Source: Georgenia soli (lineage in GTDB: Bacteria; Actinomycetota; Actinomycetes; Actinomycetales; Actinomycetaceae). Taken from it: a stretch of DNA of 64,000 bases. The translations under genes and the position numbers were made by a program. This document shows, in pieces, positions 1-64,000 of the stretch. The DNA is taken from assembly GCF_002563695.1 (NCBI RefSeq), contig NZ_PDJI01000004.1, forward strand, positions 3,910,701 to 3,974,700. Reading direction: 5' to 3'. Below the pieces are notes generated by a model, which was given only the letters and a program-made list of their open reading frames with translations, was not told where the DNA came from and did not search any database. How positions within the stretch are numbered: position 1 is the stretch's first letter; each line of letters begins with the position of its first letter.

Positions 1-167
1 GGTGGTGGTCGTGACCCCGCCGAGGCGCGATCGGACGCGACCGCGGCCCTCACCCGGGTCCGGGGAGGTGCGCTCGGTCCGGCCCTCGTCGTCGGTTCGG
101 GTGTCCGTCACCCGCCCATTGTGGCTCACCGGCGCGGCCTGCACCCGCCGTCCCGTAGGCTCGCGCC

Positions 168-1499
168 GTGCCCACCGATCCCTTCGTCCCCGACCGCGCC
201 TGGGGGTCCGGCGCGCCGGACGCGGGCGTGCGCCAGGCCGACGTGTACACCGACCGCGACCGCGAGCGGTGGTGGAGCGAGGCGCCGAAGAACCCCCGGC
301 GCACCGCCTTCGAGCGGGACCGGGCGCGCGTGCTGCACTCCTCGGCGCTGCGGCGCCTGGGCGCCAAGACGCAGGTGCTCGGCCCCTCGAGCGACGACTT
401 CGTCCGCACGCGGCTGACGCACTCCCTCGAGGTGGCGCAGGTGGGCCGCGAGCTGGGCAAGGTCCTCGGCTGCGACCCGGACGTCGTCGACACAGCGTGC
501 CTCTCCCACGACCTCGGGCACCCGCCCTTCGGGCACAACGGCGAGCGCGCCCTGCACGAGGTGGCCCTCGGCATCGGCGGGTTCGAGGGCAACGCCCAGA
601 CGCTCCGGCTGCTCTCCCGCCTGGAGCCGAAGGTCTTCGCCGACGACGGCACGTGCGTCGGCCTCAACCTCACCCGGGCGAGCCTGGACGCCGCGACGAA
701 GTACCCGTGGCAGGCCGGCGACGGCCCGCGCCGGGCGGACGGGACGAGCACCCGGAAGTTCGGCGTGTACCCGGACGACGAGCCCGTCTTCGCATGGTTG
801 CGCCAGGGGGCGCCCGAGCGGCGCAAGTGCCTCGAGGCGCAGGTGATGGACCTGGCGGACGACATCTCCTACTCCGTCCACGACGTCGAGGACGCGATCG
901 TGGGCGGGCGGGTGGACCTGGAGAGGCTGCGGGTCACCGCCGAGCAGGAGCGGGTCGTGGCGCAGGTGCGGGACTGGTACGACCCGGCGGTGGACGACGA
1001 CACCCTCGGCGCCGCCCTCGACCGGCTCGTCAGCCACCCCATCTGGGTGTCCTCCTACGACGGCTCGCGCCGCGACCTCGCGCGGCTGAAGGACCTCACG
1101 AGCCAGCTCATCGGCCGGTTCTGCGCCGCCGCGGAGGACGCCACCCGGGCCGCCTACGGCACCGGTCCGCTGACCCGGTACGAGGCCGACCTCATCGTTC
1201 CGGACGAGACGCTGGCCGAGATCTTCGTCCTCAAGGGCGTCGCGGCCCTGTACGTCATGGCGCCGCGCGAGCACGAGCCGCTGTACCTGGCCCAGCGGAC
1301 GATCCTCTTCGACCTGGTGGACGCCCTCGCGGAGTCCGGTGCGCGCCACCTCGAGGAGCCCTTCGCGGCGGACTGGCGGGAGGCCGGGGACGACGGCGCC
1401 CGGCTGCGCGTGGTCATCGACCAGGTCGCGTCACTGACGGACACCTCCGCCCAGCAGTGGCACGCCCGGCTGTGCGGGATGCTCTCCGAGGTCTACTGA
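168..1499 (+). CDS. dgt: deoxyguanosinetriphosphate triphosphohydrolase (dNTPase), HD superfamily
   Basis: A 443-residue protein that hydrolyses dNTPs to the nucleoside and triphosphate and so trims dNTP pools. The HD metal site is complete: His85 in THSLE, the HD pair at about 114-115 in [14 protein letters not shown], and His123. Length is normal for the Dgt family. The GTG at 168 is chosen because a TAGGCT -10 box at 156-161 lies exactly 6 nt upstream, which fits a leaderless transcript; no Shine-Dalgarno is present. It precedes dnaG on the same strand, a pairing that is widely conserved in actinobacteria. Function is assigned by family; substrate preference cannot be read from sequence. 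Confidence 0.95.
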
Positions 1500-1583
1500 G
1501 GGTTCCCGCCGGTGCGACCGCTCCGGCGTCGTGCTGGGGACGGCCGCGCCGGGAACCGGACGTCCCACGCCTAGACTGTCGTC

Positions 1584-3632
1584 ATGGCAAGCCTCATCCG
1601 GCGCGAGGACATCGCGGCAGTCCGCGAACGCGCACGGATCGACGAGGTCGTCGGCACCTACGTCACCCTCAAGCCGGCCGGCGTGGGGTCGATGAAGGGC
1701 CTGTGCCCCTTCCACGACGAGCGCACCCCCTCCTTCCACGTCCGCCCCCAGCTGGGCCTGTGGCACTGCTTCGGCTGCGACGAGGGCGGCGACGTCATCT
1801 CGTTCGTCCAGAAGATCGACCACCTGCCCTTCACCGAGGCCGTCGAGCACCTCGCCGCCAGGACCGGCATCCAGCTGCGCTACGAGGACGGCGGCACCAC
1901 CCGCCCGCGCGAGGAGGTCGGCAGGCGGCAGCGTCTCATCGAGGCGCACCGCGTGGCGGAGGAGTACTTCGTCGCCCAGCTCGACTCCCCGGGCGCCGCG
2001 CCCGGCCGGCAGTTCCTCGCGGACCGCGGGTTCGACCGGCAGGCGGCGGCGACGTTCGGCGTGGGCTTCGCCCCGCAGGGCTGGGACAACCTCCTGCGCC
2101 ACCTGCGCGGGCGCGGGTTCACCGAGGCCGAGCTCACCGCCTCCGGCCTCGTCTCCCAGGGCAACCGCGGGATCTACGACCGGTTCCGCGGGCGCCTCGT
2201 GTGGCCGATCCGGGACATCACCGGCGAGACCGTGGGCTTCGGCGCCCGCCGGCTCCTCGAGGAGGACCAGGGCCCGAAGTACCTCAACACGCCCGAGACC
2301 CCGATCTACAAGAAGTCCCAGGTGCTCTACGGCCTCGACCTCGCCAAGCGGACCATCGCCAAGGAGCGCAAGGTCGTCGTCGTCGAGGGGTACACGGACG
2401 TCATGGCGGCGCACCTGTCCGGTGTCACCACCGCGGTGGCCACCTGCGGCACGGCGTTCGGCACCGACCACATCCGTATCGTGCGCCGCCTGCTCGGCGA
2501 CACGGCCGACGCCGCCACCGGCGTGATCTTCTCCTCCGGCGCCACCCACGGCGGCGAGGTCATCTTCACCTTCGACGGCGACGCGGCCGGCCAGAAGGCG
2601 GCCCTGCGCGCCTTCGAGGAGGACCAGCGGTTCGCGGCGCAGACCTTCGTCGCCGTCAGCCCGGACGGTCTCGACCCGTGCGACCTGCGCCTGGAGCGCG
2701 GGGACGCCGCGGTGCGCGACCTGGTGGCCTCCCGGCAGCCGCTCTTCGCGTTCGCGATCCGCTCCGTGCTGGCGCAGCTCGACCTGTCGACGGCGGAGGG
2801 GCGGGTCGCCGCGCTGCGGGCCGCCGCGCCCGTGGTCGCCGGGATCCGGGACCGGGCGCTGCGCTGGGAGTACTCGCGCTCGCTCTCGGGGTGGCTCGGC
2901 ATGGACCAGGTGGCGGTGCGACGGGCCGTGCAGGCGGCGGAACGGTCCGGGCCGGTCGGAGGGGGCCCGGGGCACCCGGAGCAGCAGGGCGGCGGAGGAC
3001 CCGCCTCTCGGTACGGCGGGGGGCCTGGCGGCCGCAACGGCGGTGGCCGGTCCGACGGCCGCCCGCCCGCACCGGTCCCGGGCGGGTACGACGGCGGCGG
3101 CGCAGCCGCCCGGCCGTTCCGCGAGGACCCGGTCGCCCAGCTGGAGCGGCAGGTGCTGGAGGTGGTCCTCCAGCTGCCGCAGCACGCCCTTGCCGCCGGC
3201 TTCGACGCACTGGCGCCGGACACCTTCACGGTCCCCGCCTACCGCGGCGTCCACGACGCCATCCGTGCCGCCGGCGGGACGACGGCCTTCGGTCAGGAGG
3301 TCGAACGGCTCTCGGCACAGGGCGGGGGAGGCGACGTCGCCGGGCACGCCGCCGCGCGGTGGGCCGAGCAGGTCCGGGAGAACGCCGTCGGCCCGGTGGC
3401 CGGCGTCATCACCGAGCTCGCCGTCGCGCCGCTCCCGGAGGACCGGCCCGACGCGCTGGCCGGGTACGCGCGCGGGGTGCTGGTGGCGCTGATCCGGATG
3501 GGCCTGACCCGTGAGATCGCGGACGTGAAGGGCACGCTGCAGCGCACCGACCCGGGCGACCCGACCTACGCGCAGATCTTCGCTCAGCTGATGGAGCTGG
3601 AGAACCGGCGCCGCTCGCTCAGCGGGGAGTGA
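1584..3632 (+). CDS. dnaG: DNA primase
   Basis: A 682-residue bacterial primase that makes RNA primers for replication together with DnaB helicase. The N-terminal CHC2 zinc finger is intact (Cys41, His44, Cys62, Cys65). The Toprim core carries the acidic VVVEGYTDV motif near residue 265 and the TFDGD metal site near 329-333. About 12 extra residues lie just before TFDGD compared with the E. coli enzyme. A Gly/Pro-rich linker at about 453-510 leads to the C-terminal helicase-binding helices. The ATG follows a TAGACT box (1572-1577) by 6 nt, so the transcript is probably leaderless. It is separated from dgt by 84 bp. Confidence 0.97.
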
Positions 3633-3710
3633 GCCGGAGCGGCCGGCTGAGTCGACCTTGGCCGCGTGCGCTCACCCCGCCCGGCGAACCTCTGCCCCGG
3701 AGGGGCTGGT

Positions 3711-4097
3711 TCATCGGGCCGAGGTGGGGGACAGTGCGCCCGGGAAGCCGGGGTCGTGGTCCACGACGTCGACCACCTCGCCGATATGGGTGACCTCGAG
3801 GAGGAAGCGGACGAGATCGGGCGGCTCGATGAACCGTACCCGGTGGGAGATGCGGTGGGCGAGGTGGGCGATCGCCGCGATGACCGTGGAGTCCATGAAC
3901 GTGACGGTCCGTGTGTCGACGTCGACGGGAACCCCTGCGTCCGCGGCCTCTCGTGCGGCGGTCGCGAGCTCGTCGCTCAGGCTGGCGTCGACCGGCCCGG
4001 CGAGGACGATGCGTACCCGCGCGGGTGAGGTCAGCACGGAGACCAGGCCCTGCTCGTCCGCCCGGGGGCCGGTGCTCGCTGCTGCGGCGTCGCTCAT
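3711..4097 (-). CDS. STAS-domain protein (anti-sigma factor antagonist-like)
   Basis: A protein of about 128 residues with a single STAS fold. The conserved serine that is phosphorylated in SpoIIAA/RsbV-type antagonists is present (Ser70 in FMDSTV). By family it would bind an anti-sigma kinase when dephosphorylated and free a sigma factor. No partner anti-sigma kinase or sigma factor lies nearby, so the pathway is unknown. The start is placed at the ATG of MSDAAAAS; the frame stays open upstream to about 4136, so a slightly longer product is possible. It reads toward dnaG (convergent). A GGAAGGAT stretch about 12 nt upstream is a weak RBS candidate. Confidence 0.75.
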   Translation of the reverse strand: MSDAAAASTGPRADEQGLVSVLTSPARVRIVLAGPVDASLSDELATAAREAADAGVPVDVDTRTVTFMDSTVIAAIAHLAHRISHRVRFIEPPDLVRFLLEVTHIGEVVDVVDHDPGFPGALSPTSAR

Positions 4098-4173
4098 GTC
4101 TGGGGTGATCCTTCCGTCGATCGGACAGCCTCTCACCGGGTCGTACCTGATCGCGGCGGAGCACTGACGACAA

Positions 4174-4202
4174 AGGCCCGGAACCGTTGAGGTTCCGGGC
4201 CT
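4174..4202 (-). terminator. intrinsic terminator of tRNA-Asn
   Basis: A perfect 12-bp GC-rich stem (4174-4185 with 4191-4202) and 5-nt loop lie immediately downstream of tRNA-Asn on the minus strand, followed by a short T run. Confidence 0.85.
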
Positions 4203-4208
4203 GCTTGC

Positions 4209-4280
4209 TCCCGCGATTGGACTCGAACCAATAACCGTCCGATTAACAGTCGGATGCTCTGCCTATTGAGCTACGCGGGA
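4209..4280 (-). tRNA. tRNA-Asn (anticodon GTT)
   Basis: The reverse complement folds into a standard cloverleaf. The 7-bp acceptor stem pairs TCCCGCG with CGCGGGA, the anticodon stem is TCCGA/TCGGA around loop CTGTTAA, and the T arm contains GGTTCGAGTCC. CCA is not encoded. The gene is followed by a strong hairpin terminator. Confidence 0.96.
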
Positions 4281-4344
4281 TCGCGAGATGTGACTCTAGC
4301 AAAGATTGAGAGGGCTCAGACCACCGCGTCGGCCGCTGGAGGCC

Positions 4345-4863
4345 TCATGTGGCAAGTCCCACAGCGGAGCGGGCTCGTCGCTCGAGGTCGTCGATGAGCT
4401 TGCGCTCGGCGTCGTCACCCCGAAGCTGGCCCTGGACGGTGACCTGCGAGAGCAGGCCGCCGTTCTCGTCTCGGCGGATGTTCACCCGCACGAAGGCCCC
4501 GCCCGGGGTGTCGAGGCTCTCGGTGTGGACCACCGAGGACTGGACCCGCTCGCGCAGCGTCGAGGTGAACCGCGCCGGGTCGTGCTCCACGGGCCGGAGC
4601 ACGAGCGGAGTGACCGCGCCGTCGACCCAGGCGACCGTGAGCTCGCCTGCGTCGCCGTCCCAGCGTCCGTGCTCGACGGTGTGCCAGGGGTAGCGGCCGA
4701 CGACGCCGTCCGCGTCGGCGACGACGAGCGCGCCCGCGGCTGCGACCGCCCAGCGGCCGTCCGTGAGCTCCGCATGGGCGAGCGGGGAGTCGCGGCGGTC
4801 CAGGCGGGCGCCGACGTCCGGGGGCAGCTTGGGGGAGCGGCGGCCGAAGATCATGTTGGACAC
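4345..4863 (-). CDS. conserved actinobacterial protein of unknown function
   Basis: A 172-residue soluble protein with no signal peptide or membrane segment. It begins with the GTG at 4863; an in-frame ATG three codons on (MIFGRRSPKLP) is an equally good start. It is rich in beta-type sequence and has a charged C-terminal helix. I recognise it as a type common in actinobacteria but know no function. It is divergent from the CAT-anticodon tRNA. The intervening segment holds a perfect 14-bp palindrome at 4874-4887, possibly a regulator site or overlapping promoters. Confidence 0.75.
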   Translation of the reverse strand: MSNMIFGRRSPKLPPDVGARLDRRDSPLAHAELTDGRWAVAAAGALVVADADGVVGRYPWHTVEHGRWDGDAGELTVAWVDGAVTPLVLRPVEHDPARFTSTLRERVQSSVVHTESLDTPGGAFVRVNIRRDENGGLLSQVTVQGQLRGDDAERKLIDDLERRARSAVGLAT

Positions 4864-4919
4864 GGTAACCGTCCGTACCCGGGTACGCTGGACGCCGTCG
4901 TGGCGCCATGCCGCCGCGC

Positions 4920-4993
4920 GCCCCTGTAGCTCAGCCGGTCAGAGCAGCGGACTCATAATCCGTCGGTCGCGGGTTCAAGCCCCGCCGGGGGCA
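4920..4993 (+). tRNA. tRNA with CAT anticodon (Ile2 or elongator Met)
   Basis: The cloverleaf is complete. Acceptor GCCCCTG pairs with CGGGGGC, anticodon stem GGACT/ATCC surrounds CTCATAA, and the T arm is GCGGG-TTCAAGC-CCCGC. The CAT anticodon could be elongator Met, or Ile2 if the cytosine is modified to lysidine by TilS. The body (AGAGCAG, GGTCGC, TTCAAG) looks closer to bacterial tRNA-Ile2 than to tRNA-Met, so I lean to Ile2. It is not an initiator tRNA because the first base pair is G-C. A CC follows the discriminator in the DNA. Confidence 0.9.
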
Positions 4994-5082
4994 CCCCGTG
5001 CGCCTCTTGCCGTCTGCGGTGGCACCATCGTCGTCGTGGGCGCCGCCGCGGTGGCCGGACGGCCAGGAGCGAGGAGGCACGG

Positions 5083-6099
5083 ATGAGCGTGGTCGACAAC
5101 GTCATCTACGTGGACGGCACCCGGGTCGCAGCGCCGGAGAGCCTCGAGCGGACGTTCGACCTCCTGCGCGAGCACGGCGGCATGGCGTGGGTGGGGCTGT
5201 ACCGGCCGACGCCGGCGGAGGTCGGGACCATCGCCCGGGAGTTCGGCCTGCACGAGCTGGCCCAGGAGGACACCAACAAGGCGCACCAGCGGCCGAAACT
5301 GGAGCGGTACGGGAACACGCTGTTCACGGTGCTGCGCCCGGCCCGGTACCTCGAGGACGTGGAGAAGGTCGAGTTCGGCGAGCTGCACGTGTTCACCGGC
5401 CCGGGCTTCGTGGTGACCGTCCGGCACGCGGAGTCCCCGAACCTCGCGCGGGTCCGGCGCCGCCTCGAGAGGGAGCCGGACACCCTCCGCCACGGCCCGG
5501 AGGCGGTGCTCTACGCGATCCTCGACGAGGTCGTGGACCAGTACGGTCCGGTCGTCGCTGGCCTGGAGAACGACATCGACGAGATCGAGGACCAGCTCTT
5601 CGAGAGTGACCCGAACGTCTCGCGCCGCATCTACGAGCTCTCCCGCGAGGTCATGGCCTTCCAGCGGGCCACCCACCCGCTGCTGAGCATGCTCGAGCAC
5701 CTCGAGCAGGGTTTCGACCGCTACGGCGTCGACATCGAGCTGCGGCACCGGCTGCGCGACGTCCACGACCACACCATCCGCGTGGTCGAGCGGGTCGGCG
5801 CCTTCCGGGCGCTGCTCCAGAACGCCCTGACGGTCAACGCGACGCTCGTGGCCCAGGAGCAGAACGAGGAGATGCGGCGCGTCACCGAGGCCAGCTACCT
5901 CCAGAGCGAGCAGGTCAAGCGCATCTCCTCCTGGGCGGCGATCCTCTTCGCCCCGACGCTGGTCGGCACCATCTACGGCATGAACTTCCGGCACATGCCC
6001 GAGCTCGGCTGGAGGTTCGGGTACCCGTTCGCGCTGCTCGCCATGGTGGCGATGGGCGTGGTCCTGTACATCGTCTTCAAGCGGCACCGCTGGTTGTGA
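5083..6099 (+). CDS. corA: CorA-family magnesium/divalent cation transporter
   Basis: A 338-residue CorA-type channel for Mg2+ and possibly Co2+. The large N-terminal cytoplasmic domain has the long charged helices of the family. The signature GMN motif sits near residues 299-301 ([11 protein letters not shown]) between two C-terminal transmembrane segments, and a basic tail follows. A strong RBS (GAGGAGG) lies upstream of the ATG. The stop overlaps the next start (GTGA), placing corA first in a four-gene translationally coupled run with two crcB genes. A link to fluoride stress, for instance replacing Mg2+ lost to MgF complexes, is inference. Confidence 0.93.
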
Positions 6100-6692
6100 G
6101 CCGGGTGAGGGGAACGCGCGCGCCGAGGGCGGGGAACCCGGGCTCCTCGGCAGGCGAGCGTGCCGGGACGACGCCGGAACCCGGGAGGACGTCGCAGCCC
6201 GGGACGACGCCGCAGCCCGGGACGACGCGGGAGCCCCCGGCCCATGCGGCGGCGCGCGGCCGGCGGCGGTCCGGGCGGTCGCACGACGTGACCATGGTGA
6301 TCGCGGCGGGCGGGGCGCTCGGTGCCGTCGCGCGCCACGGCCTCGCGGTCTGGGTACCGGCGGGCCCGGCGTCGTTCCCCTGGTCGACGTTCTGGACCAA
6401 CGTGGCCGGCTGCCTGCTCATCGGCGTGCTGATGGTCCTCGTCACCGAGGTGGCCGGACGTCCCCACCGGCTGCTCCGCCCGTTCGTCGGGGTGGGGTTC
6501 CTCGGCGGCTTCACCACGTTCTCCACGTACGCCGTCCAGGCCCACCAGCTCGGCGCCGCGCAGGCGCCGGCCACGGCGCTGGCGTACCTGTTCGGCACCC
6601 TCGCCGCCGCACTGCTCGCGGTGGAGGTCGGCATGTTCCTGACCCGGTGGGCCGGCCGTGCCCGCCGTCCCCGGAGAGGACCGAGAGCATGA
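6096..6692 (+). CDS. crcB: fluoride channel CrcB/Fluc, subunit 1, with N-terminal extension
   Basis: A small four-helix membrane protein of the Fluc family, which exports fluoride as a dual-topology dimer. Family motifs are clear: [21 protein letters not shown] and the [12 protein letters not shown] phenylalanine box. The start is the GTG overlapping the corA stop. This gives a hydrophilic N-terminal extension of about 65 residues with imperfect repeats ([16 protein letters not shown]) that Fluc proteins do not normally have; an internal GTG or ATG near residue 67 is an alternative start. Paired with a second crcB at 7036, so the channel may be a heterodimer. Confidence 0.9.
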
Positions 6693-7039
6693 GAGAAGGA
6701 AGCAGGGCGCTGCGGCTGACCGTCCTGGTCGGGGAGTCGGACCAGTTCCGCCACCGACCCGTCTATGCCGAGATCGTCCGGCGGGCGCGCGACGCCGGCC
6801 TCGCCGGTGCGTCCGTGTTCCGGGGCCTGGAGGGCTTCGGGCGGTTCCACAAGATCCACACGAGCCGGATCCTCAGCCTCAGCGAGGAGCTGCCGCTGAG
6901 CATCGTCATCATCGACGAGGAGGAGAAGATCCGCGCCTTCCTGCCCCTGCTCGACGAGGTCGTCAGCGAGGGCGTCGCCGTCGTCGACGAGGTCGAGGTG
7001 GTGCGCCACTTCGGCGACGTCGCGCAGGAGCCGACGTGA
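6689..7039 (+). CDS. DUF190 family protein
   Basis: A 116-residue cytoplasmic protein of the DUF190 family, which is a ferredoxin-like/PII-like fold. The conserved core is readable: [29 protein letters not shown] and [17 protein letters not shown]190 proteins are very often encoded between or beside crcB genes, which suggests a regulatory or accessory role in fluoride export, but this is not proven. The ATG overlaps the upstream stop (ATGA), and the RBS GGAGAGGA sits inside the preceding gene. Confidence 0.9.
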
Positions 7040-7410
7040 CCGTCCTCCTCGTGGCGCTCGGAGCCATGGTCGGTGCGCCGCTGCGGTACTGGACCGACCG
7101 GGCGGTGCAGGCGCGCCACGACTCGGTCTTCCCCTGGGGCACCCTCACGGTCAACGTCGCCGGCTCCCTCATCCTCGGCGTCCTGGCGGGCGGCGCCGCC
7201 GCCGGAGGCGTGCCTCAGGCCGTGCTCGCGGCGGCAGGGACGGGTTTCTGCGGGGCGCTGACCACGTACTCCACGTTCAGTTACGAGACCGTGCGCCTGA
7301 CGGAGAGCGGCTCGCGGCTCCTCGCCCTGCTCAACGTGGCGCTCAACCTCGCCGCCGGACTGGCCGCGGCCTGGCTGGGGCTCGCGCTCGCCGGAGTCCT
7401 CTGGCCCTGA
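7036..7410 (+). CDS. crcB: fluoride channel CrcB/Fluc, subunit 2
   Basis: A 124-residue Fluc channel of canonical length with four hydrophobic helices. Motifs include [24 protein letters not shown] and [15 protein letters not shown]. The GTG at 7036 overlaps the DUF190 stop by four bases. It lacks the N-terminal extension of the first CrcB. Two different Fluc subunits in one operon, as here, usually form an antiparallel heterodimer, whereas single-gene Flucs are dual-topology homodimers. Confidence 0.92.
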
Positions 7411-7466
7411 TCCGCCCGGCGGAGCGCGGCCGGCGTGTGACCATGGCGGGGAGGGAGGTGGAGACC

Positions 7467-8153
7467 GTGCGGATCCCGACCGTGGCGCTCGCCCTCTCCG
7501 TCGCCGTGCTGCTGGGCGGCTGCGGCGGCCAGCCCGCCCCGGCCGCGAGCACCGCCGCACCTCCGAACCCGGACGCCACCCGCCTCGCCGTCGTCGGCGA
7601 CTCCATCACCGAGGCCGACAGCCCCGACTTCGACGGCGGGGAGCTCGGGGCGGAGTCCTGGGTCCGTCACGCCGTCGGCGAGGACCTCCTCCTCGTCGGT
7701 GGCTGGGCCCGGTGGGGCGCGACGACCTCGCAGATGGCGGCCGCGGTCGAGCCGGTCGACGCGGACGTGCTGGTGATCCTGGCCGGCACGAACGACGTCG
7801 GCTCCGGTGCCACCCACGAGAGCACCCTCTCGAACCTCCGCAGGATCGCCGGCACCGTCGGCGCCCCGGAGGTCGTGATCTCCGCCGTCCCCCCGATCGA
7901 CGCGGCGCCCGAGCTCGCCACCGACCTTAACGCCGCCCTCGAGAACCTCGCGCGGCAGGAGGGCTGGCGCTGGGTCGACGCGCCCGCGGGGCTGCGCGAC
8001 GGGGAGCAGTTCGCCGAGGGGATGGCCTCGGACGGGCTGCACCCGACCCGGGAGGGCGCCCGAGTCCTCGGTGAGGCGATCCGCGAGACGGTGCTCGCCG
8101 CCGCGGCCCCGACCCCCGCGGCGGGCGGCCGGTCCGGCACGGCCGGTGGTTAG
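7467..8153 (+). CDS. secreted SGNH/GDSL hydrolase lipoprotein
   Basis: A lipoprotein esterase/acylhydrolase of unknown substrate. The start is placed at the GTG at 7467, which follows a strong purine-rich RBS (GGGAGGGAGG) and begins a compact signal peptide ending in the lipobox LLGGC. An upstream in-frame GTG at 7437 would add ten polar residues before the signal and is less likely. The SGNH blocks are all present: GDSITE (nucleophile Ser), a glycine block at LVGGWARWG, GTNDVGS and the C-terminal DGLHPT with the Asp-x-x-His pair. It follows crcB2 by 56 bp and may be in the same transcript. Confidence 0.85.
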   Translation: MRIPTVALALSVAVLLGGCGGQPAPAASTAAPPNPDATRLAVVGDSITEADSPDFDGGELGAESWVRHAVGEDLLLVGGWARWGATTSQMAAAVEPVDADVLVILAGTNDVGSGATHESTLSNLRRIAGTVGAPEVVISAVPPIDAAPELATDLNAALENLARQEGWRWVDAPAGLRDGEQFAEGMASDGLHPTREGARVLGEAIRETVLAAAAPTPAAGGRSGTAGG

Positions 8154-8186
8154 GGACCGCGCCCGGGCCGTGAAACGATACGGGGC

Positions 8187-8675
8187 ATGGCGATGCGTGA
8201 GATCCGAATCGTCGGCGACCCCGTGCTGCGCACCCCGTGCGAGCCGGTCACCGACATCGATGCCCGAGTCCGTTCCCTCGTGGAGGACCTGCTCGAGACC
8301 GTCGACGAGGACGGGCGTGCCGGCCTGGCCGCGAACCAGATAGGCGTCAGCCTGCGCGCGTTCTCCTGGAACATCGACGACGAGATCGGGTACGTGCTCA
8401 ACCCGCGCATCGTCGAGCTCTCCGAGGACGAGTACCAGGACGGCGACGAGGGCTGCCTCTCGGTGCCCGGACTGTGGTTCCCGACGAAGCGGTCCTGGTA
8501 CGCGCGCGTCGAGGGCATCGACCTCGACGGCAAGAAGGTCGTCGTCGAGGGGGAGGAGCTCATGGCCCGCTGCCTGCAGCACGAGGTCGACCATCTCGAC
8601 GGGATGCTCTACCTCGACCGGCTCGAGCGCAGCGTGCGCAAGAAGGCCATGAAGGCGGTCCGCGAGCAGCTCTGA
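8187..8675 (+). CDS. def: peptide deformylase
   Basis: A 162-residue type I peptide deformylase that removes the N-formyl group from nascent proteins. All three active-site motifs are present: GLAANQIG (about 46-53), EGCLSVPG with metal ligand Cys90, and QHEVDHLDG with His132, Glu133 and His136. Length is at the short end of the normal range. An ATG two codons downstream (MREIRIVG) is an alternative start. A strong hairpin terminator follows 9 bp after the stop. Confidence 0.96.
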
Positions 8676-8684
8676 CATCTGCCC

Positions 8685-8713
8685 GGCGCGCCAGGCCCAT
8701 ACCCTGGCGCGCC
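8685..8713 (+). terminator. intrinsic terminator after def
   Basis: A perfect 11-bp GC-rich stem (8685-8695 with 8703-8713) with a 7-nt loop stands 9 bp past the def stop. No marked U run follows, as is usual in high-GC actinobacteria. Confidence 0.8.
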
Positions 8714-8826
8714 GCACAGGTTTCGGGCATCATGGGACCAGTTCGCCGCGCGAACGTGTCGTACCTGGTCAGGCAAGAGGTCGTAGGGGAAGACGCACCT
8801 CGAGCTACAGACCAGGAGGAGTCGAC

Positions 8827-9327
8827 ATGAATGGTGCCTTCACCCGCGGCGTCATCTTCGTGCACTCTGCGCCCCGTGCGCTGTGCCCGCACATCGAGTG
8901 GGCCGCGGGCACGGTGCTCGACACCCGTGTGACCCTCGAGTGGACGCCCCAGCCGGCTGCGCCCGGGATGTTCCGGTCGGAGCACTCCTGGGTCGGGCCG
9001 GTCGGGACCGGGGCGCGTCTCGCGTCGGCGCTGCGCGGCTGGACGCACCTGCGCTACGAGATCACGGAGGAGGCGAGCCCCGGCTGCGACGGCGGACGCT
9101 GGTCGCACACGCCCGAGCTCGGGATCTTCCACGCCCAGACCGACGCCCACGGCAACGTCGTCGTGCCGGAGGACCGTGTCCGGGCGGCCCTGGTTCACGC
9201 CGCCGACCCGGCGCGCCTGCGCCACGAGCTCGATCTCGCGCTCGGGCAGGCCTGGGACGACGAGCTCGAGCCGTTCCGCTACGCCGGCGCCGGGGCGCCG
9301 GTCCGCTGGCTGCACCGGGTCGGCTGA
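8827..9327 (+). CDS. DUF3145 family protein
   Basis: A 166-residue protein that matches the actinobacteria-specific DUF3145 family along its whole length: GVIFVHSAPRALCPHIEW at the N terminus, PQPAAPGMFR, the TPELGIFHAQTD block and a C-terminal ALGQAWDDELEPFRY stretch. The family is highly conserved but has no established function. It has its own unit: a good RBS (AGGAGGA) precedes the ATG, and a long terminator follows the stop. Confidence 0.92.
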   Translation: MNGAFTRGVIFVHSAPRALCPHIEWAAGTVLDTRVTLEWTPQPAAPGMFRSEHSWVGPVGTGARLASALRGWTHLRYEITEEASPGCDGGRWSHTPELGIFHAQTDAHGNVVVPEDRVRAALVHAADPARLRHELDLALGQAWDDELEPFRYAGAGAPVRWLHRVG

Positions 9328-9340
9328 CCGGGGTGCCCGA

Positions 9341-9381
9341 CGACGGCGCCGCCTCCACGGGGATGGGAGGCGGCGCCGTCG
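9341..9381. terminator. bidirectional terminator between DUF3145 gene and the kinase operon
   Basis: Perfect 16-bp inverted repeat (9341-9356 with 9366-9381) with a 9-nt loop, placed between two convergent genes. Confidence 0.85.
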
Positions 9382-9405
9382 CGCATGCTCACGGGGCAGC
9401 GGCTC

Positions 9406-12018
9406 TCAGGGGCAGTCGCTGCGGTCGGCGGGGGCGCCGGACGGAACGAGCTCGGCCGCCCGTGACCGGCCCAGGTTCCACTCGAGGAGGTCGTCCGGGC
9501 GCGCGTCCTCCGCGGCGGGCAGGGCGCACCTCTGCAGCTCCTCGGGCAGGCCGTCCACGACGGCAGGCACCGCGTCCGGCCCCAGCGAGGCGAGGTACCA
9601 GGTGTCGATCTTGCCGGTCTCCTGGTAGCGCTCGATGTTCTGCCTCGCGACCCACCCCTCCGGGTTCGCCAGGCCGACGGCGAGGAGCAGGGCCGCCCCC
9701 GACGCCAGGGCGGCGCGGGGCAGCCACCAGGCGGACCAGCGCACACCCGCGACCATCACCAGGAGCACGAGGAGGCCGAGCCACGCCTCGAAGACGTCGA
9801 CCAGCACCCGCAGCACGGTGAACCCGAACGCCTGCTGGTAAACCGCCATCCGGAAGAGCGCGGAGGCGACGACCACCAGCGTCAGCACGCACAGCACGCC
9901 CAGGGCGACCCGCAGCACCAACCGGTCCCGCGCCGTCGCGCGGGGCGCCTTGTGCACCGCGAGGGCGACCGTCACCAGGGTCAGCGTCGTCGCCACGGTG
10001 AGCTGGCCGAAGCCCTGGTGGACGTAGTCGGCGTAGCTCATGCCGGTCTGGCGGCGGACGTAGTCGTGCCCGCCCCACATCGCGGTCGCCTGGGCCAGCA
10101 CGAACCCGGCCAGCACGGCCACGACCATCCCCACCGGGACGAGCCACTCCCACGCCCGCGTCACCGGCTGGGCGGCGGGCAGGGCGAGCCGGTCGACCCG
10201 CGGCGGGTTGAGGGCCAGGTAGCACGCCGCCAGGACGACGCCCGCGACCGCGACGAGGACGAAGGTGCGCTGGATCGCCGAGTCCCAGGCCAGGTCGGGC
10301 ACCAGGGCGGAGACCCAGGAGCCGAAGACGGCGTCCCCGGAGGCGAAGAGCCCGCCGAAGACCACGAGCGCGACGAGCGAGACGGCCGCCGTGCGCAGCA
10401 CCGGCCACAGCAGCCGCTGGTCGCTGGTGGCGGTGATGGTCCGCCCGAGCAGCGGCAGGCCCCGCACGGCCGAGAGGACCCACGCGGCGGGGCCGGCGAG
10501 CACGGCGAGGGTGCGGCGTGCGTCCGTCAGCGCCGTCGTGACGAGGAGGCCCGCGGCGAGCAGCGCCAGGACCGTGACCCACTCCGCGGCGCGGAGCACC
10601 GTGAGCGAGCCGAGGCCGAGGCAGAGCGCCGCCGACGCGAGCGTCCACGCGCGGGACCGACGCGGGGAGAGCCGCAGCACGAGGACGCCGGCGAGCAGGA
10701 GCACCAGCAGCAGCGCGACCCCGGTGCTCCGTCCGGGCAGGACGACGGCGGCGAGGGCCCCGATGCCGAGAGAGGCGAGCAGGGCGCCCTGGGCGGTCCG
10801 GGGGCCGCCCTCCGGCCAGAGGCCGCCGAAGAGAGTCTCGGCGAACGACGGCGCGGCGGCGGTCCGGGCACCCCCCTGCGCGGGGACGTCGGGAACGGAC
10901 GCGGTGGTGGACACGTGGACCTCTTCTCCGGCGGCGTGCTGCCGCCCGGTGGGCAGGGGTGCGGGCAGGGGGGCGTGGTCCTCCGGCGGCGGGGCCGACG
11001 GTGCGGCCGCCCGGGGCCGGGCGAGACGGGGCAGGACGGCGCGGACGCGACCACCTCCGCCGTCGTCCGGGGGCAGCGCGGTGATCGTGCCGCCGTGGAG
11101 CTCGCAGACCCAGCGCGCGATGGCCAGGCCCAGGCCGGTCCCTCCGCCCGCGTGCTGGTCGGACCAGAAGCGGGTGAAGACCTCCTCGGCGTGCTCGGGC
11201 GGGATGCCGTCGCCGGTGTCGGTCACCTCGAGGGCCCAGCTGCCGCCGGGCAGCGTCTCTGCACGGACGGTCACCGTGCCGCCGGCGGGCGTGTGCCGGG
11301 TGGCGTTGTCGAGGAGGTTGGCGACCACCTGGTGCAGGCGCGCGGCGTCCGCGTGGACCGTGAGGTCCGGGGGACAGACCTCCGCGGTGATCGTCACGTC
11401 GCGTCCGTGCGAGCCGGCCTCGGCGACCGCCCGGTCGATCAGGTCGGACACCGCGAGGGGGCCGACGTCGAGCGGGGCCGCGCCGGCGTCGACACGGCTG
11501 AGGTCGAGGAGGTCGCCCACCAGGTCGCTCAGCCGCTCGGACTGGGTCAGGGCCGTCTGGAGGGCGTCGTCGTCGGGCCGGACCACGCCGTCGACCAGGT
11601 TCTCCAGCAGCGCCCGCTGCGCGGCCAGCGGGGTGCGCAGCTCGTGGGAGACGGTGGCGAGGAGCTGGCGGCGCTGGTCGTCGGCGTCGTGGAGGTCCTG
11701 CGCCATGGTGTTGAACGCCCGCGCGAGCCGGCCCACCTCGTCGGCCGAGGTGGCCCGCACCCGCGCCGAGTAGTCCCCTCGCGCCATGCGCGAGGCGGCG
11801 TGGGTCATCTCGCGCAGGGGGGAGGTCATGCCGCGGGCCAGCCACTGGGTCACGGCCAGCGCTGCGGCCACGGTCACCGGCACGCTCAGCCACGCCGGCA
11901 CGCCGGCCCGGCCCCCGATCTCGGCGACGAGGGTGGCCGCGACCACGCTGAGCCCGACGAGGAGCCCGAACTTCAGCTTGACGGAGCCGACGCCGTCCAG
12001 GGGGCGGTCGCGGTCCAT
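9406..12018 (-). CDS. sensor histidine kinase fused in frame to a DUF4173/DUF4153 membrane domain
   Basis: A continuous 870-residue frame. Residues 1-340 are a HAMP histidine kinase with two N-terminal transmembrane helices and almost no extracytoplasmic loop. It carries the H-box (TVSHELRTPLA), N-box (VVANLLDNATRH), G1 (DTGDGIPPEH) and G2 (GTGLGLAI). After a Pro/Ala linker, residues 369-870 hold about ten membrane helices and a soluble tail typical of DUF4173. The two parts are usually separate neighbouring genes. An internal GTG at 10914 has a strong RBS (GGAGAAGAGG, 5 nt spacing) and would give the 502-residue DUF4173 part alone, so either a true fusion, dual translation or a lost stop codon is possible. 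The ATG overlaps the response regulator stop (ATGA). Confidence 0.85.
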   Translation of the reverse strand: MDRDRPLDGVGSVKLKFGLLVGLSVVAATLVAEIGGRAGVPAWLSVPVTVAAALAVTQWLARGMTSPLREMTHAASRMARGDYSARVRATSADEVGRLARAFNTMAQDLHDADDQRRQLLATVSHELRTPLAAQRALLENLVDGVVRPDDDALQTALTQSERLSDLVGDLLDLSRVDAGAAPLDVGPLAVSDLIDRAVAEAGSHGRDVTITAEVCPPDLTVHADAARLHQVVANLLDNATRHTPAGGTVTVRAETLPGGSWALEVTDTGDGIPPEHAEEVFTRFWSDQHAGGGTGLGLAIARWVCELHGGTITALPPDDGGGGRVRAVLPRLARPRAAAPSAPPPEDHAPLPAPLPTGRQHAAGEEVHVSTTASVPDVPAQGGARTAAAPSFAETLFGGLWPEGGPRTAQGALLASLGIGALAAVVLPGRSTGVALLLVLLLAGVLVLRLSPRRSRAWTLASAALCLGLGSLTVLRAAEWVTVLALLAAGLLVTTALTDARRTLAVLAGPAAWVLSAVRGLPLLGRTITATSDQRLLWPVLRTAAVSLVALVVFGGLFASGDAVFGSWVSALVPDLAWDSAIQRTFVLVAVAGVVLAACYLALNPPRVDRLALPAAQPVTRAWEWLVPVGMVVAVLAGFVLAQATAMWGGHDYVRRQTGMSYADYVHQGFGQLTVATTLTLVTVALAVHKAPRATARDRLVLRVALGVLCVLTLVVVASALFRMAVYQQAFGFTVLRVLVDVFEAWLGLLVLLVMVAGVRWSAWWLPRAALASGAALLLAVGLANPEGWVARQNIERYQETGKIDTWYLASLGPDAVPAVVDGLPEELQRCALPAAEDARPDDLLEWNLGRSRAAELVPSGAPADRSDCP

Positions 12019-12719
12019 CAGGCCTCCAGCGCGTAGCCGACGCCGTGGACGGTGCGCACGCGGGACGCCCCGATCTTCGCCCGCAGCGACTTGACGTGGC
12101 TGTCGAGCGTCCGGGTGCCGCGGGCGTCGGCCCAGCCCCAGACCTCGCGCATCAGGTCCTCGCGCGTGCGCACGGTGCCCGCGGCGTCCGCCAGCTCGAC
12201 GAGCAGGTCGAACTCCAGCGGCGTGAGGTGGACGACCTCGCCGGAGACGGTGACACGCCGGGCGGCCCGGTCGACGGCGAGCGCGCCGACCTCGAGGCGG
12301 GGCGGGGCGGACGCGGCGAGCTCACGCGCCCGCTCCACGCGGCGCAGCAGCGCACGGATGCGGGCGACGACCTCGCGGGAGCGGAACGGCTTGGTGACGT
12401 AGTCGTCCGCGCCGACCGCGAGGCCGACGAGGACGTCGGTCTCCTCGACCCGGGCGGTCAGCATGAGCACCGGCACCGGGCGGGACGCCTGGATCCGCCG
12501 GCACACCTCGATCCCGTCGAAACCCGGGAGCATGACGTCGAGGACCACGAGGTCGGGCCGGTGCTGGGCGTGCGCCGCGACGGCGCCGGGCCCGTCGTAG
12601 GCCTGGACGACGGCGAAGCCCTCGGCCGTCAGGCGGTCCGCGAGGGCCTGGTTGATCGTGGCGTCGTCCTCGACGACGAGGAGCGTGGCCGGCTCGGTGG
12701 CGGCCGGGGTGGTGGTCAT
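12018..12719 (-). CDS. OmpR/PhoB-family response regulator
   Basis: A 233-residue two-component regulator. The receiver domain has the acidic pair VEDD near residue 17, the phosphoacceptor Asp in LVVLDVMLPG near 60, and Lys in VTKPF. The C-terminal winged helix has the LTPLEFDLL and RTLDSHVKSLRAKIG signatures. It is translationally coupled to the downstream kinase, its probable partner. A TAGGCT -10 box on the minus strand (12727-12732) ends 7 nt before the ATG, so transcription is probably leaderless. Confidence 0.95.
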   Translation of the reverse strand: MTTTPAATEPATLLVVEDDATINQALADRLTAEGFAVVQAYDGPGAVAAHAQHRPDLVVLDVMLPGFDGIEVCRRIQASRPVPVLMLTARVEETDVLVGLAVGADDYVTKPFRSREVVARIRALLRRVERARELAASAPPRLEVGALAVDRAARRVTVSGEVVHLTPLEFDLLVELADAAGTVRTREDLMREVWGWADARGTRTLDSHVKSLRAKIGASRVRTVHGVGYALEA

Positions 12720-12816
12720 GGACCCGAGCCTAGGAGCGGGGCCCGGTCGGTCCTGGGTGCGCCGCGTGGAGGTTGTGTGAAGGTTCGTGACCTCGCCGCC
12801 GGCCCGGTGCCCGGGT

Positions 12817-12865
12817 ACGACGACGACGGCGCCGCCTCCGAGGGGAGGGGCGCCGTCGTCGTCGT
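12817..12865 (-). terminator. terminator of the fab operon
   Basis: Perfect 17-bp stem (12817-12833 with 12849-12865) around a 15-nt loop that can itself pair further. It lies just downstream of the fabF stop on the minus strand. Confidence 0.85.
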
Positions 12866-12890
12866 GGGGCGGGCCGTGGGGCCGGCCGGG

Positions 12891-14123
12891 TCAGGCGGAG
12901 GCGACCACCAGGGCCACGTTGTGGCCGCCGAAGCCGAACGCGTTGTTCACGGCCGCGATCTGCCCGGAGGGCAGGGCGCGCGGGGTGTCGCGCACGAGGT
13001 CGATCGTGATGTCCTCCTGCAGGTTCGCCACGTTGATCGTGGGCGGGGCCTGGCGCTCGCGCACGGCCAGCACCGTCAGCACGGTCTCCAGGGCGCCGGC
13101 GCCGCCGAGCAGGTGCCCGGTCATCGACTTGGTGGCGGAGACGGCGGTGTCGTCGCCGACCACGCGGCTGATCGCGGCCGCCTCGACGCCGTCGCCGGCG
13201 GGGGTGGAGGTCGCGTGGGCGTTGACGTGCACGATGTCCTCGCCCGCCAGGTCGGCGTCGGCGAGGGCGATGCGCATCGCGCGCTCCTGGCCGGCGCCGG
13301 TCGGGTCCGGCGGGGCGATGTCGAAGGCGTCGGCGGTCATGCCCAGGCCCGCCACGACGGCGTGCACGCGGGCGCCGCGGGCGGCGGCGTGCTCGGCCGA
13401 CTCCAGGACCACGATCCCCGCGCCCTCGCCCATGACGAAGCCGTCACGGTCGACGTCGTAGGGGCGGGAGGCGCCGGCGGGGTCGTCGTTGCGGGTGGAC
13501 AGGGCCTGCATCTTCGCGAAGGCCGCCAGCGGGAGGGGGTGGATGGCCGCCTCGGTGCCGCCGGCGATGACGACGTCGGCGCGTCCGTCACGGATCATCT
13601 CCACGCCGTAGGCGATCGCCTCCGCACCCGAGGCGCAGGCGGAGATCGGGGCGTGGGCGCCGGCCTTCGCGCCGAACTTCACCGAGATGTTGGCGGCGGG
13701 GGAGTTCGCCATGAGCATGGGCACGGTCAGGGGCATGACGCGGCGCGCGCCCTTCTCCTTCACCGTGTCCCAGGCCTCCAGGATCGTCCAGACGCCGCCG
13801 ATGCCGGAGCCGACGACGGCGCCCAGGCGTTCGCCGTCGACCTCGGGGCTGCCGGCGTCCTCCCAGGCCTCGCGCGCCGCCACGAGGGCGTACTGCGCGG
13901 AGGGGTCCATCCGGCGGATCTCGTTGCGGGCCAGGACGGTGTCGGTGGGGACGGCGAGGGTGCCCGCGAAGTTGACGGGGATCTCGTACTGCTCGGCCCA
14001 GTCGTTCTCCAGCGTGCGCACGCCCGACTTGCCGGCCAGGACCATGTCCCAGGTGGTGGCCACGTCCCCGCCCAGGGGGTTCGTGGTGCCCAGACCGGTG
14101 ATGACGACGGTGGGCTGTGCCAT
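12891..14123 (-). CDS. fabF: beta-ketoacyl-ACP synthase II
   Basis: A 410-residue condensing enzyme for chain elongation in type II fatty acid synthesis. The catalytic triad is visible: nucleophile Cys163 in SACASGAEA, His303 in NAHATSTPAGD and His337 in KSMTGHLLGGAG (with Lys332). The C-terminal glycine-rich NNAFGFGGHN loop is intact. It is the last gene of fabD-fabH-acpP-fabF and is followed by a strong terminator. The cluster resembles the Streptomyces fabDHPF operon. Confidence 0.96.
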   Translation of the reverse strand: MAQPTVVITGLGTTNPLGGDVATTWDMVLAGKSGVRTLENDWAEQYEIPVNFAGTLAVPTDTVLARNEIRRMDPSAQYALVAAREAWEDAGSPEVDGERLGAVVGSGIGGVWTILEAWDTVKEKGARRVMPLTVPMLMANSPAANISVKFGAKAGAHAPISACASGAEAIAYGVEMIRDGRADVVIAGGTEAAIHPLPLAAFAKMQALSTRNDDPAGASRPYDVDRDGFVMGEGAGIVVLESAEHAAARGARVHAVVAGLGMTADAFDIAPPDPTGAGQERAMRIALADADLAGEDIVHVNAHATSTPAGDGVEAAAISRVVGDDTAVSATKSMTGHLLGGAGALETVLTVLAVRERQAPPTINVANLQEDITIDLVRDTPRALPSGQIAAVNNAFGFGGHNVALVVASA

Positions 14124-14194
14124 GCGGTGCTCCAGGGGGGTTCGGGGGCCGCCCGGCGGGCGGCGGGACGTCAGGTGGTTCGGCAGGAGGCGGC

Positions 14195-14224
14195 GCGGGG
14201 GCGCACCGGTGGGCGCACCCCCGC
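14195..14224 (-). terminator. possible attenuator hairpin between acpP and fabF
   Basis: A GC-rich 10-bp stem with one bulge lies in the 108-bp gap between acpP and fabF. Partial termination here would make more acpP than fabF transcript, which fits the high ACP demand, but this is inference. Confidence 0.4.
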
Positions 14225-14231
14225 GGGCCGG

Positions 14232-14483
14232 TCAGGCCTGCTGGGCGCCGTTGATGTAGCTGACGGCGTCCTGGACGGTCTTGAGGTTGCCGACCTCCTC
14301 GTCCGGGATGCGCACGTCGAACTTCTCCTCGGCGAGGGTCGCGATGGTCATCATCGACAGCGAGTCGACGTCGAGGTCGTCCGTGAAGGACTTCTCCGGG
14401 GTGACCGACTCGGCCGGCAGGCCGGTCTCCTCGTTGACGATCTCGGCCAGGCCGGCAAGGATCTCCTGCTCGCTGAAAGCCAT
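14232..14483 (-). CDS. acpP: acyl carrier protein
   Basis: An 83-residue acidic four-helix carrier protein. The phosphopantetheine attachment serine is Ser41 in DVDSLSMM. Sequence and length are typical of fatty acid synthesis ACPs, and the gene sits between fabH and fabF. It has its own RBS and a leader of about 87 bp after fabH. Confidence 0.96.
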   Translation of the reverse strand: MAFSEQEILAGLAEIVNEETGLPAESVTPEKSFTDDLDVDSLSMMTIATLAEEKFDVRIPDEEVGNLKTVQDAVSYINGAQQA

Positions 14484-14570
14484 GTGGTTGCTCCGTTTCC
14501 GTGGGTGTTGCTGGTTGTCGGTTGACAGTCTGGGGGCTGCCGCCGCCCTGACGCGCAGGCGCGCGGCAGG

Positions 14571-15587
14571 TCAGGGCAGCACCACGACCTGCGCGGCGTA
14601 CGCCAGACCGGCCCCGAAGCCGATCTGCAGGGCGATGTCCCCGCTCTTCGCCTGCCCCTCACGGAGCAGGCGCTCCGTGGCGAGCGGGATGGACGCCGCC
14701 GAGGTGTTGCCGGTCTCGGCGATGTCCCGGGCCACCACGACGTCCTCGCGCAGCCCGAGCTTCTTGACCATGTGGTCGATGATCCGCATGTTCGCCTGGT
14801 GCGGGAGGAACACGTCGATGTCCTCCGGGCGCAGCCCGGCCGCCTCGATGGCCTGCTCGGCCACCGGGGTCATCTGGAACACGGCCCACTTGTAGACGGA
14901 CGGGCCCTCCTGGCGCAGGGTCGGCCACTCCACGTCGTCGCCCGGCTCCGCGTTGCGGTAGTCGAGCCAGGAGTGGGTCTGACGGATCATCGTGGCGGCG
15001 GACCCGTCGGAGCCCCACACCGTGCGGCCGATGCCCGGCTCCTCCGACGGCCCGACGACGGCGGCCCCGGCCCCGTCCCCCAGCAGGAAGCTGATGGAGC
15101 GGTCGGTCGGGTCGATGAAGTCGGACATCTTCTCCACGCCGATCACGAGCACGTGGCGGGCGGTGCCGGCGCGCACGAGGGCGTCGGCCTGCGCGATGCC
15201 GTACGCGTACCCGGCGCAGGCGGCGGAGATGTCGTAGGCCGGCGCCGGCGTGGCGCCGATGCGGTCGGCGACGACCGCGGCCAGGGACGGGGTCTGCTCG
15301 AACCAGGTGACGGTGGAGACCAGGACGGTGTCGATGTCGGAGCCCTGCAGGCCCGCGGCGTCGAGCGCCTCGCGTGCGGCCTGCTCGGCCAGGTCGGCGA
15401 CCGTGACGTCCTCGCCGGCGCGGCGCCGGGACACGATGCCGGTGCGCTGGCGGATCCACTCGTCCGAGGAGTTGATGGGACCGACGATGTCGTCGTTGAC
15501 GACGACGTTCTCGCCCCGCACGCCGCCCACCCCGAGGATGCGGGCGTGCTGGACGGGCTGCGGGGCGCGCAGGGTCGGTCGGGTCAT
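14571..15587 (-). CDS. fabH: beta-ketoacyl-ACP synthase III
   Basis: A 338-residue initiation condensing enzyme that joins an acyl-CoA primer to malonyl-ACP. Active-site Cys124 is in SAACAGYAYG; the His of HQANMRI and Asn of ETGNTSAAS complete the triad. The ATG at 15587 is chosen because it overlaps the fabD stop (ATGA) and has the RBS GGAGGA just upstream. In branched-chain-lipid actinobacteria this enzyme selects the primer; specificity cannot be read here. Confidence 0.95.
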   Translation of the reverse strand: MTRPTLRAPQPVQHARILGVGGVRGENVVVNDDIVGPINSSDEWIRQRTGIVSRRRAGEDVTVADLAEQAAREALDAAGLQGSDIDTVLVSTVTWFEQTPSLAAVVADRIGATPAPAYDISAACAGYAYGIAQADALVRAGTARHVLVIGVEKMSDFIDPTDRSISFLLGDGAGAAVVGPSEEPGIGRTVWGSDGSAATMIRQTHSWLDYRNAEPGDDVEWPTLRQEGPSVYKWAVFQMTPVAEQAIEAAGLRPEDIDVFLPHQANMRIIDHMVKKLGLREDVVVARDIAETGNTSAASIPLATERLLREGQAKSGDIALQIGFGAGLAYAAQVVVLP

Positions 15588-16510
15588 CGGGTTCCTCCGT
15601 GGCGGGTCATCAGGTCGCGGGCTGCGGGCAGGTCCTCGGGGCTCTTGACGGCCACGGTCTCCACCCCGGGAAGCGTACGTCGGGCGAGGCCGGTGAGGAC
15701 GCCGCCGGGGCAGAGCTCGACGACACCGGTGACCCCGAGCGCGAGCAGCTGCTCGCAGCACAGGTCCCAGCGCACGGGGTTGGCCACCTGGGTCACCAGC
15801 CGCTCGAGCGTCTCGGCGCCCGTGGTGACGACGGCGCCGTCGGCGTTGGACAGCAGCGTCAGGTGCGGGTCGGCGGGGGCGAGCGAGGACGCGGCCGTGC
15901 GGACCCGCTCGACGGCGGGGGCCATGTGCTCGGTGTGGAACGCGCCGGCCACCTGCAGCGGGATCACGCGCGCCCGGGCGGGCGGGTCGGCGGCGAGCGC
16001 CTGGAGCTGCTCCGCCGTGCCGGCGGCCACCACCTGGCCGCCGCCGTTGACGTTGGCCGCCGTGAGGCCGTGCCGGGCGAGCACCTCCGCCACCTCGTCC
16101 GGCTTCCCGCCGACGACGGCGGTCATGCCGGTGGGGCGGGCGCCCGCGGCGTCGGCCATCGCCCGGCCGCGCTCGCGTACGAGCATGAGGGCCTGCTCGT
16201 CCGTCAGCACACCCGCGACGGCCGCCGCGGCCAGCTCGCCGACCGAGTGGCCGGCGGTGGCGTCGGGCTCGGGGACGTCCTCCAGGCCCAGCGCGTGGCG
16301 GCTGAGCAGCGAGGCCGCGACGATGAGCGGCTGGGCCACGCGCGTGTCCCGGATGGTGTCCGCGTCGGCGGTCGTGCCCAGCGAGACGAGGTCGAGCTCG
16401 GTGACCTCGGCGTAACGCCCGAGGCGTTCGCGCAGCTCCGGCTCCTCGAGCCAGGGAGCGAGCATGCCGGGGGTCTGGGCGCCCTGACCAGGGCAGAGGA
16501 GGGCTAGCAC
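15584..16510 (-). CDS. fabD: malonyl-CoA:ACP transacylase
   Basis: A 308-residue enzyme that loads malonate on ACP. The GQGAQ loop, the catalytic Ser89 in GHSVGEL and the His of AFHTEHM are present. The GTG at 16510 (VLALLCPGQGAQ) is chosen because the family starts a few residues before GQGAQ; the frame is open further upstream but that part is Arg-rich and unlike FabD. The first gene of the FAS-II operon. A candidate FasR site lies 68-86 nt upstream. Confidence 0.93.
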   Translation of the reverse strand: MLALLCPGQGAQTPGMLAPWLEEPELRERLGRYAEVTELDLVSLGTTADADTIRDTRVAQPLIVAASLLSRHALGLEDVPEPDATAGHSVGELAAAAVAGVLTDEQALMLVRERGRAMADAAGARPTGMTAVVGGKPDEVAEVLARHGLTAANVNGGGQVVAAGTAEQLQALAADPPARARVIPLQVAGAFHTEHMAPAVERVRTAASSLAPADPHLTLLSNADGAVVTTGAETLERLVTQVANPVRWDLCCEQLLALGVTGVVELCPGGVLTGLARRTLPGVETVAVKSPEDLPAARDLMTRHGGTR

Positions 16511-16577
16511 CGTCCCACCATGCCAACCGGGCCCCGCCCGGCCCCGCCTACGACGCCTACCAACTCGTTCACGACCC

Positions 16578-16596
16578 CTTGTCACTTCCCTACAAA
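16578..16596. promoter_or_regulatory. candidate FasR operator upstream of fabD
   Basis: A 19-bp element CTTGTC-N5-CCTACAAA lies 68-86 nt before the fabD start. The same element with identical spacing occurs upstream of the fasR-like gene (17908-17926). The core TTGT-N10-ACAA is an inverted repeat, as expected for a dimeric regulator. Confidence 0.6.
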
Positions 16597-16662
16597 CGTG
16601 TGCGCCATGTCACGGCGCCGTTCTTGTGCGCGGGGCCGCCGCCGGGCAGCCCGGGCGGGGGC

Positions 16663-17856
16663 TCAGAGACCGCTGTGGCGCGAGCCGTTCCCCGCGAGGC
16701 GGCCGACGGCGAGCGCGACCTGCAGCACGAAGCCCTCGCGCGCGTCCGTGGGGTCCCAGCCCACGACCTGACCGATCCGGCGCAGCCGGTACCGCACGGT
16801 GTTGGGGTGGACGTACAGCGCGCGGGCGGCCCCCTCGAGGGAGCGGCCCTGGGCGAGGTACTCCTCGAGGGTCTGCACCAGCGGCCCGCCGGCGGCCACG
16901 AGAGGTTTGTAGAGGTCCTCCACCAGGGTGCGGCGGGCGAGGGGGTCGCCGTTGAGCATGCGCTCGGGGAGCAGCTCGTCGGCGGGCACCGGGCGGGGCG
17001 CGCCGGGCCAGGCGGAGACGGCCAGCACGCCGGCGAGAGCGGCGCGGGCCGACCGGCCGGCCTCCCCGACCTCCCGCACCTCCGGCCCGAGGACCACCGG
17101 CCCGGGGCCGAAGCGGGGCAGGAGGGACTGTGCGGCGCCGCGGAGGTCGCCCTCGCCGCCGAGCACGACCACCACGCGGTCACCCTGGATGCCCACGAGT
17201 GCGTCCTGGGCCGCCCGGCGGCACGCGCGCCGCAGGTCGGCGGTGCGCCGTTCGTCCATCTCGGCCGGCGCCTGCCCGACCATCACCAACGTGCTGCCGC
17301 GCCCCGACCAGCCGAGCGCGGAGATGCGCGAGCGCAGCGACTCGTCGCCGCCGCGCACGAGGGAGTCCACCACCAGGGCCTCGAGGCGCGCGTCCCAGGC
17401 ACCGCGGGTCTCGGCGGCGCGGGCGTAGACCTCGGCGGCGGAGAACGCCACCTCCCGCGAGTAGACCAGCACCGCCTCGCGCAGGTCGCGCTGCTGTCCC
17501 GGCTCGGCGAGCTGGACGGCGTTGTCCTCGACGACCTCGACGACGATGCGCACCAGCTGGAGCGTGTGCTGCAGCGAGATGGAACGCGTGAGCTCCGGCG
17601 GGGCGGCCCGGAAGATCTCCTGGGCGTTGTACGTGCCCGCCCGCGGCTCCTCGTACCAGGTGATGAACGCGGCGATGCCGGCCTGGGCCACCAGGCCGAT
17701 CCAGGAGCGGTCCTCGGCGGCGAGGGCGCGGTACCAGTCGAGCTCGGCGTCGAGGCGTTTCAGGGCCGCGGAGGTGAGCATGTCGCTCCCGCCGCGCAGC
17801 CGCCGGACGACGTCGGAGCTGCCGACCTCGCGCCCCGCCCGCTCGCTCGTCGTCAT
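16663..17856 (-). CDS. fasR: PucR-type transcriptional regulator of fatty acid synthesis (FasR-like)
   Basis: A 397-residue regulator with a C-terminal helix-turn-helix of the PucR/CdaR type (RSLEGAARALYVHPNTVRYRLRRIGQ) and a GGDEF-like middle region. Its place directly upstream of fabD in the same direction, and its architecture, match FasR of Streptomyces, the activator of fabDHPF. A matched pair of 19-bp motifs upstream of itself and of fabD supports this. The assignment is by synteny and family; binding is not shown. Confidence 0.85.
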   Translation of the reverse strand: MTTSERAGREVGSSDVVRRLRGGSDMLTSAALKRLDAELDWYRALAAEDRSWIGLVAQAGIAAFITWYEEPRAGTYNAQEIFRAAPPELTRSISLQHTLQLVRIVVEVVEDNAVQLAEPGQQRDLREAVLVYSREVAFSAAEVYARAAETRGAWDARLEALVVDSLVRGGDESLRSRISALGWSGRGSTLVMVGQAPAEMDERRTADLRRACRRAAQDALVGIQGDRVVVVLGGEGDLRGAAQSLLPRFGPGPVVLGPEVREVGEAGRSARAALAGVLAVSAWPGAPRPVPADELLPERMLNGDPLARRTLVEDLYKPLVAAGGPLVQTLEEYLAQGRSLEGAARALYVHPNTVRYRLRRIGQVVGWDPTDAREGFVLQVALAVGRLAGNGSRHSGL

Positions 17857-17907
17857 CGGCCCTCGCTGGTGATCATGTGGGGGAGCATAGGGCAGAAGGG
17901 GTCGTAT

Positions 17908-17926
17908 CTTGTCGGATGCCTACAAA
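17908..17926. promoter_or_regulatory. candidate FasR operator upstream of fasR
   Basis: Second copy of CTTGTC-N5-CCTACAAA, 52-70 nt upstream of the fasR start, implying autoregulation. It lies between fasR and a divergent gene. Confidence 0.55.
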
Positions 17927-17983
17927 GGGCTTGCCGGGGTGATCGACCGGCGGGTGCGGGGCCCACCGGATAGGGTCGGAGAC

Positions 17984-18664
17984 ATGTCGCTGATCTCACG
18001 CCTGCGCGCAATGCTCAAGCGGAAGACGCCGGCCAACAGGGTCGGCGCTCGCCGGCCCTCCGCCGTCGCCCGTTCCGCCGACGCCCCCCGGGAGGACACG
18101 CTGCGGGCCAAGCTGATCGAGGACCCGAACGACATCGAGGCGTTCAAGGGGCTCGCCGAGCTGGTGCGCGGGCGCGCCGCCGGGGCTGCACCCGCCGACC
18201 CGCTGACCGCGGACCACCAGCCCGCCGACCGCGACCGCGCCGCCGACCTCGCCGTGTGGGCGCTCGCCGAGGAGATCGCCGGCAACCCGCGAGCCTGGTA
18301 CGCCCTGGTGGAGCTGGCACGGCTCTCGCTGGCCGACGACCACGAGGGCGCCATGCGCCGGCTCGGCGGGGCGTGCGACCGCGAGCACACCGGGGTGGCC
18401 GTGGCCGAGTCGGTGCGCATGCTCCGCGAGGCGGATCTGCCCGGGGACGCGCTGGGGCTCGGCGTGGGGCACTGGTCGCCGCGCGAGCACGTCGTCGACG
18501 CCGGGGTGCAGGTGGTCCGCGCCGCCCTCGAGGCGGGCCGGCCCGCGGAGGCGCGCCGGCATCTCGACGCGCTGGCCCAGGCGCCGGACGCCGAGGCGGC
18601 CGCACGCGCGATCGCCACGCTCGAGCCGGAGGTCTCCGCGGCGGAGGCCGCGTCCAACGCCTGA
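17984..18664 (+). CDS. conserved hypothetical protein with helical repeats
   Basis: A 226-residue protein, soluble, basic at the N terminus and alpha-helical after that, with spacing suggestive of TPR-like helices (IEDPNDIEAFKGLAELV; AWYALVELARLSLADD). I recognise the type from other actinobacteria but no function. The ATG at 17984 is chosen: a GGAG element and a TAGGGT box (17971-17976) precede it closely. It is divergent from fasR. Downstream lies a hairpin and a repeat array. Confidence 0.7.
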   Translation: MSLISRLRAMLKRKTPANRVGARRPSAVARSADAPREDTLRAKLIEDPNDIEAFKGLAELVRGRAAGAAPADPLTADHQPADRDRAADLAVWALAEEIAGNPRAWYALVELARLSLADDHEGAMRRLGGACDREHTGVAVAESVRMLREADLPGDALGLGVGHWSPREHVVDAGVQVVRAALEAGRPAEARRHLDALAQAPDAEAAARAIATLEPEVSAAEAASNA

Positions 18665-18676
18665 CCCCCCTCCCGC

Positions 18677-18734
18677 TGAGAGGTCAAGTTCTCGGTGAGA
18701 CGTCATCTCTTCCATGACGTCTCACCGAGGACTT
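18677..18734. repeat. 21-bp inverted repeat made of two outward copies of the 19-bp repeat unit
   Basis: Bases 18686-18706 and 18714-18734 form a 21-bp stem with one mismatch and a 7-nt loop, about 20 bp past the stop of the hypothetical gene. Each arm contains one GACGTCTCACCGAGnACTT unit, the same unit that is tandemly repeated at 18822-18916, and the left arm carries a second degenerate unit. It could serve as a terminator. Confidence 0.8.
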
Positions 18735-18821
18735 GCCGGCTCGGCACGTGCCTGGGCTCGTGCGCGAAGACGTCACGGAGCCCTCGACCTCGTCTGGGGA
18801 ACGACTTCGCAGGGAGGACTT

Positions 18822-18916
18822 GACCTCTCGGGGAGGATTCGACGTCTCGGGGAGGATTCGACGTCTCGGGGAGAAGTTGACCTCTCGGGGAGAACTTGAC
18901 GTGTCACCGAGCACTT
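18822..18916. repeat. tandem array of five 19-bp units in the non-coding gap before aceE's 3' end
   Basis: Five units in strict 19-bp register (starts 18822, 18841, 18860, 18879, 18898), consensus GACsTCTCGGGGAGnAnTT, with degenerate units on both sides. Each unit contains a small dyad (CTC-n3-GAG). The 356-bp gap 18665-19020 holds only this array, the inverted pair at 18686-18734 and the aceE terminator. There are no unique spacers, so it is not a CRISPR array. Confidence 0.9.
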
Positions 18917-18953
18917 GACGACTCGCGCGCGTGGGGGACGGGTGTCAACGGGC

Positions 18954-18989
18954 AAGGGCCCCGTCGACCTGGTGGTCGACGGGGCCCTT
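18954..18989 (-). terminator. terminator of aceE
   Basis: Perfect 16-bp stem (18954-18969 with 18974-18989) with a 4-nt loop, 32 bp past the aceE stop on the minus strand. Confidence 0.9.
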
Positions 18990-19020
18990 CCTGGTTGCTC
19001 GGCGCCCGTGAGCTCCTGGC

Positions 19021-21765
19021 TCAGGCGTCGCCGCCCGCGGTGCCGGACTCGCCGGCGTGGACGTTGAACAGGTCGTACTTCTCGATGGCCTGGCGCGGGA
19101 TGTCACGGTCGATCTCGCCGCGGTCCGCGAGGGCCTGCAGGGCACGCACCGTCATCGAGTGGGCGTCGATGAACAGCTGACGCCGGGCCGCCGGGCGGGT
19201 GTCGGAGTACCCGAACCCGTCGGCGCCGAGCGTGTAGTAGTCGCCCGGGACCCAGCGCTGGATGGAGTCCTGCACCTGGTGCTCGTAGTCGCTGGTGGCG
19301 ACGTAGGGGCCGCCGGCGTCGCGGAGCTTGGTGGTGAGGTAGGCCTCGCGGCGCTCCTCCTCCGGGTGCAGGAAGTTGTGCTTGTCGGCCTCGAGGCCGT
19401 CGCGGCGCAGCTCGTACCAGCTGGTCACCGACCACACGCCGGCCCGGACGCCCCAGTCGTTCGTGAGGAGCTCGCGGGCGTGCAGGGCCCACGGCACCCC
19501 GACGCCGGAGGCGAGCAGCTGGGCGCGCGGCCCGTCACCCTCGGGCTCGGCGATGCGGTAGATGCCCCGGATGATCCCCTCGACGTCGACGTTCTCCGGC
19601 TCGGCAGGCTGGACCATCGGCTCGTTGTACACGGTCAGGTAGTACATGACGTTCGGGTCGCGGGGGTCCTCGCCGTACATGCGCTGCAGGCCGTCCCGGA
19701 CGATGTGGCGGATCTCGTACGCGTACGCCGGGTCGTAGTGCACGAACGCGGGGTTCGTCGAGGCCAGCACGGGGGAGTGGCCGTCCATGTGCTGGGTGCC
19801 CTCACCGGCGAGCGTCGTCTTGCCGGCGGTCGCGCCGATGACGAAGCCGCGCGCCAGCTGGTCGCCGGCCGCCCAGAACTGGTCGCCCGTCCGCTGGAAC
19901 CCGAACATCGAGTAGAAGATGTAGACGGGGATCATCGGCTCGCCGTGCACGGCGTAGCTCGTCCCGACCACCTGCATCGCCGCGGCCGAGCCGGCCTCGT
20001 TGATGCCGGTGTGGAGGATCTGCCCCTGCTCGGACTCCTTGTAGCTGAGCATGAGGTCCTGGTCCACGGCCGTGTAGTTCTGGCCGTGGGTGTTGAAGAT
20101 CTTCGCCGTCGGGAAGATGGAGTCGAGGCCGAAGGTGCGGGCCTCGTCCGGGATGATCGGCACGATCCGGCGGCCGATCTCCTTGTCCTTCATCAGTTCC
20201 TTCAGGAGCCGGACGAAGGCCATCGTGGTGGCGATCTCCTGGTGGCCCGACCCCCTCGCGAGGATCTCGTAGGGCTTGGAGTCCGGCAGCGTCAGGGCCT
20301 TGGACTCGGTGATCCGCTCGGGCACGAACCCGCCGAGCGCCCTGCGGCGCTCGAGCATGTACTGCAGGGTCTCGTCGGACTCGTCCGGCCGGTAGTACGG
20401 CGCGTTGTACGGGTCCTCCAGCTCCTCGTCGGAGATGGGGATGCGAAGAGCGTCACGGAGCATCTTCAGGTCCGTGGTCTTCATCTTCTTCATCTGGTGG
20501 GTCGAGTTGCGGCCCGCGAAGCTCGGCCCGAGACCGTAGCCCTTGACGGTGTGCGCCAGGACGACGGTCGGCTGCCCGGTGTGCTCCGTGGCGGCCTTGT
20601 AGGCGGCGTAGATCTTGCGGTAGTCGTGCCCGCCGCGCTTGAGCGCCCAGATCTCGTCGTCCGTCATGTTCTTGACGAGCTCCTTGGTGCGCGGGTCGCG
20701 ACCGAAGAAGTGCTCACGCACGTAGGCGCCGTCGTTGGCCTTGTAGGTCTGGTAGTCCCCGTCGAGGGTGTTGTTCATCAGGTTGACGAGGGCGCGGTCC
20801 TTGTCCGCGTTGAGCAGGGCGTCCCACTCGCGACCCCATATGACCTTGATGACGTTCCAGCCGGCGCCGCGGAACTGGGCCTCCAGCTCCTGGATGATCT
20901 TGCCGTTGCCGCGGACCGGGCCGTCGAGGCGCTGCAGGTTGCAGTTGACGACGAACGTGAGGTTGTCCAGGTTCTGCTGGGCGGCGAGCTGCAGCATGCC
21001 GCGCGACTCCGGCTCGTCCATCTCGCCGTCGCCGAGGAAGGCCCAGACGTGCTGCTGGGAGGTGTCCTTGATGCCGCGCTCGTGCAGGTAGCGGTTGACC
21101 CACGCCTGGTAGATCGCCTGCGCGGGGCCCAGCCCCATGGAGACCGTGGGGAACTCCCAGAAGTCCGGCATGCGGCGCGGGTGCGGGTAGGACGGCAGCC
21201 CGCGGCTGCCCTCGGGGTGGGAGTACTCCTGGCGGAAGCCGTCCAAGTCCGCCTCGGAGAGCCGGCCCTCGAGGAAGGCGCGGGCGTAGTTGCCGGGGGA
21301 GGCGTGCCCCTGGAAGAAGACCTGGTCGCCGCCGCCGGGGTGCTGCTTGCCACGGAAGAAGTGGTTCATGCCCACCTCGTACAGCGTCGCGACCGACGCG
21401 TAGGACGAGATGTGCCCGCCGACCGACACGCTCGGGCGCTGCGCGCGCGTGACCATGACCGCGGCGTTCCAGCGGATCCAGCCGCGGTACTTGCGCTCGA
21501 CCGCCTCGTCACCGGGGAAGTAGGGCTCCTCGTGGACGCCGATGGTGTTGACGTACGGGGTGTTGATCGGGTTCGGGACGGCGACGGACCGCTCGCGCGC
21601 CCGCTGGAGCAGGTTGAGCAGGATGTACCGCGCACGGGGGCCGCCGCGCTCGTCGATCAGTCCGTCCAGCGACTCCAGCCACTCCTGGGTCTCCTCGGTG
21701 TCGATGTCCTTCACCTGGCTGAGGAGTCCCTTGATCAGCGGCGAGGACTCGTCTCGTGAACTCAC
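19021..21765 (-). CDS. aceE: pyruvate dehydrogenase E1 component (homodimeric type)
   Basis: A 914-residue ThDP-dependent E1 that decarboxylates pyruvate and acetylates the lipoyl groups of E2. The ThDP motif is seen as [12 protein letters not shown] with a downstream NLQRLDG asparagine. Length matches AceE. The GTG at 21765 is chosen for its RBS (GAGGGA, 4 nt spacing); the frame runs further upstream but that part is Arg-rich and non-homologous. It stands alone, with E2 (sucB) and E3 (lpdA) 29 kb away, the usual arrangement in actinobacteria where one E2 can serve both pyruvate and 2-oxoglutarate dehydrogenases. Confidence 0.96.
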
Positions 21766-22043
21766 GCGTTCCCTCTTTCGTTGGGCGTCGACGGTGACGA
21801 CGCAGGCGGTGCCACACCTTCGTTCAGGGTAGGACCATTGTCTTACCTTGACCCGGCTGCTGGCCAACCTTGGGACGACGCGGACGTGTGACACTGCTGA
21901 CACGCAGCCCGTAGGGTCGTCGCGCCGTCCTGCGGGCTTGCGCGCGCGGGTCGCACTACGGTGGGCTTGACCACAGCCCCTGCGCACGCGGGGGAATGAC
22001 GGAGCACGGGCCGCCACGGCGGCCGGGAAAGGTAAGGACACAC

Positions 22044-22469
22044 GTGGCAGTCAGCGCGGGCGCGGGAGCCGGCAGCCGGTTCGGCTTCACCACCGGGCAG
22101 GTGATCCAGGAGTTCCTCTACGACGACGACGTCGATCCTGGGGTGCGCGAGGCCGTGGAGGAAGCCACCGGGAACGAGCTGGTCGACGAGGACTACGACG
22201 ACGTCTGCGACGGCACCCTCATCTGGTGGCGCGCCGACGACGGCGGCCAGGAGGAGCTGACCGACCTGCTCGTCGACGCCCAGTCCAACCTCGACGACGG
22301 CGGCGGGCTCATCTGGGTCCTGACCCCCAAGCCGGGGCGCGAGGGGCACGTGCGGCCGGCCGACATCGAGGACGCGGCACGCACCGCCGGCATGCAGGCC
22401 ACCTCGGCCACGGCCGCGGCGCCCGGCTGGTCCGGCATCCGCATCGCGACGCGTCGCCGGGGTCACTGA
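22044..22469 (+). CDS. DUF3052 family protein
   Basis: A 141-residue acidic protein of the actinobacterial DUF3052 family, recognisable from [18 protein letters not shown] and [14 protein letters not shown]. Function is unknown. The GTG at 22044 follows an AAGGTAAGGA RBS. It is divergent from aceE, an arrangement conserved in many actinobacteria (it precedes aceE in mycobacteria), and is adjacent to the peroxiredoxin with no intergenic bases. Confidence 0.88.
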
Positions 22470-22943
22470 GTGACGCCGGCGGTGGGCGTGGGTGACCTCG
22501 CGCCCGACTTCGAGCTGCCCGACACCCACGGCACGCCCGTGCGGCTGAGCGCGCTGCGCGGCAACCCCGTGGTGGTCGTCTTCTTCCCGTTCGTCTTCTC
22601 CGGGATCTGCACCTCGGAGCTGTGCGAGCTCCGCGACAACATCGCCGAGTTCGCCGACCACGGTGCGCGACTGCTGGCCGTCTCCACCGACGCGATGTTC
22701 GCCCAGCGGGCGTGGGGCGAGTCCGAGGGCTTCGGCTTCGACCTGCTCTCCGACTTCTGGCCGCACGGCGCCGCGGCACGGGCCTACGGCGTCCTGGACG
22801 AGACGAACGGGCACGCGCTGCGCGGCAGCTTCCTCGTCGACGCCGGCGGCGTGGTGCGGTGGGCGGTCGTGAACCCCCGCGGCCAGGCCCGCGACCTCGA
22901 CGGCTACCGCAGCGCCCTCGCCTCCCTGGCGGCGGCGCGCTGA
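22470..22943 (+). CDS. AhpE-like peroxiredoxin
   Basis: A 157-residue thiol peroxidase. The peroxidatic Cys47 lies in FSGICTSELCELRDN, where the Thr/Ser two residues away and the hydrophobic FFPFVF strand are typical; a second cysteine, Cys52, lies five residues on. It most resembles mycobacterial AhpE, a one-Cys enzyme with the same CxxELC pattern. The GTG starts directly after the DUF3052 stop, so the two genes are probably co-translated. Confidence 0.9.
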   Translation: MTPAVGVGDLAPDFELPDTHGTPVRLSALRGNPVVVVFFPFVFSGICTSELCELRDNIAEFADHGARLLAVSTDAMFAQRAWGESEGFGFDLLSDFWPHGAAARAYGVLDETNGHALRGSFLVDAGGVVRWAVVNPRGQARDLDGYRSALASLAAAR

Positions 22944-22990
22944 GATCCGCCGCCCGCGGGCGGCTGCGCCCGGACGTGCCCGCTCTGCCC

Positions 22991-22996
22991 TAGGCT
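22991..22996 (+). promoter_or_regulatory. -10 box of tRNA-Val
   Basis: TAGGCT ends 23 bp before the tRNA; no clear -35 element is seen. Confidence 0.5.
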
Positions 22997-23019
22997 GTGG
23001 CGGGCGCCGAGGGCGCCAC

Positions 23020-23093
23020 GGGCCTGTAGCTCAGTTGGTCAGAGCGCCGCGCTTACACCGCGGAGGTCGTCGGTTCGAGACCGGCCGGGCCCA
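23020..23093 (+). tRNA. tRNA-Val (anticodon TAC)
   Basis: Acceptor GGGCCTG pairs with CGGGCCC, the anticodon stem CCGCG/CGCGG surrounds CTTACAC, and the T arm is standard. CCA follows in the DNA (23094-23096). Confidence 0.95.
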
Positions 23094-23251
23094 CCACCTC
23101 GCACCGAGGTCCTTTCCCGGAGGCGTCGGCGCGCCGCGAACGTGGCCACGCCCGACGTCCTCGCCCGCCCGGCGCCGCGCCTGTCGGGGCCTGGCACAGG
23201 GAGCGCGGGCCGGGCACGGCGGGCGGCGCCGTCGTCGGTAGGCTCCGGAGC

Positions 23252-24436
23252 ATGCCGGACCTGACTCTCGTTGACGTCGTGACCCTCCTCGAGCAGCACT
23301 ACCCGCCGGCGACGGCGGAGGACTGGGACGCCGTCGGGCTGGTGGCCGGCGACCCCGCTGCGCCGGTCCGGTCGGTCCTGCTGGCCGTCGACCCGACCGA
23401 GGAGGTGGCGGCCGAGGCGCTCGAGCGCGGCGCCGACCTCCTGGTGACCCACCACCCCCTCTACCTGCGCGGGACCTCCACGGTGGCCGCCACGAACCCG
23501 AAGGGTCGCGTGGTCCACTCGCTGGTCACCGGCGGGTGCGGGCTCTACACCGCGCACACCAACGCCGACGCCGCCCAGGACGGGGTGGCGCAGGCGCTGG
23601 CCGACCTGCTCGGGCTGATCGACACGGTGCCCGTGGACCCGCTGCCGGGGGAGACGCTCGACACCCTCGTCACGTTCGTGCCGCGAGAGTCGACGGCGGC
23701 GCTGCTCGACGCCCTGGCCGACGCCGGAGCGGGGCGGCTGGGGGACTACGAGCGGGCCGCGTTCACCTCGCCGGGCACCGGCACCTTCCGCCCGCTCGAG
23801 GGCGCCAGCCCCACGATCGGGTCTGTCGGTGACGTGGAGGAGGTGGCCGAGGACCGCATCGAGATCGTGCTGCCCCGGCACCGGCGCCCGGCCGTGCTGG
23901 CGGCGCTGCGGCGTGCGCACCCCTACGAGGAGCCCGCGTTCACGCTCGTCGCCCAGGCCGCGTCCGGGACCAGCACCGGCACCGGCCGCATCGGCCGGCT
24001 GCCCGCGCCGACCACGCTGCGCGACCTCGCGGACCGCGTCGCCGCGGCGCTGCCCGCGACCCCGCAGGGCGTGCGGGTGGGCGGCGACCTGGACGCGGAG
24101 GTGTCGACCGTCGCGGTGTGCGGCGGGGCCGGCGACTCGCTGCTGGGCAGGGTGCGCGCCCTCGGCGCCGACGTCTACGTCACGGCCGACCTGCGCCACC
24201 ACCCCGCCTCCGAGCACCTCGCGGGCGGCCGTCCCTACCTGATCGACACGACGCACTGGGCGAGCGAGTGGCCCTGGCTGCCACGCGCGGCCGAGGTGCT
24301 TCGCAGCGCCGCCGCCGCTCGCGGCGCTAGGTTGGACGTGCACGTCTCCACGCTCGTGACCGACCCGTGGGACCTGCACCTGGCACCGCAGCGTGTGAGC
24401 GAGCCAGGCTCGACGACCTCAGGAGAACGCCCGTGA
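23252..24436 (+). CDS. NIF3-like dinuclear metal-centre protein
   Basis: A 394-residue protein of the NIF3/DUF34 (YqfO) family. The metal ligands are visible: the His67-His68 pair in VTHHPLYLRGT, HTNAD near 102-106, and the distal ADLRHHPASE motif. A middle domain inserted at about 160-260 is the PII-like insert of the long NIF3 subtype. The family has been linked to GTP cyclohydrolase I-like folds, but its reaction is not settled. A TAGGCT box lies 7 nt before the ATG and overlaps a GGAG RBS. Its stop overlaps the next start (GTGA). Confidence 0.93.
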   Translation: MPDLTLVDVVTLLEQHYPPATAEDWDAVGLVAGDPAAPVRSVLLAVDPTEEVAAEALERGADLLVTHHPLYLRGTSTVAATNPKGRVVHSLVTGGCGLYTAHTNADAAQDGVAQALADLLGLIDTVPVDPLPGETLDTLVTFVPRESTAALLDALADAGAGRLGDYERAAFTSPGTGTFRPLEGASPTIGSVGDVEEVAEDRIEIVLPRHRRPAVLAALRRAHPYEEPAFTLVAQAASGTSTGTGRIGRLPAPTTLRDLADRVAAALPATPQGVRVGGDLDAEVSTVAVCGGAGDSLLGRVRALGADVYVTADLRHHPASEHLAGGRPYLIDTTHWASEWPWLPRAAEVLRSAAAARGARLDVHVSTLVTDPWDLHLAPQRVSEPGSTTSGERP

Positions 24437-25188
24437 CCACAGCCCCGCCGCAGGAGCAGCGACGGCTGCTCGACCTCCAGGCCCTGGACACCTCCCTGGC
24501 CAGGCTCGCGCACCAGCGTCGCACCCTCCCCGTCCTCGCCACGCTGGCGGAGCTGGAGGGCCGCGGCGAGGACCTGCACCGCGCCCAGGTCGAGGCCAAG
24601 ACTCTCGCCGCCGACACCCGCCGGGAGCTGACCAAGGCCGAGAGCGACGTCGAGCAGGTCCGGGCCCGGGCTGCCCGCCACCAGGCCACGCTCGACTCCG
24701 GCAAGGGCCTCTCGCGCGAGCTCGTGGCCCTGCAGAGCGAGCTGGGGCAGCTGGCCGACCGCCAGGCGGTGCTGGAGGAGATCCAGCTCGAGGTCATGGA
24801 ACGGCTCGAGGCGGCCGAGGCGCGCGTGGCGGAGCTGGACGCGCAGGAGCGTGCCGTGGCCGCGGACGTCGAGCGGCACACCGCGGAGCGGGACGCCGCC
24901 TTCGCCGAGATCGACGCCGAGACCGGGCGCATCCGCGCGGAGCGTGACGAGCTCGCCGCACGGCTCGACGCCGAGCTGCTGGACCTGTACGAGTACGCGC
25001 GCTCGCGCACCGGCGGGCTCGGCGTCGTCGCCCTGCGCGGGCACCGCACCGAGGGGGCCCAGATCGACTTCTCGCTCAGCGAGCTCGCCGCCATCGACGC
25101 CGCCGCCCCGGACGAGGTGCTCGTCTCCGAGGAGCACGGCTACGTCCTCGTCCGCCTCGAGGCCGACGCCACCTCCGGCCGCGCGTGA
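24433..25188 (+). CDS. coiled-coil protein of the CdsZ/zf-RING_7 family with degenerate zinc ribbon
   Basis: A 251-residue protein with a long coiled coil (about 10-180) and a C-terminal region that aligns with the C4 zinc ribbon of this family. In usual members two CxxC pairs bind zinc; here the equivalent positions read EGAQIDF and SEEHGY, so all four cysteines are gone while the intervening SELAAIDAAAPDEVL is kept. Family members occur next to NIF3 in many actinobacteria. It overlaps NIF3 and the downstream GNAT gene by four bases each, giving a coupled three-gene run. Confidence 0.85.
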   Translation: MTTAPPQEQRRLLDLQALDTSLARLAHQRRTLPVLATLAELEGRGEDLHRAQVEAKTLAADTRRELTKAESDVEQVRARAARHQATLDSGKGLSRELVALQSELGQLADRQAVLEEIQLEVMERLEAAEARVAELDAQERAVAADVERHTAERDAAFAEIDAETGRIRAERDELAARLDAELLDLYEYARSRTGGLGVVALRGHRTEGAQIDFSLSELAAIDAAAPDEVLVSEEHGYVLVRLEADATSGRA

Positions 25189-25796
25189 GCGACCCGGCCG
25201 GCCCCGCCGACCCGGCGGGGCTCGCCGACCCGGCGGGGCTCGCCGGCGCGGCGCGGACGGCCGACCCGGCGCGGCTGGTCGGCACGGTCGGGATCCGTCC
25301 GCTCCGGGCGGGCGACGGCCCGGCCCTCGCCCGTGCGTACGCCCGCAACCGCGACCACCTCGCGCCCTGGGAGCCGCTGCGGCCGGAGGGCTGGTTCACC
25401 GAGCAGGGCCAGGAGCACAACGTCACCCGCCGGCTGGTGGAGCAGAGGCAGGGAGTCACCCTGCCGTGGGTGCTGGTCGACGGCGACCGCGTGGTCGGCA
25501 CCATGACGGTCAGCGGCATCGTGCGTGGACCGTGCCTCAGCGGCAACCTCGGGTACTGGGTGGACGGTGCGTGCACCGGCCGTGGCGTGGCCACGGCCGC
25601 GGTGGCGCACGTGGTGGCCGCGTGCGCCCGGGAAGGCCTGCACCGCCTGCAGGCCGGGACCCTGCTGCACAACGCCGCCTCGCAGACCGTGCTGCGCCGC
25701 AACGGGTTCGAGCGGATCGGCGTCGCGCGCAGGTACCTGCGCATCGCCGGCACGTGGCAGGACCACGTGCTCCTCGAACGCCTCCTGGAGGACTGA
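25185..25796 (+). CDS. GNAT family N-acetyltransferase, RimJ/RimL-like
   Basis: A 203-residue acetyltransferase. The acetyl-CoA binding segment is GYWVDGACTGRGVATAAVAH followed by the family NAASQTVLRRNGFERIG motif, as in ribosomal-protein alanine acetyltransferases. Its first 28 residues are an unusual repeat of DPAGLA-type units before the domain begins at VGIRPLRAGD, so translation might begin downstream. The GTG overlaps the preceding stop. Confidence 0.85.
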   Translation: MSDPAGPADPAGLADPAGLAGAARTADPARLVGTVGIRPLRAGDGPALARAYARNRDHLAPWEPLRPEGWFTEQGQEHNVTRRLVEQRQGVTLPWVLVDGDRVVGTMTVSGIVRGPCLSGNLGYWVDGACTGRGVATAAVAHVVAACAREGLHRLQAGTLLHNAASQTVLRRNGFERIGVARRYLRIAGTWQDHVLLERLLED

Positions 25797-25824
25797 CGGC
25801 TCTGCGCGGGCGCCCGGGACCTCG

Positions 25825-26607
25825 TCAGGCGCGCTCGACGAGGGTGAGCGTGCGCCGTCCGGCCGCCGCGTCGCCGAGCTCCACGGCGTGGACGACGCCG
25901 TCGGTCGCCAGCTCCTCGGCGTCCTCGGCGAGCTGGTCGGCGGTCCGCGGCGGCCTCCCCGGCCGGGTGAGCAGGTGGTGCGTGAGCAGTCCGCGGGCGT
26001 GCTTGGCGTTGTGGGAGACGACCTGCCGCCGCCCGTCCTGCTCGCGCACGACCTGGACGACGACGTGCTCCGCGGTGCGCGGCGGGCGCCAGGCGGCGGC
26101 GTACGCGGCGGAGCGGCAGTCCACGACGACGTCGCCGGCCGCCTGCTCGTCGAGCACGTCGGCGAGGTGGTCCCGCCAGTACGGCGCGAGCTTGCCCGTA
26201 CCCGGCAGCGCAGCGCCCATCGAGAGCCGGTAGGCCGGCACCCGGTCGCCCGGGGCGAGGACGCCCCAGAGTCCGGAGAAGATCCGCACGCTCTGGCCGG
26301 CGCGCCGGCGGGCCCCGCCCGCCAGCTCGGGGAGCCTCGCCGCGGCGTAGAGCACGCCGGTGTAGACCTGCGCGGCGGGCGCGGCGTGCGCGCTGCGCAG
26401 GGTGGTGTTGCGGCGCACCTCCTCGGCCACCTTGGCACCGACGCCGAGCACGGTCGGCCCGTCCGGGCGTGCCGAGACGGTGGCGAGCTCGTCGAGGACC
26501 CGCTCCCGGGCCTGCGTGAGCTGTGAGGCGGACAGGGCAGAGAGGTCGACGGGGGCGCCGCGGGTGGGCGCCGACTTGCCCTCGGAGGGCGGGAGCAGCA
26601 CGAGCAC
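25825..26607 (-). CDS. yaaA: peroxide stress protein YaaA (DUF328)
   Basis: A 260-residue DUF328/UPF0246 protein. It starts with the diagnostic LVLLPPSEGK and contains FSGLWGVLAPGDRVPAYRLSMG and the C-terminal VVSHNAKHARGLL. In E. coli YaaA lowers free iron during peroxide stress. The GTG at 26607 lies 6 nt after a minus-strand TACGAT box (26614-26619), so the message is probably leaderless. It is divergent from rnpB. Confidence 0.9.
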   Translation of the reverse strand: MLVLLPPSEGKSAPTRGAPVDLSALSASQLTQARERVLDELATVSARPDGPTVLGVGAKVAEEVRRNTTLRSAHAAPAAQVYTGVLYAAARLPELAGGARRRAGQSVRIFSGLWGVLAPGDRVPAYRLSMGAALPGTGKLAPYWRDHLADVLDEQAAGDVVVDCRSAAYAAAWRPPRTAEHVVVQVVREQDGRRQVVSHNAKHARGLLTHHLLTRPGRPPRTADQLAEDAEELATDGVVHAVELGDAAAGRRTLTLVERA

Positions 26608-26704
26608 CCCGGGATCGTAGTCGGGTCGCCGGCCGACCGAGGTGGACCGCCCGCCCGGTGGGACCGACCAGATCCCCGGGTGGTACGGCGGGGGCGGAGG
26701 CCCG

Positions 26705-26710
26705 CTACGA
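26705..26710 (+). promoter_or_regulatory. -10 box of rnpB
   Basis: TACGAT ends 7 nt before the inferred 5' end of the RNase P RNA. Confidence 0.6.
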
Positions 26711-26717
26711 TGGACGC

Positions 26718-27108
26718 GCGGATGAGTCGGCCAGGCGGTCGCGTCACGCCGGTTCCGGCCGGTGTGCCGAGGAACGTCCGGGCTCCGCAGGACAGGGTGG
26801 TGGGTAACGCCCACCCGGGGTGACCCGCGGGAAAGTGCCACAGAGAGCAGACCGCCTCCCTGGTCCGCCAGGGAGGTAAGGGTGAAACGGTGGTGTAAGA
26901 GACCACCAGCACGGCGGGTGACCGTCGTGGCTCGGTAAACCCCACCCGGAGCAAGACCAGACAGCAGGCGTTCGAGGGTTGTCCGCCCGAGCCTGCGGGT
27001 AGGTCGCTCGAGGCGTGCGGCAACGCACGTCCTAGATGGATGGCCGCCACCGCGGCGCCGGCAACGGCACCGTGGGACAGAACCCGGCGTACCGGCCGAC
27101 TCATCCGC
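26718..27108 (+). ncRNA. rnpB: RNase P RNA, bacterial type A
   Basis: The catalytic RNA of RNase P, which matures tRNA 5' ends. The P1 helix closes the molecule by pairing GCGGATGAGTCGGCC at the start with the reverse complement at 27094-27108. Conserved cores are present: GAGGAACGTCCGGGCTCC (CR-I region), GGGTAACGCCCACCCGG, AGTGCCACAGAGAGCAGACCG, the AGGGTGAAACGGTGGTGTAAGAG segment, GGTAAACCCCACCCGGAGCA and the 3' AGATGGATG and GGGACAGAACCCGGCGTA (CR-V). Size of about 390 nt is normal. It lies divergent from yaaA. Confidence 0.95.
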
Positions 27109-27135
27109 CCCGGCCGACTGCGCCGGGCGGCCTGC

Positions 27136-27570
27136 TCAGCGGACGACGGCCACCCAGAGCGAGGAGTCCTCGGCGAGCTCGGCCGCCGTGTAGGTGTAGG
27201 CGTGCTCGCGGTTCGGCGAGTTCTCGTTGCGCAGCGTCAGCACGTACGTCTCGGACTGCGGCAGCGAGTCGAAGGTGACCGTCCACGCGCAGCCACGCTG
27301 GCCGGAGGTGACCGGCTCGCTCACGGTCGCCGACGTCAGGACGGTGCCGGCGCCGTCGGAGATCTCGACCTGCGTGCCGTCGAAGAACGTCTCCGCGTAG
27401 ACCGCCGGGTCGCACTCGGCGCCCTTGCGCGTCGACGCGTCCGAGAGGACGACCTCGAGGGACTCCGGCCGCTCGGGTGCACGTGGCATCGCGGTGGTCG
27501 CGAGCACCGCGATACCGGCTGCGGCGATCAAGGAGATCGCGCCCCAACGCATGGCTTTTCCGCTGGTCAT
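27136..27570 (-). CDS. membrane-anchored or secreted hypothetical protein
   Basis: A 144-residue protein with one N-terminal hydrophobic segment (about 8-27) and an extracytoplasmic beta-rich region with two cysteines (in GAECDPA and RGCAWTV) that may form a disulphide. The ATG at 27570 has the RBS GAGGAGG. The frame is open upstream but Arg-rich. No family is recognised. Confidence 0.65.
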   Translation of the reverse strand: MTSGKAMRWGAISLIAAAGIAVLATTAMPRAPERPESLEVVLSDASTRKGAECDPAVYAETFFDGTQVEISDGAGTVLTSATVSEPVTSGQRGCAWTVTFDSLPQSETYVLTLRNENSPNREHAYTYTAAELAEDSSLWVAVVR

Positions 27571-27683
27571 CGCCCCTCCTCGCCCACGTCTCTGCCCCTG
27601 GTCGATGATATCGGAGCGGACGGTTCTCCCCGCTGTGATCCTCGCGACGGCGCGCCGTGCTCGACGCGCCACCGACGCCTGCC

Positions 27684-27896
27684 TCAGTACTCGTTCGGCA
27701 TGAGGATCCAGAGGATGAAGTAGACGAGGAACTGGCTGCCGGGCAGCACCATCAGCAGCAGCACGAACAGCAGCCTGGCCACCCAGGGACTGAGTCCGAA
27801 GCGGCGGCCGAGCCCGGCGCACACACCGGCGACGACGCGGGTGTCGCGGGGTCGGACGAGCCCGGTGCGGCCCACGGACTGGCGGATGTCGGTCAT
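27684..27896 (-). CDS. PspC domain membrane protein
   Basis: A 70-residue PspC-domain protein: the conserved RVVAGVCAGLGRRFGLSPWVARLLF stretch is followed by a long hydrophobic helix ending LWILMPNEY. Stand-alone PspC proteins are small inner-membrane proteins linked to envelope stress in some bacteria; the role here is unknown. AAAGGA precedes the ATG. Confidence 0.88.
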   Translation of the reverse strand: MTDIRQSVGRTGLVRPRDTRVVAGVCAGLGRRFGLSPWVARLLFVLLLMVLPGSQFLVYFILWILMPNEY

Positions 27897-27972
27897 GACG
27901 GGGTCCTTTCGGTTCGGTACCTCAACGGTGCCGCACCGGCCGGCCCCGCGCATCGGGGTCGGACCCTGATTC

Positions 27973-28773
27973 TCACCCTGACCCGAGCGGGCGCAGCGCT
28001 CGGACCTGACGCTCGTGCTCGCCGCGGGTCCAGGGGTCGGCGAGCCGCGCGTCCTGGTTCGCGTCGAGGGGACGGCCGGCGGCGAGCGCGTCGAGGTAGC
28101 GGCGGTCCGCGTCCAGGCGCGCGAGGGCGCCGTCCCGGTCCGTGGGGCGCCCGTGGCCCGGAACGACCACCCGCAGGTCGTTCCGGCGGAGGGCCGCGGC
28201 GAGCCGGTCCAGGCCGGTCGAGTACTCGCCCAGCGGGTCCGCGGCGGACAGGTCCAGCAGCGGCACCTCCAGGTCGGAGAGCATGTCGCCCGCCACGAGG
28301 ACGCCGCGGGCCAGGACGGCGGCGTGCCCCGGCGCGTGCGCGTCGTGCGCCACCACGGCGGTGGGCGGACCGGTCCAGGGCACGTGCCCAGCGCCGTCGG
28401 GAAGGGCGAGAAGACCCTCGAGGGCCAGACCCGGGGCCTCGTCCGCGGCCTGCTCGCGCAGCTCGGCGGCGTGCGCCCGCGCGACGGCGGCGGCGCGGGC
28501 GGTGGCCCAGCGGGGGACCTGGCCGAGGGCGGGGTGCCAGAGCAGGTGGTCCCAGTGCGGGTGCGTGGAGAAGGCGGCGACGACGCGCAGCCCGCGCCCC
28601 TGCAGCGCGGCCGCGAGGCCACGGAGCTCCGCCTCGGTCAGCGCCGGGTCGACGAGCAGGCACCCGGCGTCGTCGCCGACCACCGCCGTCGACGTCGTCG
28701 TGTACCGACGGGCGGTCGCGACGAGCACACCGGGCGCCACCTCCACGAGGGCACGCGGCGCGCGGCTGGTCAC
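27973..28773 (-). CDS. MBL-fold metallo-hydrolase
   Basis: A 266-residue metallo-beta-lactamase-fold enzyme. The metal-binding HxHxDH motif is His71, His73, Asp75 and His76 in [12 protein letters not shown]; a later His in DAHAPGHA, an Asp in LVAGDML and a final His in VVPGHGRP complete the set. The substrate is not predictable. The GTG overlaps the glucokinase stop (GTGA), so the two are co-translated. Confidence 0.88.
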
Positions 28774-29537
28774 CGGTGGCCGTGCGCGGCGAGGTGGGCG
28801 GCGCCCACGATGCCCGCGGTGTTGCGCAGCGCGGCGGGCACGACGGGGGCGGTCGTGCGCAGCAGGGGCAGGAACTTCTCGTGCTTCTTGCTCACCCCGC
28901 CGCCCACCACGATGAGCTCGGGGGAGAAGAGCATCTCGACGGTCTCGTAGAACCGCTGGAGCCGCTGGGCCCAGTCCTCCCAGCTGAGCCCCTCGCTCTC
29001 CTTCACGGAGGAGGCGGCGCGGTCCTCGGCGTCGTGACCGTCGATCTCGAGGTGGCCGAGCTCGGTGTTGGGCACGAGCGTGCCGTCGACGATCAGGGCC
29101 GAGCCGATACCGGTGCCGAGGGTGGTCACGAGGACGACGCCGGGCACGCCGCGTGCGGCCCCGAACGCGACCTCGGCGACGCCGGCCGCGTCGGCGTCGT
29201 TGACGGCGACCACCTCGCGCCCGATCGCCTCGGACATGAGGGCGGGGACGTCGATGCCCGTCCACGACTTGTCGAGGTTCGCGATGAAGGGCACCACCCC
29301 GTGCTTGATGGGGGCGGGGAAGGTGAGGCCGATCGGCGCCGGGTCCGGGAGGTCGAACCGGGCCACCAGCTCCGCGACGGTCTCGGCCACGGCGCGCGGC
29401 AGCGAGGGGCTCGGGGTGGGGATGCGCACCCGCTCGGCGGTGAGCTCGCCGGTGGCCAGGTCCACGGGCGCTCCCTTGATGCCCGAGCCTCCGATGTCGA
29501 TGCCGAAACCGACGGCGGGCGCGGCGGGGTGGGTCAT
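28770..29537 (-). CDS. ppgK: polyphosphate glucokinase
   Basis: A 255-residue ROK-type kinase that phosphorylates glucose using polyphosphate or ATP. The N-terminal phosphate site [16 protein letters not shown], the catalytic region around [11 protein letters not shown] and the [11 protein letters not shown] loop are typical of actinobacterial PPGK. It lacks the cysteine-rich zinc motif of other ROK proteins, as expected for PPGK. Confidence 0.94.
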
Positions 29538-29606
29538 GGTTCTCCTCGATGAGATGGATGAGACGGGCCGGTGGGCCCGGACGGCGGGGCCGGCGGCGCC
29601 GCCGGG

Positions 29607-30479
29607 TCAGGGCAGTGTGAGGATCTCGGCGCCGTCCTCGGTGACGACGATGGTGTGCTCCCACTGCGCGGTGCGGGAGCGGTCCCTGGTGAGGACGGTC
29701 CAGCCGTCGTCCCACTGCTCCCAGTCGATGTCGCCCAGCGTGAGCATCGGCTCGATGGTGAAGACCATGCCGGGGACCATGACGTCGTCGTAGCGGGGCG
29801 CCGAGTCGTAGTGGGGGATCACGAGGCCGGAGTGGAACGCCTCGCCCACGCCGTGACCGGTGAAGTCCCGGACCACGCCGTAGTCGAAGCGGCGCGCGTA
29901 GGCCTCGATCACCCGGCCGATGACGTTGACCTCGCGCCCCGGGCGCACGGCCCTGATGCCGCGCTCCATCGCGGTGCGGGTCCGCTCGACGAGCAGGTGC
30001 GACTCCTCGTCGACCTCACCCACCTCGAACATGGCGTTGAGGTCGCCGTGCACGCCGTCGAGGTAGGCGGTGACGTCGACGTTGAGGATGTCGCCCTCCT
30101 GCAGCACGGTGGAGTCGGGGATGCCGTGGCAGATGACCTCGTTGACGGAGGTGCACAGCGACTTGGGGAAACCCATGTACTCCAGCGTGGAGGGGTAGGC
30201 GCCGTGGTCGACGAGGAACTCGTGCCCGACCCGGTCGAGCTCGTCCGTGGTCACCCCGGGGGCGACGTGCCGGCCGACCTCCTCCAGGGCCTGGGCCGCG
30301 AGGCGGGAGGCGCGCCGGATGCGCTCGACGGTCTCCGGGCTCTTCACGTCGGAGGCCGTGACCCGCTCGGGACCGGTGCGCCCGACGTACTCGGGCCGCG
30401 GGATCGACGCCGGGACGGTGCGGAGGGGGGAGACGGTTCCCTTGGTCAAGGTGCCCCGGGGGGCGCGGTCGGCGAGCAT
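29607..30479 (-). CDS. map: methionine aminopeptidase, type Ia/Ic
   Basis: A 290-residue enzyme that removes the initiator Met. The five metal ligands are in place: Asp135, Asp146, His209, Glu243 and Glu274. The N-terminal extension of about 45 residues has a PxxP-rich stretch like the type Ic actinobacterial enzymes. The ATG at 30479 lies 6 nt after a minus-strand TAGACT box (30486-30491), so the message is probably leaderless. Confidence 0.95.
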
Positions 30480-30521
30480 GGTGGCAGTCTACGGACCGTC
30501 GTCGGCGGCCTTGGAGGAGCG

Positions 30522-30710
30522 ATGAGCGAGCAGCAGGAGTTCTACTACAACCTCGCCACCGGCCAGGTGGAGGAGGGGAAGGTGCACGGGGCGACCAACC
30601 GCATGGGTCCGTACCCGAGCGCCGAGGCGGCGGCCCAGGCCCTCGCCCGTGCCCAGGACCGCAACGAGAGGTGGGCCGAGGAGGACGAGGCCTGGGAGGA
30701 CGAGCAGTAG
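30522..30710 (+). CDS. small conserved actinobacterial protein
   Basis: A 62-residue acidic protein (FYYNLATGQVEEGKVHG, MGPYPSAEAAAQAL) of a type common in actinobacteria and sometimes labelled SPOR-like. Function unknown. GGAGGAGC precedes the ATG. It is divergent from map and convergent with panB. Confidence 0.8.
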   Translation: MSEQQEFYYNLATGQVEEGKVHGATNRMGPYPSAEAAAQALARAQDRNERWAEEDEAWEDEQ

Positions 30711-30723
30711 GCGCCGCCGGCGC

Positions 30724-31638
30724 TCAGGACTCGTACACGTGCTCGGCCGCCGGGAAGCTGCGGTCGCGCACCGCCCGGGCGTAGGCGCGGGTCGCCGAGG
30801 CCAGCTCGGCCCCGACCTCGCCGAAGCGCCGGGCGAACCGCGGCGACCAGGACGTCATGCCGGCCATGTCGGTCCAGACGAGCACCTGGCCGTCCACCTC
30901 CGGGCCCGCGCCGATCCCGATGGTCGGGATGGGGAGCACCTCGGTGACCCGGGCGGCCACGGGGCCGGGGACCATCTCGAGGACGACGGCGACCGCGCCC
31001 GCGTCCGCCAGCGCCAGCGCGTCCGCGACGAGCCTGTCCGCGGCCTCGTGGCCCCGGCCCTGGACCCGCTTGCCGCCGAGGAGGTTCTCGGCCTGGGGGG
31101 TGAACCCGAGGTGCCCGACCACGGGGATGCCCGAGCGCGTGAGCAGCCGCACGTGCTCGGCCAGGTGCTCCCCGCCCTCGAACTTCACGGCGTGCGCCCC
31201 GGCCTCCTTGAGCATCCGCACCGCGGAGGCGTGGCACTGGGCCGGCGAGGCCTCGTAGGAGCCGAAGGGCAGGTCGGCCACCACCAGGGCGCGCTGCGCG
31301 GTCCGGGCCACCGCGCGCACCGCCGGGATCATGTCGTCCACGGTGACGGGGATGGTCGTCGGATGGGCGTGCATGTTGTCGCCGATGGAGTCGCCCACCA
31401 GGAGGATGTCGATCCCCGCCTCGTCGAAGATCCGGGCGGTGACGGCGTCGTACGCGGTCAGCATCGTCAGCGGCTCGCCGCGCTCCTTGGCCTGCCTGAG
31501 GTGGTGGACCCGGACCTTGCGCGGGCCTCGCGCCTGCTCGGAGGCCGGGCCGGCCGCGACGCTCGGGTCACCCCCCGACGGGGTGCCTGTGGCGGCGGTG
31601 CTCGCTGCCCGCTGCTCCGGGGGGACGCTGCTGCTCAT
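30724..31638 (-). CDS. panB: 3-methyl-2-oxobutanoate hydroxymethyltransferase
   Basis: A 304-residue ketopantoate hydroxymethyltransferase, the first step of pantothenate synthesis. Mg2+-binding and substrate motifs are readable: LTAYDAVTARIFDEAG, LLVGDSIGDNMHAH, VVADLPFGSYE, and GHLGFTPQ. An N-terminal extension of about 40 low-complexity residues precedes the domain. The ATG has AGGAG upstream. The neighbouring glnA2 is divergent. Confidence 0.95.
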   Translation of the reverse strand: MSSSVPPEQRAASTAATGTPSGGDPSVAAGPASEQARGPRKVRVHHLRQAKERGEPLTMLTAYDAVTARIFDEAGIDILLVGDSIGDNMHAHPTTIPVTVDDMIPAVRAVARTAQRALVVADLPFGSYEASPAQCHASAVRMLKEAGAHAVKFEGGEHLAEHVRLLTRSGIPVVGHLGFTPQAENLLGGKRVQGRGHEAADRLVADALALADAGAVAVVLEMVPGPVAARVTEVLPIPTIGIGAGPEVDGQVLVWTDMAGMTSWSPRFARRFGEVGAELASATRAYARAVRDRSFPAAEHVYES

Positions 31639-31827
31639 CTGAACTCCTGCTCGGCGGCGGGGACGCCCGCGGCGGCCGGTGGACGGCGCCGTCGGTGGTC
31701 CGTGACAAGCACTCACCCTAGAGGCGTCGCGGACCTGCCGGTCAGTTGCGCCATGATGGGACGGTGCGGGGACCGGCCGCACGCCGCCGTCGCAGGCGGT
31801 CCGCCACGCCGAACCAGGAGCCGACAC

Positions 31828-33165
31828 ATGGACAAGCAGCAGGAGTACGTCCTCAGGGCGATCGAGGAGCGGGACGTCCGCTTCATCCGGCTCTGGTTCA
31901 CCGACGTCCTCGGCGTGCTGAAGTCCGTGGCCATCGCGCCCGCCGAGCTCGAGGGCGCCTTCGCCGAGGGCATCGGCTTCGACGGCTCCTCGATCGAGGG
32001 ACTCTCCCGCGTCTACGAGTCGGACATGCTGGCCAAGCCCGACCCCTCCACGTTCCAGGTGCTCCCGTGGCGGGGGGACGAGAACGGGGTCGCCCGCATG
32101 TTCTGCGACGTGCTGACCCCCACCGGCGAGCCGGCGCGCTCGGACCCGCGCAGCGTGCTCAAGCGGGCGATGAACAAGGCCGCGGACGCCGGCTTCACCT
32201 TCTACACCCACCCCGAGATCGAGTTCTACCTCTTCCAGAACGTCTCCTCGCCCCAGGACCCGCTGGTCCCCATCGACACCGGCGGCTACTTCGACCACGT
32301 CGCCCGCGGCACGGCCCACGACTTCCGGCGGGACGCGATCACCACCCTGGAGTCCATGGGCATCTCGGTGGAGTTCTCCCACCACGAGGCCGGCCCCGGC
32401 CAGAACGAGATCGACCTGCGCTACGCCGACGCGCTGAGCATGGCCGACAACATCCAGACGTTCCGCACCGTCATCAAGGAGGTGGCGCTGCAGCAGGACG
32501 TCCTCGCCACCTTCATGCCCAAGCCGCTGCCGGACGCGCCCGGCTCGGGCATGCACACGCACATGTCGCTGTTCGAGGGCGACCAGAACGCCTTCCACGA
32601 CCCGTCGGGGGAGTACCAGCTCTCCGCCACCGCCCGGTCCTTCATCGCCGGTCTGCTCCACCACGCCGCGGAGATCACCGCGGTGTGCAACCAGCACGTC
32701 AACTCCTACAAGCGTCTGTGGGGCGGTGACGAGGCACCCGCGTACGTCTCGTGGGGGCACAACAACCGCTCCGCCCTGGTGCGCGTGCCCATGTACAAGC
32801 CGGAGAAGGGCGGGTCGGCACGCGTGGAGTACCGGGCCCTGGACTCGGCCGCCAACCCCTACCTGGCGTTCGCGGTGCTGCTCAACGCCGGCCTCAAGGG
32901 CATCGAGGAGGGGTACGAGCTGCCCGAGGGTGCGGCGGAGGACGTCGCCGCGATGACGCGCGAGGAGCGCAAGGCGCTCGGCATCCGCTCCCTGCCCGCG
33001 TCCCTGCGCGAGGCCGTCGAGCTCATGGAGTCCTCCGAGCTCGTGGCCGAGACCCTCGGGGAGGACACGTTCGAGTTCTTCCTGCGCAACAAGCGCACCG
33101 AGTGGCAGGAGTACCGGGCCCAGGTCACCCCGTACGAGCTTCAGCGGTTCATCCCCGCGCTGTGA
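31828..33165 (+). CDS. glnA2: glutamine synthetase GlnA2 (non-adenylylated type)
   Basis: A 445-residue type I glutamine synthetase of the alpha group. Conserved substrate and metal motifs include GFDGSSIEG, the EIEFYLF glutamates, HHEAGPGQNEID, GSGMHTHMSL and RVEYRALD. The C-terminal region lacks the NLYxLPxxE adenylylation loop found in GlnA1 at 41289. It is followed 10 bp later by glnE, as in Mycobacterium, where GlnA2 is not essential for ammonium assimilation. Confidence 0.93.
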   Translation: MDKQQEYVLRAIEERDVRFIRLWFTDVLGVLKSVAIAPAELEGAFAEGIGFDGSSIEGLSRVYESDMLAKPDPSTFQVLPWRGDENGVARMFCDVLTPTGEPARSDPRSVLKRAMNKAADAGFTFYTHPEIEFYLFQNVSSPQDPLVPIDTGGYFDHVARGTAHDFRRDAITTLESMGISVEFSHHEAGPGQNEIDLRYADALSMADNIQTFRTVIKEVALQQDVLATFMPKPLPDAPGSGMHTHMSLFEGDQNAFHDPSGEYQLSATARSFIAGLLHHAAEITAVCNQHVNSYKRLWGGDEAPAYVSWGHNNRSALVRVPMYKPEKGGSARVEYRALDSAANPYLAFAVLLNAGLKGIEEGYELPEGAAEDVAAMTREERKALGIRSLPASLREAVELMESSELVAETLGEDTFEFFLRNKRTEWQEYRAQVTPYELQRFIPAL

Positions 33166-33175
33166 GCGTGGCCGC

Positions 33176-36100
33176 ATGACCCGTGCGGTCTCCCGCACCA
33201 CGACGCTGCGCCGGCTCGGGTTCGCCGAGCCGGCCACCGCGGCCGCGCGCCTCGACGACCACGCGCTCGGCCGTTACGTCGCCGCCGCCGAGGAGGCCGG
33301 GGCGCCGCTGCCCGAGGCGCTCGGGCAGGTCGCGGACCCGGACCACGCCCTCCTGACGCTGCTCCGGCTCGCCGAGGCCGCCGCCGGCACCGGGGACGAG
33401 CCGGTGCTGGCCGAGGTCCTGGCCGACGACGGACCCGCCCGACGCCGGCTCCTCGCCGTGCTCGGCGCCTCCGCCGCCCTCGGCGACGCGCTCGTGGCGC
33501 ACCCGGGGTCCGTCTCGCTGCTCGTCGAGCGCCCCGGGGAACCGTCCGTGCTCGACCTCGCGCCCGAGGACGAGCGGGAGCACGCGCTGCGGGCCGTCGG
33601 GGCCGACCCCGGGGCCGCCGTGCCGGTCGCCACCCTGACCGGTGAGGAGGGCGTCGCCACGCTCCGGCGCACGTACCGGCGCCGCCTCCTCGAGATCGCC
33701 GCCGCCGACCTCACCAGTCCCGACCCCCTGGCCGACTTCCCGAGGGTCGCCGCCTCGATCGCCGACATCGTGGCCGGCGCGCTCGACGCGGCGGTCGCCG
33801 TCGCCCGCGCGGACCTGCCGGAGGCCGCCGGGGTGCGCCTGGCCGTGCTGGGCATGGGCAAGACCGGGGGCCGCGAGCTCAACTACATCTCCGACGTCGA
33901 CGTCGTCCACGTCGTCGAGCCGGTCGACGGCGTCACGGAGGCCGAGGCGATCAGGCTCGGCACGAAGCTCGCGACGGCGCTCGCCCGGGCCGTCTCCGCC
34001 GTCGGCCCGGAGCCGGCCCTGTGGCCGCTGGACGCCAACCTGCGCCCGGAGGGCAAGGACGGCCCGCTGGTGCGCACGCTCGCCTCGCACGTCGCGTACT
34101 ACGAGCGGTGGGCGAAGACCTGGGAGTTCCAGGCGCTGCTCAAGGCACGGCCCGTGGCCGGCGACCTCGCCCTCGGCCAGGCGTACTGCGACGCGCTCTC
34201 GCCGATGGTGTGGACCGCCGTGGAGCGGCAGAACTTCGTCGAGGACTCCCAGGCGATGCGGCGGCGGGTCGAGGAGAACGTGCCGGCCGCCGAGGCGGAC
34301 CGGCAGCTCAAGCTCGGCAGGGGCGGCCTGCGCGACGTCGAGTTCACCGTCCAGCTCCTCCAGCTCGTCCACGGACGCACCGACGAGTCGATCCGGTCAC
34401 GCACGACCCTCGAGGGCCTCGCCCAGCTCGCCGCCGGCGGGTACGTCTCACGCGACGCCGCCGCGCTCCTGGACCGGCACTACCGGTTCCTCCGCCTGCT
34501 CGAGCACCGCCTACAGCTGCACCGCCTCCGGCGCACCCAGCTCGTCCCCACCGACGAGGAGAGCCTGCGCCGGCTCGGCCGCGCGATGCGCCTGGACGGC
34601 GTCGACGGCCCGGGGGCGCTGGAGAAGCGGCTGCGGCAGGTCCGCCGCGAGGTCCGCCACCTGCACGAGGAGATCTTCTTCCGCCCGCTGCTCCCCGCCA
34701 CCGCTCGCCTCAGCGCCGACGACGTCTCCCTCGCTCCGGACGCCGCGCGGGCCCGGCTGGCGGCGATCGGGTACCACGACCCCGACGGCGCCATCCGGCA
34801 CATCGCGGCCCTCACCGAGGGCATCTCCCGGGCCGCCGCGATCCAGCGCCACCTCCTGCCCGTCATGCTCGGCTGGTTCGCGCAGGGGCCGCTCCCCGAC
34901 CACGGGCTCCTCGCCTTCCGCAAGCTCTCCGAGACCATGGGCACCACGCACTGGTACCTCAAGCTCCTGCGCGACTCCGGCGGCGCGGCCCAGCGGCTCG
35001 CCCGCCTGCTCTCCACCAGCCGCTACGTGGCCGACGCGATCGGCCGGCTGCCGGAGGCCGTCGCCTGGCTCGACGACGACGACGAGCTCGCGCCCCGCAC
35101 GCTCGCGGCGCTCTCGGCCGAGCTCGTCGCGCTGCAGGACCGGCGCACCGACACGGTCGACCGTGTCATGGCGGCCCGCTACCTGCGCCGCCGCGGACTG
35201 CTGCGCGCGGCGATCGGCGACGTCCTCGGCCTCGGGGACCACGCCCGCTCCGCCGCCATGATCAGCAACGCCGCCGACATCGCCCTGCAGGGGGCGCTGC
35301 GCGTCGCCGTCGAGCGTGCCGTGGCCGAGGCGGGGCTGGGCGGGCCGCCGTCGCGCTACCTCGTGGTGGCGATGGGCCGCCTCGGGGGACGGGAGATGAG
35401 CTACGCCTCCGACGCCGACGTCCTCTTCGTCCACGACCCCCTGCCGGGCGCCGACCCTCAGCTGGCCACCCGCACGGCCCTCGCGGTCGCCACCGGGGTG
35501 CGCGAGCTGCTGGGGCGCACCGGGCCGGAGCCGGCCCTGCCTGTCGACGCGGCGCTGCGCCCGGAGGGTCGCAACGGGCCCCTGACGCGCACGCTCGCCT
35601 CCTACGCCGAGTACTACGAACGCTGGGTGGAGCCCTGGGAGCGGCAGGCGCTGCTGCGGGCACGGCCCGTCGCGGGCGACCCCGGGCTGGGCCGAGAGTT
35701 CGAGGCGCTCGTGGACCCGCTGCGCCACCCCGCGGGCGGGCTCGCCGAGCACGACGTGCGCGAGCTGCGCCGCATCAAGGCCCGCGTGGAGTCCGAACGG
35801 CTGCCCCGCGGGGTGCCCGCCACCCGGCACCTGAAGCTGGGACGGGGTGGCCTGAGCGACGTCGAGTGGACCGTGCAGCTGCTGCAGCTCCAGCACGCCG
35901 GCGACGTGCCCGGGCTGCGCACCACCGGCACCCTCGACGCCCTGCAGGCGCTGCGCGAGGCGGGCATCGTCCCGGCGGGCAAGGCCGACCGCCTGGCCGA
36001 GGCCTGGCTGCTGGCCTCGCGCATCCGGGACGCGATCGTGCTCGGCACGGGCCGGGCCAGTGCCGACCGTGCGGACGTCCTGCCGCACGAGCCGGCGGAG

Positions 36101-36220
36101 CTGGAGGTCGTCGCCCGCCTGGTCGGCATGGCGCCGGGGCAGCGGCAGGACCTGGAGGAGCTGTGGCTGCGCGCCGCCCGGCGCGCCCGGACCGTCGCGG
36201 AGGAGCTCTTCTACGACTGA
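33176..36220 (+). CDS. glnE: bifunctional glutamine synthetase adenylyltransferase/deadenylase
   Basis: A 1014-residue enzyme that adds AMP to, or removes it from, the GlnA1 tyrosine according to nitrogen status. Two nucleotidyltransferase cores are present: the N-terminal GMGKTGGRELNYISDVDVV near residue 225 (deadenylase) and the C-terminal AMGRLGGREMSYASDADVLF near 730 (transferase), each with the DxD pair, plus the intervening helical linkers. Its target tyrosine exists in the glnA1 encoded 5 kb away. Confidence 0.96.
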   Translation: MTRAVSRTTTLRRLGFAEPATAAARLDDHALGRYVAAAEEAGAPLPEALGQVADPDHALLTLLRLAEAAAGTGDEPVLAEVLADDGPARRRLLAVLGASAALGDALVAHPGSVSLLVERPGEPSVLDLAPEDEREHALRAVGADPGAAVPVATLTGEEGVATLRRTYRRRLLEIAAADLTSPDPLADFPRVAASIADIVAGALDAAVAVARADLPEAAGVRLAVLGMGKTGGRELNYISDVDVVHVVEPVDGVTEAEAIRLGTKLATALARAVSAVGPEPALWPLDANLRPEGKDGPLVRTLASHVAYYERWAKTWEFQALLKARPVAGDLALGQAYCDALSPMVWTAVERQNFVEDSQAMRRRVEENVPAAEADRQLKLGRGGLRDVEFTVQLLQLVHGRTDESIRSRTTLEGLAQLAAGGYVSRDAAALLDRHYRFLRLLEHRLQLHRLRRTQLVPTDEESLRRLGRAMRLDGVDGPGALEKRLRQVRREVRHLHEEIFFRPLLPATARLSADDVSLAPDAARARLAAIGYHDPDGAIRHIAALTEGISRAAAIQRHLLPVMLGWFAQGPLPDHGLLAFRKLSETMGTTHWYLKLLRDSGGAAQRLARLLSTSRYVADAIGRLPEAVAWLDDDDELAPRTLAALSAELVALQDRRTDTVDRVMAARYLRRRGLLRAAIGDVLGLGDHARSAAMISNAADIALQGALRVAVERAVAEAGLGGPPSRYLVVAMGRLGGREMSYASDADVLFVHDPLPGADPQLATRTALAVATGVRELLGRTGPEPALPVDAALRPEGRNGPLTRTLASYAEYYERWVEPWERQALLRARPVAGDPGLGREFEALVDPLRHPAGGLAEHDVRELRRIKARVESERLPRGVPATRHLKLGRGGLSDVEWTVQLLQLQHAGDVPGLRTTGTLDALQALREAGIVPAGKADRLAEAWLLASRIRDAIVLGTGRASADRADVLPHEPAELEVVARLVGMAPGQRQDLEELWLRAARRARTVAEELFYD

Positions 36221-36269
36221 CCGCGACCGGGCCGGGCGCCGCCACCGCGGCGCGCCGGCCCGGACGCGG
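36221..36269. terminator. convergent terminator between glnE and phoX
   Basis: Long imperfect hairpin (about 20-bp arms at 36221-36240 and 36249-36269, with a few mismatches) between converging genes. Confidence 0.6.
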
Positions 36270-36277
36270 TCACGCGG

Positions 36278-38341
36278 TCACGCGGTGCCGATCTTCCGTC
36301 CGTCCGCCCGCCACACCACGACGCACGACGGCCGGGGAACACCGCCGTCGGGCCAGTGGGAGAGGGGATTCTCGAAGGTCGACCCGTCCGCCTCGCCCGG
36401 GTGCTGGACGTGGACGAGCACCCGGTCGTCGGTCACCCACGGCCCGCACGTCTCGGCGCCGACGGGCACGGTGAGGAACTGCTTGACCTGGCCGCGGTAC
36501 GGGCCCTCCAGGGCGACGCCGAACAGGCCGTCGTTCGAGCCGAGCTGGTTGCCGTCGGTCGAGATCCAGAGGTTGCCGTACTTGTCGAACGTGACGTTGT
36601 CCGGGCAGGAGATGGGGGAGACCTGGTCCTTGTCGTACCCGGCGAAGTACGTGCTCGGGTCCTTCGGGTCGCCGCACACGAGCAGGATCCGCCAGGAGAA
36701 GGTGGTCGAGGCGGCGTCGTCGTCGCTCTCCCGCAGCTCGATGACGTGGCCGTGCTTGTTCGCGCGGCGGGGGTTGGCCTCGTCCGGGCCCGCGTACCCG
36801 GGCAGGCCGCGGTTGGTGTTGTTGGTCAGCGCCATGTAGACGCGGCCGGTGTCCGGGTGCGGCTCGACGTCCTCGGGCCGGTCCATCTTCGTCGCGCCGA
36901 CGGCGTCCCCCGCCTGGCGGGCGAAGACCAGCGCCTCGACCCCGCTCATGCCGGGCACGTGGGAGTGTGCCTCGCCGTCCGCGGAGGTCACGAGCGGGAG
37001 CCACTCGCCCGAGCCGTCGAACTCACCGTCGGCCGGCAGCTTCCCGTCACCGGTGATCTCGCCCGGCGAGTCGCCCGTGAACCGGGCGACGTAGAGGGTG
37101 CCGTTGTCCAGCAGGGTGGCGTTGTGCTCGTGGTCGCCCTCGCGGTACCGGTCCCGGGAGACGAACTTGTAGACGTAGTCGAACCGTTCGTCGTCGCCCA
37201 TGTACGCCGCCGCGCGGCCGTCCGGGGTCAGGCTGATCGTCGCCCCCTCGTGCTTGAAGCGTCCGAGCGCAGTGCGCTTGCGGGGCGTCGACTCCGGGTC
37301 GAACGGGTCGATCTCGCACACCCAGCCGAACCGGTTCGGCTCGTTCGGCTGGACCGAGATGTCGAAGCGGTCGTCGAAACGCTCCCACTTCCGGCCGCTG
37401 GGACCCTTGTTGACGCCGTAGCGGCGCAGCCGCTCCGCGGCCTTCGGGTCCGTGACGGTCCCCGCGTTCGCGAAGTACTGGTTGAAGTTCTCCTCGCCGG
37501 TCAGCCACGTGCCCCACGGGGTGAGGCCGCCGGCGCAGTTGTTCAGGGTGCCCAGGACGGTCCGCCCGTCGGGGTCGTCGGGGGTGCGGACGAGCGCGTC
37601 CCCGGCCACCGGTCCGGAGAGCTCGAACTCCGAGCGCATCGTGAAGCGCCGGTTCAGGGGGTGCCCGACGACGGGGTCGAGCCCTCCGGAGCGTCTGCCG
37701 CGGCCCTCGGCGGTCAGGGCGACGACGCTGAGGCTGTGCGCGGCCCAGGCGATCTCGACCTGCTCACGGGTGGGGTTCTCCGGGTCGTAGCCGGGGAACA
37801 TGAGCTCCTCGTTCGTGTACTCGTGGTTGGCCACCAGGAGGAAGTTGCCGTTGCCGCGGCGGCGGAACAGCCCCAGGTAGTCGCAGTTGTAGCCGAACTG
37901 GCGCTCCTGCGCCTCGGCCGTCTGGTGGTAGGGGTCGAACTCTGGGGAGTCGTCGAACAGCGGGTCTCCCCAGCGCAGCACCACCTCGTGCAGGTACCCC
38001 GGAGGCACGACCACCGCGTCGGTCGTGTTCGGCGCCACGGCGCTGAAGCGCAGGCCCGGGGCGCCGGCGGCGCCCGGGGGCGCCGCGGCCGCCGACGGCG
38101 CGCCGGCCGCCCCGACGGCGCCGGCAGCACCGGCGAGGCCGAGCACGGCGCCCGCCTGCAGCACCGCCCGGCGGGAGACGACGTGCGTCATCACGTCCCC
38201 GAAGTACTCGTTGGACGAGGTGTTGGGCACGTCGTGGAAGCAGGCGTTCCCGCAGCGGTACCGGCAGGTCATCGCCGACCTGCCGCCCGCGTGCGCGGGC
38301 ACGAGCGGCAGCAGAGGTCTTTGCGGTGTGGTGAGGCTCAT
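36278..38341 (-). CDS. phoX: PhoX-family alkaline phosphatase (DUF839), Tat-exported
   Basis: A 687-residue exported phosphatase of the PhoX type, a Ca/Fe-dependent beta-propeller monoesterase that releases phosphate from organic esters. A cysteine-rich N-terminal lead (Cys26, Cys30, Cys34) precedes the twin-arginine motif at Arg57-Arg58 in [10 protein letters not shown] and a long Ala-rich h-region. Family motifs follow, such as [14 protein letters not shown] and the GEDEF-type [21 protein letters not shown]. The ATG at 38341 has the RBS GAGGGG. Usually induced by phosphate starvation, though no PHO box was identified. Confidence 0.9.
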
Positions 38342-38456
38342 CGGACTTCCCCTCGCGTCGTTGCGACAGTTCGCGCGCCCGGGCGGCGCGTCTCCTCGGG
38401 GCCCATAGTGCCGGTGCCGGGCCGGAAGGGCCAGAGGGAAGGGGCGTGAGCCGGGG

Positions 38457-39251
38457 TCAGAGCACGCGGGCGAGGAACTTCCTGGTGCGCTCCTGGGCGG
38501 GCCGGTCCAGGACGGCGCGCGGGGCGCCCTGCTCGACGACGACGCCCTCGTCCATGAGGACGAGGTGGTCACCGACCTCGCGGGCGAAGCCGATCTCGTG
38601 GGTCACCACGATCATCGTCATGCCCTCCGCGGCGAGGTCCTTCATCACGCCCAGGACCTCGCCGACCAGCTCGGGGTCGAGGGCCGAGGTCGGCTCGTCG
38701 AAGAGCATCAGCTCCGGGTCCATGGCGAGCGCCCGGGCGATTGCGACGCGCTGCTGCTGCCCGCCGGAGAGCTGGGCGGGGTAGTGGTCCACCCGGTCGG
38801 ACAGGCCCACCCGACCGAGCAGCTCGAGGGCGCGCTCGCGGGCCTGGGCCCGGCCGGTCCCTCGGACCTGGACCGGCGCCTCCATGACGTTCTGCACCGC
38901 CGTCATGTGGGGGAAGAGGTTGAAGCGCTGGAAGACCATCCCGATGCGGGAGCGCTGGCGGGCGATGTCGCGCGGGTGCAGCCGGAAGAGCTCCGGGCGC
39001 CCGCGTCGGACCTCCTCCCGGTAGCCCATCAGCTCGCCGTCGACCTCGATCCGGCCGGCGTCGATCTGCTCCAGCTCGTTCACGCAACGCAGCAGCGTCG
39101 ACTTGCCCGACCCGGACGGACCCACGACGACGCAGACGGAGCCGCGCGGAACCGTCAGGTCCACGCCGCGCAGGACGTGGAGGTCGCCGAAGAACTTGTG
39201 CACCCCACGCACCCGGACCATGGGTGTGGTCGCCGTCGTCAGCTCGTTCAC
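38457..39251 (-). CDS. polar amino acid ABC transporter, ATP-binding protein
   Basis: A 264-residue ATPase of the PAAT family. Walker [11 protein letters not shown]-loop [10 protein letters not shown], signature LSGGQQQR, Walker [15 protein letters not shown] and the switch His in VTHEIGF are intact. The GTG overlaps the permease stop (GTGA). The operon order is binding protein, permease, ATPase. Confidence 0.93.
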
Positions 39252-40207
39252 GGTGTGTACTCCAGGAAGGGGTCGTCCTTGGTCGTGCCGGCCGCGAGGA
39301 TGGCCTGCTGCTTGCGGCCGGTCGCCCTGTTCCGGCGGGTGGAGGTGCTTGCTCCGCCGCGGGTGGCGCCGTCGAAGCCGCGACCGTAGTACCGCTCGAG
39401 GTAGTGCTGGCCCACCATGAGCACCGAGGTGATGACGAGGTACCAGATGGCCGCGACCATGAGCAGGGGGATGGGGAGGAAGAGCCGGTTGCCGATCGCG
39501 TTGGTCGCGAACGTCAGGTCGAGCGTGAACGGCACCGCGAGCACCAGCGAGGTGGTCTTCAGCATCGAGATGGTCTCGTTGCCGGTCGGGGGCACGATCA
39601 CCCGCATCGCCTGGGGGAGGACCACGCGGCGCAGGATCTTCGACTCCTTCATGCCCAGCGCGCGGGCCGCCTCGGCCTGACCGGGGTCCACGCCGTTCAG
39701 GCCCGAGCGGAAGATCTCCGACAGGTACGCCGCCTCGTTCAGGGCCAGTCCGATCAGCGCGGCCCAGGCGGCGGAGAAGACGTCGTTGGTGTCGATGACG
39801 ACGAACTCCGGACCGAACGGGATGCCCAGGCTCAGCCGCGGGTACAGCACCCCGAGCAGGCCCCAGAAGACCAGCTGGGTGTAGATCGGCGTGCCCCGGA
39901 AGAACCAGATGTACACCCAGGACACCCAGCGCATGACGGGGTTGTCCGACCGGCGCATGATCGCCAGCGTCAGCGCGAGCGCGACGGCGACGACCATCGA
40001 GCCGGCGGTGAGCAGCAGCGTCCACCCCACGCCCCGGACGACGTTGACGTCACGGAGGTAGAGCCAGACCACGTCCCAGCGGAAGTTGGGGTTCGTGATC
40101 AGGGTGTTGACCACCATCGCCGCGAGGACGGCGACCACCACGGCGGAGACGAGCCGGCCGGGGCGGCGGACCGGGTGGGCCTGGATCAGCTCCGGAGCAG
40201 CGCCCAC
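39248..40207 (-). CDS. polar amino acid ABC transporter, permease
   Basis: A 319-residue HisM/GlnP-type permease with about five or six membrane helices and the EAA loop ([22 protein letters not shown]) that docks to the ATPase. The N-terminal 50 residues and a basic C-terminal tail of about 50 residues extend the usual domain. It begins one base after the binding-protein stop. Confidence 0.92.
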
Positions 40208-40208
40208 G

Positions 40209-41123
40209 TCAGACCGCCGGGTTGAGCTCGGCGGTCGTCAGCGCGCCGGTCACGCCCCAGGTGCCGAGGATGTCCTCCCAGACGCCCTCGTCCATCAGGT
40301 GCTGCATCGCGGCCTGCAGGGCGGCGGTGAGCTCGGGGTCGTCCTTGGACACGGCGATACCCTGCGGCGCGGCGTCGGTGACGTCACCGAGCTGCTCCAC
40401 CTGGCCCCCGGTCTGCAGCGCGGCGTACTGGCCGACGGGGGAGTCGGCGTACATGACGTCGATCTTGCCGCCGACGAGGTTGGTGGTGACGTCGGCCTGG
40501 GAGGTGTAGCGCAGCACCTCGATCGGCTCGGCTCCCGCGTCGGTGCACTCCGCGGCGAGGCGGTCGGCGTCCTCGTCCTGGATCGTGCCGGTCTGCACGC
40601 CCATGGTCGTCCCGCACAGGTCGGCGGGGTCGAGGTCCTTCGGGTTGCCCTGCTGGACGGAGAACGTGGAGCCGGCCGAGATGTAGGCGATCATGTCGAC
40701 CTGCTCGATCCGCTCCGGGTTGATCGAGAAGGAGGCGATGCCCGCGTCGTACTGCGTGCCGATGGCGGGGATGATCGAGGCGAACTCGGCGTGCTGGACG
40801 TCCACCTCGACTCCCAGCACCCGGCCCAGCGCCTTGGCGAGGTCGACGTCGTAGCCGGTCGGGGTCTGGCCGTCCGGCCCGCCGAGGAACTCGGCGGGCG
40901 CGTACTGGAGGTTGTCGCCGACCGTCAGGGTGCCGTCGAAGTCCTCGGGCAGCATCCCCGCGATCTCGTCGACCTTGTCGATGCCGGTCACGTCGTAGCT
41001 GGGCTCCGCGGCGGCCGCGGAGTCACCGGACGCGGGCGCGGAGGCCTCCGACGCGTTGGTGCACGAGCTGAGGACGAGAGCCCCCGCGGTGGCGGCGAGG
41101 GCGAGGACGGGAAGGCGACGCAT
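40209..41123 (-). CDS. polar amino acid ABC transporter, substrate-binding lipoprotein
   Basis: A 304-residue family 3 solute-binding lipoprotein. The signal peptide ends in the lipobox LVLSSC; the mature part has TPTGYDVDLAKALG, which is the hallmark of the amino-acid binding fold. The ATG at 41123 has a GGAG element 8 nt upstream. The ligand is not predictable, but lying between glnE and glnA1 suggests a role in nitrogen uptake. Confidence 0.92.
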   Translation of the reverse strand: MRRLPVLALAATAGALVLSSCTNASEASAPASGDSAAAAEPSYDVTGIDKVDEIAGMLPEDFDGTLTVGDNLQYAPAEFLGGPDGQTPTGYDVDLAKALGRVLGVEVDVQHAEFASIIPAIGTQYDAGIASFSINPERIEQVDMIAYISAGSTFSVQQGNPKDLDPADLCGTTMGVQTGTIQDEDADRLAAECTDAGAEPIEVLRYTSQADVTTNLVGGKIDVMYADSPVGQYAALQTGGQVEQLGDVTDAAPQGIAVSKDDPELTAALQAAMQHLMDEGVWEDILGTWGVTGALTTAELNPAV

Positions 41124-41157
41124 GATGAGCTCCGGTGGAGGACGACAAGACGCCTCC

Positions 41158-41190
41158 ACCATATATCCACGCCCGTGCATGACTATGCAT
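41158..41190 (-). promoter_or_regulatory. promoter and candidate operator of the amino acid ABC operon
   Basis: A minus-strand TATATG -10-like element lies near 41160-41166. A perfect inverted repeat TGCAT-GACT-ATGCA at 41176-41189 overlaps the expected -35 position, so a repressor bound there could block transcription. Confidence 0.45.
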
Positions 41191-41217
41191 CGGCGAGCTG
41201 TGGGCTCGCACACACGC

Positions 41218-41248
41218 GAGGAGGCCGGCGCATGGCGCCGGCCTCCTC
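41218..41248 (-). terminator. terminator of glnA1
   Basis: Perfect 14-bp stem (41218-41231 with 41235-41248), 3-nt loop, about 40 bp beyond the glnA1 stop. Confidence 0.85.
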
Positions 41249-41288
41249 AGGCGGTGCTCAGCAAGAGCCCACGGTGCTCAGCGTGAAC

Positions 41289-42713
41289 TCACAGGTCGTA
41301 GTACAGCTCGAACTCGTGCGGGTGCGGCCGCAGGCGCAGCGGGTCGATCTCGTTCGTGCGCTTGTAGTCGATCCACGTCTCGATGAGGTCCCGCGTGAAG
41401 ACGTCCCCCTCGGTCAGGTAGTCGTGGTCCGCCTCGAGCGCCTCGAGGGCCTTGGGCAGGGAGTCGGGCAGCTGCTCGATCTGGGCGTGTTCCTCGGGCG
41501 GCAGCTCGTAGAGGTCCTTGTCGATCGGCTCCGGCGGCTCGATCCGGTTCCGGATGCCGTCGATGCCCGCCATGAGCATGGCCGAGAACGCCAGGTAGGG
41601 GTTCGACGACGGGTCCGGGACGCGGTACTCGACGCGCTTGGCCTTGGGCGAGGAGCCGGTCACGGGGATGCGGATGCAGGCGGAGCGGTTGCGGGCCGAG
41701 TACACGAGGTTCACCGGCGCCTCGAAGCCCGGGACGAGGCGGTGGTAGGAGTTCACCGTCGGGTTCGTGAACGCCAGCAGCGAGGGGGCGTGGCGCAGGA
41801 GGCCGCCGATGTACCAGCGGGCCATGTCCGAGAGGCCGCCGTAGCCGCGCTCGTCGAAGAACAGCGGCTTGCCGTCCTTCCACAGCGACTGGTGGGAGTG
41901 CATGCCCGAGCCGTTGTCGCCGAACAGCGGCTTCGGCATGAAGGTGGCCGACTTCCCGGCCTGCCAGGCCGTGTTCTTGATGATGTACTTGAACTTCATC
42001 ACGTCGTCCGCGGCGGCCCGGAGCGTGTCGAAGCGGTAGTTGATCTCCTGCTGACCGGCGGTGCCGACCTCGTGGTGCGCGCGCTCGACCTGGAGGCCGA
42101 CCTCGTGCAGGACGCGGACCATCTCGTCGCGCAGGTCGGCCATCTGGTCGTTCGGGGAGACGGGGAAGTAACCGCCCTTGTAGCGGGTCTTGTAGCCGAG
42201 GTTGGCCCCCTCCTCGTCACGGCCCGTGTTCCAGGCCGCCTCCTTGGAGTCGAGGTAGTAGAAGCTCGAGTGCTGGGTGGTCTGGAAGCGCACGTCGTCG
42301 AAGATGTAGAACTCCGCCTCGGCGCCGAAGTAGACCGTGTCGGCGATGCCGGTGCTCCGCAGGTACGCCTCGGCCTTGGCCGCGATGTTGCGCGGGTCGC
42401 GCGAGTACGCCTCGTCGGTGAACGGGTCGACGATCGAGAAGTTGACCACGAGGGTCTTCTGCTTGCGGTAGGGGTCCACGAACGCCGACGTCACGTCGGG
42501 CACCAGCTTCATGTCGGACTCGTGGATCGCCTGGAAGCCCCGGATGGAGGACCCGTCGAACATCAGACCGTCGGTGAACGCGTCCTCGTTGAACGCCTCG
42601 ACGGGGATGTTGAAGTGCTGCATGACGCCCGGCAGGTCGCAGAAGCGGACGTCGACGAACTTGACGTCCTGCTCCTTCGTGTAGGCGATTGCCTCGTCGG
42701 CGTTTGAGAACAT
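41289..42713 (-). CDS. glnA: glutamine synthetase, type I (GlnA1), adenylylation-regulated
   Basis: A 474-residue type I-beta glutamine synthetase, the main ammonium assimilation enzyme. Motifs: [43 protein letters not shown], and [17 protein letters not shown]. The adenylylation loop [10 protein letters not shown] places the target Tyr at residue 402, which GlnE in this window would modify. Upstream is a complete four-half-site GlnR operator, so transcription is nitrogen-controlled. Confidence 0.97.
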
Positions 42714-42815
42714 CCGTTGGCTCCTCGGAGTAGGGCGGGTGGGTTCCCCGGCGATCGTGCCGTGCCCGGGCGGGGCGGCGCGACCTGAGGAACGTCTGAA
42801 AAGTAGCCCGTGGCA

Positions 42816-42853
42816 GTTTCCCGTGTGTCACCCGAATGTGTCGGGCGTGTTAC
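42816..42853 (-). promoter_or_regulatory. GlnR operator upstream of glnA
   Basis: On the minus strand the half-sites read GTAAC-n6-GACAC-n6-GTGAC-n6-GAAAC with perfect 11-bp periodicity. This matches the published actinobacterial GlnR consensus (gTnAC-n6-GaAAC repeated twice). It is 103-140 nt upstream of the glnA ATG. Confidence 0.88.
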
Positions 42854-42955
42854 GCGCACCGGCAGCGCGATGACGCTCGTCACACGGGGCCGGACCGTGA
42901 AGCCGGACCGTGGGGCCGGTGCGGTACGGGCGGGCCGTCCCGTTAGGCTCGAACG

Positions 42956-43312
42956 GTGCCTGATCCCGTGTTCCCGCCCGTCGCCGGCCTGGGCCGGCGC
43001 CTTCTCGCCCTCGCCGTCGACTGGGCGATCGCCTCCGTGATCAGCGCGGGGTTCTTCGGATTCGACTCCCTCGCTACGCTGGGCATCTTCGCCCTCATGA
43101 CGTGGCTCATGGTCGGTACCCTCAGCGCCACGATCGGTCACGTCGCCGCGGGCCTGGCCGTCCGCACGGCCGGACGCGGTCCGGCGGGACCGGTGCGCGC
43201 GCTGGTGCGCACCGTGCTGCTCTGCCTCGTCATCCCCGCTGTCGTGTGGGGCGGCGACGGCCGGGGGCTGCACGACGTCGCCGCCGGGACGGTCGTCACC
43301 CGCATACGCTGA
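42956..43312 (+). CDS. RDD family membrane protein
   Basis: A 118-residue RDD-domain protein with three hydrophobic segments. The name-giving motif reads GLGRRLLALAVDWAI with Arg and Asp in place. RDD proteins next to glnA are conserved in actinobacteria, but function is unknown. The GTG is 6 nt past a TAGGCT box (42944-42949), a leaderless arrangement. Confidence 0.88.
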   Translation: MPDPVFPPVAGLGRRLLALAVDWAIASVISAGFFGFDSLATLGIFALMTWLMVGTLSATIGHVAAGLAVRTAGRGPAGPVRALVRTVLLCLVIPAVVWGGDGRGLHDVAAGTVVTRIR

Positions 43313-43359
43313 CGGGCGGCTCACCCCGCGTACGCCGGCGGCGCGTCACCGGCAGACGC

Positions 43360-43409
43360 CGACGGCACTGGTCCCGGGCTGCTTGGTGCCGGCGGGGTCG
43401 GTGCCGTCG
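43360..43409. terminator. possible convergent terminator between RDD and DUF4191 genes
   Basis: A 9-bp perfect stem (43360-43368 with 43401-43409) with a long, partly self-pairing loop. Confidence 0.35.
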
Positions 43410-43426
43410 TGGGGCGAGGTCGAGGC

Positions 43427-44149
43427 TCAGCGGCCGCGCATGCCCTTGCGGTCAGGGCGCGCCTTCATCGGGTCGATGCCCTTGGGGATGGGCATCTTGG
43501 TGCTGCCCAGCGCCTGGAGCCGCTTGGCCACCTGGGCCACCTCGGCGGTCGTGAGCGTCTTCTTGAGGCCCTGCACCGTCTTCGTGAGCTTGCCGATGGG
43601 CACCTGGCCCTGGTCGTTGCCGTACTGCACGAGGTGCACGGGAACGTTCGGCGCGACCCGGGCGACCTTCCGGCGCTCGTCCTCGAGCATGCGGGTCACA
43701 CGGTGCGAAGGCCCCTCGGAGACGAGCACGATGCCGGGGCGTCCCACCATCCGGTACACCAGGTCCTGGTGGCGCGGGTTGACGGCGACGGGCTGCTCCT
43801 CGATGTTCCACCCGCGGCGGATCTGCCCGAGCACGGCACCGGCCGCCCCGGGCCGTCCGTCGATCTGGGAGTAGCTGGCCCTCCGGGTCTGCGTGGCCAG
43901 GACGATCATCATCGCCATCAGGGCCAGCAGCAGCCCGAAGAAGGACATGTAGACCGGGTGGCCCCAGGCGAAGCCGATGCCGAGCGCAATACCCATCACG
44001 AGCACGAAGACGCCGACGAGCATCCAGGTGATCGACGGGTTGACCTGCCGCGTGAGGCGGTAGGCGTCACGGATGTTGTGGTACCAGCGCTGCTTCTTCT
44101 CCGTGGGTGCGGCGGAGACGTTCTCGCCGTCCTTCTTCTTGCGGGCCAT
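43427..44149 (-). CDS. DUF4191 domain membrane protein
   Basis: A 240-residue protein of the actinobacterial DUF4191 family. Two adjacent membrane helices (about 45-90) follow a basic N-terminus; the C-terminal cytoplasmic part includes GRPGIVLVSEGPSHRVTRML. In most actinobacteria the family lies next to lipA; here lipA is absent. The ATG is preceded by a TATCGT box 8 nt upstream. Confidence 0.88.
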   Translation of the reverse strand: MARKKKDGENVSAAPTEKKQRWYHNIRDAYRLTRQVNPSITWMLVGVFVLVMGIALGIGFAWGHPVYMSFFGLLLALMAMMIVLATQTRRASYSQIDGRPGAAGAVLGQIRRGWNIEEQPVAVNPRHQDLVYRMVGRPGIVLVSEGPSHRVTRMLEDERRKVARVAPNVPVHLVQYGNDQGQVPIGKLTKTVQGLKKTLTTAEVAQVAKRLQALGSTKMPIPKGIDPMKARPDRKGMRGR

Positions 44150-44194
44150 GATGCCCAACGATACCGGCCCGCCGCGGCCGTCCGGACCGGCGGG

Positions 44195-44350
44195 TCACCG
44201 CTCGAGGGCTGCGGCCTCCTGGCGCGACGTCGTCGGCTCGGACAGGTGGGCGAGGGCCGGTGCGCCGGGACGGTCGGGGAGCAGGTCGGTGTCCGGACGC
44301 TCGCCGGCCACGACCTCCGCATGGATGAGACGTCGGGGCTCCAGGCCCAT
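44195..44350 (-). other. short open frame of 51 codons, uncertain
   Basis: The gap between DUF4191 and marR (44150-44391) holds an open frame beginning MGLEPRRLIHAEVV. No RBS is clear and no family is recognised. It could be a remnant of a larger gene whose N-terminal part was lost; it does not resemble the C-termini of LipA or LipB. Confidence 0.2.
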
Positions 44351-44391
44351 CGGCAGTCGACCAGTCCGGTGCCGAGGACCACGCGTTCGAG

Positions 44392-44949
44392 CTAGTCCGG
44401 TGTCGGGTCAGGACGGCCGTGCTCGACCAGCCGCACGAGGAGGTCGCGGAGGGTGGCGAGCTGAACGGGGGAGAGGGCGTCGCCGAGGAGGCTCTCGACG
44501 GTGGTCGGGTCGTCCAGCGCGGCCAGGGCGGACCTGCCCGCCTCGGTGATGGCCACGACCTGCCGGCGCCGGTCGGTGGCATGCCTGCGGCGGTCGACGT
44601 AGCCGGACCGCTCGAGGCCCGTGAGCATCCGGCTCGTGGTCTGCTCCGTCACGCCGAGGAAGGCGGCGATCTCGCGCTGGGAGCGCGGGCCGCCCGCCAG
44701 CACGGCCAGCACGGGCAGGGAGGCGTGGCTGAGGGACCACCGCTCGAGGTAGGCGTCCCACGTGCGTTCGACCCGGCGTGCGGCCGCCGAGAGGAGCCGC
44801 CCGGTGGGCCACTGGTCGGGGGCGACGCCGACCCCGGGGCCGGCTCCTGCGCCGCCAGGGCCGCGGGGGCCCGGCCCGGCAGCCGACGTGCCGTCGGCGG
44901 TCGAGGCGCCGGCTCTCGGTCCGGCCGCGGCCTGCGGGGGGGTGGTCAC
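44392..44949 (-). CDS. MarR-family transcriptional regulator
   Basis: A 185-residue winged-helix regulator with an N-terminal Gly/Pro-rich extension of about 45 residues. The core reads RSQREIAAFLGVTEQTTSRMLTGLERSGYVDRRRHATDRR, the typical MarR DNA-binding helix and wing. It is divergent from an MMPL exporter and probably represses it. The GTG start has AAAGGATGAGG upstream. Confidence 0.9.
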   Translation of the reverse strand: MTTPPQAAAGPRAGASTADGTSAAGPGPRGPGGAGAGPGVGVAPDQWPTGRLLSAAARRVERTWDAYLERWSLSHASLPVLAVLAGGPRSQREIAAFLGVTEQTTSRMLTGLERSGYVDRRRHATDRRRQVVAITEAGRSALAALDDPTTVESLLGDALSPVQLATLRDLLVRLVEHGRPDPTPD

Positions 44950-44997
44950 GCCTCATCCTTTCAGGTGGTCGGTGCCCGGCCCGACTTGCCGAGCGGT

Positions 44998-45039
44998 GAT
45001 CGTTAGCCTCACTATTGATCAGCCTGCTGAGTAACGATC
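44998..45039. promoter_or_regulatory. candidate MarR operator in the marR-mmpL intergenic region
   Basis: An 8-bp perfect inverted repeat (GATCGTTA at 44998-45005 with TAACGATC at 45032-45039) brackets 26 bp that contain the TGATCA palindrome and two AGCCT direct repeats. It covers the only region where both divergent promoters can lie. Confidence 0.5.
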
Positions 45040-45062
45040 GTCCGCACAACCCGGAGGACTCC

Positions 45063-47417
45063 GTGACCCGTACCGACCTCCCCGAGACCACCTCCGGGGC
45101 CCGGCACCGCTCGGCGCGCTCCGGCGTGGTGCGGGGCCTCGTCGTCCTCGCGGTGCTCGTCGCCTGGCTCGCCGTCGGGGCGTTCGGCGGCATGGCCCAG
45201 GGGTCCCTCTCCGAGGTCCAGGAGAACGACAGCGCCGCGTTCCTGCCCGCGGGCGCCGAGTCCACGCGCGCGGACCAGCTCGCCCGGGAGTTCTCCGGAA
45301 CCGAGTCGTTGCCGGCCCTCGTCGTGCTGCGGCCCACCGACGGGGGCAAGCTCAGCCCGGAGGACCTCGCCGCGGGGCAGGAGCTCGCGGCCGCCGTGCC
45401 CCGCGTCGAGCTGCCCGGCGCGGGGCCCCTCGAGGACCACCTGACCGGACCGGTGGTCGCGGTCCCGTCCGAGGACGGCGAGGCGCTGCTCATCCCCGTG
45501 TCGCTGGACGGGGACAGCGCGAACACCTTCGTCGGCGAGAACGAGGAACGACTCGTCAACGTCGTGGTGGACCAGCTGCGCGTCCTGGTCGACGACCAGC
45601 TCGGCGGTACCGGGCTCGAGGCCTGGGTGACCGGGCCGGCCGGGTTCGTCGCGGACCTGGTCGCCGCCTTCGGCGGGATCGACGGCATCCTGCTCGGCGT
45701 CGCGCTCGTCGTCGTCCTGGTCATCCTGTTCGTCGTCTACCGCTCACCCAGCCTGCCGTTCACGGTGCTGCTGACGGCCGTCTTCGCGCTGTGCGCCGCG
45801 GCCCTGGTGATCAAGCCCCTGGCGGGCGGCGGGGTGCTGCTTCTCAACGGGCAGAGCCAGGGCATCCTCTCGATCCTGGTCATCGGGGCCGCCACGGACT
45901 ACTCCCTCCTGCTGGTGGCCCGCTACCGCGAGGAGCTCACGCGGCACGAGCACCCGGCCGACGCCATGCGGGCCGCCTGGCGCGCGTCCCTCGAGCCGAT
46001 CGCCGCCAGCGCCGGCACGGTCATCGTCGGGCTCCTGTGCCTCCTGCTCTCCGACCTGGGCTCCAACGCGAGCCTCGGGCCGGTGGCGGCCATCGGGATC
46101 GCCTCGGCCGTGCTCGCGGCGCTCACCCTGCTGCCGGCCCTCCTCCTCGTGGCGGGCCGACGGTCGAGGTTCGTCTTCTGGCCCCGCATGCCGCACTACG
46201 TCGGTGACGACGGCGTCCGGGCCGCGAGCGGCGACGGAACGGTCGCACGCCCGGGCATCTGGGAGCGCGTGGCCGGCTTCGTCGGCTCGCACGCGCGTCC
46301 CGTCTGGGTGGTGACCGCGCTGGTCCTGCTCGCCGGCGCGGCGTTCGTGCCGACCCTGCGCGCCGACGGCACCAGCGACACCGACATCTACCTCAAGGAG
46401 GTCGAGTCGGTCGCGGGCGAGGAGGTCCTTGCCGAGCACTTCGACGAGGGGACGGTCCAGCCCGCCGTCGTCATCACCGCGGAGGAGAACGCCGCCGAGG
46501 TGCTCAAGGCGGCCGAGGGGGTCGACGGGGTGCTCTCGGCCCAGCTCGTCGCGGACCCCGCCGGCGCCCCTGGCGGTGCCGCGGGTGGTCAGCCCGGGGG
46601 TGACGCCGAGGCTCCGGCCGGCGCGACGGGTGGTCAGCCCGGCGGCGGTGAGGTCGAGGCCCCGGCCGGCGTTACGGGTGGTCAGCCCGGCGCGAGCGCG
46701 ACCGGGGAGCCGCTGGTCGTCGACGGCAACGTGCAGATCCGGGTCGTCACCGCGGACGCGGCCGAGACGCAGCAGGCCCTCGTCACCGTCGCCGACCTGC
46801 GCGCCGCCGTCCACGAGGCCGACCCCGACGCTCTCGTCGGCGGTGCCGCGGCCCAGCGCCTCGACACCCAGGAGACGGCCGCCCAGGATCTGCGCACGAT
46901 CATCCCGGTGGTCCTGGTCGCCATCTTCCTCATGCTCGTGCTGCTGCTGCGCTCCGTCGTGGCACCGCTCGTGCTGCTCGCTGCGAACGTGCTCTCCTTC
47001 GGCGCCACCATGGGGCTGAGCGCCCTGGTGTTCAACCACGTCCTCGGCTTCCCCGGCGCTGACGCGACCGTCCCGCTGTACGGGTTCGTCTTCCTGGTCG
47101 CGCTCGGCATCGACTACTCGATCTTCCTCATGACCCGGGTGCGGGAGGAGTCCCTGCAGCACGGCACCCGGAACGGGGTGGGGCGGGGACTGGCCGTGAC
47201 CGGCGGCGTGATCACCTCCGCCGGGCTGGTGCTCGCCGCCACGTTCAGCGCCCTCGCGGTGATCCCGCTGCTGTTCCTGGTGCAGCTGGCGTTCATCGTG
47301 GCCGCCGGTGTGCTCGTCGACACCTTCGTGGTCCGCACGCTCCTGGTGCCCGGCGCCATCCACGATCTCGGCCGGGTCGCCTGGTGGCCGTGGCAGCGGC
47401 GGGTCCCGCAGGACTGA
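45063..47417 (+). CDS. MMPL/RND-family transporter
   Basis: A 784-residue membrane exporter with two six-helix bundles, each preceded by a large extracytoplasmic loop. The motifs GAATDYSLLLVARYREEL and GIDYSIFLMTRVREES in TM4-equivalent positions carry the Asp-Tyr proton-relay pair. The start is put at the GTG at 45063 with RBS GGAGGA rather than an upstream ATT. The second extracytoplasmic loop (about 498-545) has three GGQPGG-containing repeats. It is probably under the divergent MarR; substrate unknown (drug or lipid). Confidence 0.92.
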   Translation: MTRTDLPETTSGARHRSARSGVVRGLVVLAVLVAWLAVGAFGGMAQGSLSEVQENDSAAFLPAGAESTRADQLAREFSGTESLPALVVLRPTDGGKLSPEDLAAGQELAAAVPRVELPGAGPLEDHLTGPVVAVPSEDGEALLIPVSLDGDSANTFVGENEERLVNVVVDQLRVLVDDQLGGTGLEAWVTGPAGFVADLVAAFGGIDGILLGVALVVVLVILFVVYRSPSLPFTVLLTAVFALCAAALVIKPLAGGGVLLLNGQSQGILSILVIGAATDYSLLLVARYREELTRHEHPADAMRAAWRASLEPIAASAGTVIVGLLCLLLSDLGSNASLGPVAAIGIASAVLAALTLLPALLLVAGRRSRFVFWPRMPHYVGDDGVRAASGDGTVARPGIWERVAGFVGSHARPVWVVTALVLLAGAAFVPTLRADGTSDTDIYLKEVESVAGEEVLAEHFDEGTVQPAVVITAEENAAEVLKAAEGVDGVLSAQLVADPAGAPGGAAGGQPGGDAEAPAGATGGQPGGGEVEAPAGVTGGQPGASATGEPLVVDGNVQIRVVTADAAETQQALVTVADLRAAVHEADPDALVGGAAAQRLDTQETAAQDLRTIIPVVLVAIFLMLVLLLRSVVAPLVLLAANVLSFGATMGLSALVFNHVLGFPGADATVPLYGFVFLVALGIDYSIFLMTRVREESLQHGTRNGVGRGLAVTGGVITSAGLVLAATFSALAVIPLLFLVQLAFIVAAGVLVDTFVVRTLLVPGAIHDLGRVAWWPWQRRVPQD

Positions 47418-47418
47418 T

Positions 47419-47450
47419 CCACAGGCGGGGCCGCCCGGCCGTCCCTGTGG
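47419..47450 (+). terminator. possible terminator after mmpL
   Basis: A 7-bp stem CCACAGG/CCTGTGG encloses a second GGCC stem, just after the stop codon. Confidence 0.45.
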
Positions 47451-47493
47451 AGGGCGCGGGCGACGGCGCACGCGACCCTGCTTGGGTCGGTGC

Positions 47494-48900
47494 ATGTCCG
47501 TCATCCGCCGGTCCCGCCCCACCCCGGTCACCGAGGTGCCCGGGTACCGACTCGAGACGCCGGTGGGCTTCGGGGCGGGTGGGGCGGTGTGGGGCGCCCG
47601 CGACGCGGCGGGCCGACCCGTCGCCGTCTCGTTCGTGACGCTGCCGCCGGGGGAGCGTGGGACCGCCGCGCTGCGCCGGCTCGGTGCCCTCAGGGCGGCG
47701 GCGCACCCGCACCTGCCGCGGGTGCTGGACGTCGTGGGACTCGACCCGGCCAGGTGCGCCCTGGTCGCCGAGATCGTCGACGGGCCCACGCTGGCGACCG
47801 TCCGTGCTGCGCGCGGAGACCTGCCACCGGAGGCGTCGGCGACCTTGCTGGGCGCGCTCGCCTCCGCGCTGGCCCACCTGCACGACCACGGAGTCGTCCA
47901 CGGTGACGTCGCCCCGACGAACGTGGTGCTGACCGCGGCCGGGGTCCCCGTGCTCGTCGACCTCGCCGGTGAGGCCTCCCACGAGCGCGGCACACCGGGG
48001 TTCGTCGCGCCCGAGCGTCGCAGCGGCTCTCCGGCCAGCACCGCCGCCGACGTGTGGGCACTCGCCCGCGTGGTCAGCTGGGCGGCGGGCGACCGGAGGG
48101 GCCCCGGCGACCCGGTAGGCCCCAGCGCCTCGGGAGCCCCCGGCGGACCCGGTGTCGCAGCGTCGCCCGCCGCGGGCCCGCTCACCGCCGCGCTCTCACC
48201 GGACCCGGCGCTCCGGCCGTCCGCGCAGGAGCTCGCCCGGTTCGCGGCCACCATGCCGGCCGCGGCGGCGATCGAGCTGCCGTCCGGCGCCGACCTCGCG
48301 CAGGCACGGCTCCGGTCCGGCCAGGCGGCCACCGAGGTCGCCCCGTCCCGTCGGCCGCGCGGCAGGCACCGACGGCCGCGCCGGCTGGGTCGACGTCGTG
48401 CCGCCCTCGCCGTGACGGCCCTCGCACTGGTGGCGGGCGCCGTACTTCCTGTCCTCGGCGCGACCTCCGCGCCACCGGCGCCGGTCACGCCCGCGGAGGC
48501 GTCCGCGCTGGTGCGCGACCTCGTGGCAGCGCGGGACGAGGCGCTGCGCGACGGCCGCACGGAGGTCCTGGCGGAGCTGACGGTCCCGGGGTCTCCCGCC
48601 GCGGCGGAGGACGAGCTCCTGGTGGAGCGGCTGCGCACCGCGGGCGTGCGGGCGGAGGGGCTGAGCACCACCGTCGACGAGGTCCGGCTCGTCTCGGCCG
48701 ACGGCGGCCCCTCGCCGAGCGCCGTCGTGGAGGCGGTGCTGCGTCAGGAGGGGTACCGACTGGTGCCGGCCGACGGGTCCGGCGAGGAGGGCGGGCAGCC
48801 CGTGGAGGCGCGGGCGCCGCGCTGCCTGCGCATGGCGCTCAGCGGCCCCGCGCCGTGGCGGCTCAGCGAGGCGTCGACCTGCGGCGGCTCGGCAGGATGA
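47494..48900 (+). CDS. membrane pseudokinase (Ser/Thr kinase-like) with extracytoplasmic domain
   Basis: A 468-residue protein whose first 250 residues have a protein-kinase fold. The Gly-rich loop (GFGAGGAVWG) and catalytic loop HGDVAPTN (Asp138, Asn143) are present, but the ATP-anchoring lysine of the VAVK motif is Ser46 (VAVSF), the DFG is DLA at 156-158 and the usual HRD is HGD. A basic stretch and a single membrane helix (about 302-325) follow, then about 140 extracytoplasmic residues with two cysteines near the C terminus. It is likely catalytically dead or highly atypical, perhaps a scaffold or sensor. MviN-type pseudokinase fusions are an analogy only. The ATG was chosen by domain start; the spacing to an RBS is poor. 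Confidence 0.82.
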   Translation: MSVIRRSRPTPVTEVPGYRLETPVGFGAGGAVWGARDAAGRPVAVSFVTLPPGERGTAALRRLGALRAAAHPHLPRVLDVVGLDPARCALVAEIVDGPTLATVRAARGDLPPEASATLLGALASALAHLHDHGVVHGDVAPTNVVLTAAGVPVLVDLAGEASHERGTPGFVAPERRSGSPASTAADVWALARVVSWAAGDRRGPGDPVGPSASGAPGGPGVAASPAAGPLTAALSPDPALRPSAQELARFAATMPAAAAIELPSGADLAQARLRSGQAATEVAPSRRPRGRHRRPRRLGRRRAALAVTALALVAGAVLPVLGATSAPPAPVTPAEASALVRDLVAARDEALRDGRTEVLAELTVPGSPAAAEDELLVERLRTAGVRAEGLSTTVDEVRLVSADGGPSPSAVVEAVLRQEGYRLVPADGSGEEGGQPVEARAPRCLRMALSGPAPWRLSEASTCGGSAG

Positions 48901-48939
48901 ACGGCTCCGGGAAAGGGGCCACCCGGACCCTCGACCACC

Positions 48940-49911
48940 TCACTCCGAGCGCGCCGAACCGCGGTCGGCCACCCACGGTGCGGCGGCCGCGAGGTCCGGG
49001 TGCAGGTAGACCAGGCCGTCGTCGAGGAGCACCCGGGGCGCCACCCGGCGGGAGGCGGCGAGGAAGTCGGCGAAATCGCGCCCGGCGAGGGCCAGCGCCG
49101 CCCGGGGGGCCCGCACGACTGCGGGCCGGTGCATGGCCGCGGCCAGGGCGGCCACGACCTCGCCCTGCCTGGCGGCACCGGGGGCGGCGAGGTTGACCGG
49201 TCCGGTCACCGACGAGTCGATGAGGTGCAGCTGGGCACGCACGTGGTCGGCCAGCGTGATCCACGGGAACCACTGCCGTCCGCCGGCGATCGGCCCGCCG
49301 AGCCCCAGCCGGATGAGCGTGGTGAGCGGGGCGATGGCCCCGCCGGACGGCGCCAGGGCGGGGGCGGTGCGCAGGAGGACCACCTGCGCGCCGGCGTCGG
49401 CGGCCGGGGCGGTGGCGGCCTCCCACTGCCGGCAGACGTCGGCCAGGAAGCCGTCGCCGGGGTCGGACGTCTCGGTGAGCACCTCGTCGCCGCGGTCGCC
49501 GTAGACGTCGGTGCCGCTCGCCTGCAGGAGACGCACCCGCCGGCCGTCGTGGTCGATCGCCCGGGCGACGGCCTCGGCGAGGATCCGTGTGCCGTCGACC
49601 CGGGACCGGAGGATCTCCTCCTTGTAGGCGGCCGTCCACGGCAGCCGGCCCAGGGAGGCGCCGCCCAGGTTCACGACGACGTCCACGCCGTCGAGCGCGG
49701 CGCGGTCGAGCGCTCCGGAGGCCGGGTCCCAGCCGACCTCGTCGGGTGCCCTGGGGCCGCGGCGCACCAGACGCCGGACGACGTCGCCGCGGTGCCGGAG
49801 GTGGCGGACCAGGTGGTGGCCCAGGAAGCCGGAGGCCCCCGCGACGAGCACGGTGCGGGTGCCGGCGACGGCCGGTGCGGTTCCGGCGGCGTTCACCGCG
49901 GTGGTGGCCAT
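48940..49911 (-). CDS. TIGR01777-family NAD(P)-dependent epimerase (SDR39U1-like)
   Basis: A 323-residue extended-SDR protein. The nucleotide motif GASGFLGHHLVRHL is near residue 25, followed by NLGGASLG and the YxxxK-like core. In M. tuberculosis the orthologous position (Rv2216) is next to dlaT and lipB. The reaction is unknown. Confidence 0.88.
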   Translation of the reverse strand: MATTAVNAAGTAPAVAGTRTVLVAGASGFLGHHLVRHLRHRGDVVRRLVRRGPRAPDEVGWDPASGALDRAALDGVDVVVNLGGASLGRLPWTAAYKEEILRSRVDGTRILAEAVARAIDHDGRRVRLLQASGTDVYGDRGDEVLTETSDPGDGFLADVCRQWEAATAPAADAGAQVVLLRTAPALAPSGGAIAPLTTLIRLGLGGPIAGGRQWFPWITLADHVRAQLHLIDSSVTGPVNLAAPGAARQGEVVAALAAAMHRPAVVRAPRAALALAGRDFADFLAASRRVAPRVLLDDGLVYLHPDLAAAAPWVADRGSARSE

Positions 49912-49944
49912 GGCCTCACGCTAACGGCGCCCCCGGGCAGATGC

Positions 49945-49981
49945 CACGGGGCCCCGCACCGTGATGGTGCGGGGCCCCGTG
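49945..49981 (-). terminator. terminator of the sucB-lpdA transcript
   Basis: Perfect 16-bp stem (49945-49960 with 49966-49981), 5-nt loop, 19 bp past the sucB stop. Confidence 0.88.
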
Positions 49982-50000
49982 CCGGGCACGCGTCAGCGCG

Positions 50001-51848
50001 TCACAGACCGACCTCGGCGTCGAAGGCGCCCTCCTCCAGGCGGGCCTTGACGGTCGAGAGGAAGCGGCCGGCGTCGGCGCCGTCGACCAGGCGGTGGTCG
50101 TACGTCAGCGACAGGTAGATCATCGAGCGGATGCCGATGGTGTCGTTGCCGTCGGCGTCCGTGACGACCATCGGACGCTTGACGATCGTCCCCACACCGA
50201 GGATGGCGACCTCGGGCTGGTTGATGATCGGCGTGTCCAGCAGGAGCCCGGCCGACCCGGTGTTGGTGATCGTGAAGGTCGAGCCGGACAGCTCGTCCGG
50301 GGTGACCTTGCTGTCCCGGGTGCGGGCGGCGAGGTCGTTGATCTTCTTGGCGATGCCGCCGATCGTCAGGTCACCGGCGTCCTTGATGACCGGGACCAGC
50401 AGGCCGCGCGGGGTGTCGACCGCGATGCCGATGTGCTCGGCGCCGTGGTAGATCACCTGCTCGTCGTCGATCGTCGCGTTGAGCTTCGGGTGCGCCTTGA
50501 GGGCCTCCGTCGCCGCCTTGACGAAGAACGGCAGGAAGGTCAGCTTCGTGCCCTCTGCGGCCTGGAACGCGGACTTCGCCCGGGCCCTCAGGGTCGCGAT
50601 GCGGGTGACGTCCACCTCCACCACGGAGGTCAGCTGGGCGGAGGTGTCCAGCGACTCGCGCATGCGCTTGGAGATGACCTTGCGCAGGCGCGACATCTTC
50701 TCGGTCGTGCCGCGCAGCGGGGAGACCTCGACGGGAGCCGGCGTCCTGGCAGGGGCAGACGCCGCGGGCGCCTGGGCCGGTGCCGCTGCGGCGGCCTTCT
50801 CGGCGGCGGCCTGCTCGGCCGCTGCCTCGACGTCCTGCTTGCGGATACGGCCCCCCACGCCGGTGCCCTCCACCGTGGACAGGTCCACGTCGAGGTCCGC
50901 GGCGAGCTTGCGCACGAGCGGGGTGATGTAGGCGGTGCCGGCGGCGGCCGCGGCCCTCGGCGCCTCACGACGCGTCTCGGCCTTCGGCGCCTGCGGCTCG
51001 GCCGGCTGCGCGGCGCCGCTCCGCGGCTGCTGCTTGGGTGCCTCGGCGGCGGGGGCCGGCTCCTCCTTGGGCGCCTCGGCCGCGGGGGCCGGCTCCTCCT
51101 TGGGGGCCTCAGCGGCGGGTGCCGCCTCAGCCTTGGGGGCCTCCGCCTTCGGAGCCTCGGCCTGCGGGGCGGCGGATCCGGCCGCGCCCACGATCGCGAG
51201 GTCGGTGCCGACCTCGACGGTCTCGTCCTCCTGGACGAGGATCTTCACCACGGTGCCGGCCACGGGGGAGGGCACCTCGGTGTCGACCTTGTCGGTGGAG
51301 ACCTCCAGAAGCGGCTCGTCGACCTCGACCGTGTCGCCCTCGGCCTTGAGCCAGCGGGTGACGGTGCCCTCGGTGACGGACTCGCCGAGCGCCGGCATCT
51401 TCACGGCCTCGCCCGAGGCCTCGCCGCCGGCGGCGGGGGCGGAGGCGGTCGCCTCCTCCTTCGCCTGCTCGGCCGGCCTGGCCTCCTCGGCGGCCGGCTG
51501 CGCGGCCTCGACGGCCTCGGCGGCGGGCTGGCCGCCGGCCGCCGGCGCCGTGTCCGGCTCGCCGCTCGTGCCCTGCTCCGCGGGAGCCTGCTCGCCGTCG
51601 GAGGAGCCGGACCCGTCACCGATCACGGCGAGGTCCGTGCCGACCTCGACCGTCTCGTCCTCCTCCACGAGGATCTTCTCGACCACGCCGGCGACGGGGG
51701 AGGGCACCTCGGTGTCGACCTTGTCGGTGGAGACCTCGAGCAGCGGCTCGTCGACCTCGACCGTCTCCCCGACCGCCTTGAGCCACCGCGTGACGGTGCC
51801 CTCGGTGACGGACTCGCCCAGCGCGGGCATCTTCACGGACTCAGACAT
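50001..51848 (-). CDS. sucB: 2-oxoacid dehydrogenase E2 (dihydrolipoyl acyltransferase)
   Basis: A 615-residue E2 with two tandem lipoyl domains (lipoyl Lys43 in STDKVDTEV and the second at about 188), a peripheral-subunit-binding domain ([19 protein letters not shown]) and the C-terminal catalytic core with [10 protein letters not shown]. The linker after the second lipoyl domain has repeats of about 13 residues, [11 protein letters not shown], encoded by 39-bp tandem DNA repeats (51038-51125). In actinobacteria such an E2 (DlaT) can serve the pyruvate dehydrogenase complex with AceE; which substrate is used here is inferred only. Confidence 0.93.
51038..51125. repeat. 39-bp tandem repeat in the sucB linker
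   Basis: Two full units and a diverged third encode the Pro/Ala-rich mobile linker. Such repeats can change copy number without disturbing the frame. Confidence 0.75.
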
Positions 51849-51872
51849 GTCCTGGAATCTCCTTCGATCGGG

Positions 51873-53252
51873 TCAGTTGTGCGCGTGCAGCGGCTTGCCG
51901 GCGAGGGCCAGGGCGGCCTCGCCCAGCGCCTCGTCCTGCGTCGGGTGGGCGTGGACGAGGGCGGCGACGTCCTCCGGGTAGGCCTCCCAGTTCACGATCA
52001 GCTGGCCCTCGCCGATGAGCTCGCCGACACGGGCGCCGAGCATGTGCACCCCGACGATCGGGCCGTCCTTCTCGCGCACGAGCTTGACGAAGCCCTGCGT
52101 CTGGAGGATCTGGGACTTGCCGTTGCCGCCGAGGTTGTACTCGAGGGCGAGGACGTTGTCCGCGCCGTAGGCCTCCTTGGCCTCGGCCTCGGTGAGGCCG
52201 ACGGAGGCGACGTTCGGCTCGCAGTACGTGACCCGGGGGATGCCGGACTCGACGATGGGCGCGGGGTTGAGGCCCGCGATCTCCTCGGCGACGAAGATGC
52301 CCTGCTGGAAGCCACGGTGGGCGAGCTGGAGACCGGGGACGATGTCGCCGACTGCGTAGACGTTGCCCACGCCCGTGTGCAGGCGCTCGTTCGTGAGCAC
52401 GAAGCCGCGCTCCATGGGGATGCCGTTCTCCTCGTACCCGAGGTTGGCGGTGGCGGGGCCGCGGCCGACGGCGACGAGGAGGATCTCGGCCTCGAAGGTC
52501 TTCCCGTCCTGGGTGGTGACCTTCACGCCGTCGTCGGTCTGCTCGACGCCGGAGAACATGGTCTTGGTGTGGAAGGCGATCTTGCGCTTGCGGAACGCGC
52601 GCTCCAGCCCCTTGGACAGGGCCACGTCCTCGTTCGGGACCAGGTTCGGCAGGCCCTCGATGATGGTGACGTCGGTGCCGAAGGAGTTCCAGACGGAGGC
52701 GAACTCGACGCCGATGACGCCGCCGCCGAGGACGATCGCGCTCTTCGGGACGAAGTCCAGCTCCAGGGCCTGCTCGGAGGTCAGCACGCGGCCGCCGATC
52801 TCGAGGCCGGGCAGCGACTTGGAGTAGGAGCCGGAGGCCAGGATGACGTGCTTGCCCTTGTACCGGGTGCCGTCGACCTCGACCGTGTCCTGCGAGACGA
52901 GCTTGCCCCACCCGTTGACGAGGTTGACCTTGCGGGAGGAGACGAGCCCCTGCAGGCCCTTGTAGAGGCGGTTGACGATGCCCTCCTTGAAGGAGTTCAC
53001 CGCGCTGACGTCGATGCCCTCGAGGGAGCTCTTGACGCCCACGCCCGCGCTCTCGCGGATGGTGTCGGCCACCTCGGCGGAGTGGAGCAGCGCCTTGGTC
53101 GGGATGCAGCCGCGGTGCAGGCAGGTGCCGCCGAGCTTGTCGGCCTCGATCAGGGCGACCGTCAGGTCGAGCTCGGCCGCCCGGAGCGCCGCCGCGTAGC
53201 CGCCGCTACCCGCCCCCAGGATGACGATGTCGTACTCCTGCGTATCAGCCAC
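51873..53252 (-). CDS. lpdA: dihydrolipoyl dehydrogenase (E3)
   Basis: A 459-residue flavoprotein that reoxidises the lipoyl groups of E2. The FAD motif [15 protein letters not shown], the redox pair Cys44/Cys49 in [15 protein letters not shown], the NAD motif GGGVIGVEF and the C-terminal HAHPTQDE active-site His-Glu are present. The GTG at 53252 has RBS AGGAGAGG. It is 24 bp upstream of sucB on the same strand. The first 341 bases of this gene are present again, inverted, at 63660-64000. Confidence 0.95.
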   Translation of the reverse strand: MADTQEYDIVILGAGSGGYAAALRAAELDLTVALIEADKLGGTCLHRGCIPTKALLHSAEVADTIRESAGVGVKSSLEGIDVSAVNSFKEGIVNRLYKGLQGLVSSRKVNLVNGWGKLVSQDTVEVDGTRYKGKHVILASGSYSKSLPGLEIGGRVLTSEQALELDFVPKSAIVLGGGVIGVEFASVWNSFGTDVTIIEGLPNLVPNEDVALSKGLERAFRKRKIAFHTKTMFSGVEQTDDGVKVTTQDGKTFEAEILLVAVGRGPATANLGYEENGIPMERGFVLTNERLHTGVGNVYAVGDIVPGLQLAHRGFQQGIFVAEEIAGLNPAPIVESGIPRVTYCEPNVASVGLTEAEAKEAYGADNVLALEYNLGGNGKSQILQTQGFVKLVREKDGPIVGVHMLGARVGELIGEGQLIVNWEAYPEDVAALVHAHPTQDEALGEAALALAGKPLHAHN

Positions 53253-53408
53253 GTACCTCTCCTTGAGCGCACAAATGACCCTGACTGGGTCCGGTTCGCG
53301 GCCATTCTTCCACCCAAACCTCGTCCAGGCCCATTCGTCCCATGCCGCGAGCGTCACACCGCAGGGGTGCGGTGCGTCACATGCGGGCCGCGAGGACAGG
53401 AGCGAGCG

Positions 53409-53436
53409 GGCGGGCGCACGACGTCGAGCGCCCGCC
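53409..53436 (-). terminator. terminator of pepA
   Basis: Perfect 9-bp stem GGCGGGCGC (53409-53417 with 53428-53436), 10-nt loop, 19 bp past the pepA stop. A second smaller stem is at 53357-53374. The mirror copy is at 63476-63503. Confidence 0.65.
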
Positions 53437-53454
53437 TTCGCCCTCGGGGCACCG

Positions 53455-54930
53455 TCAGGCCCGGGCGGCGGCCTCGAGCACGCCGAGCAGGGTGCGCAGG
53501 CCCATGCCGGTGCCGCCCTTGGGGGTGTAGCCGTAGGGGCCGCCCTCGTTGTAGGCGGGACCGGCCACGTCGAGGTGGGCCCAGGGGAGGTCGCCGACGA
53601 ACTCCTTCAGGAACAGCCCGGCCACGAGCATGCCGCCGTACCGGTCGCCCATGTTGGCGATGTCGGCGACCGGCGACTTCAGCGACTCGCGCAGCTCCTC
53701 GGGCAGCGGCATCGGCCAGAACTGCTCGCCGACCCCCTGCGCGGCCGCCACGACCTCCTCACGGGTGGCGTCGGTGCCCATGACGGCCCCCACGCGGGCG
53801 CCGAGCGCCACCATCTGCGCGCCGGTGAGGGTCGCGATGTCGATGATCGCGTCGGGGTTCTCCTCGCGGGCCGCGGCGAGTGCGTCGGCCATGACGAGAC
53901 GACCCTCGGCGTCGGTGTTGAGCACCTCGACGGTGGTGCCGTCACGCATGGTGACGACGTCGGAGGGCCGCTGCGCGCCGCCGCCGGGCATGTTCTCCGC
54001 GAGGGCGAGCCAGCCGGTCACTTTGACCGGCAGGTCCAGCGCCGCGGCCGCGAGCACGGTGTGCAGGACGGTGGCGGCGCCCGCCATGTCGTCCTTCATG
54101 TTCTCCATGCCCTTGGCGGGCTTGAGGGACAGGCCGCCGGAGTCGAAGGTGATGCCCTTGCCGACGAGGGAGTAGTGCGCACGGGCACGGGCGGGGGAGT
54201 GGACGACCTTGACCAGGCGCGGCGGGCGGGCGGAGCCCTGGCCGACACCGAGGATGCCGCCGTAGCCGCCCGCGGCGAGCTGCTTCTCGTCGAGCACCGT
54301 GACCTTCACGCGCGAACCCTTGGCCGCGGCGAGCGCCTCCTCGGCGAAGGACTGCGGGTACAGGTGCTTCGGGGAGGCGTTGACCAGGTCCCGGACGCCG
54401 CGCACGCCGTCGGCCACGGCCTGCGCGCGGGCCAGGGCGGCACGGGTCTCCTTCTGCCGGGCCGCCGGGGTCGCGAGCTCGATGCGGGCCACGGGCGCGG
54501 GGTCGCTCGTGCGGTAGTGGTCGAAGCGGTAGGCACCCAGCAGCGCACCCTCGGCGACGGCACCCACCTGTGCGGCGTCGTCGGCGGGCAGGGCGAGGAC
54601 GACGTCGGCGGAGCCGGCGAGCGAGCGCACGGCGGCGCCGGCCGCGCGGCGCAGCGCCTCCGGACCCACCTGACCGTCGGTGACCTTGCCCACGCCGGTG
54701 AGGACCACGACGGTAGCGGCCAGCTCCTCGCCGGCGGGGAGCCGGACGACCTCGTCGCCCTTGCCCGTCACGCCGAGCGCAGGCAGCAGAGCGCCAAGGG
54801 GCGCAAGGACCTTCGGCGGCAGGCCGGCCGCCAGGAGGCGGGGGCCGTCGTCGTCCTGGGCGACGGCGAGGACGATCGCGTCGGCGCTCGTGCGGGCGGG
54901 GTCCTTGGTGCTGAGCTTGAGGTCGGTCAC
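53455..54930 (-). CDS. pepA: leucyl aminopeptidase (M17), intact left-arm copy
   Basis: A 491-residue two-metal aminopeptidase, cytosolic. The metal and catalytic residues lie in GKGITFDSGG, KDDMAGAATV and [14 protein letters not shown] (LAP signature), followed by [14 protein letters not shown]. The N-terminal domain is typical. The GTG at 54930 is preceded on the minus strand by TAGCAT, 8 nt upstream. Orthologue of PepB of M. tuberculosis (Rv2213), in the expected position near dlaT. The second copy at 61988-63457 is broken. Confidence 0.95.
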   Translation of the reverse strand: MTDLKLSTKDPARTSADAIVLAVAQDDDGPRLLAAGLPPKVLAPLGALLPALGVTGKGDEVVRLPAGEELAATVVVLTGVGKVTDGQVGPEALRRAAGAAVRSLAGSADVVLALPADDAAQVGAVAEGALLGAYRFDHYRTSDPAPVARIELATPAARQKETRAALARAQAVADGVRGVRDLVNASPKHLYPQSFAEEALAAAKGSRVKVTVLDEKQLAAGGYGGILGVGQGSARPPRLVKVVHSPARARAHYSLVGKGITFDSGGLSLKPAKGMENMKDDMAGAATVLHTVLAAAALDLPVKVTGWLALAENMPGGGAQRPSDVVTMRDGTTVEVLNTDAEGRLVMADALAAAREENPDAIIDIATLTGAQMVALGARVGAVMGTDATREEVVAAAQGVGEQFWPMPLPEELRESLKSPVADIANMGDRYGGMLVAGLFLKEFVGDLPWAHLDVAGPAYNEGGPYGYTPKGGTGMGLRTLLGVLEAAARA

Positions 54931-54976
54931 GATCCCGAATGCTAGCCCGGCCGCCGCCGGGCGGTAATCTCCCGGG

Positions 54977-55330
54977 GTGCTCCCCACCGTCCTGATCACC
55001 TCGGTCCTCGCCGCCGCGCTCGGCCTGTGGGCGGCGTGGTACGCGGTGCGGGACCGCCCCGTGCTCTTCAAGCAGCTGGTCGGCGCGGGGGCCGTCGAGG
55101 CCGCCCTGCTCGCCCAGGTCGTCGTCGCCCTCGTGGCCGGGGCCGGCGGGCACGTCCCCAGCGAGCCGTGGACGTTCTGGGGCTACCTCGTCACCGCGCT
55201 GTTCCTGCTGCCGGTGGCGGCGGTGTGGGCGATGGCGGACCGTACCCGTACGAGCTCGGTGGCGCTGCTGGTCGTCTGCGTCGCCATCCTGGCGATGCAG
55301 GCGCGGGTGTGGCAGGTGTGGACGGCGTGA
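54977..55330 (+). CDS. small integral membrane protein
   Basis: A 117-residue hydrophobic protein with about four helices and no recognised domain. TAATCT (54965-54970) is 6 nt before the GTG, so it is leaderless. It is divergent from pepA and leads into the next membrane protein gene. Confidence 0.75.
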   Translation: MLPTVLITSVLAAALGLWAAWYAVRDRPVLFKQLVGAGAVEAALLAQVVVALVAGAGGHVPSEPWTFWGYLVTALFLLPVAAVWAMADRTRTSSVALLVVCVAILAMQARVWQVWTA

Positions 55331-55341
55331 GCGGAGACGAG

Positions 55342-55833
55342 ATGAGCACCAACGACGAGGCCGCCGTGCGGTCGCGGCCCGAACGCGAGGAGGTCGTCAC
55401 GACCTCCGCCGTGGACACCCGGCGCCCGGCCTTCGGCCTGGGGCGCGTCCTGATCCTGGTGTACGGCATCTTCGCCGTCGCGGCCACGGCCCGGGCGGGC
55501 GTGCAGCTGATCACCAAGGCGGACGAGGCGCCGCTCGCCTACGGGCTGTCCGCCCTCGCCGGCGTCGTGTACGTGGTCGCCACCGTCGCGCTCGCCCACA
55601 ACGGCCGCCGCATGCGGCGCGTCGGCTGGACCGCCGTGGTCTTCGAGCTGGTCGGGGTGCTGACGGTGGGCACGCTGAGCGTGGTCAGCCCCGAGCTGTT
55701 CCCCGACGACACGGTCTGGTCCGGCTTCGGCAGCGGCTACGGGTACGTGCCGGCGGTCCTGCCGCTGCTCGGCATCGCCTGGTTGTGGCACTCCAGCCCG
55801 GCCCGGATCGCCGCACGCGCCGACCGCGGCTGA
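55342..55833 (+). CDS. integral membrane protein, about four helices
   Basis: A 163-residue membrane protein with a hydrophilic N-terminal 30 residues. I recognise the type from actinobacteria next to the preceding gene but know no function. The ATG at 55342 is preceded by GGAGACG; a GTG at 55327 that overlaps the upstream stop (GTGA) is an alternative that adds five residues. Confidence 0.75.
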   Translation: MSTNDEAAVRSRPEREEVVTTSAVDTRRPAFGLGRVLILVYGIFAVAATARAGVQLITKADEAPLAYGLSALAGVVYVVATVALAHNGRRMRRVGWTAVVFELVGVLTVGTLSVVSPELFPDDTVWSGFGSGYGYVPAVLPLLGIAWLWHSSPARIAARADRG

Positions 55834-55901
55834 CCAGCCCTGGTCCGCGGCGCCGGGCGGTGCCGCAGGACCCGCCGGGGTCGCGGGTAGGCTCGCGCGA
55901 C

Positions 55902-56933
55902 GTGTACCGGCTCCTCTTCCGCACCCTGGCCGTCCGTGTCGACCCTGAGCGTGCGCACCTGCTCGCGCTCGGGCTGATTCGCACCGTCTCCCGTGTCCCG
56001 GTGCTCTCCGACGCCGTCCGTGCGACCCTCGGCCGTCGCCCCGACGTCCCGGTGCCCGCGGCCGCCGACGGCGGTCCCCTCGCACGCCCCGTCCCCGGGG
56101 TCCTCGGCCTGGCGGCCGGGATGGACAAGGACGCGGACACGGTGCTGGGCATGGACATGATCGGGTTCGGCTTCGTCGAGGTCGGCACGGTCACCGCCCG
56201 GCCCCAGCCGGGCAACGAGCGGCCGCGCCTGTGGCGTCACGTCGAGCTCGGCGCCCTGCGCAACCGCATGGGGTTCAACAACCGCGGGGCCACCGCCGCC
56301 GGCGAGCAGCTGCGGCGCCTGCGCCGCTCCCGGCGGGGCCGTTCCGTCGTCGTCGGGGCGAACATCGGCAAGAGCAAGGTCACCCCGCTCGACGGCGCCG
56401 TCGCCGACTACGAGACGAGCGCCCGGGAGGTCGCCCGGTGGGCCGACTACCTCGTCGTCAACGTCTCCTCACCGAACACGCCCGGCCTGCGCGACCTGCA
56501 GGCCGTGGACTCGCTGCGCCCGATCCTCGCCGCCGTGCGCCGGGCCGCCGACGAGTCCGCCGGGCGCGCGGTCCCGCTGTTCGTCAAGATCGCGCCGGAC
56601 CTCTCCGACGACGACGTCGACGCGGTCGCGGACCTGGCGCTGGAGCTCGGGCTCGCCGGCGTGGTGGCGACCAACACCACCGTGAACCACGACCTCGGGC
56701 CCGGCGGGCTGTCCGGCTCGCCGCTGCGGGAGCGCTCGCTCGCCGTCGTCTCGCGGCTGCGCGGGCGGCTGGGGGAGCGGGGCACCATCATCGGCGTCGG
56801 GGGCATCTCGACCGAGGCCGACGCCCGCGCGATGATCGCCGCCGGCGCCGACCTGCTGCAGGCCTACTCCGCGTTCGTCTACGAGGGCCCGGCGTGGCCG
56901 GGCCGGATCAACCGGGCCCTCGGGCGACGCTGA
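55902..56933 (+). CDS. pyrD: dihydroorotate dehydrogenase, class 2
   Basis: A 343-residue FMN enzyme that oxidises dihydroorotate to orotate with quinone, membrane-associated. N-terminal membrane-contact helices precede the barrel. Signatures: [37 protein letters not shown], the catalytic serine region [18 protein letters not shown] and [11 protein letters not shown]. The GTG at 55902 is chosen from a TAGGCT box 8 nt upstream. Confidence 0.95.
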
Positions 56934-56943
56934 GCCGCGCGGC

Positions 56944-57018
56944 TCAGGCGGGGTGCTCGCCCCGCGCCCACCTGGGGCTTCGTCAGGCGGGGTACTCGCC
57001 CCGCCCCACCTGGGGCTT
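56944..57018. repeat. tandem duplication of the DUF3043 3' end
   Basis: A 37-bp copy (56944-56980) of the last 36 bp of the DUF3043 gene (56983-57018) lies directly after it, with a 1-bp insertion and one substitution. It can form GC-rich hairpins, so it may double as a convergent terminator with pyrD. Confidence 0.75.
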
Positions 57019-57561
57019 GGGCTGACGCATGCGGCGGAAGTAGAAGCTGCGCCCGAACGCGTAGAACCCGGTCCACGGCTGGATCTGGTCGGCGCCGAAC
57101 TTCTTGCGCAGCCGGCGCTTGAGCAGCTGGACCATGATCAGGGAGTCGACGATCGCGACGAGCAGGACCCCGTACATGCCCAGCACCAGGGCGTTGGCGA
57201 GCTGCGGGAACTGCCCGGCGAACATCATCGCCACGATCATCACCAGCGCGAGCGGCATGAAGAACTCGGCGATCGACCAGCGTGCGTCGACGTAGTCGCG
57301 GGCGTACCGGCGCACCGGTCCCTTGTCGCGCAGCGGGAGGTAGCGCTCGTCGCCGGTGACCATCGCCTGGCGCTGCTTCATGTAGGCCTCGTTGCGCTGC
57401 TCGCGCGCGATCCGACGGGCCTCCTTGCGGTCGTCCGGCACGAGCGGGCGCCGGTTGCGGGCCTCGGCCTCCCTGCGCGTGGGCGTGGGGCGGCCCTTCC
57501 CGCCGGCGGTCTCGACGGGCTGCGGCTCAGGCTCGACGGGGGTCTTCTTGCGTCCGATCAC
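56983..57561 (-). CDS. DUF3043 family membrane protein
   Basis: A 192-residue actinobacterial DUF3043 protein: a basic, charged N-terminal half (about 1-90), two membrane helices around 100-150, and a C-terminal basic tail. Function unknown. The GTG at 57561 is 6 nt from a minus-strand TACCCT (plus 57568-57573), a leaderless start. It is divergent from the M20 gene with only 52 bp between starts. Confidence 0.88.
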   Translation of the reverse strand: MIGRKKTPVEPEPQPVETAGGKGRPTPTRREAEARNRRPLVPDDRKEARRIAREQRNEAYMKQRQAMVTGDERYLPLRDKGPVRRYARDYVDARWSIAEFFMPLALVMIVAMMFAGQFPQLANALVLGMYGVLLVAIVDSLIMVQLLKRRLRKKFGADQIQPWTGFYAFGRSFYFRRMRQPKPQVGRGEYPA

Positions 57562-57613
57562 CCCAGCAGGGTAGTCGAGCCGTGGAACCGGACGGGCGAC
57601 TACCCTCGCTCGG
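57562..57613. promoter_or_regulatory. 52-bp divergent region with two leaderless promoters
   Basis: TACCCT on the minus strand (57568-57573) and TACCCT on the plus strand (57601-57606) each end 6 to 7 nt before their GTG start. The two promoters face away from each other and must share or overlap upstream elements. The mirror copy is at 59305-59356. Confidence 0.65.
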
Positions 57614-58402
57614 GTGACCACCGTCGACGAACTCGCCCGCCGCACCCACGAGGCCTTCGGCCGCGTCCGTTCCGACCTCGAGGACCTCGTGCGCATCCCC
57701 AGCGTCTCCTCGCCGGCCTTCGACCAGGCGCACGTGCGTGCCAGCGCGGAGGCGGTCGCCGCCCTGCTGCGCGACGCCGGCATGCCGCAGGTCGACGTCC
57801 TGGAGGTGGAGCTGCCCGACGGCGGGAAGGGACGTCCCGCCGTCGTCGCCCACCGGCCGGGTCCCGACGGCGCACCCACCGTCCTCCTCTACGCGCACCA
57901 CGACGTCCAGCCCCCGGGCGACCCCGCCGGCTGGACCTCGGACCCGTTCGAGCCGACGCAGCGGGGCGAGCGGCTCTACGGCCGCGGCGCGGCGGACGAC
58001 AAGGCCGGGATCATGGCGCACGTCGGGGCCCTGCGGGTCCTCGGCGACGAGCTCGCCGTGGGCGTGACCGTCTTCGTCGAGGGTGAGGAGGAGATCGGCT
58101 CCCCGACCTTCACCCCGTTCCTGCAGGCCTACCGCGACCGCCTGGAGGCGGACGTCATCGTCGTCGCGGACTCCAGCAACTGGAAGGTGGGCGTGCCCGC
58201 CCTGACCACGTCGCTGCGGGGCCTCGTCGACTGTGAGGTCGAGGTGCGGGTGCTCGGGCACGCCGTCCACTCCGGGATGTTCGGCGGCCCTGTGCTCGAC
58301 GCCGTCACCGCTGAATGTCCCGCCTGGTCGCGACGCTGCACGACGAACAACGGCGACGTGGCCGTGGCCGGGGCTCGCCTCCCGCGACGAGGCCGACGTC
58401 GA
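57614..58402 (+). pseudogene. M20-family dipeptidase, left copy, truncated by the fold
   Basis: Zinc dipeptidase related to ArgE/DapE/CPG2. Readable ligands: His95 and Asp97 (YAHHDVQP), Asp128-Asp129 (GRGAADDKAG), Glu158-Glu160 (EGEEEIGSP) and the HAVHSGMFGG dimerisation motif. The frame is intact for about 230 codons, then meets four single-base insertions after 58300 and is lost at the palindrome tip; the C-terminal half of the family (about 200 residues) is absent from the window. Confidence 0.9.
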
Positions 58403-58519
58403 GGCCGAATGACCGAGAATGCCGGCTTTCGTCCACATGCGGGCGGCGAACGGGCCGGTGCCGGCGAGGCGGTAGCCGTCCACCCCGCCGCGTCGGAGCG
58501 GAACTGGTCCTCGGGGTAG
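58403..58519. other. loop of the palindrome
   Basis: 117 bp unique to the tip. On the minus strand they continue the right-arm M20 gene, but the frame must be changed three times to follow the family sequence (SDAA-VDGYRLAGTGPFAARMW, then KPAFSVI, then a GL-D ending). The tip therefore looks error-rich. Confidence 0.85.
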
Positions 58520-59304
58520 TCGACGTCGGCCTCGTCGCGGGAGGCGAGCCCGGCCACGGCCACGTCGCCGTTGTCGTCGTGCAGCGTCGCGACCAGGCGG
58601 GACATCAGCGTGACGGCGTCGAGCACAGGGCCGCCGAACATCCCGGAGTGGACGGCGTGCCCGAGCACCCGCACCTCGACCTCACAGTCGACGAGGCCCC
58701 GCAGCGACGTGGTCAGGGCGGGCACGCCCACCTTCCAGTTGCTGGAGTCCGCGACGACGATGACGTCCGCCTCCAGGCGGTCGCGGTAGGCCTGCAGGAA
58801 CGGGGTGAAGGTCGGGGAGCCGATCTCCTCCTCACCCTCGACGAAGACGGTCACGCCCACGGCGAGCTCGTCGCCGAGGACCCGCAGGGCCCCGACGTGC
58901 GCCATGATCCCGGCCTTGTCGTCCGCCGCGCCGCGGCCGTAGAGCCGCTCGCCCCGCTGCGTCGGCTCGAACGGGTCCGAGGTCCAGCCGGCGGGGTCGC
59001 CCGGGGGCTGGACGTCGTGGTGCGCGTAGAGGAGGACGGTGGGTGCGCCGTCGGGACCCGGCCGGTGGGCGACGACGGCGGGACGTCCCTTCCCGCCGTC
59101 GGGCAGCTCCACCTCCAGGACGTCGACCTGCGGCATGCCGGCGTCGCGCAGCAGGGCGGCGACCGCCTCCGCGCTGGCACGCACGTGCGCCTGGTCGAAG
59201 GCCGGCGAGGAGACGCTGGGGATGCGCACGAGGTCCTCGAGGTCGGAACGGACGCGGCCGAAGGCCTCGTGGGTGCGGCGGGCGAGTTCGTCGACGGTGG
59301 TCAC
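58403..59304 (-). pseudogene. M20-family dipeptidase, right (mirror) copy, frameshifted and cut by the fold
   Basis: Starts at GTG 59304 and matches the left copy to the loop, where it carries further than the left copy: DEADVDYPEDQFRSDAA and then, after frameshifts near 58484, the RMW and KPAFSVI region. It never reaches a natural stop before the turn. Confidence 0.9.
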
Positions 59305-59356
59305 CCGAGCGAGGGTAGTCGCCCGTCCGGTTCCACGGCTCGACTACCCTGCTGGG

Positions 59357-59935
59357 GTGATCGGACGCAAGAAGACCCCCGTCGAGCCTGAGCCGCAGCC
59401 CGTCGAGACCGCCGGCGGGAAGGGCCGCCCCACGCCCACGCGCAGGGAGGCCGAGGCCCGCAACCGGCGCCCGCTCGTGCCGGACGACCGCAAGGAGGCC
59501 CGTCGGATCGCGCGCGAGCAGCGCAACGAGGCCTACATGAAGCAGCGCCAGGCGATGGTCACCGGCGACGAGCGCTACCTCCCGCTGCGCGACAAGGGAC
59601 CGGTGCGCCGGTACGCCCGCGACTACGTCGACGCACGCTGGTCGATCGCCGAGTTCTTCATGCCGCTCGCGCTGGTGATGATCGTGGCGATGATGTTCGC
59701 CGGGCAGTTCCCGCAGCTCGCCAACGCCCTGGTGCTGGGCATGTACGGGGTCCTGCTCGTCGCGATCGTCGACTCCCTGATCATGGTCCAGCTGCTCAAG
59801 CGCCGGCTGCGCAAGAAGTTCGGCGCCGACCAGATCCAGCCGTGGACCGGGTTCTACGCGTTCGGGCGCAGCTTCTACTTCCGCCGCATGCGTCAGCCCA
59901 AGCCCCAGGTGGGGCGGGGCGAGTACCCCGCCTGA
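59357..59935 (+). CDS. DUF3043 protein, mirror copy
   Basis: Identical translation to the gene at 56983-57561. Confidence 0.9.
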   Translation: MIGRKKTPVEPEPQPVETAGGKGRPTPTRREAEARNRRPLVPDDRKEARRIAREQRNEAYMKQRQAMVTGDERYLPLRDKGPVRRYARDYVDARWSIAEFFMPLALVMIVAMMFAGQFPQLANALVLGMYGVLLVAIVDSLIMVQLLKRRLRKKFGADQIQPWTGFYAFGRSFYFRRMRQPKPQVGRGEYPA

Positions 59936-59984
59936 CGAAGCCCCAGGTGGGCGCGGGGCGAGCACCCCGCCTGAGCCGCGCGGC

Positions 59985-61016
59985 TCAGCGTCGCCCGAGG
60001 GCCCGGTTGATCCGGCCCGGCCACGCCGGGCCCTCGTAGACGAACGCGGAGTAGGCCTGCAGCAGGTCGGCGCCGGCGGCGATCATCGCGCGGGCGTCGG
60101 CCTCGGTCGAGATGCCCCCGACGCCGATGATGGTGCCCCGCTCCCCCAGCCGCCCGCGCAGCCGCGAGACGACGGCGAGCGAGCGCTCCCGCAGCGGCGA
60201 GCCGGACAGCCCGCCGGGCCCGAGGTCGTGGTTCACGGTGGTGTTGGTCGCCACCACGCCGGCGAGCCCGAGCTCCAGCGCCAGGTCCGCGACCGCGTCG
60301 ACGTCGTCGTCGGAGAGGTCCGGCGCGATCTTGACGAACAGCGGGACCGCGCGCCCGGCGGACTCGTCGGCGGCCCGGCGCACGGCGGCGAGGATCGGGC
60401 GCAGCGAGTCCACGGCCTGCAGGTCGCGCAGGCCGGGCGTGTTCGGTGAGGAGACGTTGACGACGAGGTAGTCGGCCCACCGGGCGACCTCCCGGGCGCT
60501 CGTCTCGTAGTCGGCGACGGCGCCGTCGAGCGGGGTGACCTTGCTCTTGCCGATGTTCGCCCCGACGACGACGGAACGGCCCCGCCGGGAGCGGCGCAGG
60601 CGCCGCAGCTGCTCGCCGGCGGCGGTGGCCCCGCGGTTGTTGAACCCCATGCGGTTGCGCAGGGCGCCGAGCTCGACGTGACGCCACAGGCGCGGCCGCT
60701 CGTTGCCCGGCTGGGGCCGGGCGGTGACCGTGCCGACCTCGACGAAGCCGAACCCGATCATGTCCATGCCCAGCACCGTGTCCGCGTCCTTGTCCATCCC
60801 GGCCGCCAGGCCGAGGACCCCGGGGACGGGGCGTGCGAGGGGACCGCCGTCGGCGGCCGCGGGCACCGGGACGTCGGGGCGACGGCCGAGGGTCGCACGG
60901 ACGGCGTCGGAGAGCACCGGGACACGGGAGACGGTGCGAATCAGCCCGAGCGCGAGCAGGTGCGCACGCTCAGGGTCGACACGGACGGCCAGGGTGCGGA
61001 AGAGGAGCCGGTACAC
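59985..61016 (-). CDS. pyrD: dihydroorotate dehydrogenase, mirror copy
   Basis: Identical translation to the gene at 55902-56933. A second complete housekeeping pyrD next to the first is unusual and supports an artefact. Confidence 0.9.
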
Positions 61017-61084
61017 GTCGCGCGAGCCTACCCGCGACCCCGGCGGGTCCTGCGGCACCGCCCGGCGCCGCGGACCAGGGCTGG

Positions 61085-61576
61085 TCAGCCGCGGTCGGCG
61101 CGTGCGGCGATCCGGGCCGGGCTGGAGTGCCACAACCAGGCGATGCCGAGCAGCGGCAGGACCGCCGGCACGTACCCGTAGCCGCTGCCGAAGCCGGACC
61201 AGACCGTGTCGTCGGGGAACAGCTCGGGGCTGACCACGCTCAGCGTGCCCACCGTCAGCACCCCGACCAGCTCGAAGACCACGGCGGTCCAGCCGACGCG
61301 CCGCATGCGGCGGCCGTTGTGGGCGAGCGCGACGGTGGCGACCACGTACACGACGCCGGCGAGGGCGGACAGCCCGTAGGCGAGCGGCGCCTCGTCCGCC
61401 TTGGTGATCAGCTGCACGCCCGCCCGGGCCGTGGCCGCGACGGCGAAGATGCCGTACACCAGGATCAGGACGCGCCCCAGGCCGAAGGCCGGGCGCCGGG
61501 TGTCCACGGCGGAGGTCGTGACGACCTCCTCGCGTTCGGGCCGCGACCGCACGGCGGCCTCGTCGTTGGTGCTCAT
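61085..61576 (-). CDS. integral membrane protein, mirror copy
   Basis: Identical to 55342-55833. Confidence 0.85.
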   Translation of the reverse strand: MSTNDEAAVRSRPEREEVVTTSAVDTRRPAFGLGRVLILVYGIFAVAATARAGVQLITKADEAPLAYGLSALAGVVYVVATVALAHNGRRMRRVGWTAVVFELVGVLTVGTLSVVSPELFPDDTVWSGFGSGYGYVPAVLPLLGIAWLWHSSPARIAARADRG

Positions 61577-61587
61577 CTCGTCTCCGC

Positions 61588-61941
61588 TCACGCCGTCCAC
61601 ACCTGCCACACCCGCGCCTGCATCGCCAGGATGGCGACGCAGACGACCAGCAGCGCCACCGAGCTCGTACGGGTACGGTCCGCCATCGCCCACACCGCCG
61701 CCACCGGCAGCAGGAACAGCGCGGTGACGAGGTAGCCCCAGAACGTCCACGGCTCGCTGGGGACGTGCCCGCCGGCCCCGGCCACGAGGGCGACGACGAC
61801 CTGGGCGAGCAGGGCGGCCTCGACGGCCCCCGCGCCGACCAGCTGCTTGAAGAGCACGGGGCGGTCCCGCACCGCGTACCACGCCGCCCACAGGCCGAGC
61901 GCGGCGGCGAGGACCGAGGTGATCAGGACGGTGGGGAGCAC
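61588..61941 (-). CDS. small membrane protein, mirror copy
   Basis: Identical to 54977-55330. Confidence 0.85.
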   Translation of the reverse strand: MLPTVLITSVLAAALGLWAAWYAVRDRPVLFKQLVGAGAVEAALLAQVVVALVAGAGGHVPSEPWTFWGYLVTALFLLPVAAVWAMADRTRTSSVALLVVCVAILAMQARVWQVWTA

Positions 61942-61987
61942 CCCGGGAGATTACCGCCCGGCGGCGGCCGGGCTAGCATTCGGGATC

Positions 61988-63457
61988 GTGACCGACCTCA
62001 AGCTCAGCACCAAGGACCCCGCCCGCACGAGCGCCGACGCGATCGTCCTCGCCGTCGCCCAGGACGACGACGGCCCCCGCCTCCTGGCGGCCGGCCTGCC
62101 GCCGAAGGTCCTTGCGCCCCTTGGCGCTCTGCTGCCTGCGCTCGGCGTGACGGGCAAGGGCGACGAGGTCGTCCGGCTCCCCGCCGGCGAGGAGCTGGCC
62201 GCTACCGTCGTGGTCCTCACCGGCGTGGGCAAGGTCACCGACGGTCAGGTGGGTCCGGAGGCGCTGCGCCGCGCGGCCGGCGCCGCCGTGCGCTCGCTCG
62301 CCGGCTCCGCCGACGTCGTCCTCGCCCTGCCCGCCGACGACGCCGCACAGGTGGGTGCCGTCGCCGAGGGTGCGCTGCTGGGTGCCTACCGCTTCGACCA
62401 CTACCGCACGAGCGACCCCGCGCCCGTGGCCCGCATCGAGCTCGCGACCCCGGCCCGGCAGAAGGAGACCCGTGCCGCCCTGGCCCGCGCGCAGGCCGTG
62501 GCCGACGGCGTGCGCGGCGTCCGGGACCTGGTCAACGCCTCCCCGAAGCACCTGTACCCGCAGTCCTTCGCCGAGGAGGCGCTCGCCGCGGCCAAGGGTT
62601 CGCGCGTGAAGGTCACGGTGCTCGACGAGAAGCAGCTCGCCGCGGGCGGCTACGGCGGCATCCTCGGTGTCGGCCAGGGCTCCGCCCGCCCGCCGCGCCT
62701 GGTCAAGGTCGTCCACTCCCCCGCCCGTGCCCGTGCGCACTACTCCCTCGTCGGCAAGGGCATCACCTTCGACTCCGGCGGCCTGTCCCTCAAGCCCGCC
62801 AAGGGCATGGAGAACATGAAGGACGACATGGCGGGCGCCGCCACCGTCCTGCACACCGTGCTCGCGGCCGCGGCGCTGGACCTGCCGGTCAAAGTGACCG
62901 GCTGGCTCGCCCTCGCGGAGAACATGCCCGGCGGCGGCGCGCAGCGGCCCTCCGACGTCGTCACCATGCGTGACGGCACCACCGTCGAGGTGCTCAACCG
63001 ACGCCGAGGGTCGTCTCGTCATGGCCGACGCACTCGCCGCGGCCCGCGAGGAGAACCCCGACGCGATCATCGACATCGCGACCCTCACCGGCGCGCAGAT
63101 GGTGGCGCTCGGCGCCCGCGTGGGGGCCGTCATGGGCACCGACGCCACCCGTGAGGAGGTCGTGGCGGCCGCGCAGGGGGTCGGCGAGCAGTTCTGGCCG
63201 ATGCCGCTGCCCGAGGAGCTGCGCGAGTCGCTGAAGTCGCCGGTCGCCGACATCGCCAACATGGGCGACCGGTACGGCGGCATGCTCGTGGCCGGGCTGT
63301 TCCTGAAGGAGTTCGTCGGCGACCTCCCTGGGCCCACCTCGACGTGGCCGGTCCCGCCTACAACGAGGGCGGCCCCTACGGCTACACCCCCAAGGGCGGC
63401 ACCGGCATGGGCCTGCGCACCCTGCTCGGCGTGCTCGAGGCCGCCGCCCGGGCCTGA
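61988..63457 (+). pseudogene. pepA: leucyl aminopeptidase, mirror copy with frameshift
   Basis: Differs from the intact copy by loss of one Ala codon (near 62456), a 2-bp deletion near 62998 that destroys the NTDAEGRL metal motif, and a 1-bp deletion near 63329 in a run of C that restores frame. About 110 codons between the last two are out of frame, so this copy could not make an active enzyme. Confidence 0.92.
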
Positions 63458-63659
63458 CGGTGCCCCGAGGGCGAAGGCGGGCGCTCGACGTCGTGCGCCC
63501 GCCCGCTCGCTCCTGTCCTCGCGGCCCGCATGTGACGCACCGCACCCCTGCGGTGTGACGCTCGCGGCATGGGACGAATGGGCCTGGACGAGGTTTGGGT
63601 GGAAGAATGGCCGCGAACCGGACCCAGTCAGGGTCATTTGTGCGCTCAAGGAGAGGTAC

Positions 63660-64000
63660 GTGGCTGATACGCAGGAGTACGACATCGTCATCCTGGGGGC
63701 GGGTAGCGGCGGCTACGCGGCGGCGCTCCGGGCGGCCGAGCTCGACCTGACGGTCGCCCTGATCGAGGCCGACAAGCTCGGCGGCACCTGCCTGCACCGC
63801 GGCTGCATCCCGACCAAGGCGCTGCTCCACTCCGCCGAGGTGGCCGACACCATCCGCGAGAGCGCGGGCGTGGGCGTCAAGAGCTCCCTCGAGGGCATCG
63901 ACGTCAGCGCGGTGAACTCCTTCAAGGAGGGCATCGTCAACCGCCTCTACAAGGGCCTGCAGGGGCTCGTCTCCTCCCGCAAGGTCAACCTCGTCAACGG
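63660..64000 (+). CDS. lpdA: dihydrolipoyl dehydrogenase, mirror copy, partial
   Basis: First 113 codons of lpdA, identical to the left copy (FAD motif and the Cys44/Cys49 pair), cut by the end of the window. Confidence 0.9.

Follow-up and report, generated by a model that had tools for sequence, protein, structure and literature searches.

In long-read assemblies, contigs that have not been circularised may keep redundant ends, in which the last part of the contig is a direct overlap with the first. Palindromic sequence has been described from other sources. If a SMRTbell adapter goes unrecognised in PacBio sequencing, one strand is followed in the same read by its own complement. According to the available sections of PMC3504050, unsplit adapters affect about 1% of PacBio reads, and those of PMC6218980 report palindromes in 0.5% of unamplified PacBio control reads, which are ascribed there to false positives and missed adapters. 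The existence of chimeric reads and missed adapters is likewise noted in excerpts of the HINGE and DENTIST papers (PMC5411769, PMC8848313). In nanopore sequencing, the template and complement strands may be read as one molecule; excerpts of PMC12870357, in which the fold-back class is defined by a return within 200 bp, put fold-backs at about 0.55-0.6% of ONT gDNA reads and find virtually none in PacBio HiFi data in that one survey, and the accessible part of PMC13141652 gives 0.18-7.33% for inverted-repeat reads. If DNA is instead subjected to whole-genome amplification, a displaced 3' end may prime on a nearby strand. In the portion of PMC1855051 available, the main MDA product is an inverted join between parts <10 kb apart that have 2-21 bases in common, and 85% of the chimeras (406/475) are inverted, mostly sharing bases at the join.

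The window analysed here is a 64,000-nucleotide stretch of Georgenia soli, positions 3910701-3974700 of contig NZ_PDJI01000004.1 (hereafter C4), in an assembly of four contigs and 4,273,660 bases (completeness 99.57, contamination 1.45). It ends in a palindrome (52912-64000) that is almost certainly a sequencing or assembly artefact of the contig end and very probably absent from the organism. C4 resembles an uncircularised contig with redundant ends in its direct start/end overlap (10.2 kb, and 14.4 kb on a second contig, C3), and differs in that a fold-back comes after the overlap.

Structure of the palindrome

The palindrome is the sole inverted match of the window to itself (BLAST, minus strand, word 20, E 1e-5), and a 5.5-kb match at the identity of its arms can be taken as far beyond chance. 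The features of the region are as follows (window coordinates).

48177-58402, plus strand: redundant contig end, direct copy of C4:1-10221 (99.892% identity, 0 mismatches, 11 gap columns)
51873-53357, minus strand: lpdA-like dihydrolipoamide dehydrogenase ORF, whole, 494 aa, its 5' part inside the left arm
52912-58402, plus strand: left arm, 5491 bp, ordinary chromosomal sequence except for differences at 58309-58370
53455-55071, minus strand: pepA-like leucyl aminopeptidase ORF, 538 aa, Peptidase_M17
55785-56933, plus strand: pyrD-like dihydroorotate dehydrogenase ORF, DHO_dh, mirror copy at 59985-61133
56983-57636, minus strand: DUF3043 ORF, its end placed by reference to C4:8806-9459
57614-58402, plus strand: first part of M20 peptidase gene, which the turn interrupts (whole copy, 453 aa, at C4:9437-10798)
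58397-58402, plus strand: CGTCGA, six bases at the join that are compatible with either strand, outgoing or returning, when exact matches are extended from each side
58403-58519, minus strand: turn, 117 bp, reverse complement of the true M20 continuation beyond C4:10221
58520-64000, minus strand: right (returning) arm, 5481 bp, chromosomal sequence in reverse complement, truncated where the contig ends

An earlier note on this sequence had given the same arm coordinates and a 117-bp loop, with which self-BLAST and the arm alignment agree, and had called the arms identical except for a few indels, which is borne out by 14 differing columns in the arm-to-arm alignment. With the third copy (contig start) as reference, eight of these columns are deviant in the left arm, all within 58309-58370 beside the turn, and the remaining six in the right arm (62455-63329, towards the end of the contig). 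The loop has the size that was claimed for it but is not a neutral spacer: window 58397-64000 as a whole is the reverse complement of C4:10343-4735 (99.786%), and the "loop" therefore consists of M20 sequence from the opposite strand, with several differences. Finally, where seven gene segments had been listed, we count six, namely lpdA (part), pepA, an ORF without a Pfam match, pyrD, DUF3043, and M20 (part).

Among these genes, lpdA is cut only in its right-arm copy, by the contig end, and its copy at the contig start carries Pyr_redox_2 and Pyr_redox_dim. The right-arm copy of pepA is frameshifted (61847-63154, 435 aa). Genome searches with pepA, pyrD, and the first part of M20 each returned three full-length matches, two in the palindrome and one near the start of C4, and the other matches in those searches (3 in one, 14 in another) are partial, at 23-629 bases.

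Direct overlap and fold-back at the end of C4

The earlier note had proposed checking whether the contig ends soon after 64000, and it ends exactly there: C4 is 3,974,700 bp long, and the final base of the window is its final base. For this reason the right arm has no far flank. The second arm of a real duplication would lead into other chromosomal sequence, whereas here the assembled contig ends inside the arm, although reads may extend beyond it. Taken together, the direct copy and the reversed copy indicate that the contig rounds the circle once, goes 10.2 kb further, and then turns back. On the strength of the direct end overlap, the chromosome would be circular, with approximately 3,958,876 bp per turn.

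The outgoing strand matches the contig start up to C4:10221, and the returning strand matches it from 10343 downwards; ahead of the turn, the outgoing strand lacks 116-122 bases. CGTCGA lies at C4:10216-10221, and its inverted counterpart, TCGACG, at 10338-10343. Relative to the contig-start copy, window 48177-64000 has 17 difference events in 15,824 bp, eight of which are concentrated within 150 bp on either side of the turn (300 bp), compared with nine in the remaining 15,524 bp. Such clustering, which is a proxy for depth and not a measurement of it, has the look of a consensus built from few reads across the turn and few extending to the end, and depth at the turn was presumably low. A mobile element at the turn was also considered and was rejected on position, the turn being inside the M20 gene.

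The redundant ends also differ further upstream. An acyltransferase ORF is 405 aa long at the contig start (2454-3671) and 615 aa long in the window (50001-51848); thus, the two ends disagree, and some differences are particular to the contig start. Inside this ORF is a 215-bp direct repeat (window 51196-51410 and 51628-51842, 89.8% identity), the two units of which we take to be probably two lipoyl domains.

Sequence through the turn position in the other copy and in relatives

At the contig start, M20 is a complete ORF that is followed by further genes in unique sequence, some of which we read as cytochrome c oxidase subunits. Among 80 loci related to the M20 protein, six are titled Georgenia, and in alignments of C4:1-20000 to these loci, position 10221 is crossed unbroken in all six. 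By sequence comparison, uninterrupted sequence is the ordinary state at this position. Gene order elsewhere in the six loci varies, with the pyrD stretch inverted in three and insertions between pyrD, DUF3043, and M20 in others. The three loci with the inversion are from Georgenia satyanarayanai; there, the pyrD stretch is reversed with respect to the neighbouring sequence when compared with the G. soli genome.

Across 38 other genomes, pyrD is single in 32, was not found in six, and never occurs twice. A search with the broken end of M20 (window 58129-58402) gave a single strong match per genome in the eight other genomes of the genus, three of them single-contig; four of the eight show an additional weak match of 32-50 bases. 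Of the named relatives of the M20 protein, that of Georgenia sp. EYE_87 is the nearest (92% identical over residues 1-443). M20 proteins with 62% and 68% identity to this actinobacterial one occur, respectively, in a record titled Vibrio cholerae strain 35D and in a MAG titled Proteobacteria bacterium, which likely reflects contamination or mislabelling.

A second fold-back on C3 and control stretches

The layout of C4 recurs on contig C3 (163,917 bp), where a fold-back that has a 119-bp turn and runs to the contig end comes after a 14.4-kb direct end overlap. Specifically, C3:1-14443 corresponds directly to 143721-158155 (99.903%), giving a unit length of about 143,720 bp, and C3:158158-163917 is the reverse complement of 14561-8809 (99.567%). 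The fold-backs are of similar length (5.76 kb on C3 and 5.60 kb on C4), and the outgoing strand lacks 114 bases ahead of the C3 turn by exact extension (118 by BLAST). The head and tail of C3 have no match of at least 300 bp to the window or to the C4 start. Two such similar cases speak for one technical cause. However, differences are less strongly concentrated at the C3 turn (three events in 300 bp and 35 in 19,897 bp) than at that of C4, which counts somewhat against an artefact, and the returning strand of C3 is poorer overall, with 24 events in 5,762 bp versus 14 in 14,435 bp on the outgoing side.

Fold-backs scattered through the assembly were considered as well. In 27 control stretches, each examined alone (18 from the C4 interior, three from C1, three from C2, two from C3, and the C4 start; 539,882 of 4,273,660 bases), there were neither fold-backs nor any inverted repeats of at least 200 bp at >80% identity. 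C1, covered except for 40001-55161, and C2, covered whole in three pieces, have no palindrome and no direct end overlap of at least 300 bp. Segments of 0.3-2.6 kb at 78-92% identity are common to C1:55162-75161 and C2:1-20000, and to C1:37423-40000 and C3:7758-10303, as between related plasmids or mobile elements.

Origin of the palindrome

Very probably, the assembly of a circular chromosome stopped at a linear, redundantly ended contig that passed its own start by 10.2 kb and was then extended by fold-back sequence, in which one DNA strand is followed by its complement, yielding a mirror copy up to the contig end. The extension may rest on one or a few long reads, and the source would be unsplit fold-back long reads at contig ends, with the kind of fold-back suggested by the features of the turns. 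The case for such a contig-end artefact is built on the contig end itself, the direct overlap, the intact through-sequence, the reversed turn and right arm, the likeness of C3, and the differences at the turn. The earlier note had likewise preferred a fold-back chimera to a real inverted duplication, and the contig end, the intact M20 copy, and C3 all support that preference. It had also pointed to reads continuing through M20 into its normal C-terminus as evidence against a biological palindrome; that C-terminal part is present in the other copy, at the level of the assembly and not of reads, which comes near to this.

Granted an artefact, its most probable route is an unsplit (missed) PacBio SMRTbell adapter, and the verdict of an artefact is independent of this route. 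As in the palindromic reads described in excerpts of PMC3504050 and PMC6218980, a strand is followed by its own complement, and adapter-like bases occur at the C3 turn. There, exact extension leaves six bases, AGAGAT, that fit neither side (the BLAST alignment absorbs them via two insertions) and that sit in the place and orientation expected before the returning strand. These six bases are identical to the final six of the SMRTbell adapter printed in the part of PMC5218489 available. The probability of any given hexamer is 1 in 4096, but the match was noticed post hoc. Unlike such reads, the C4 turn retains no adapter bases on exact extension, and the outgoing strand is 114-122 bases short before the turns. 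A missed adapter alone leaves these missing bases (114 at C3 and 116-122 at C4) unexplained. The near absence of fold-backs from PacBio HiFi data in the survey of PMC12870357 also counts against this route.

A nanopore fold-back, in which template and complement were read as one, could produce the same artefact and is a tentative second choice. The frequencies cited above make such reads a plausible source, and both turns return within the 200 bp that define the fold-back class of PMC12870357. However, adapter-like bases of the C3 type would not be expected in these reads, which is a weak clue against this route. Somewhat more doubtful is a chimera of whole-genome amplification. The C4 turn is like the inverted MDA chimeras in the excerpted PMC1855051, being an inverted join of parts <10 kb apart with six bases common to both strands. 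The C3 turn differs from them in having no shared bases and six extra ones instead, as does the sampled rest of the assembly, which is free of inverted repeats of at least 200 bp in the 27 control stretches. Furthermore, amplified DNA does not usually give an assembly of four contigs that is 99.57% complete.

Biological explanations fare far worse. A real inverted duplication, fixed or in a subpopulation, could arise by template switching at the short inverted repeat CGTCGA/TCGACG, and the six bases common at the join are what a microhomology-driven switch would leave; moreover, artefactual and true fold-backs can look alike in sequence. Such a duplication is nevertheless very improbable. The other copy in the assembly and all six Georgenia loci run straight through, the right arm has no far flank, and pyrD is never present twice in the 38 other genomes. 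Since the unrelated contig C3 ends alike, two independent rearrangements would be needed, each at a redundant contig end. It is equally improbable that a minority of the chromosome and C3 molecules carry real fold-back duplications and that the assembler followed a rare read at each redundant end. Least credible of all is a linear replicon that ends at the turn, in a hairpin telomere or a terminal inverted repeat, and is read round its end. Although both fold-backs are at contig ends, the sequence at the contig start carries the replicon beyond the turn position, through the complete M20 and further, and the contig-end overlap is direct, as in a circle, and not inverted.

Significance

If the contig end is taken at face value, the three full-length copies of pyrD, pepA, and the first part of M20 could be miscounted as real duplications. 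Similarly, spurious copies of this kind might raise contamination estimates, such as the value of 1.45 listed for this genome, and surveys of palindromes would gain one false inverted repeat. A simple filter would be to flag contigs whose end consists of a direct copy of the start plus a palindrome. As data quality, the palindrome at the end of C4 is significant; as biology, it very probably has no significance for G. soli, and its mirrored genes should not be annotated as duplications.
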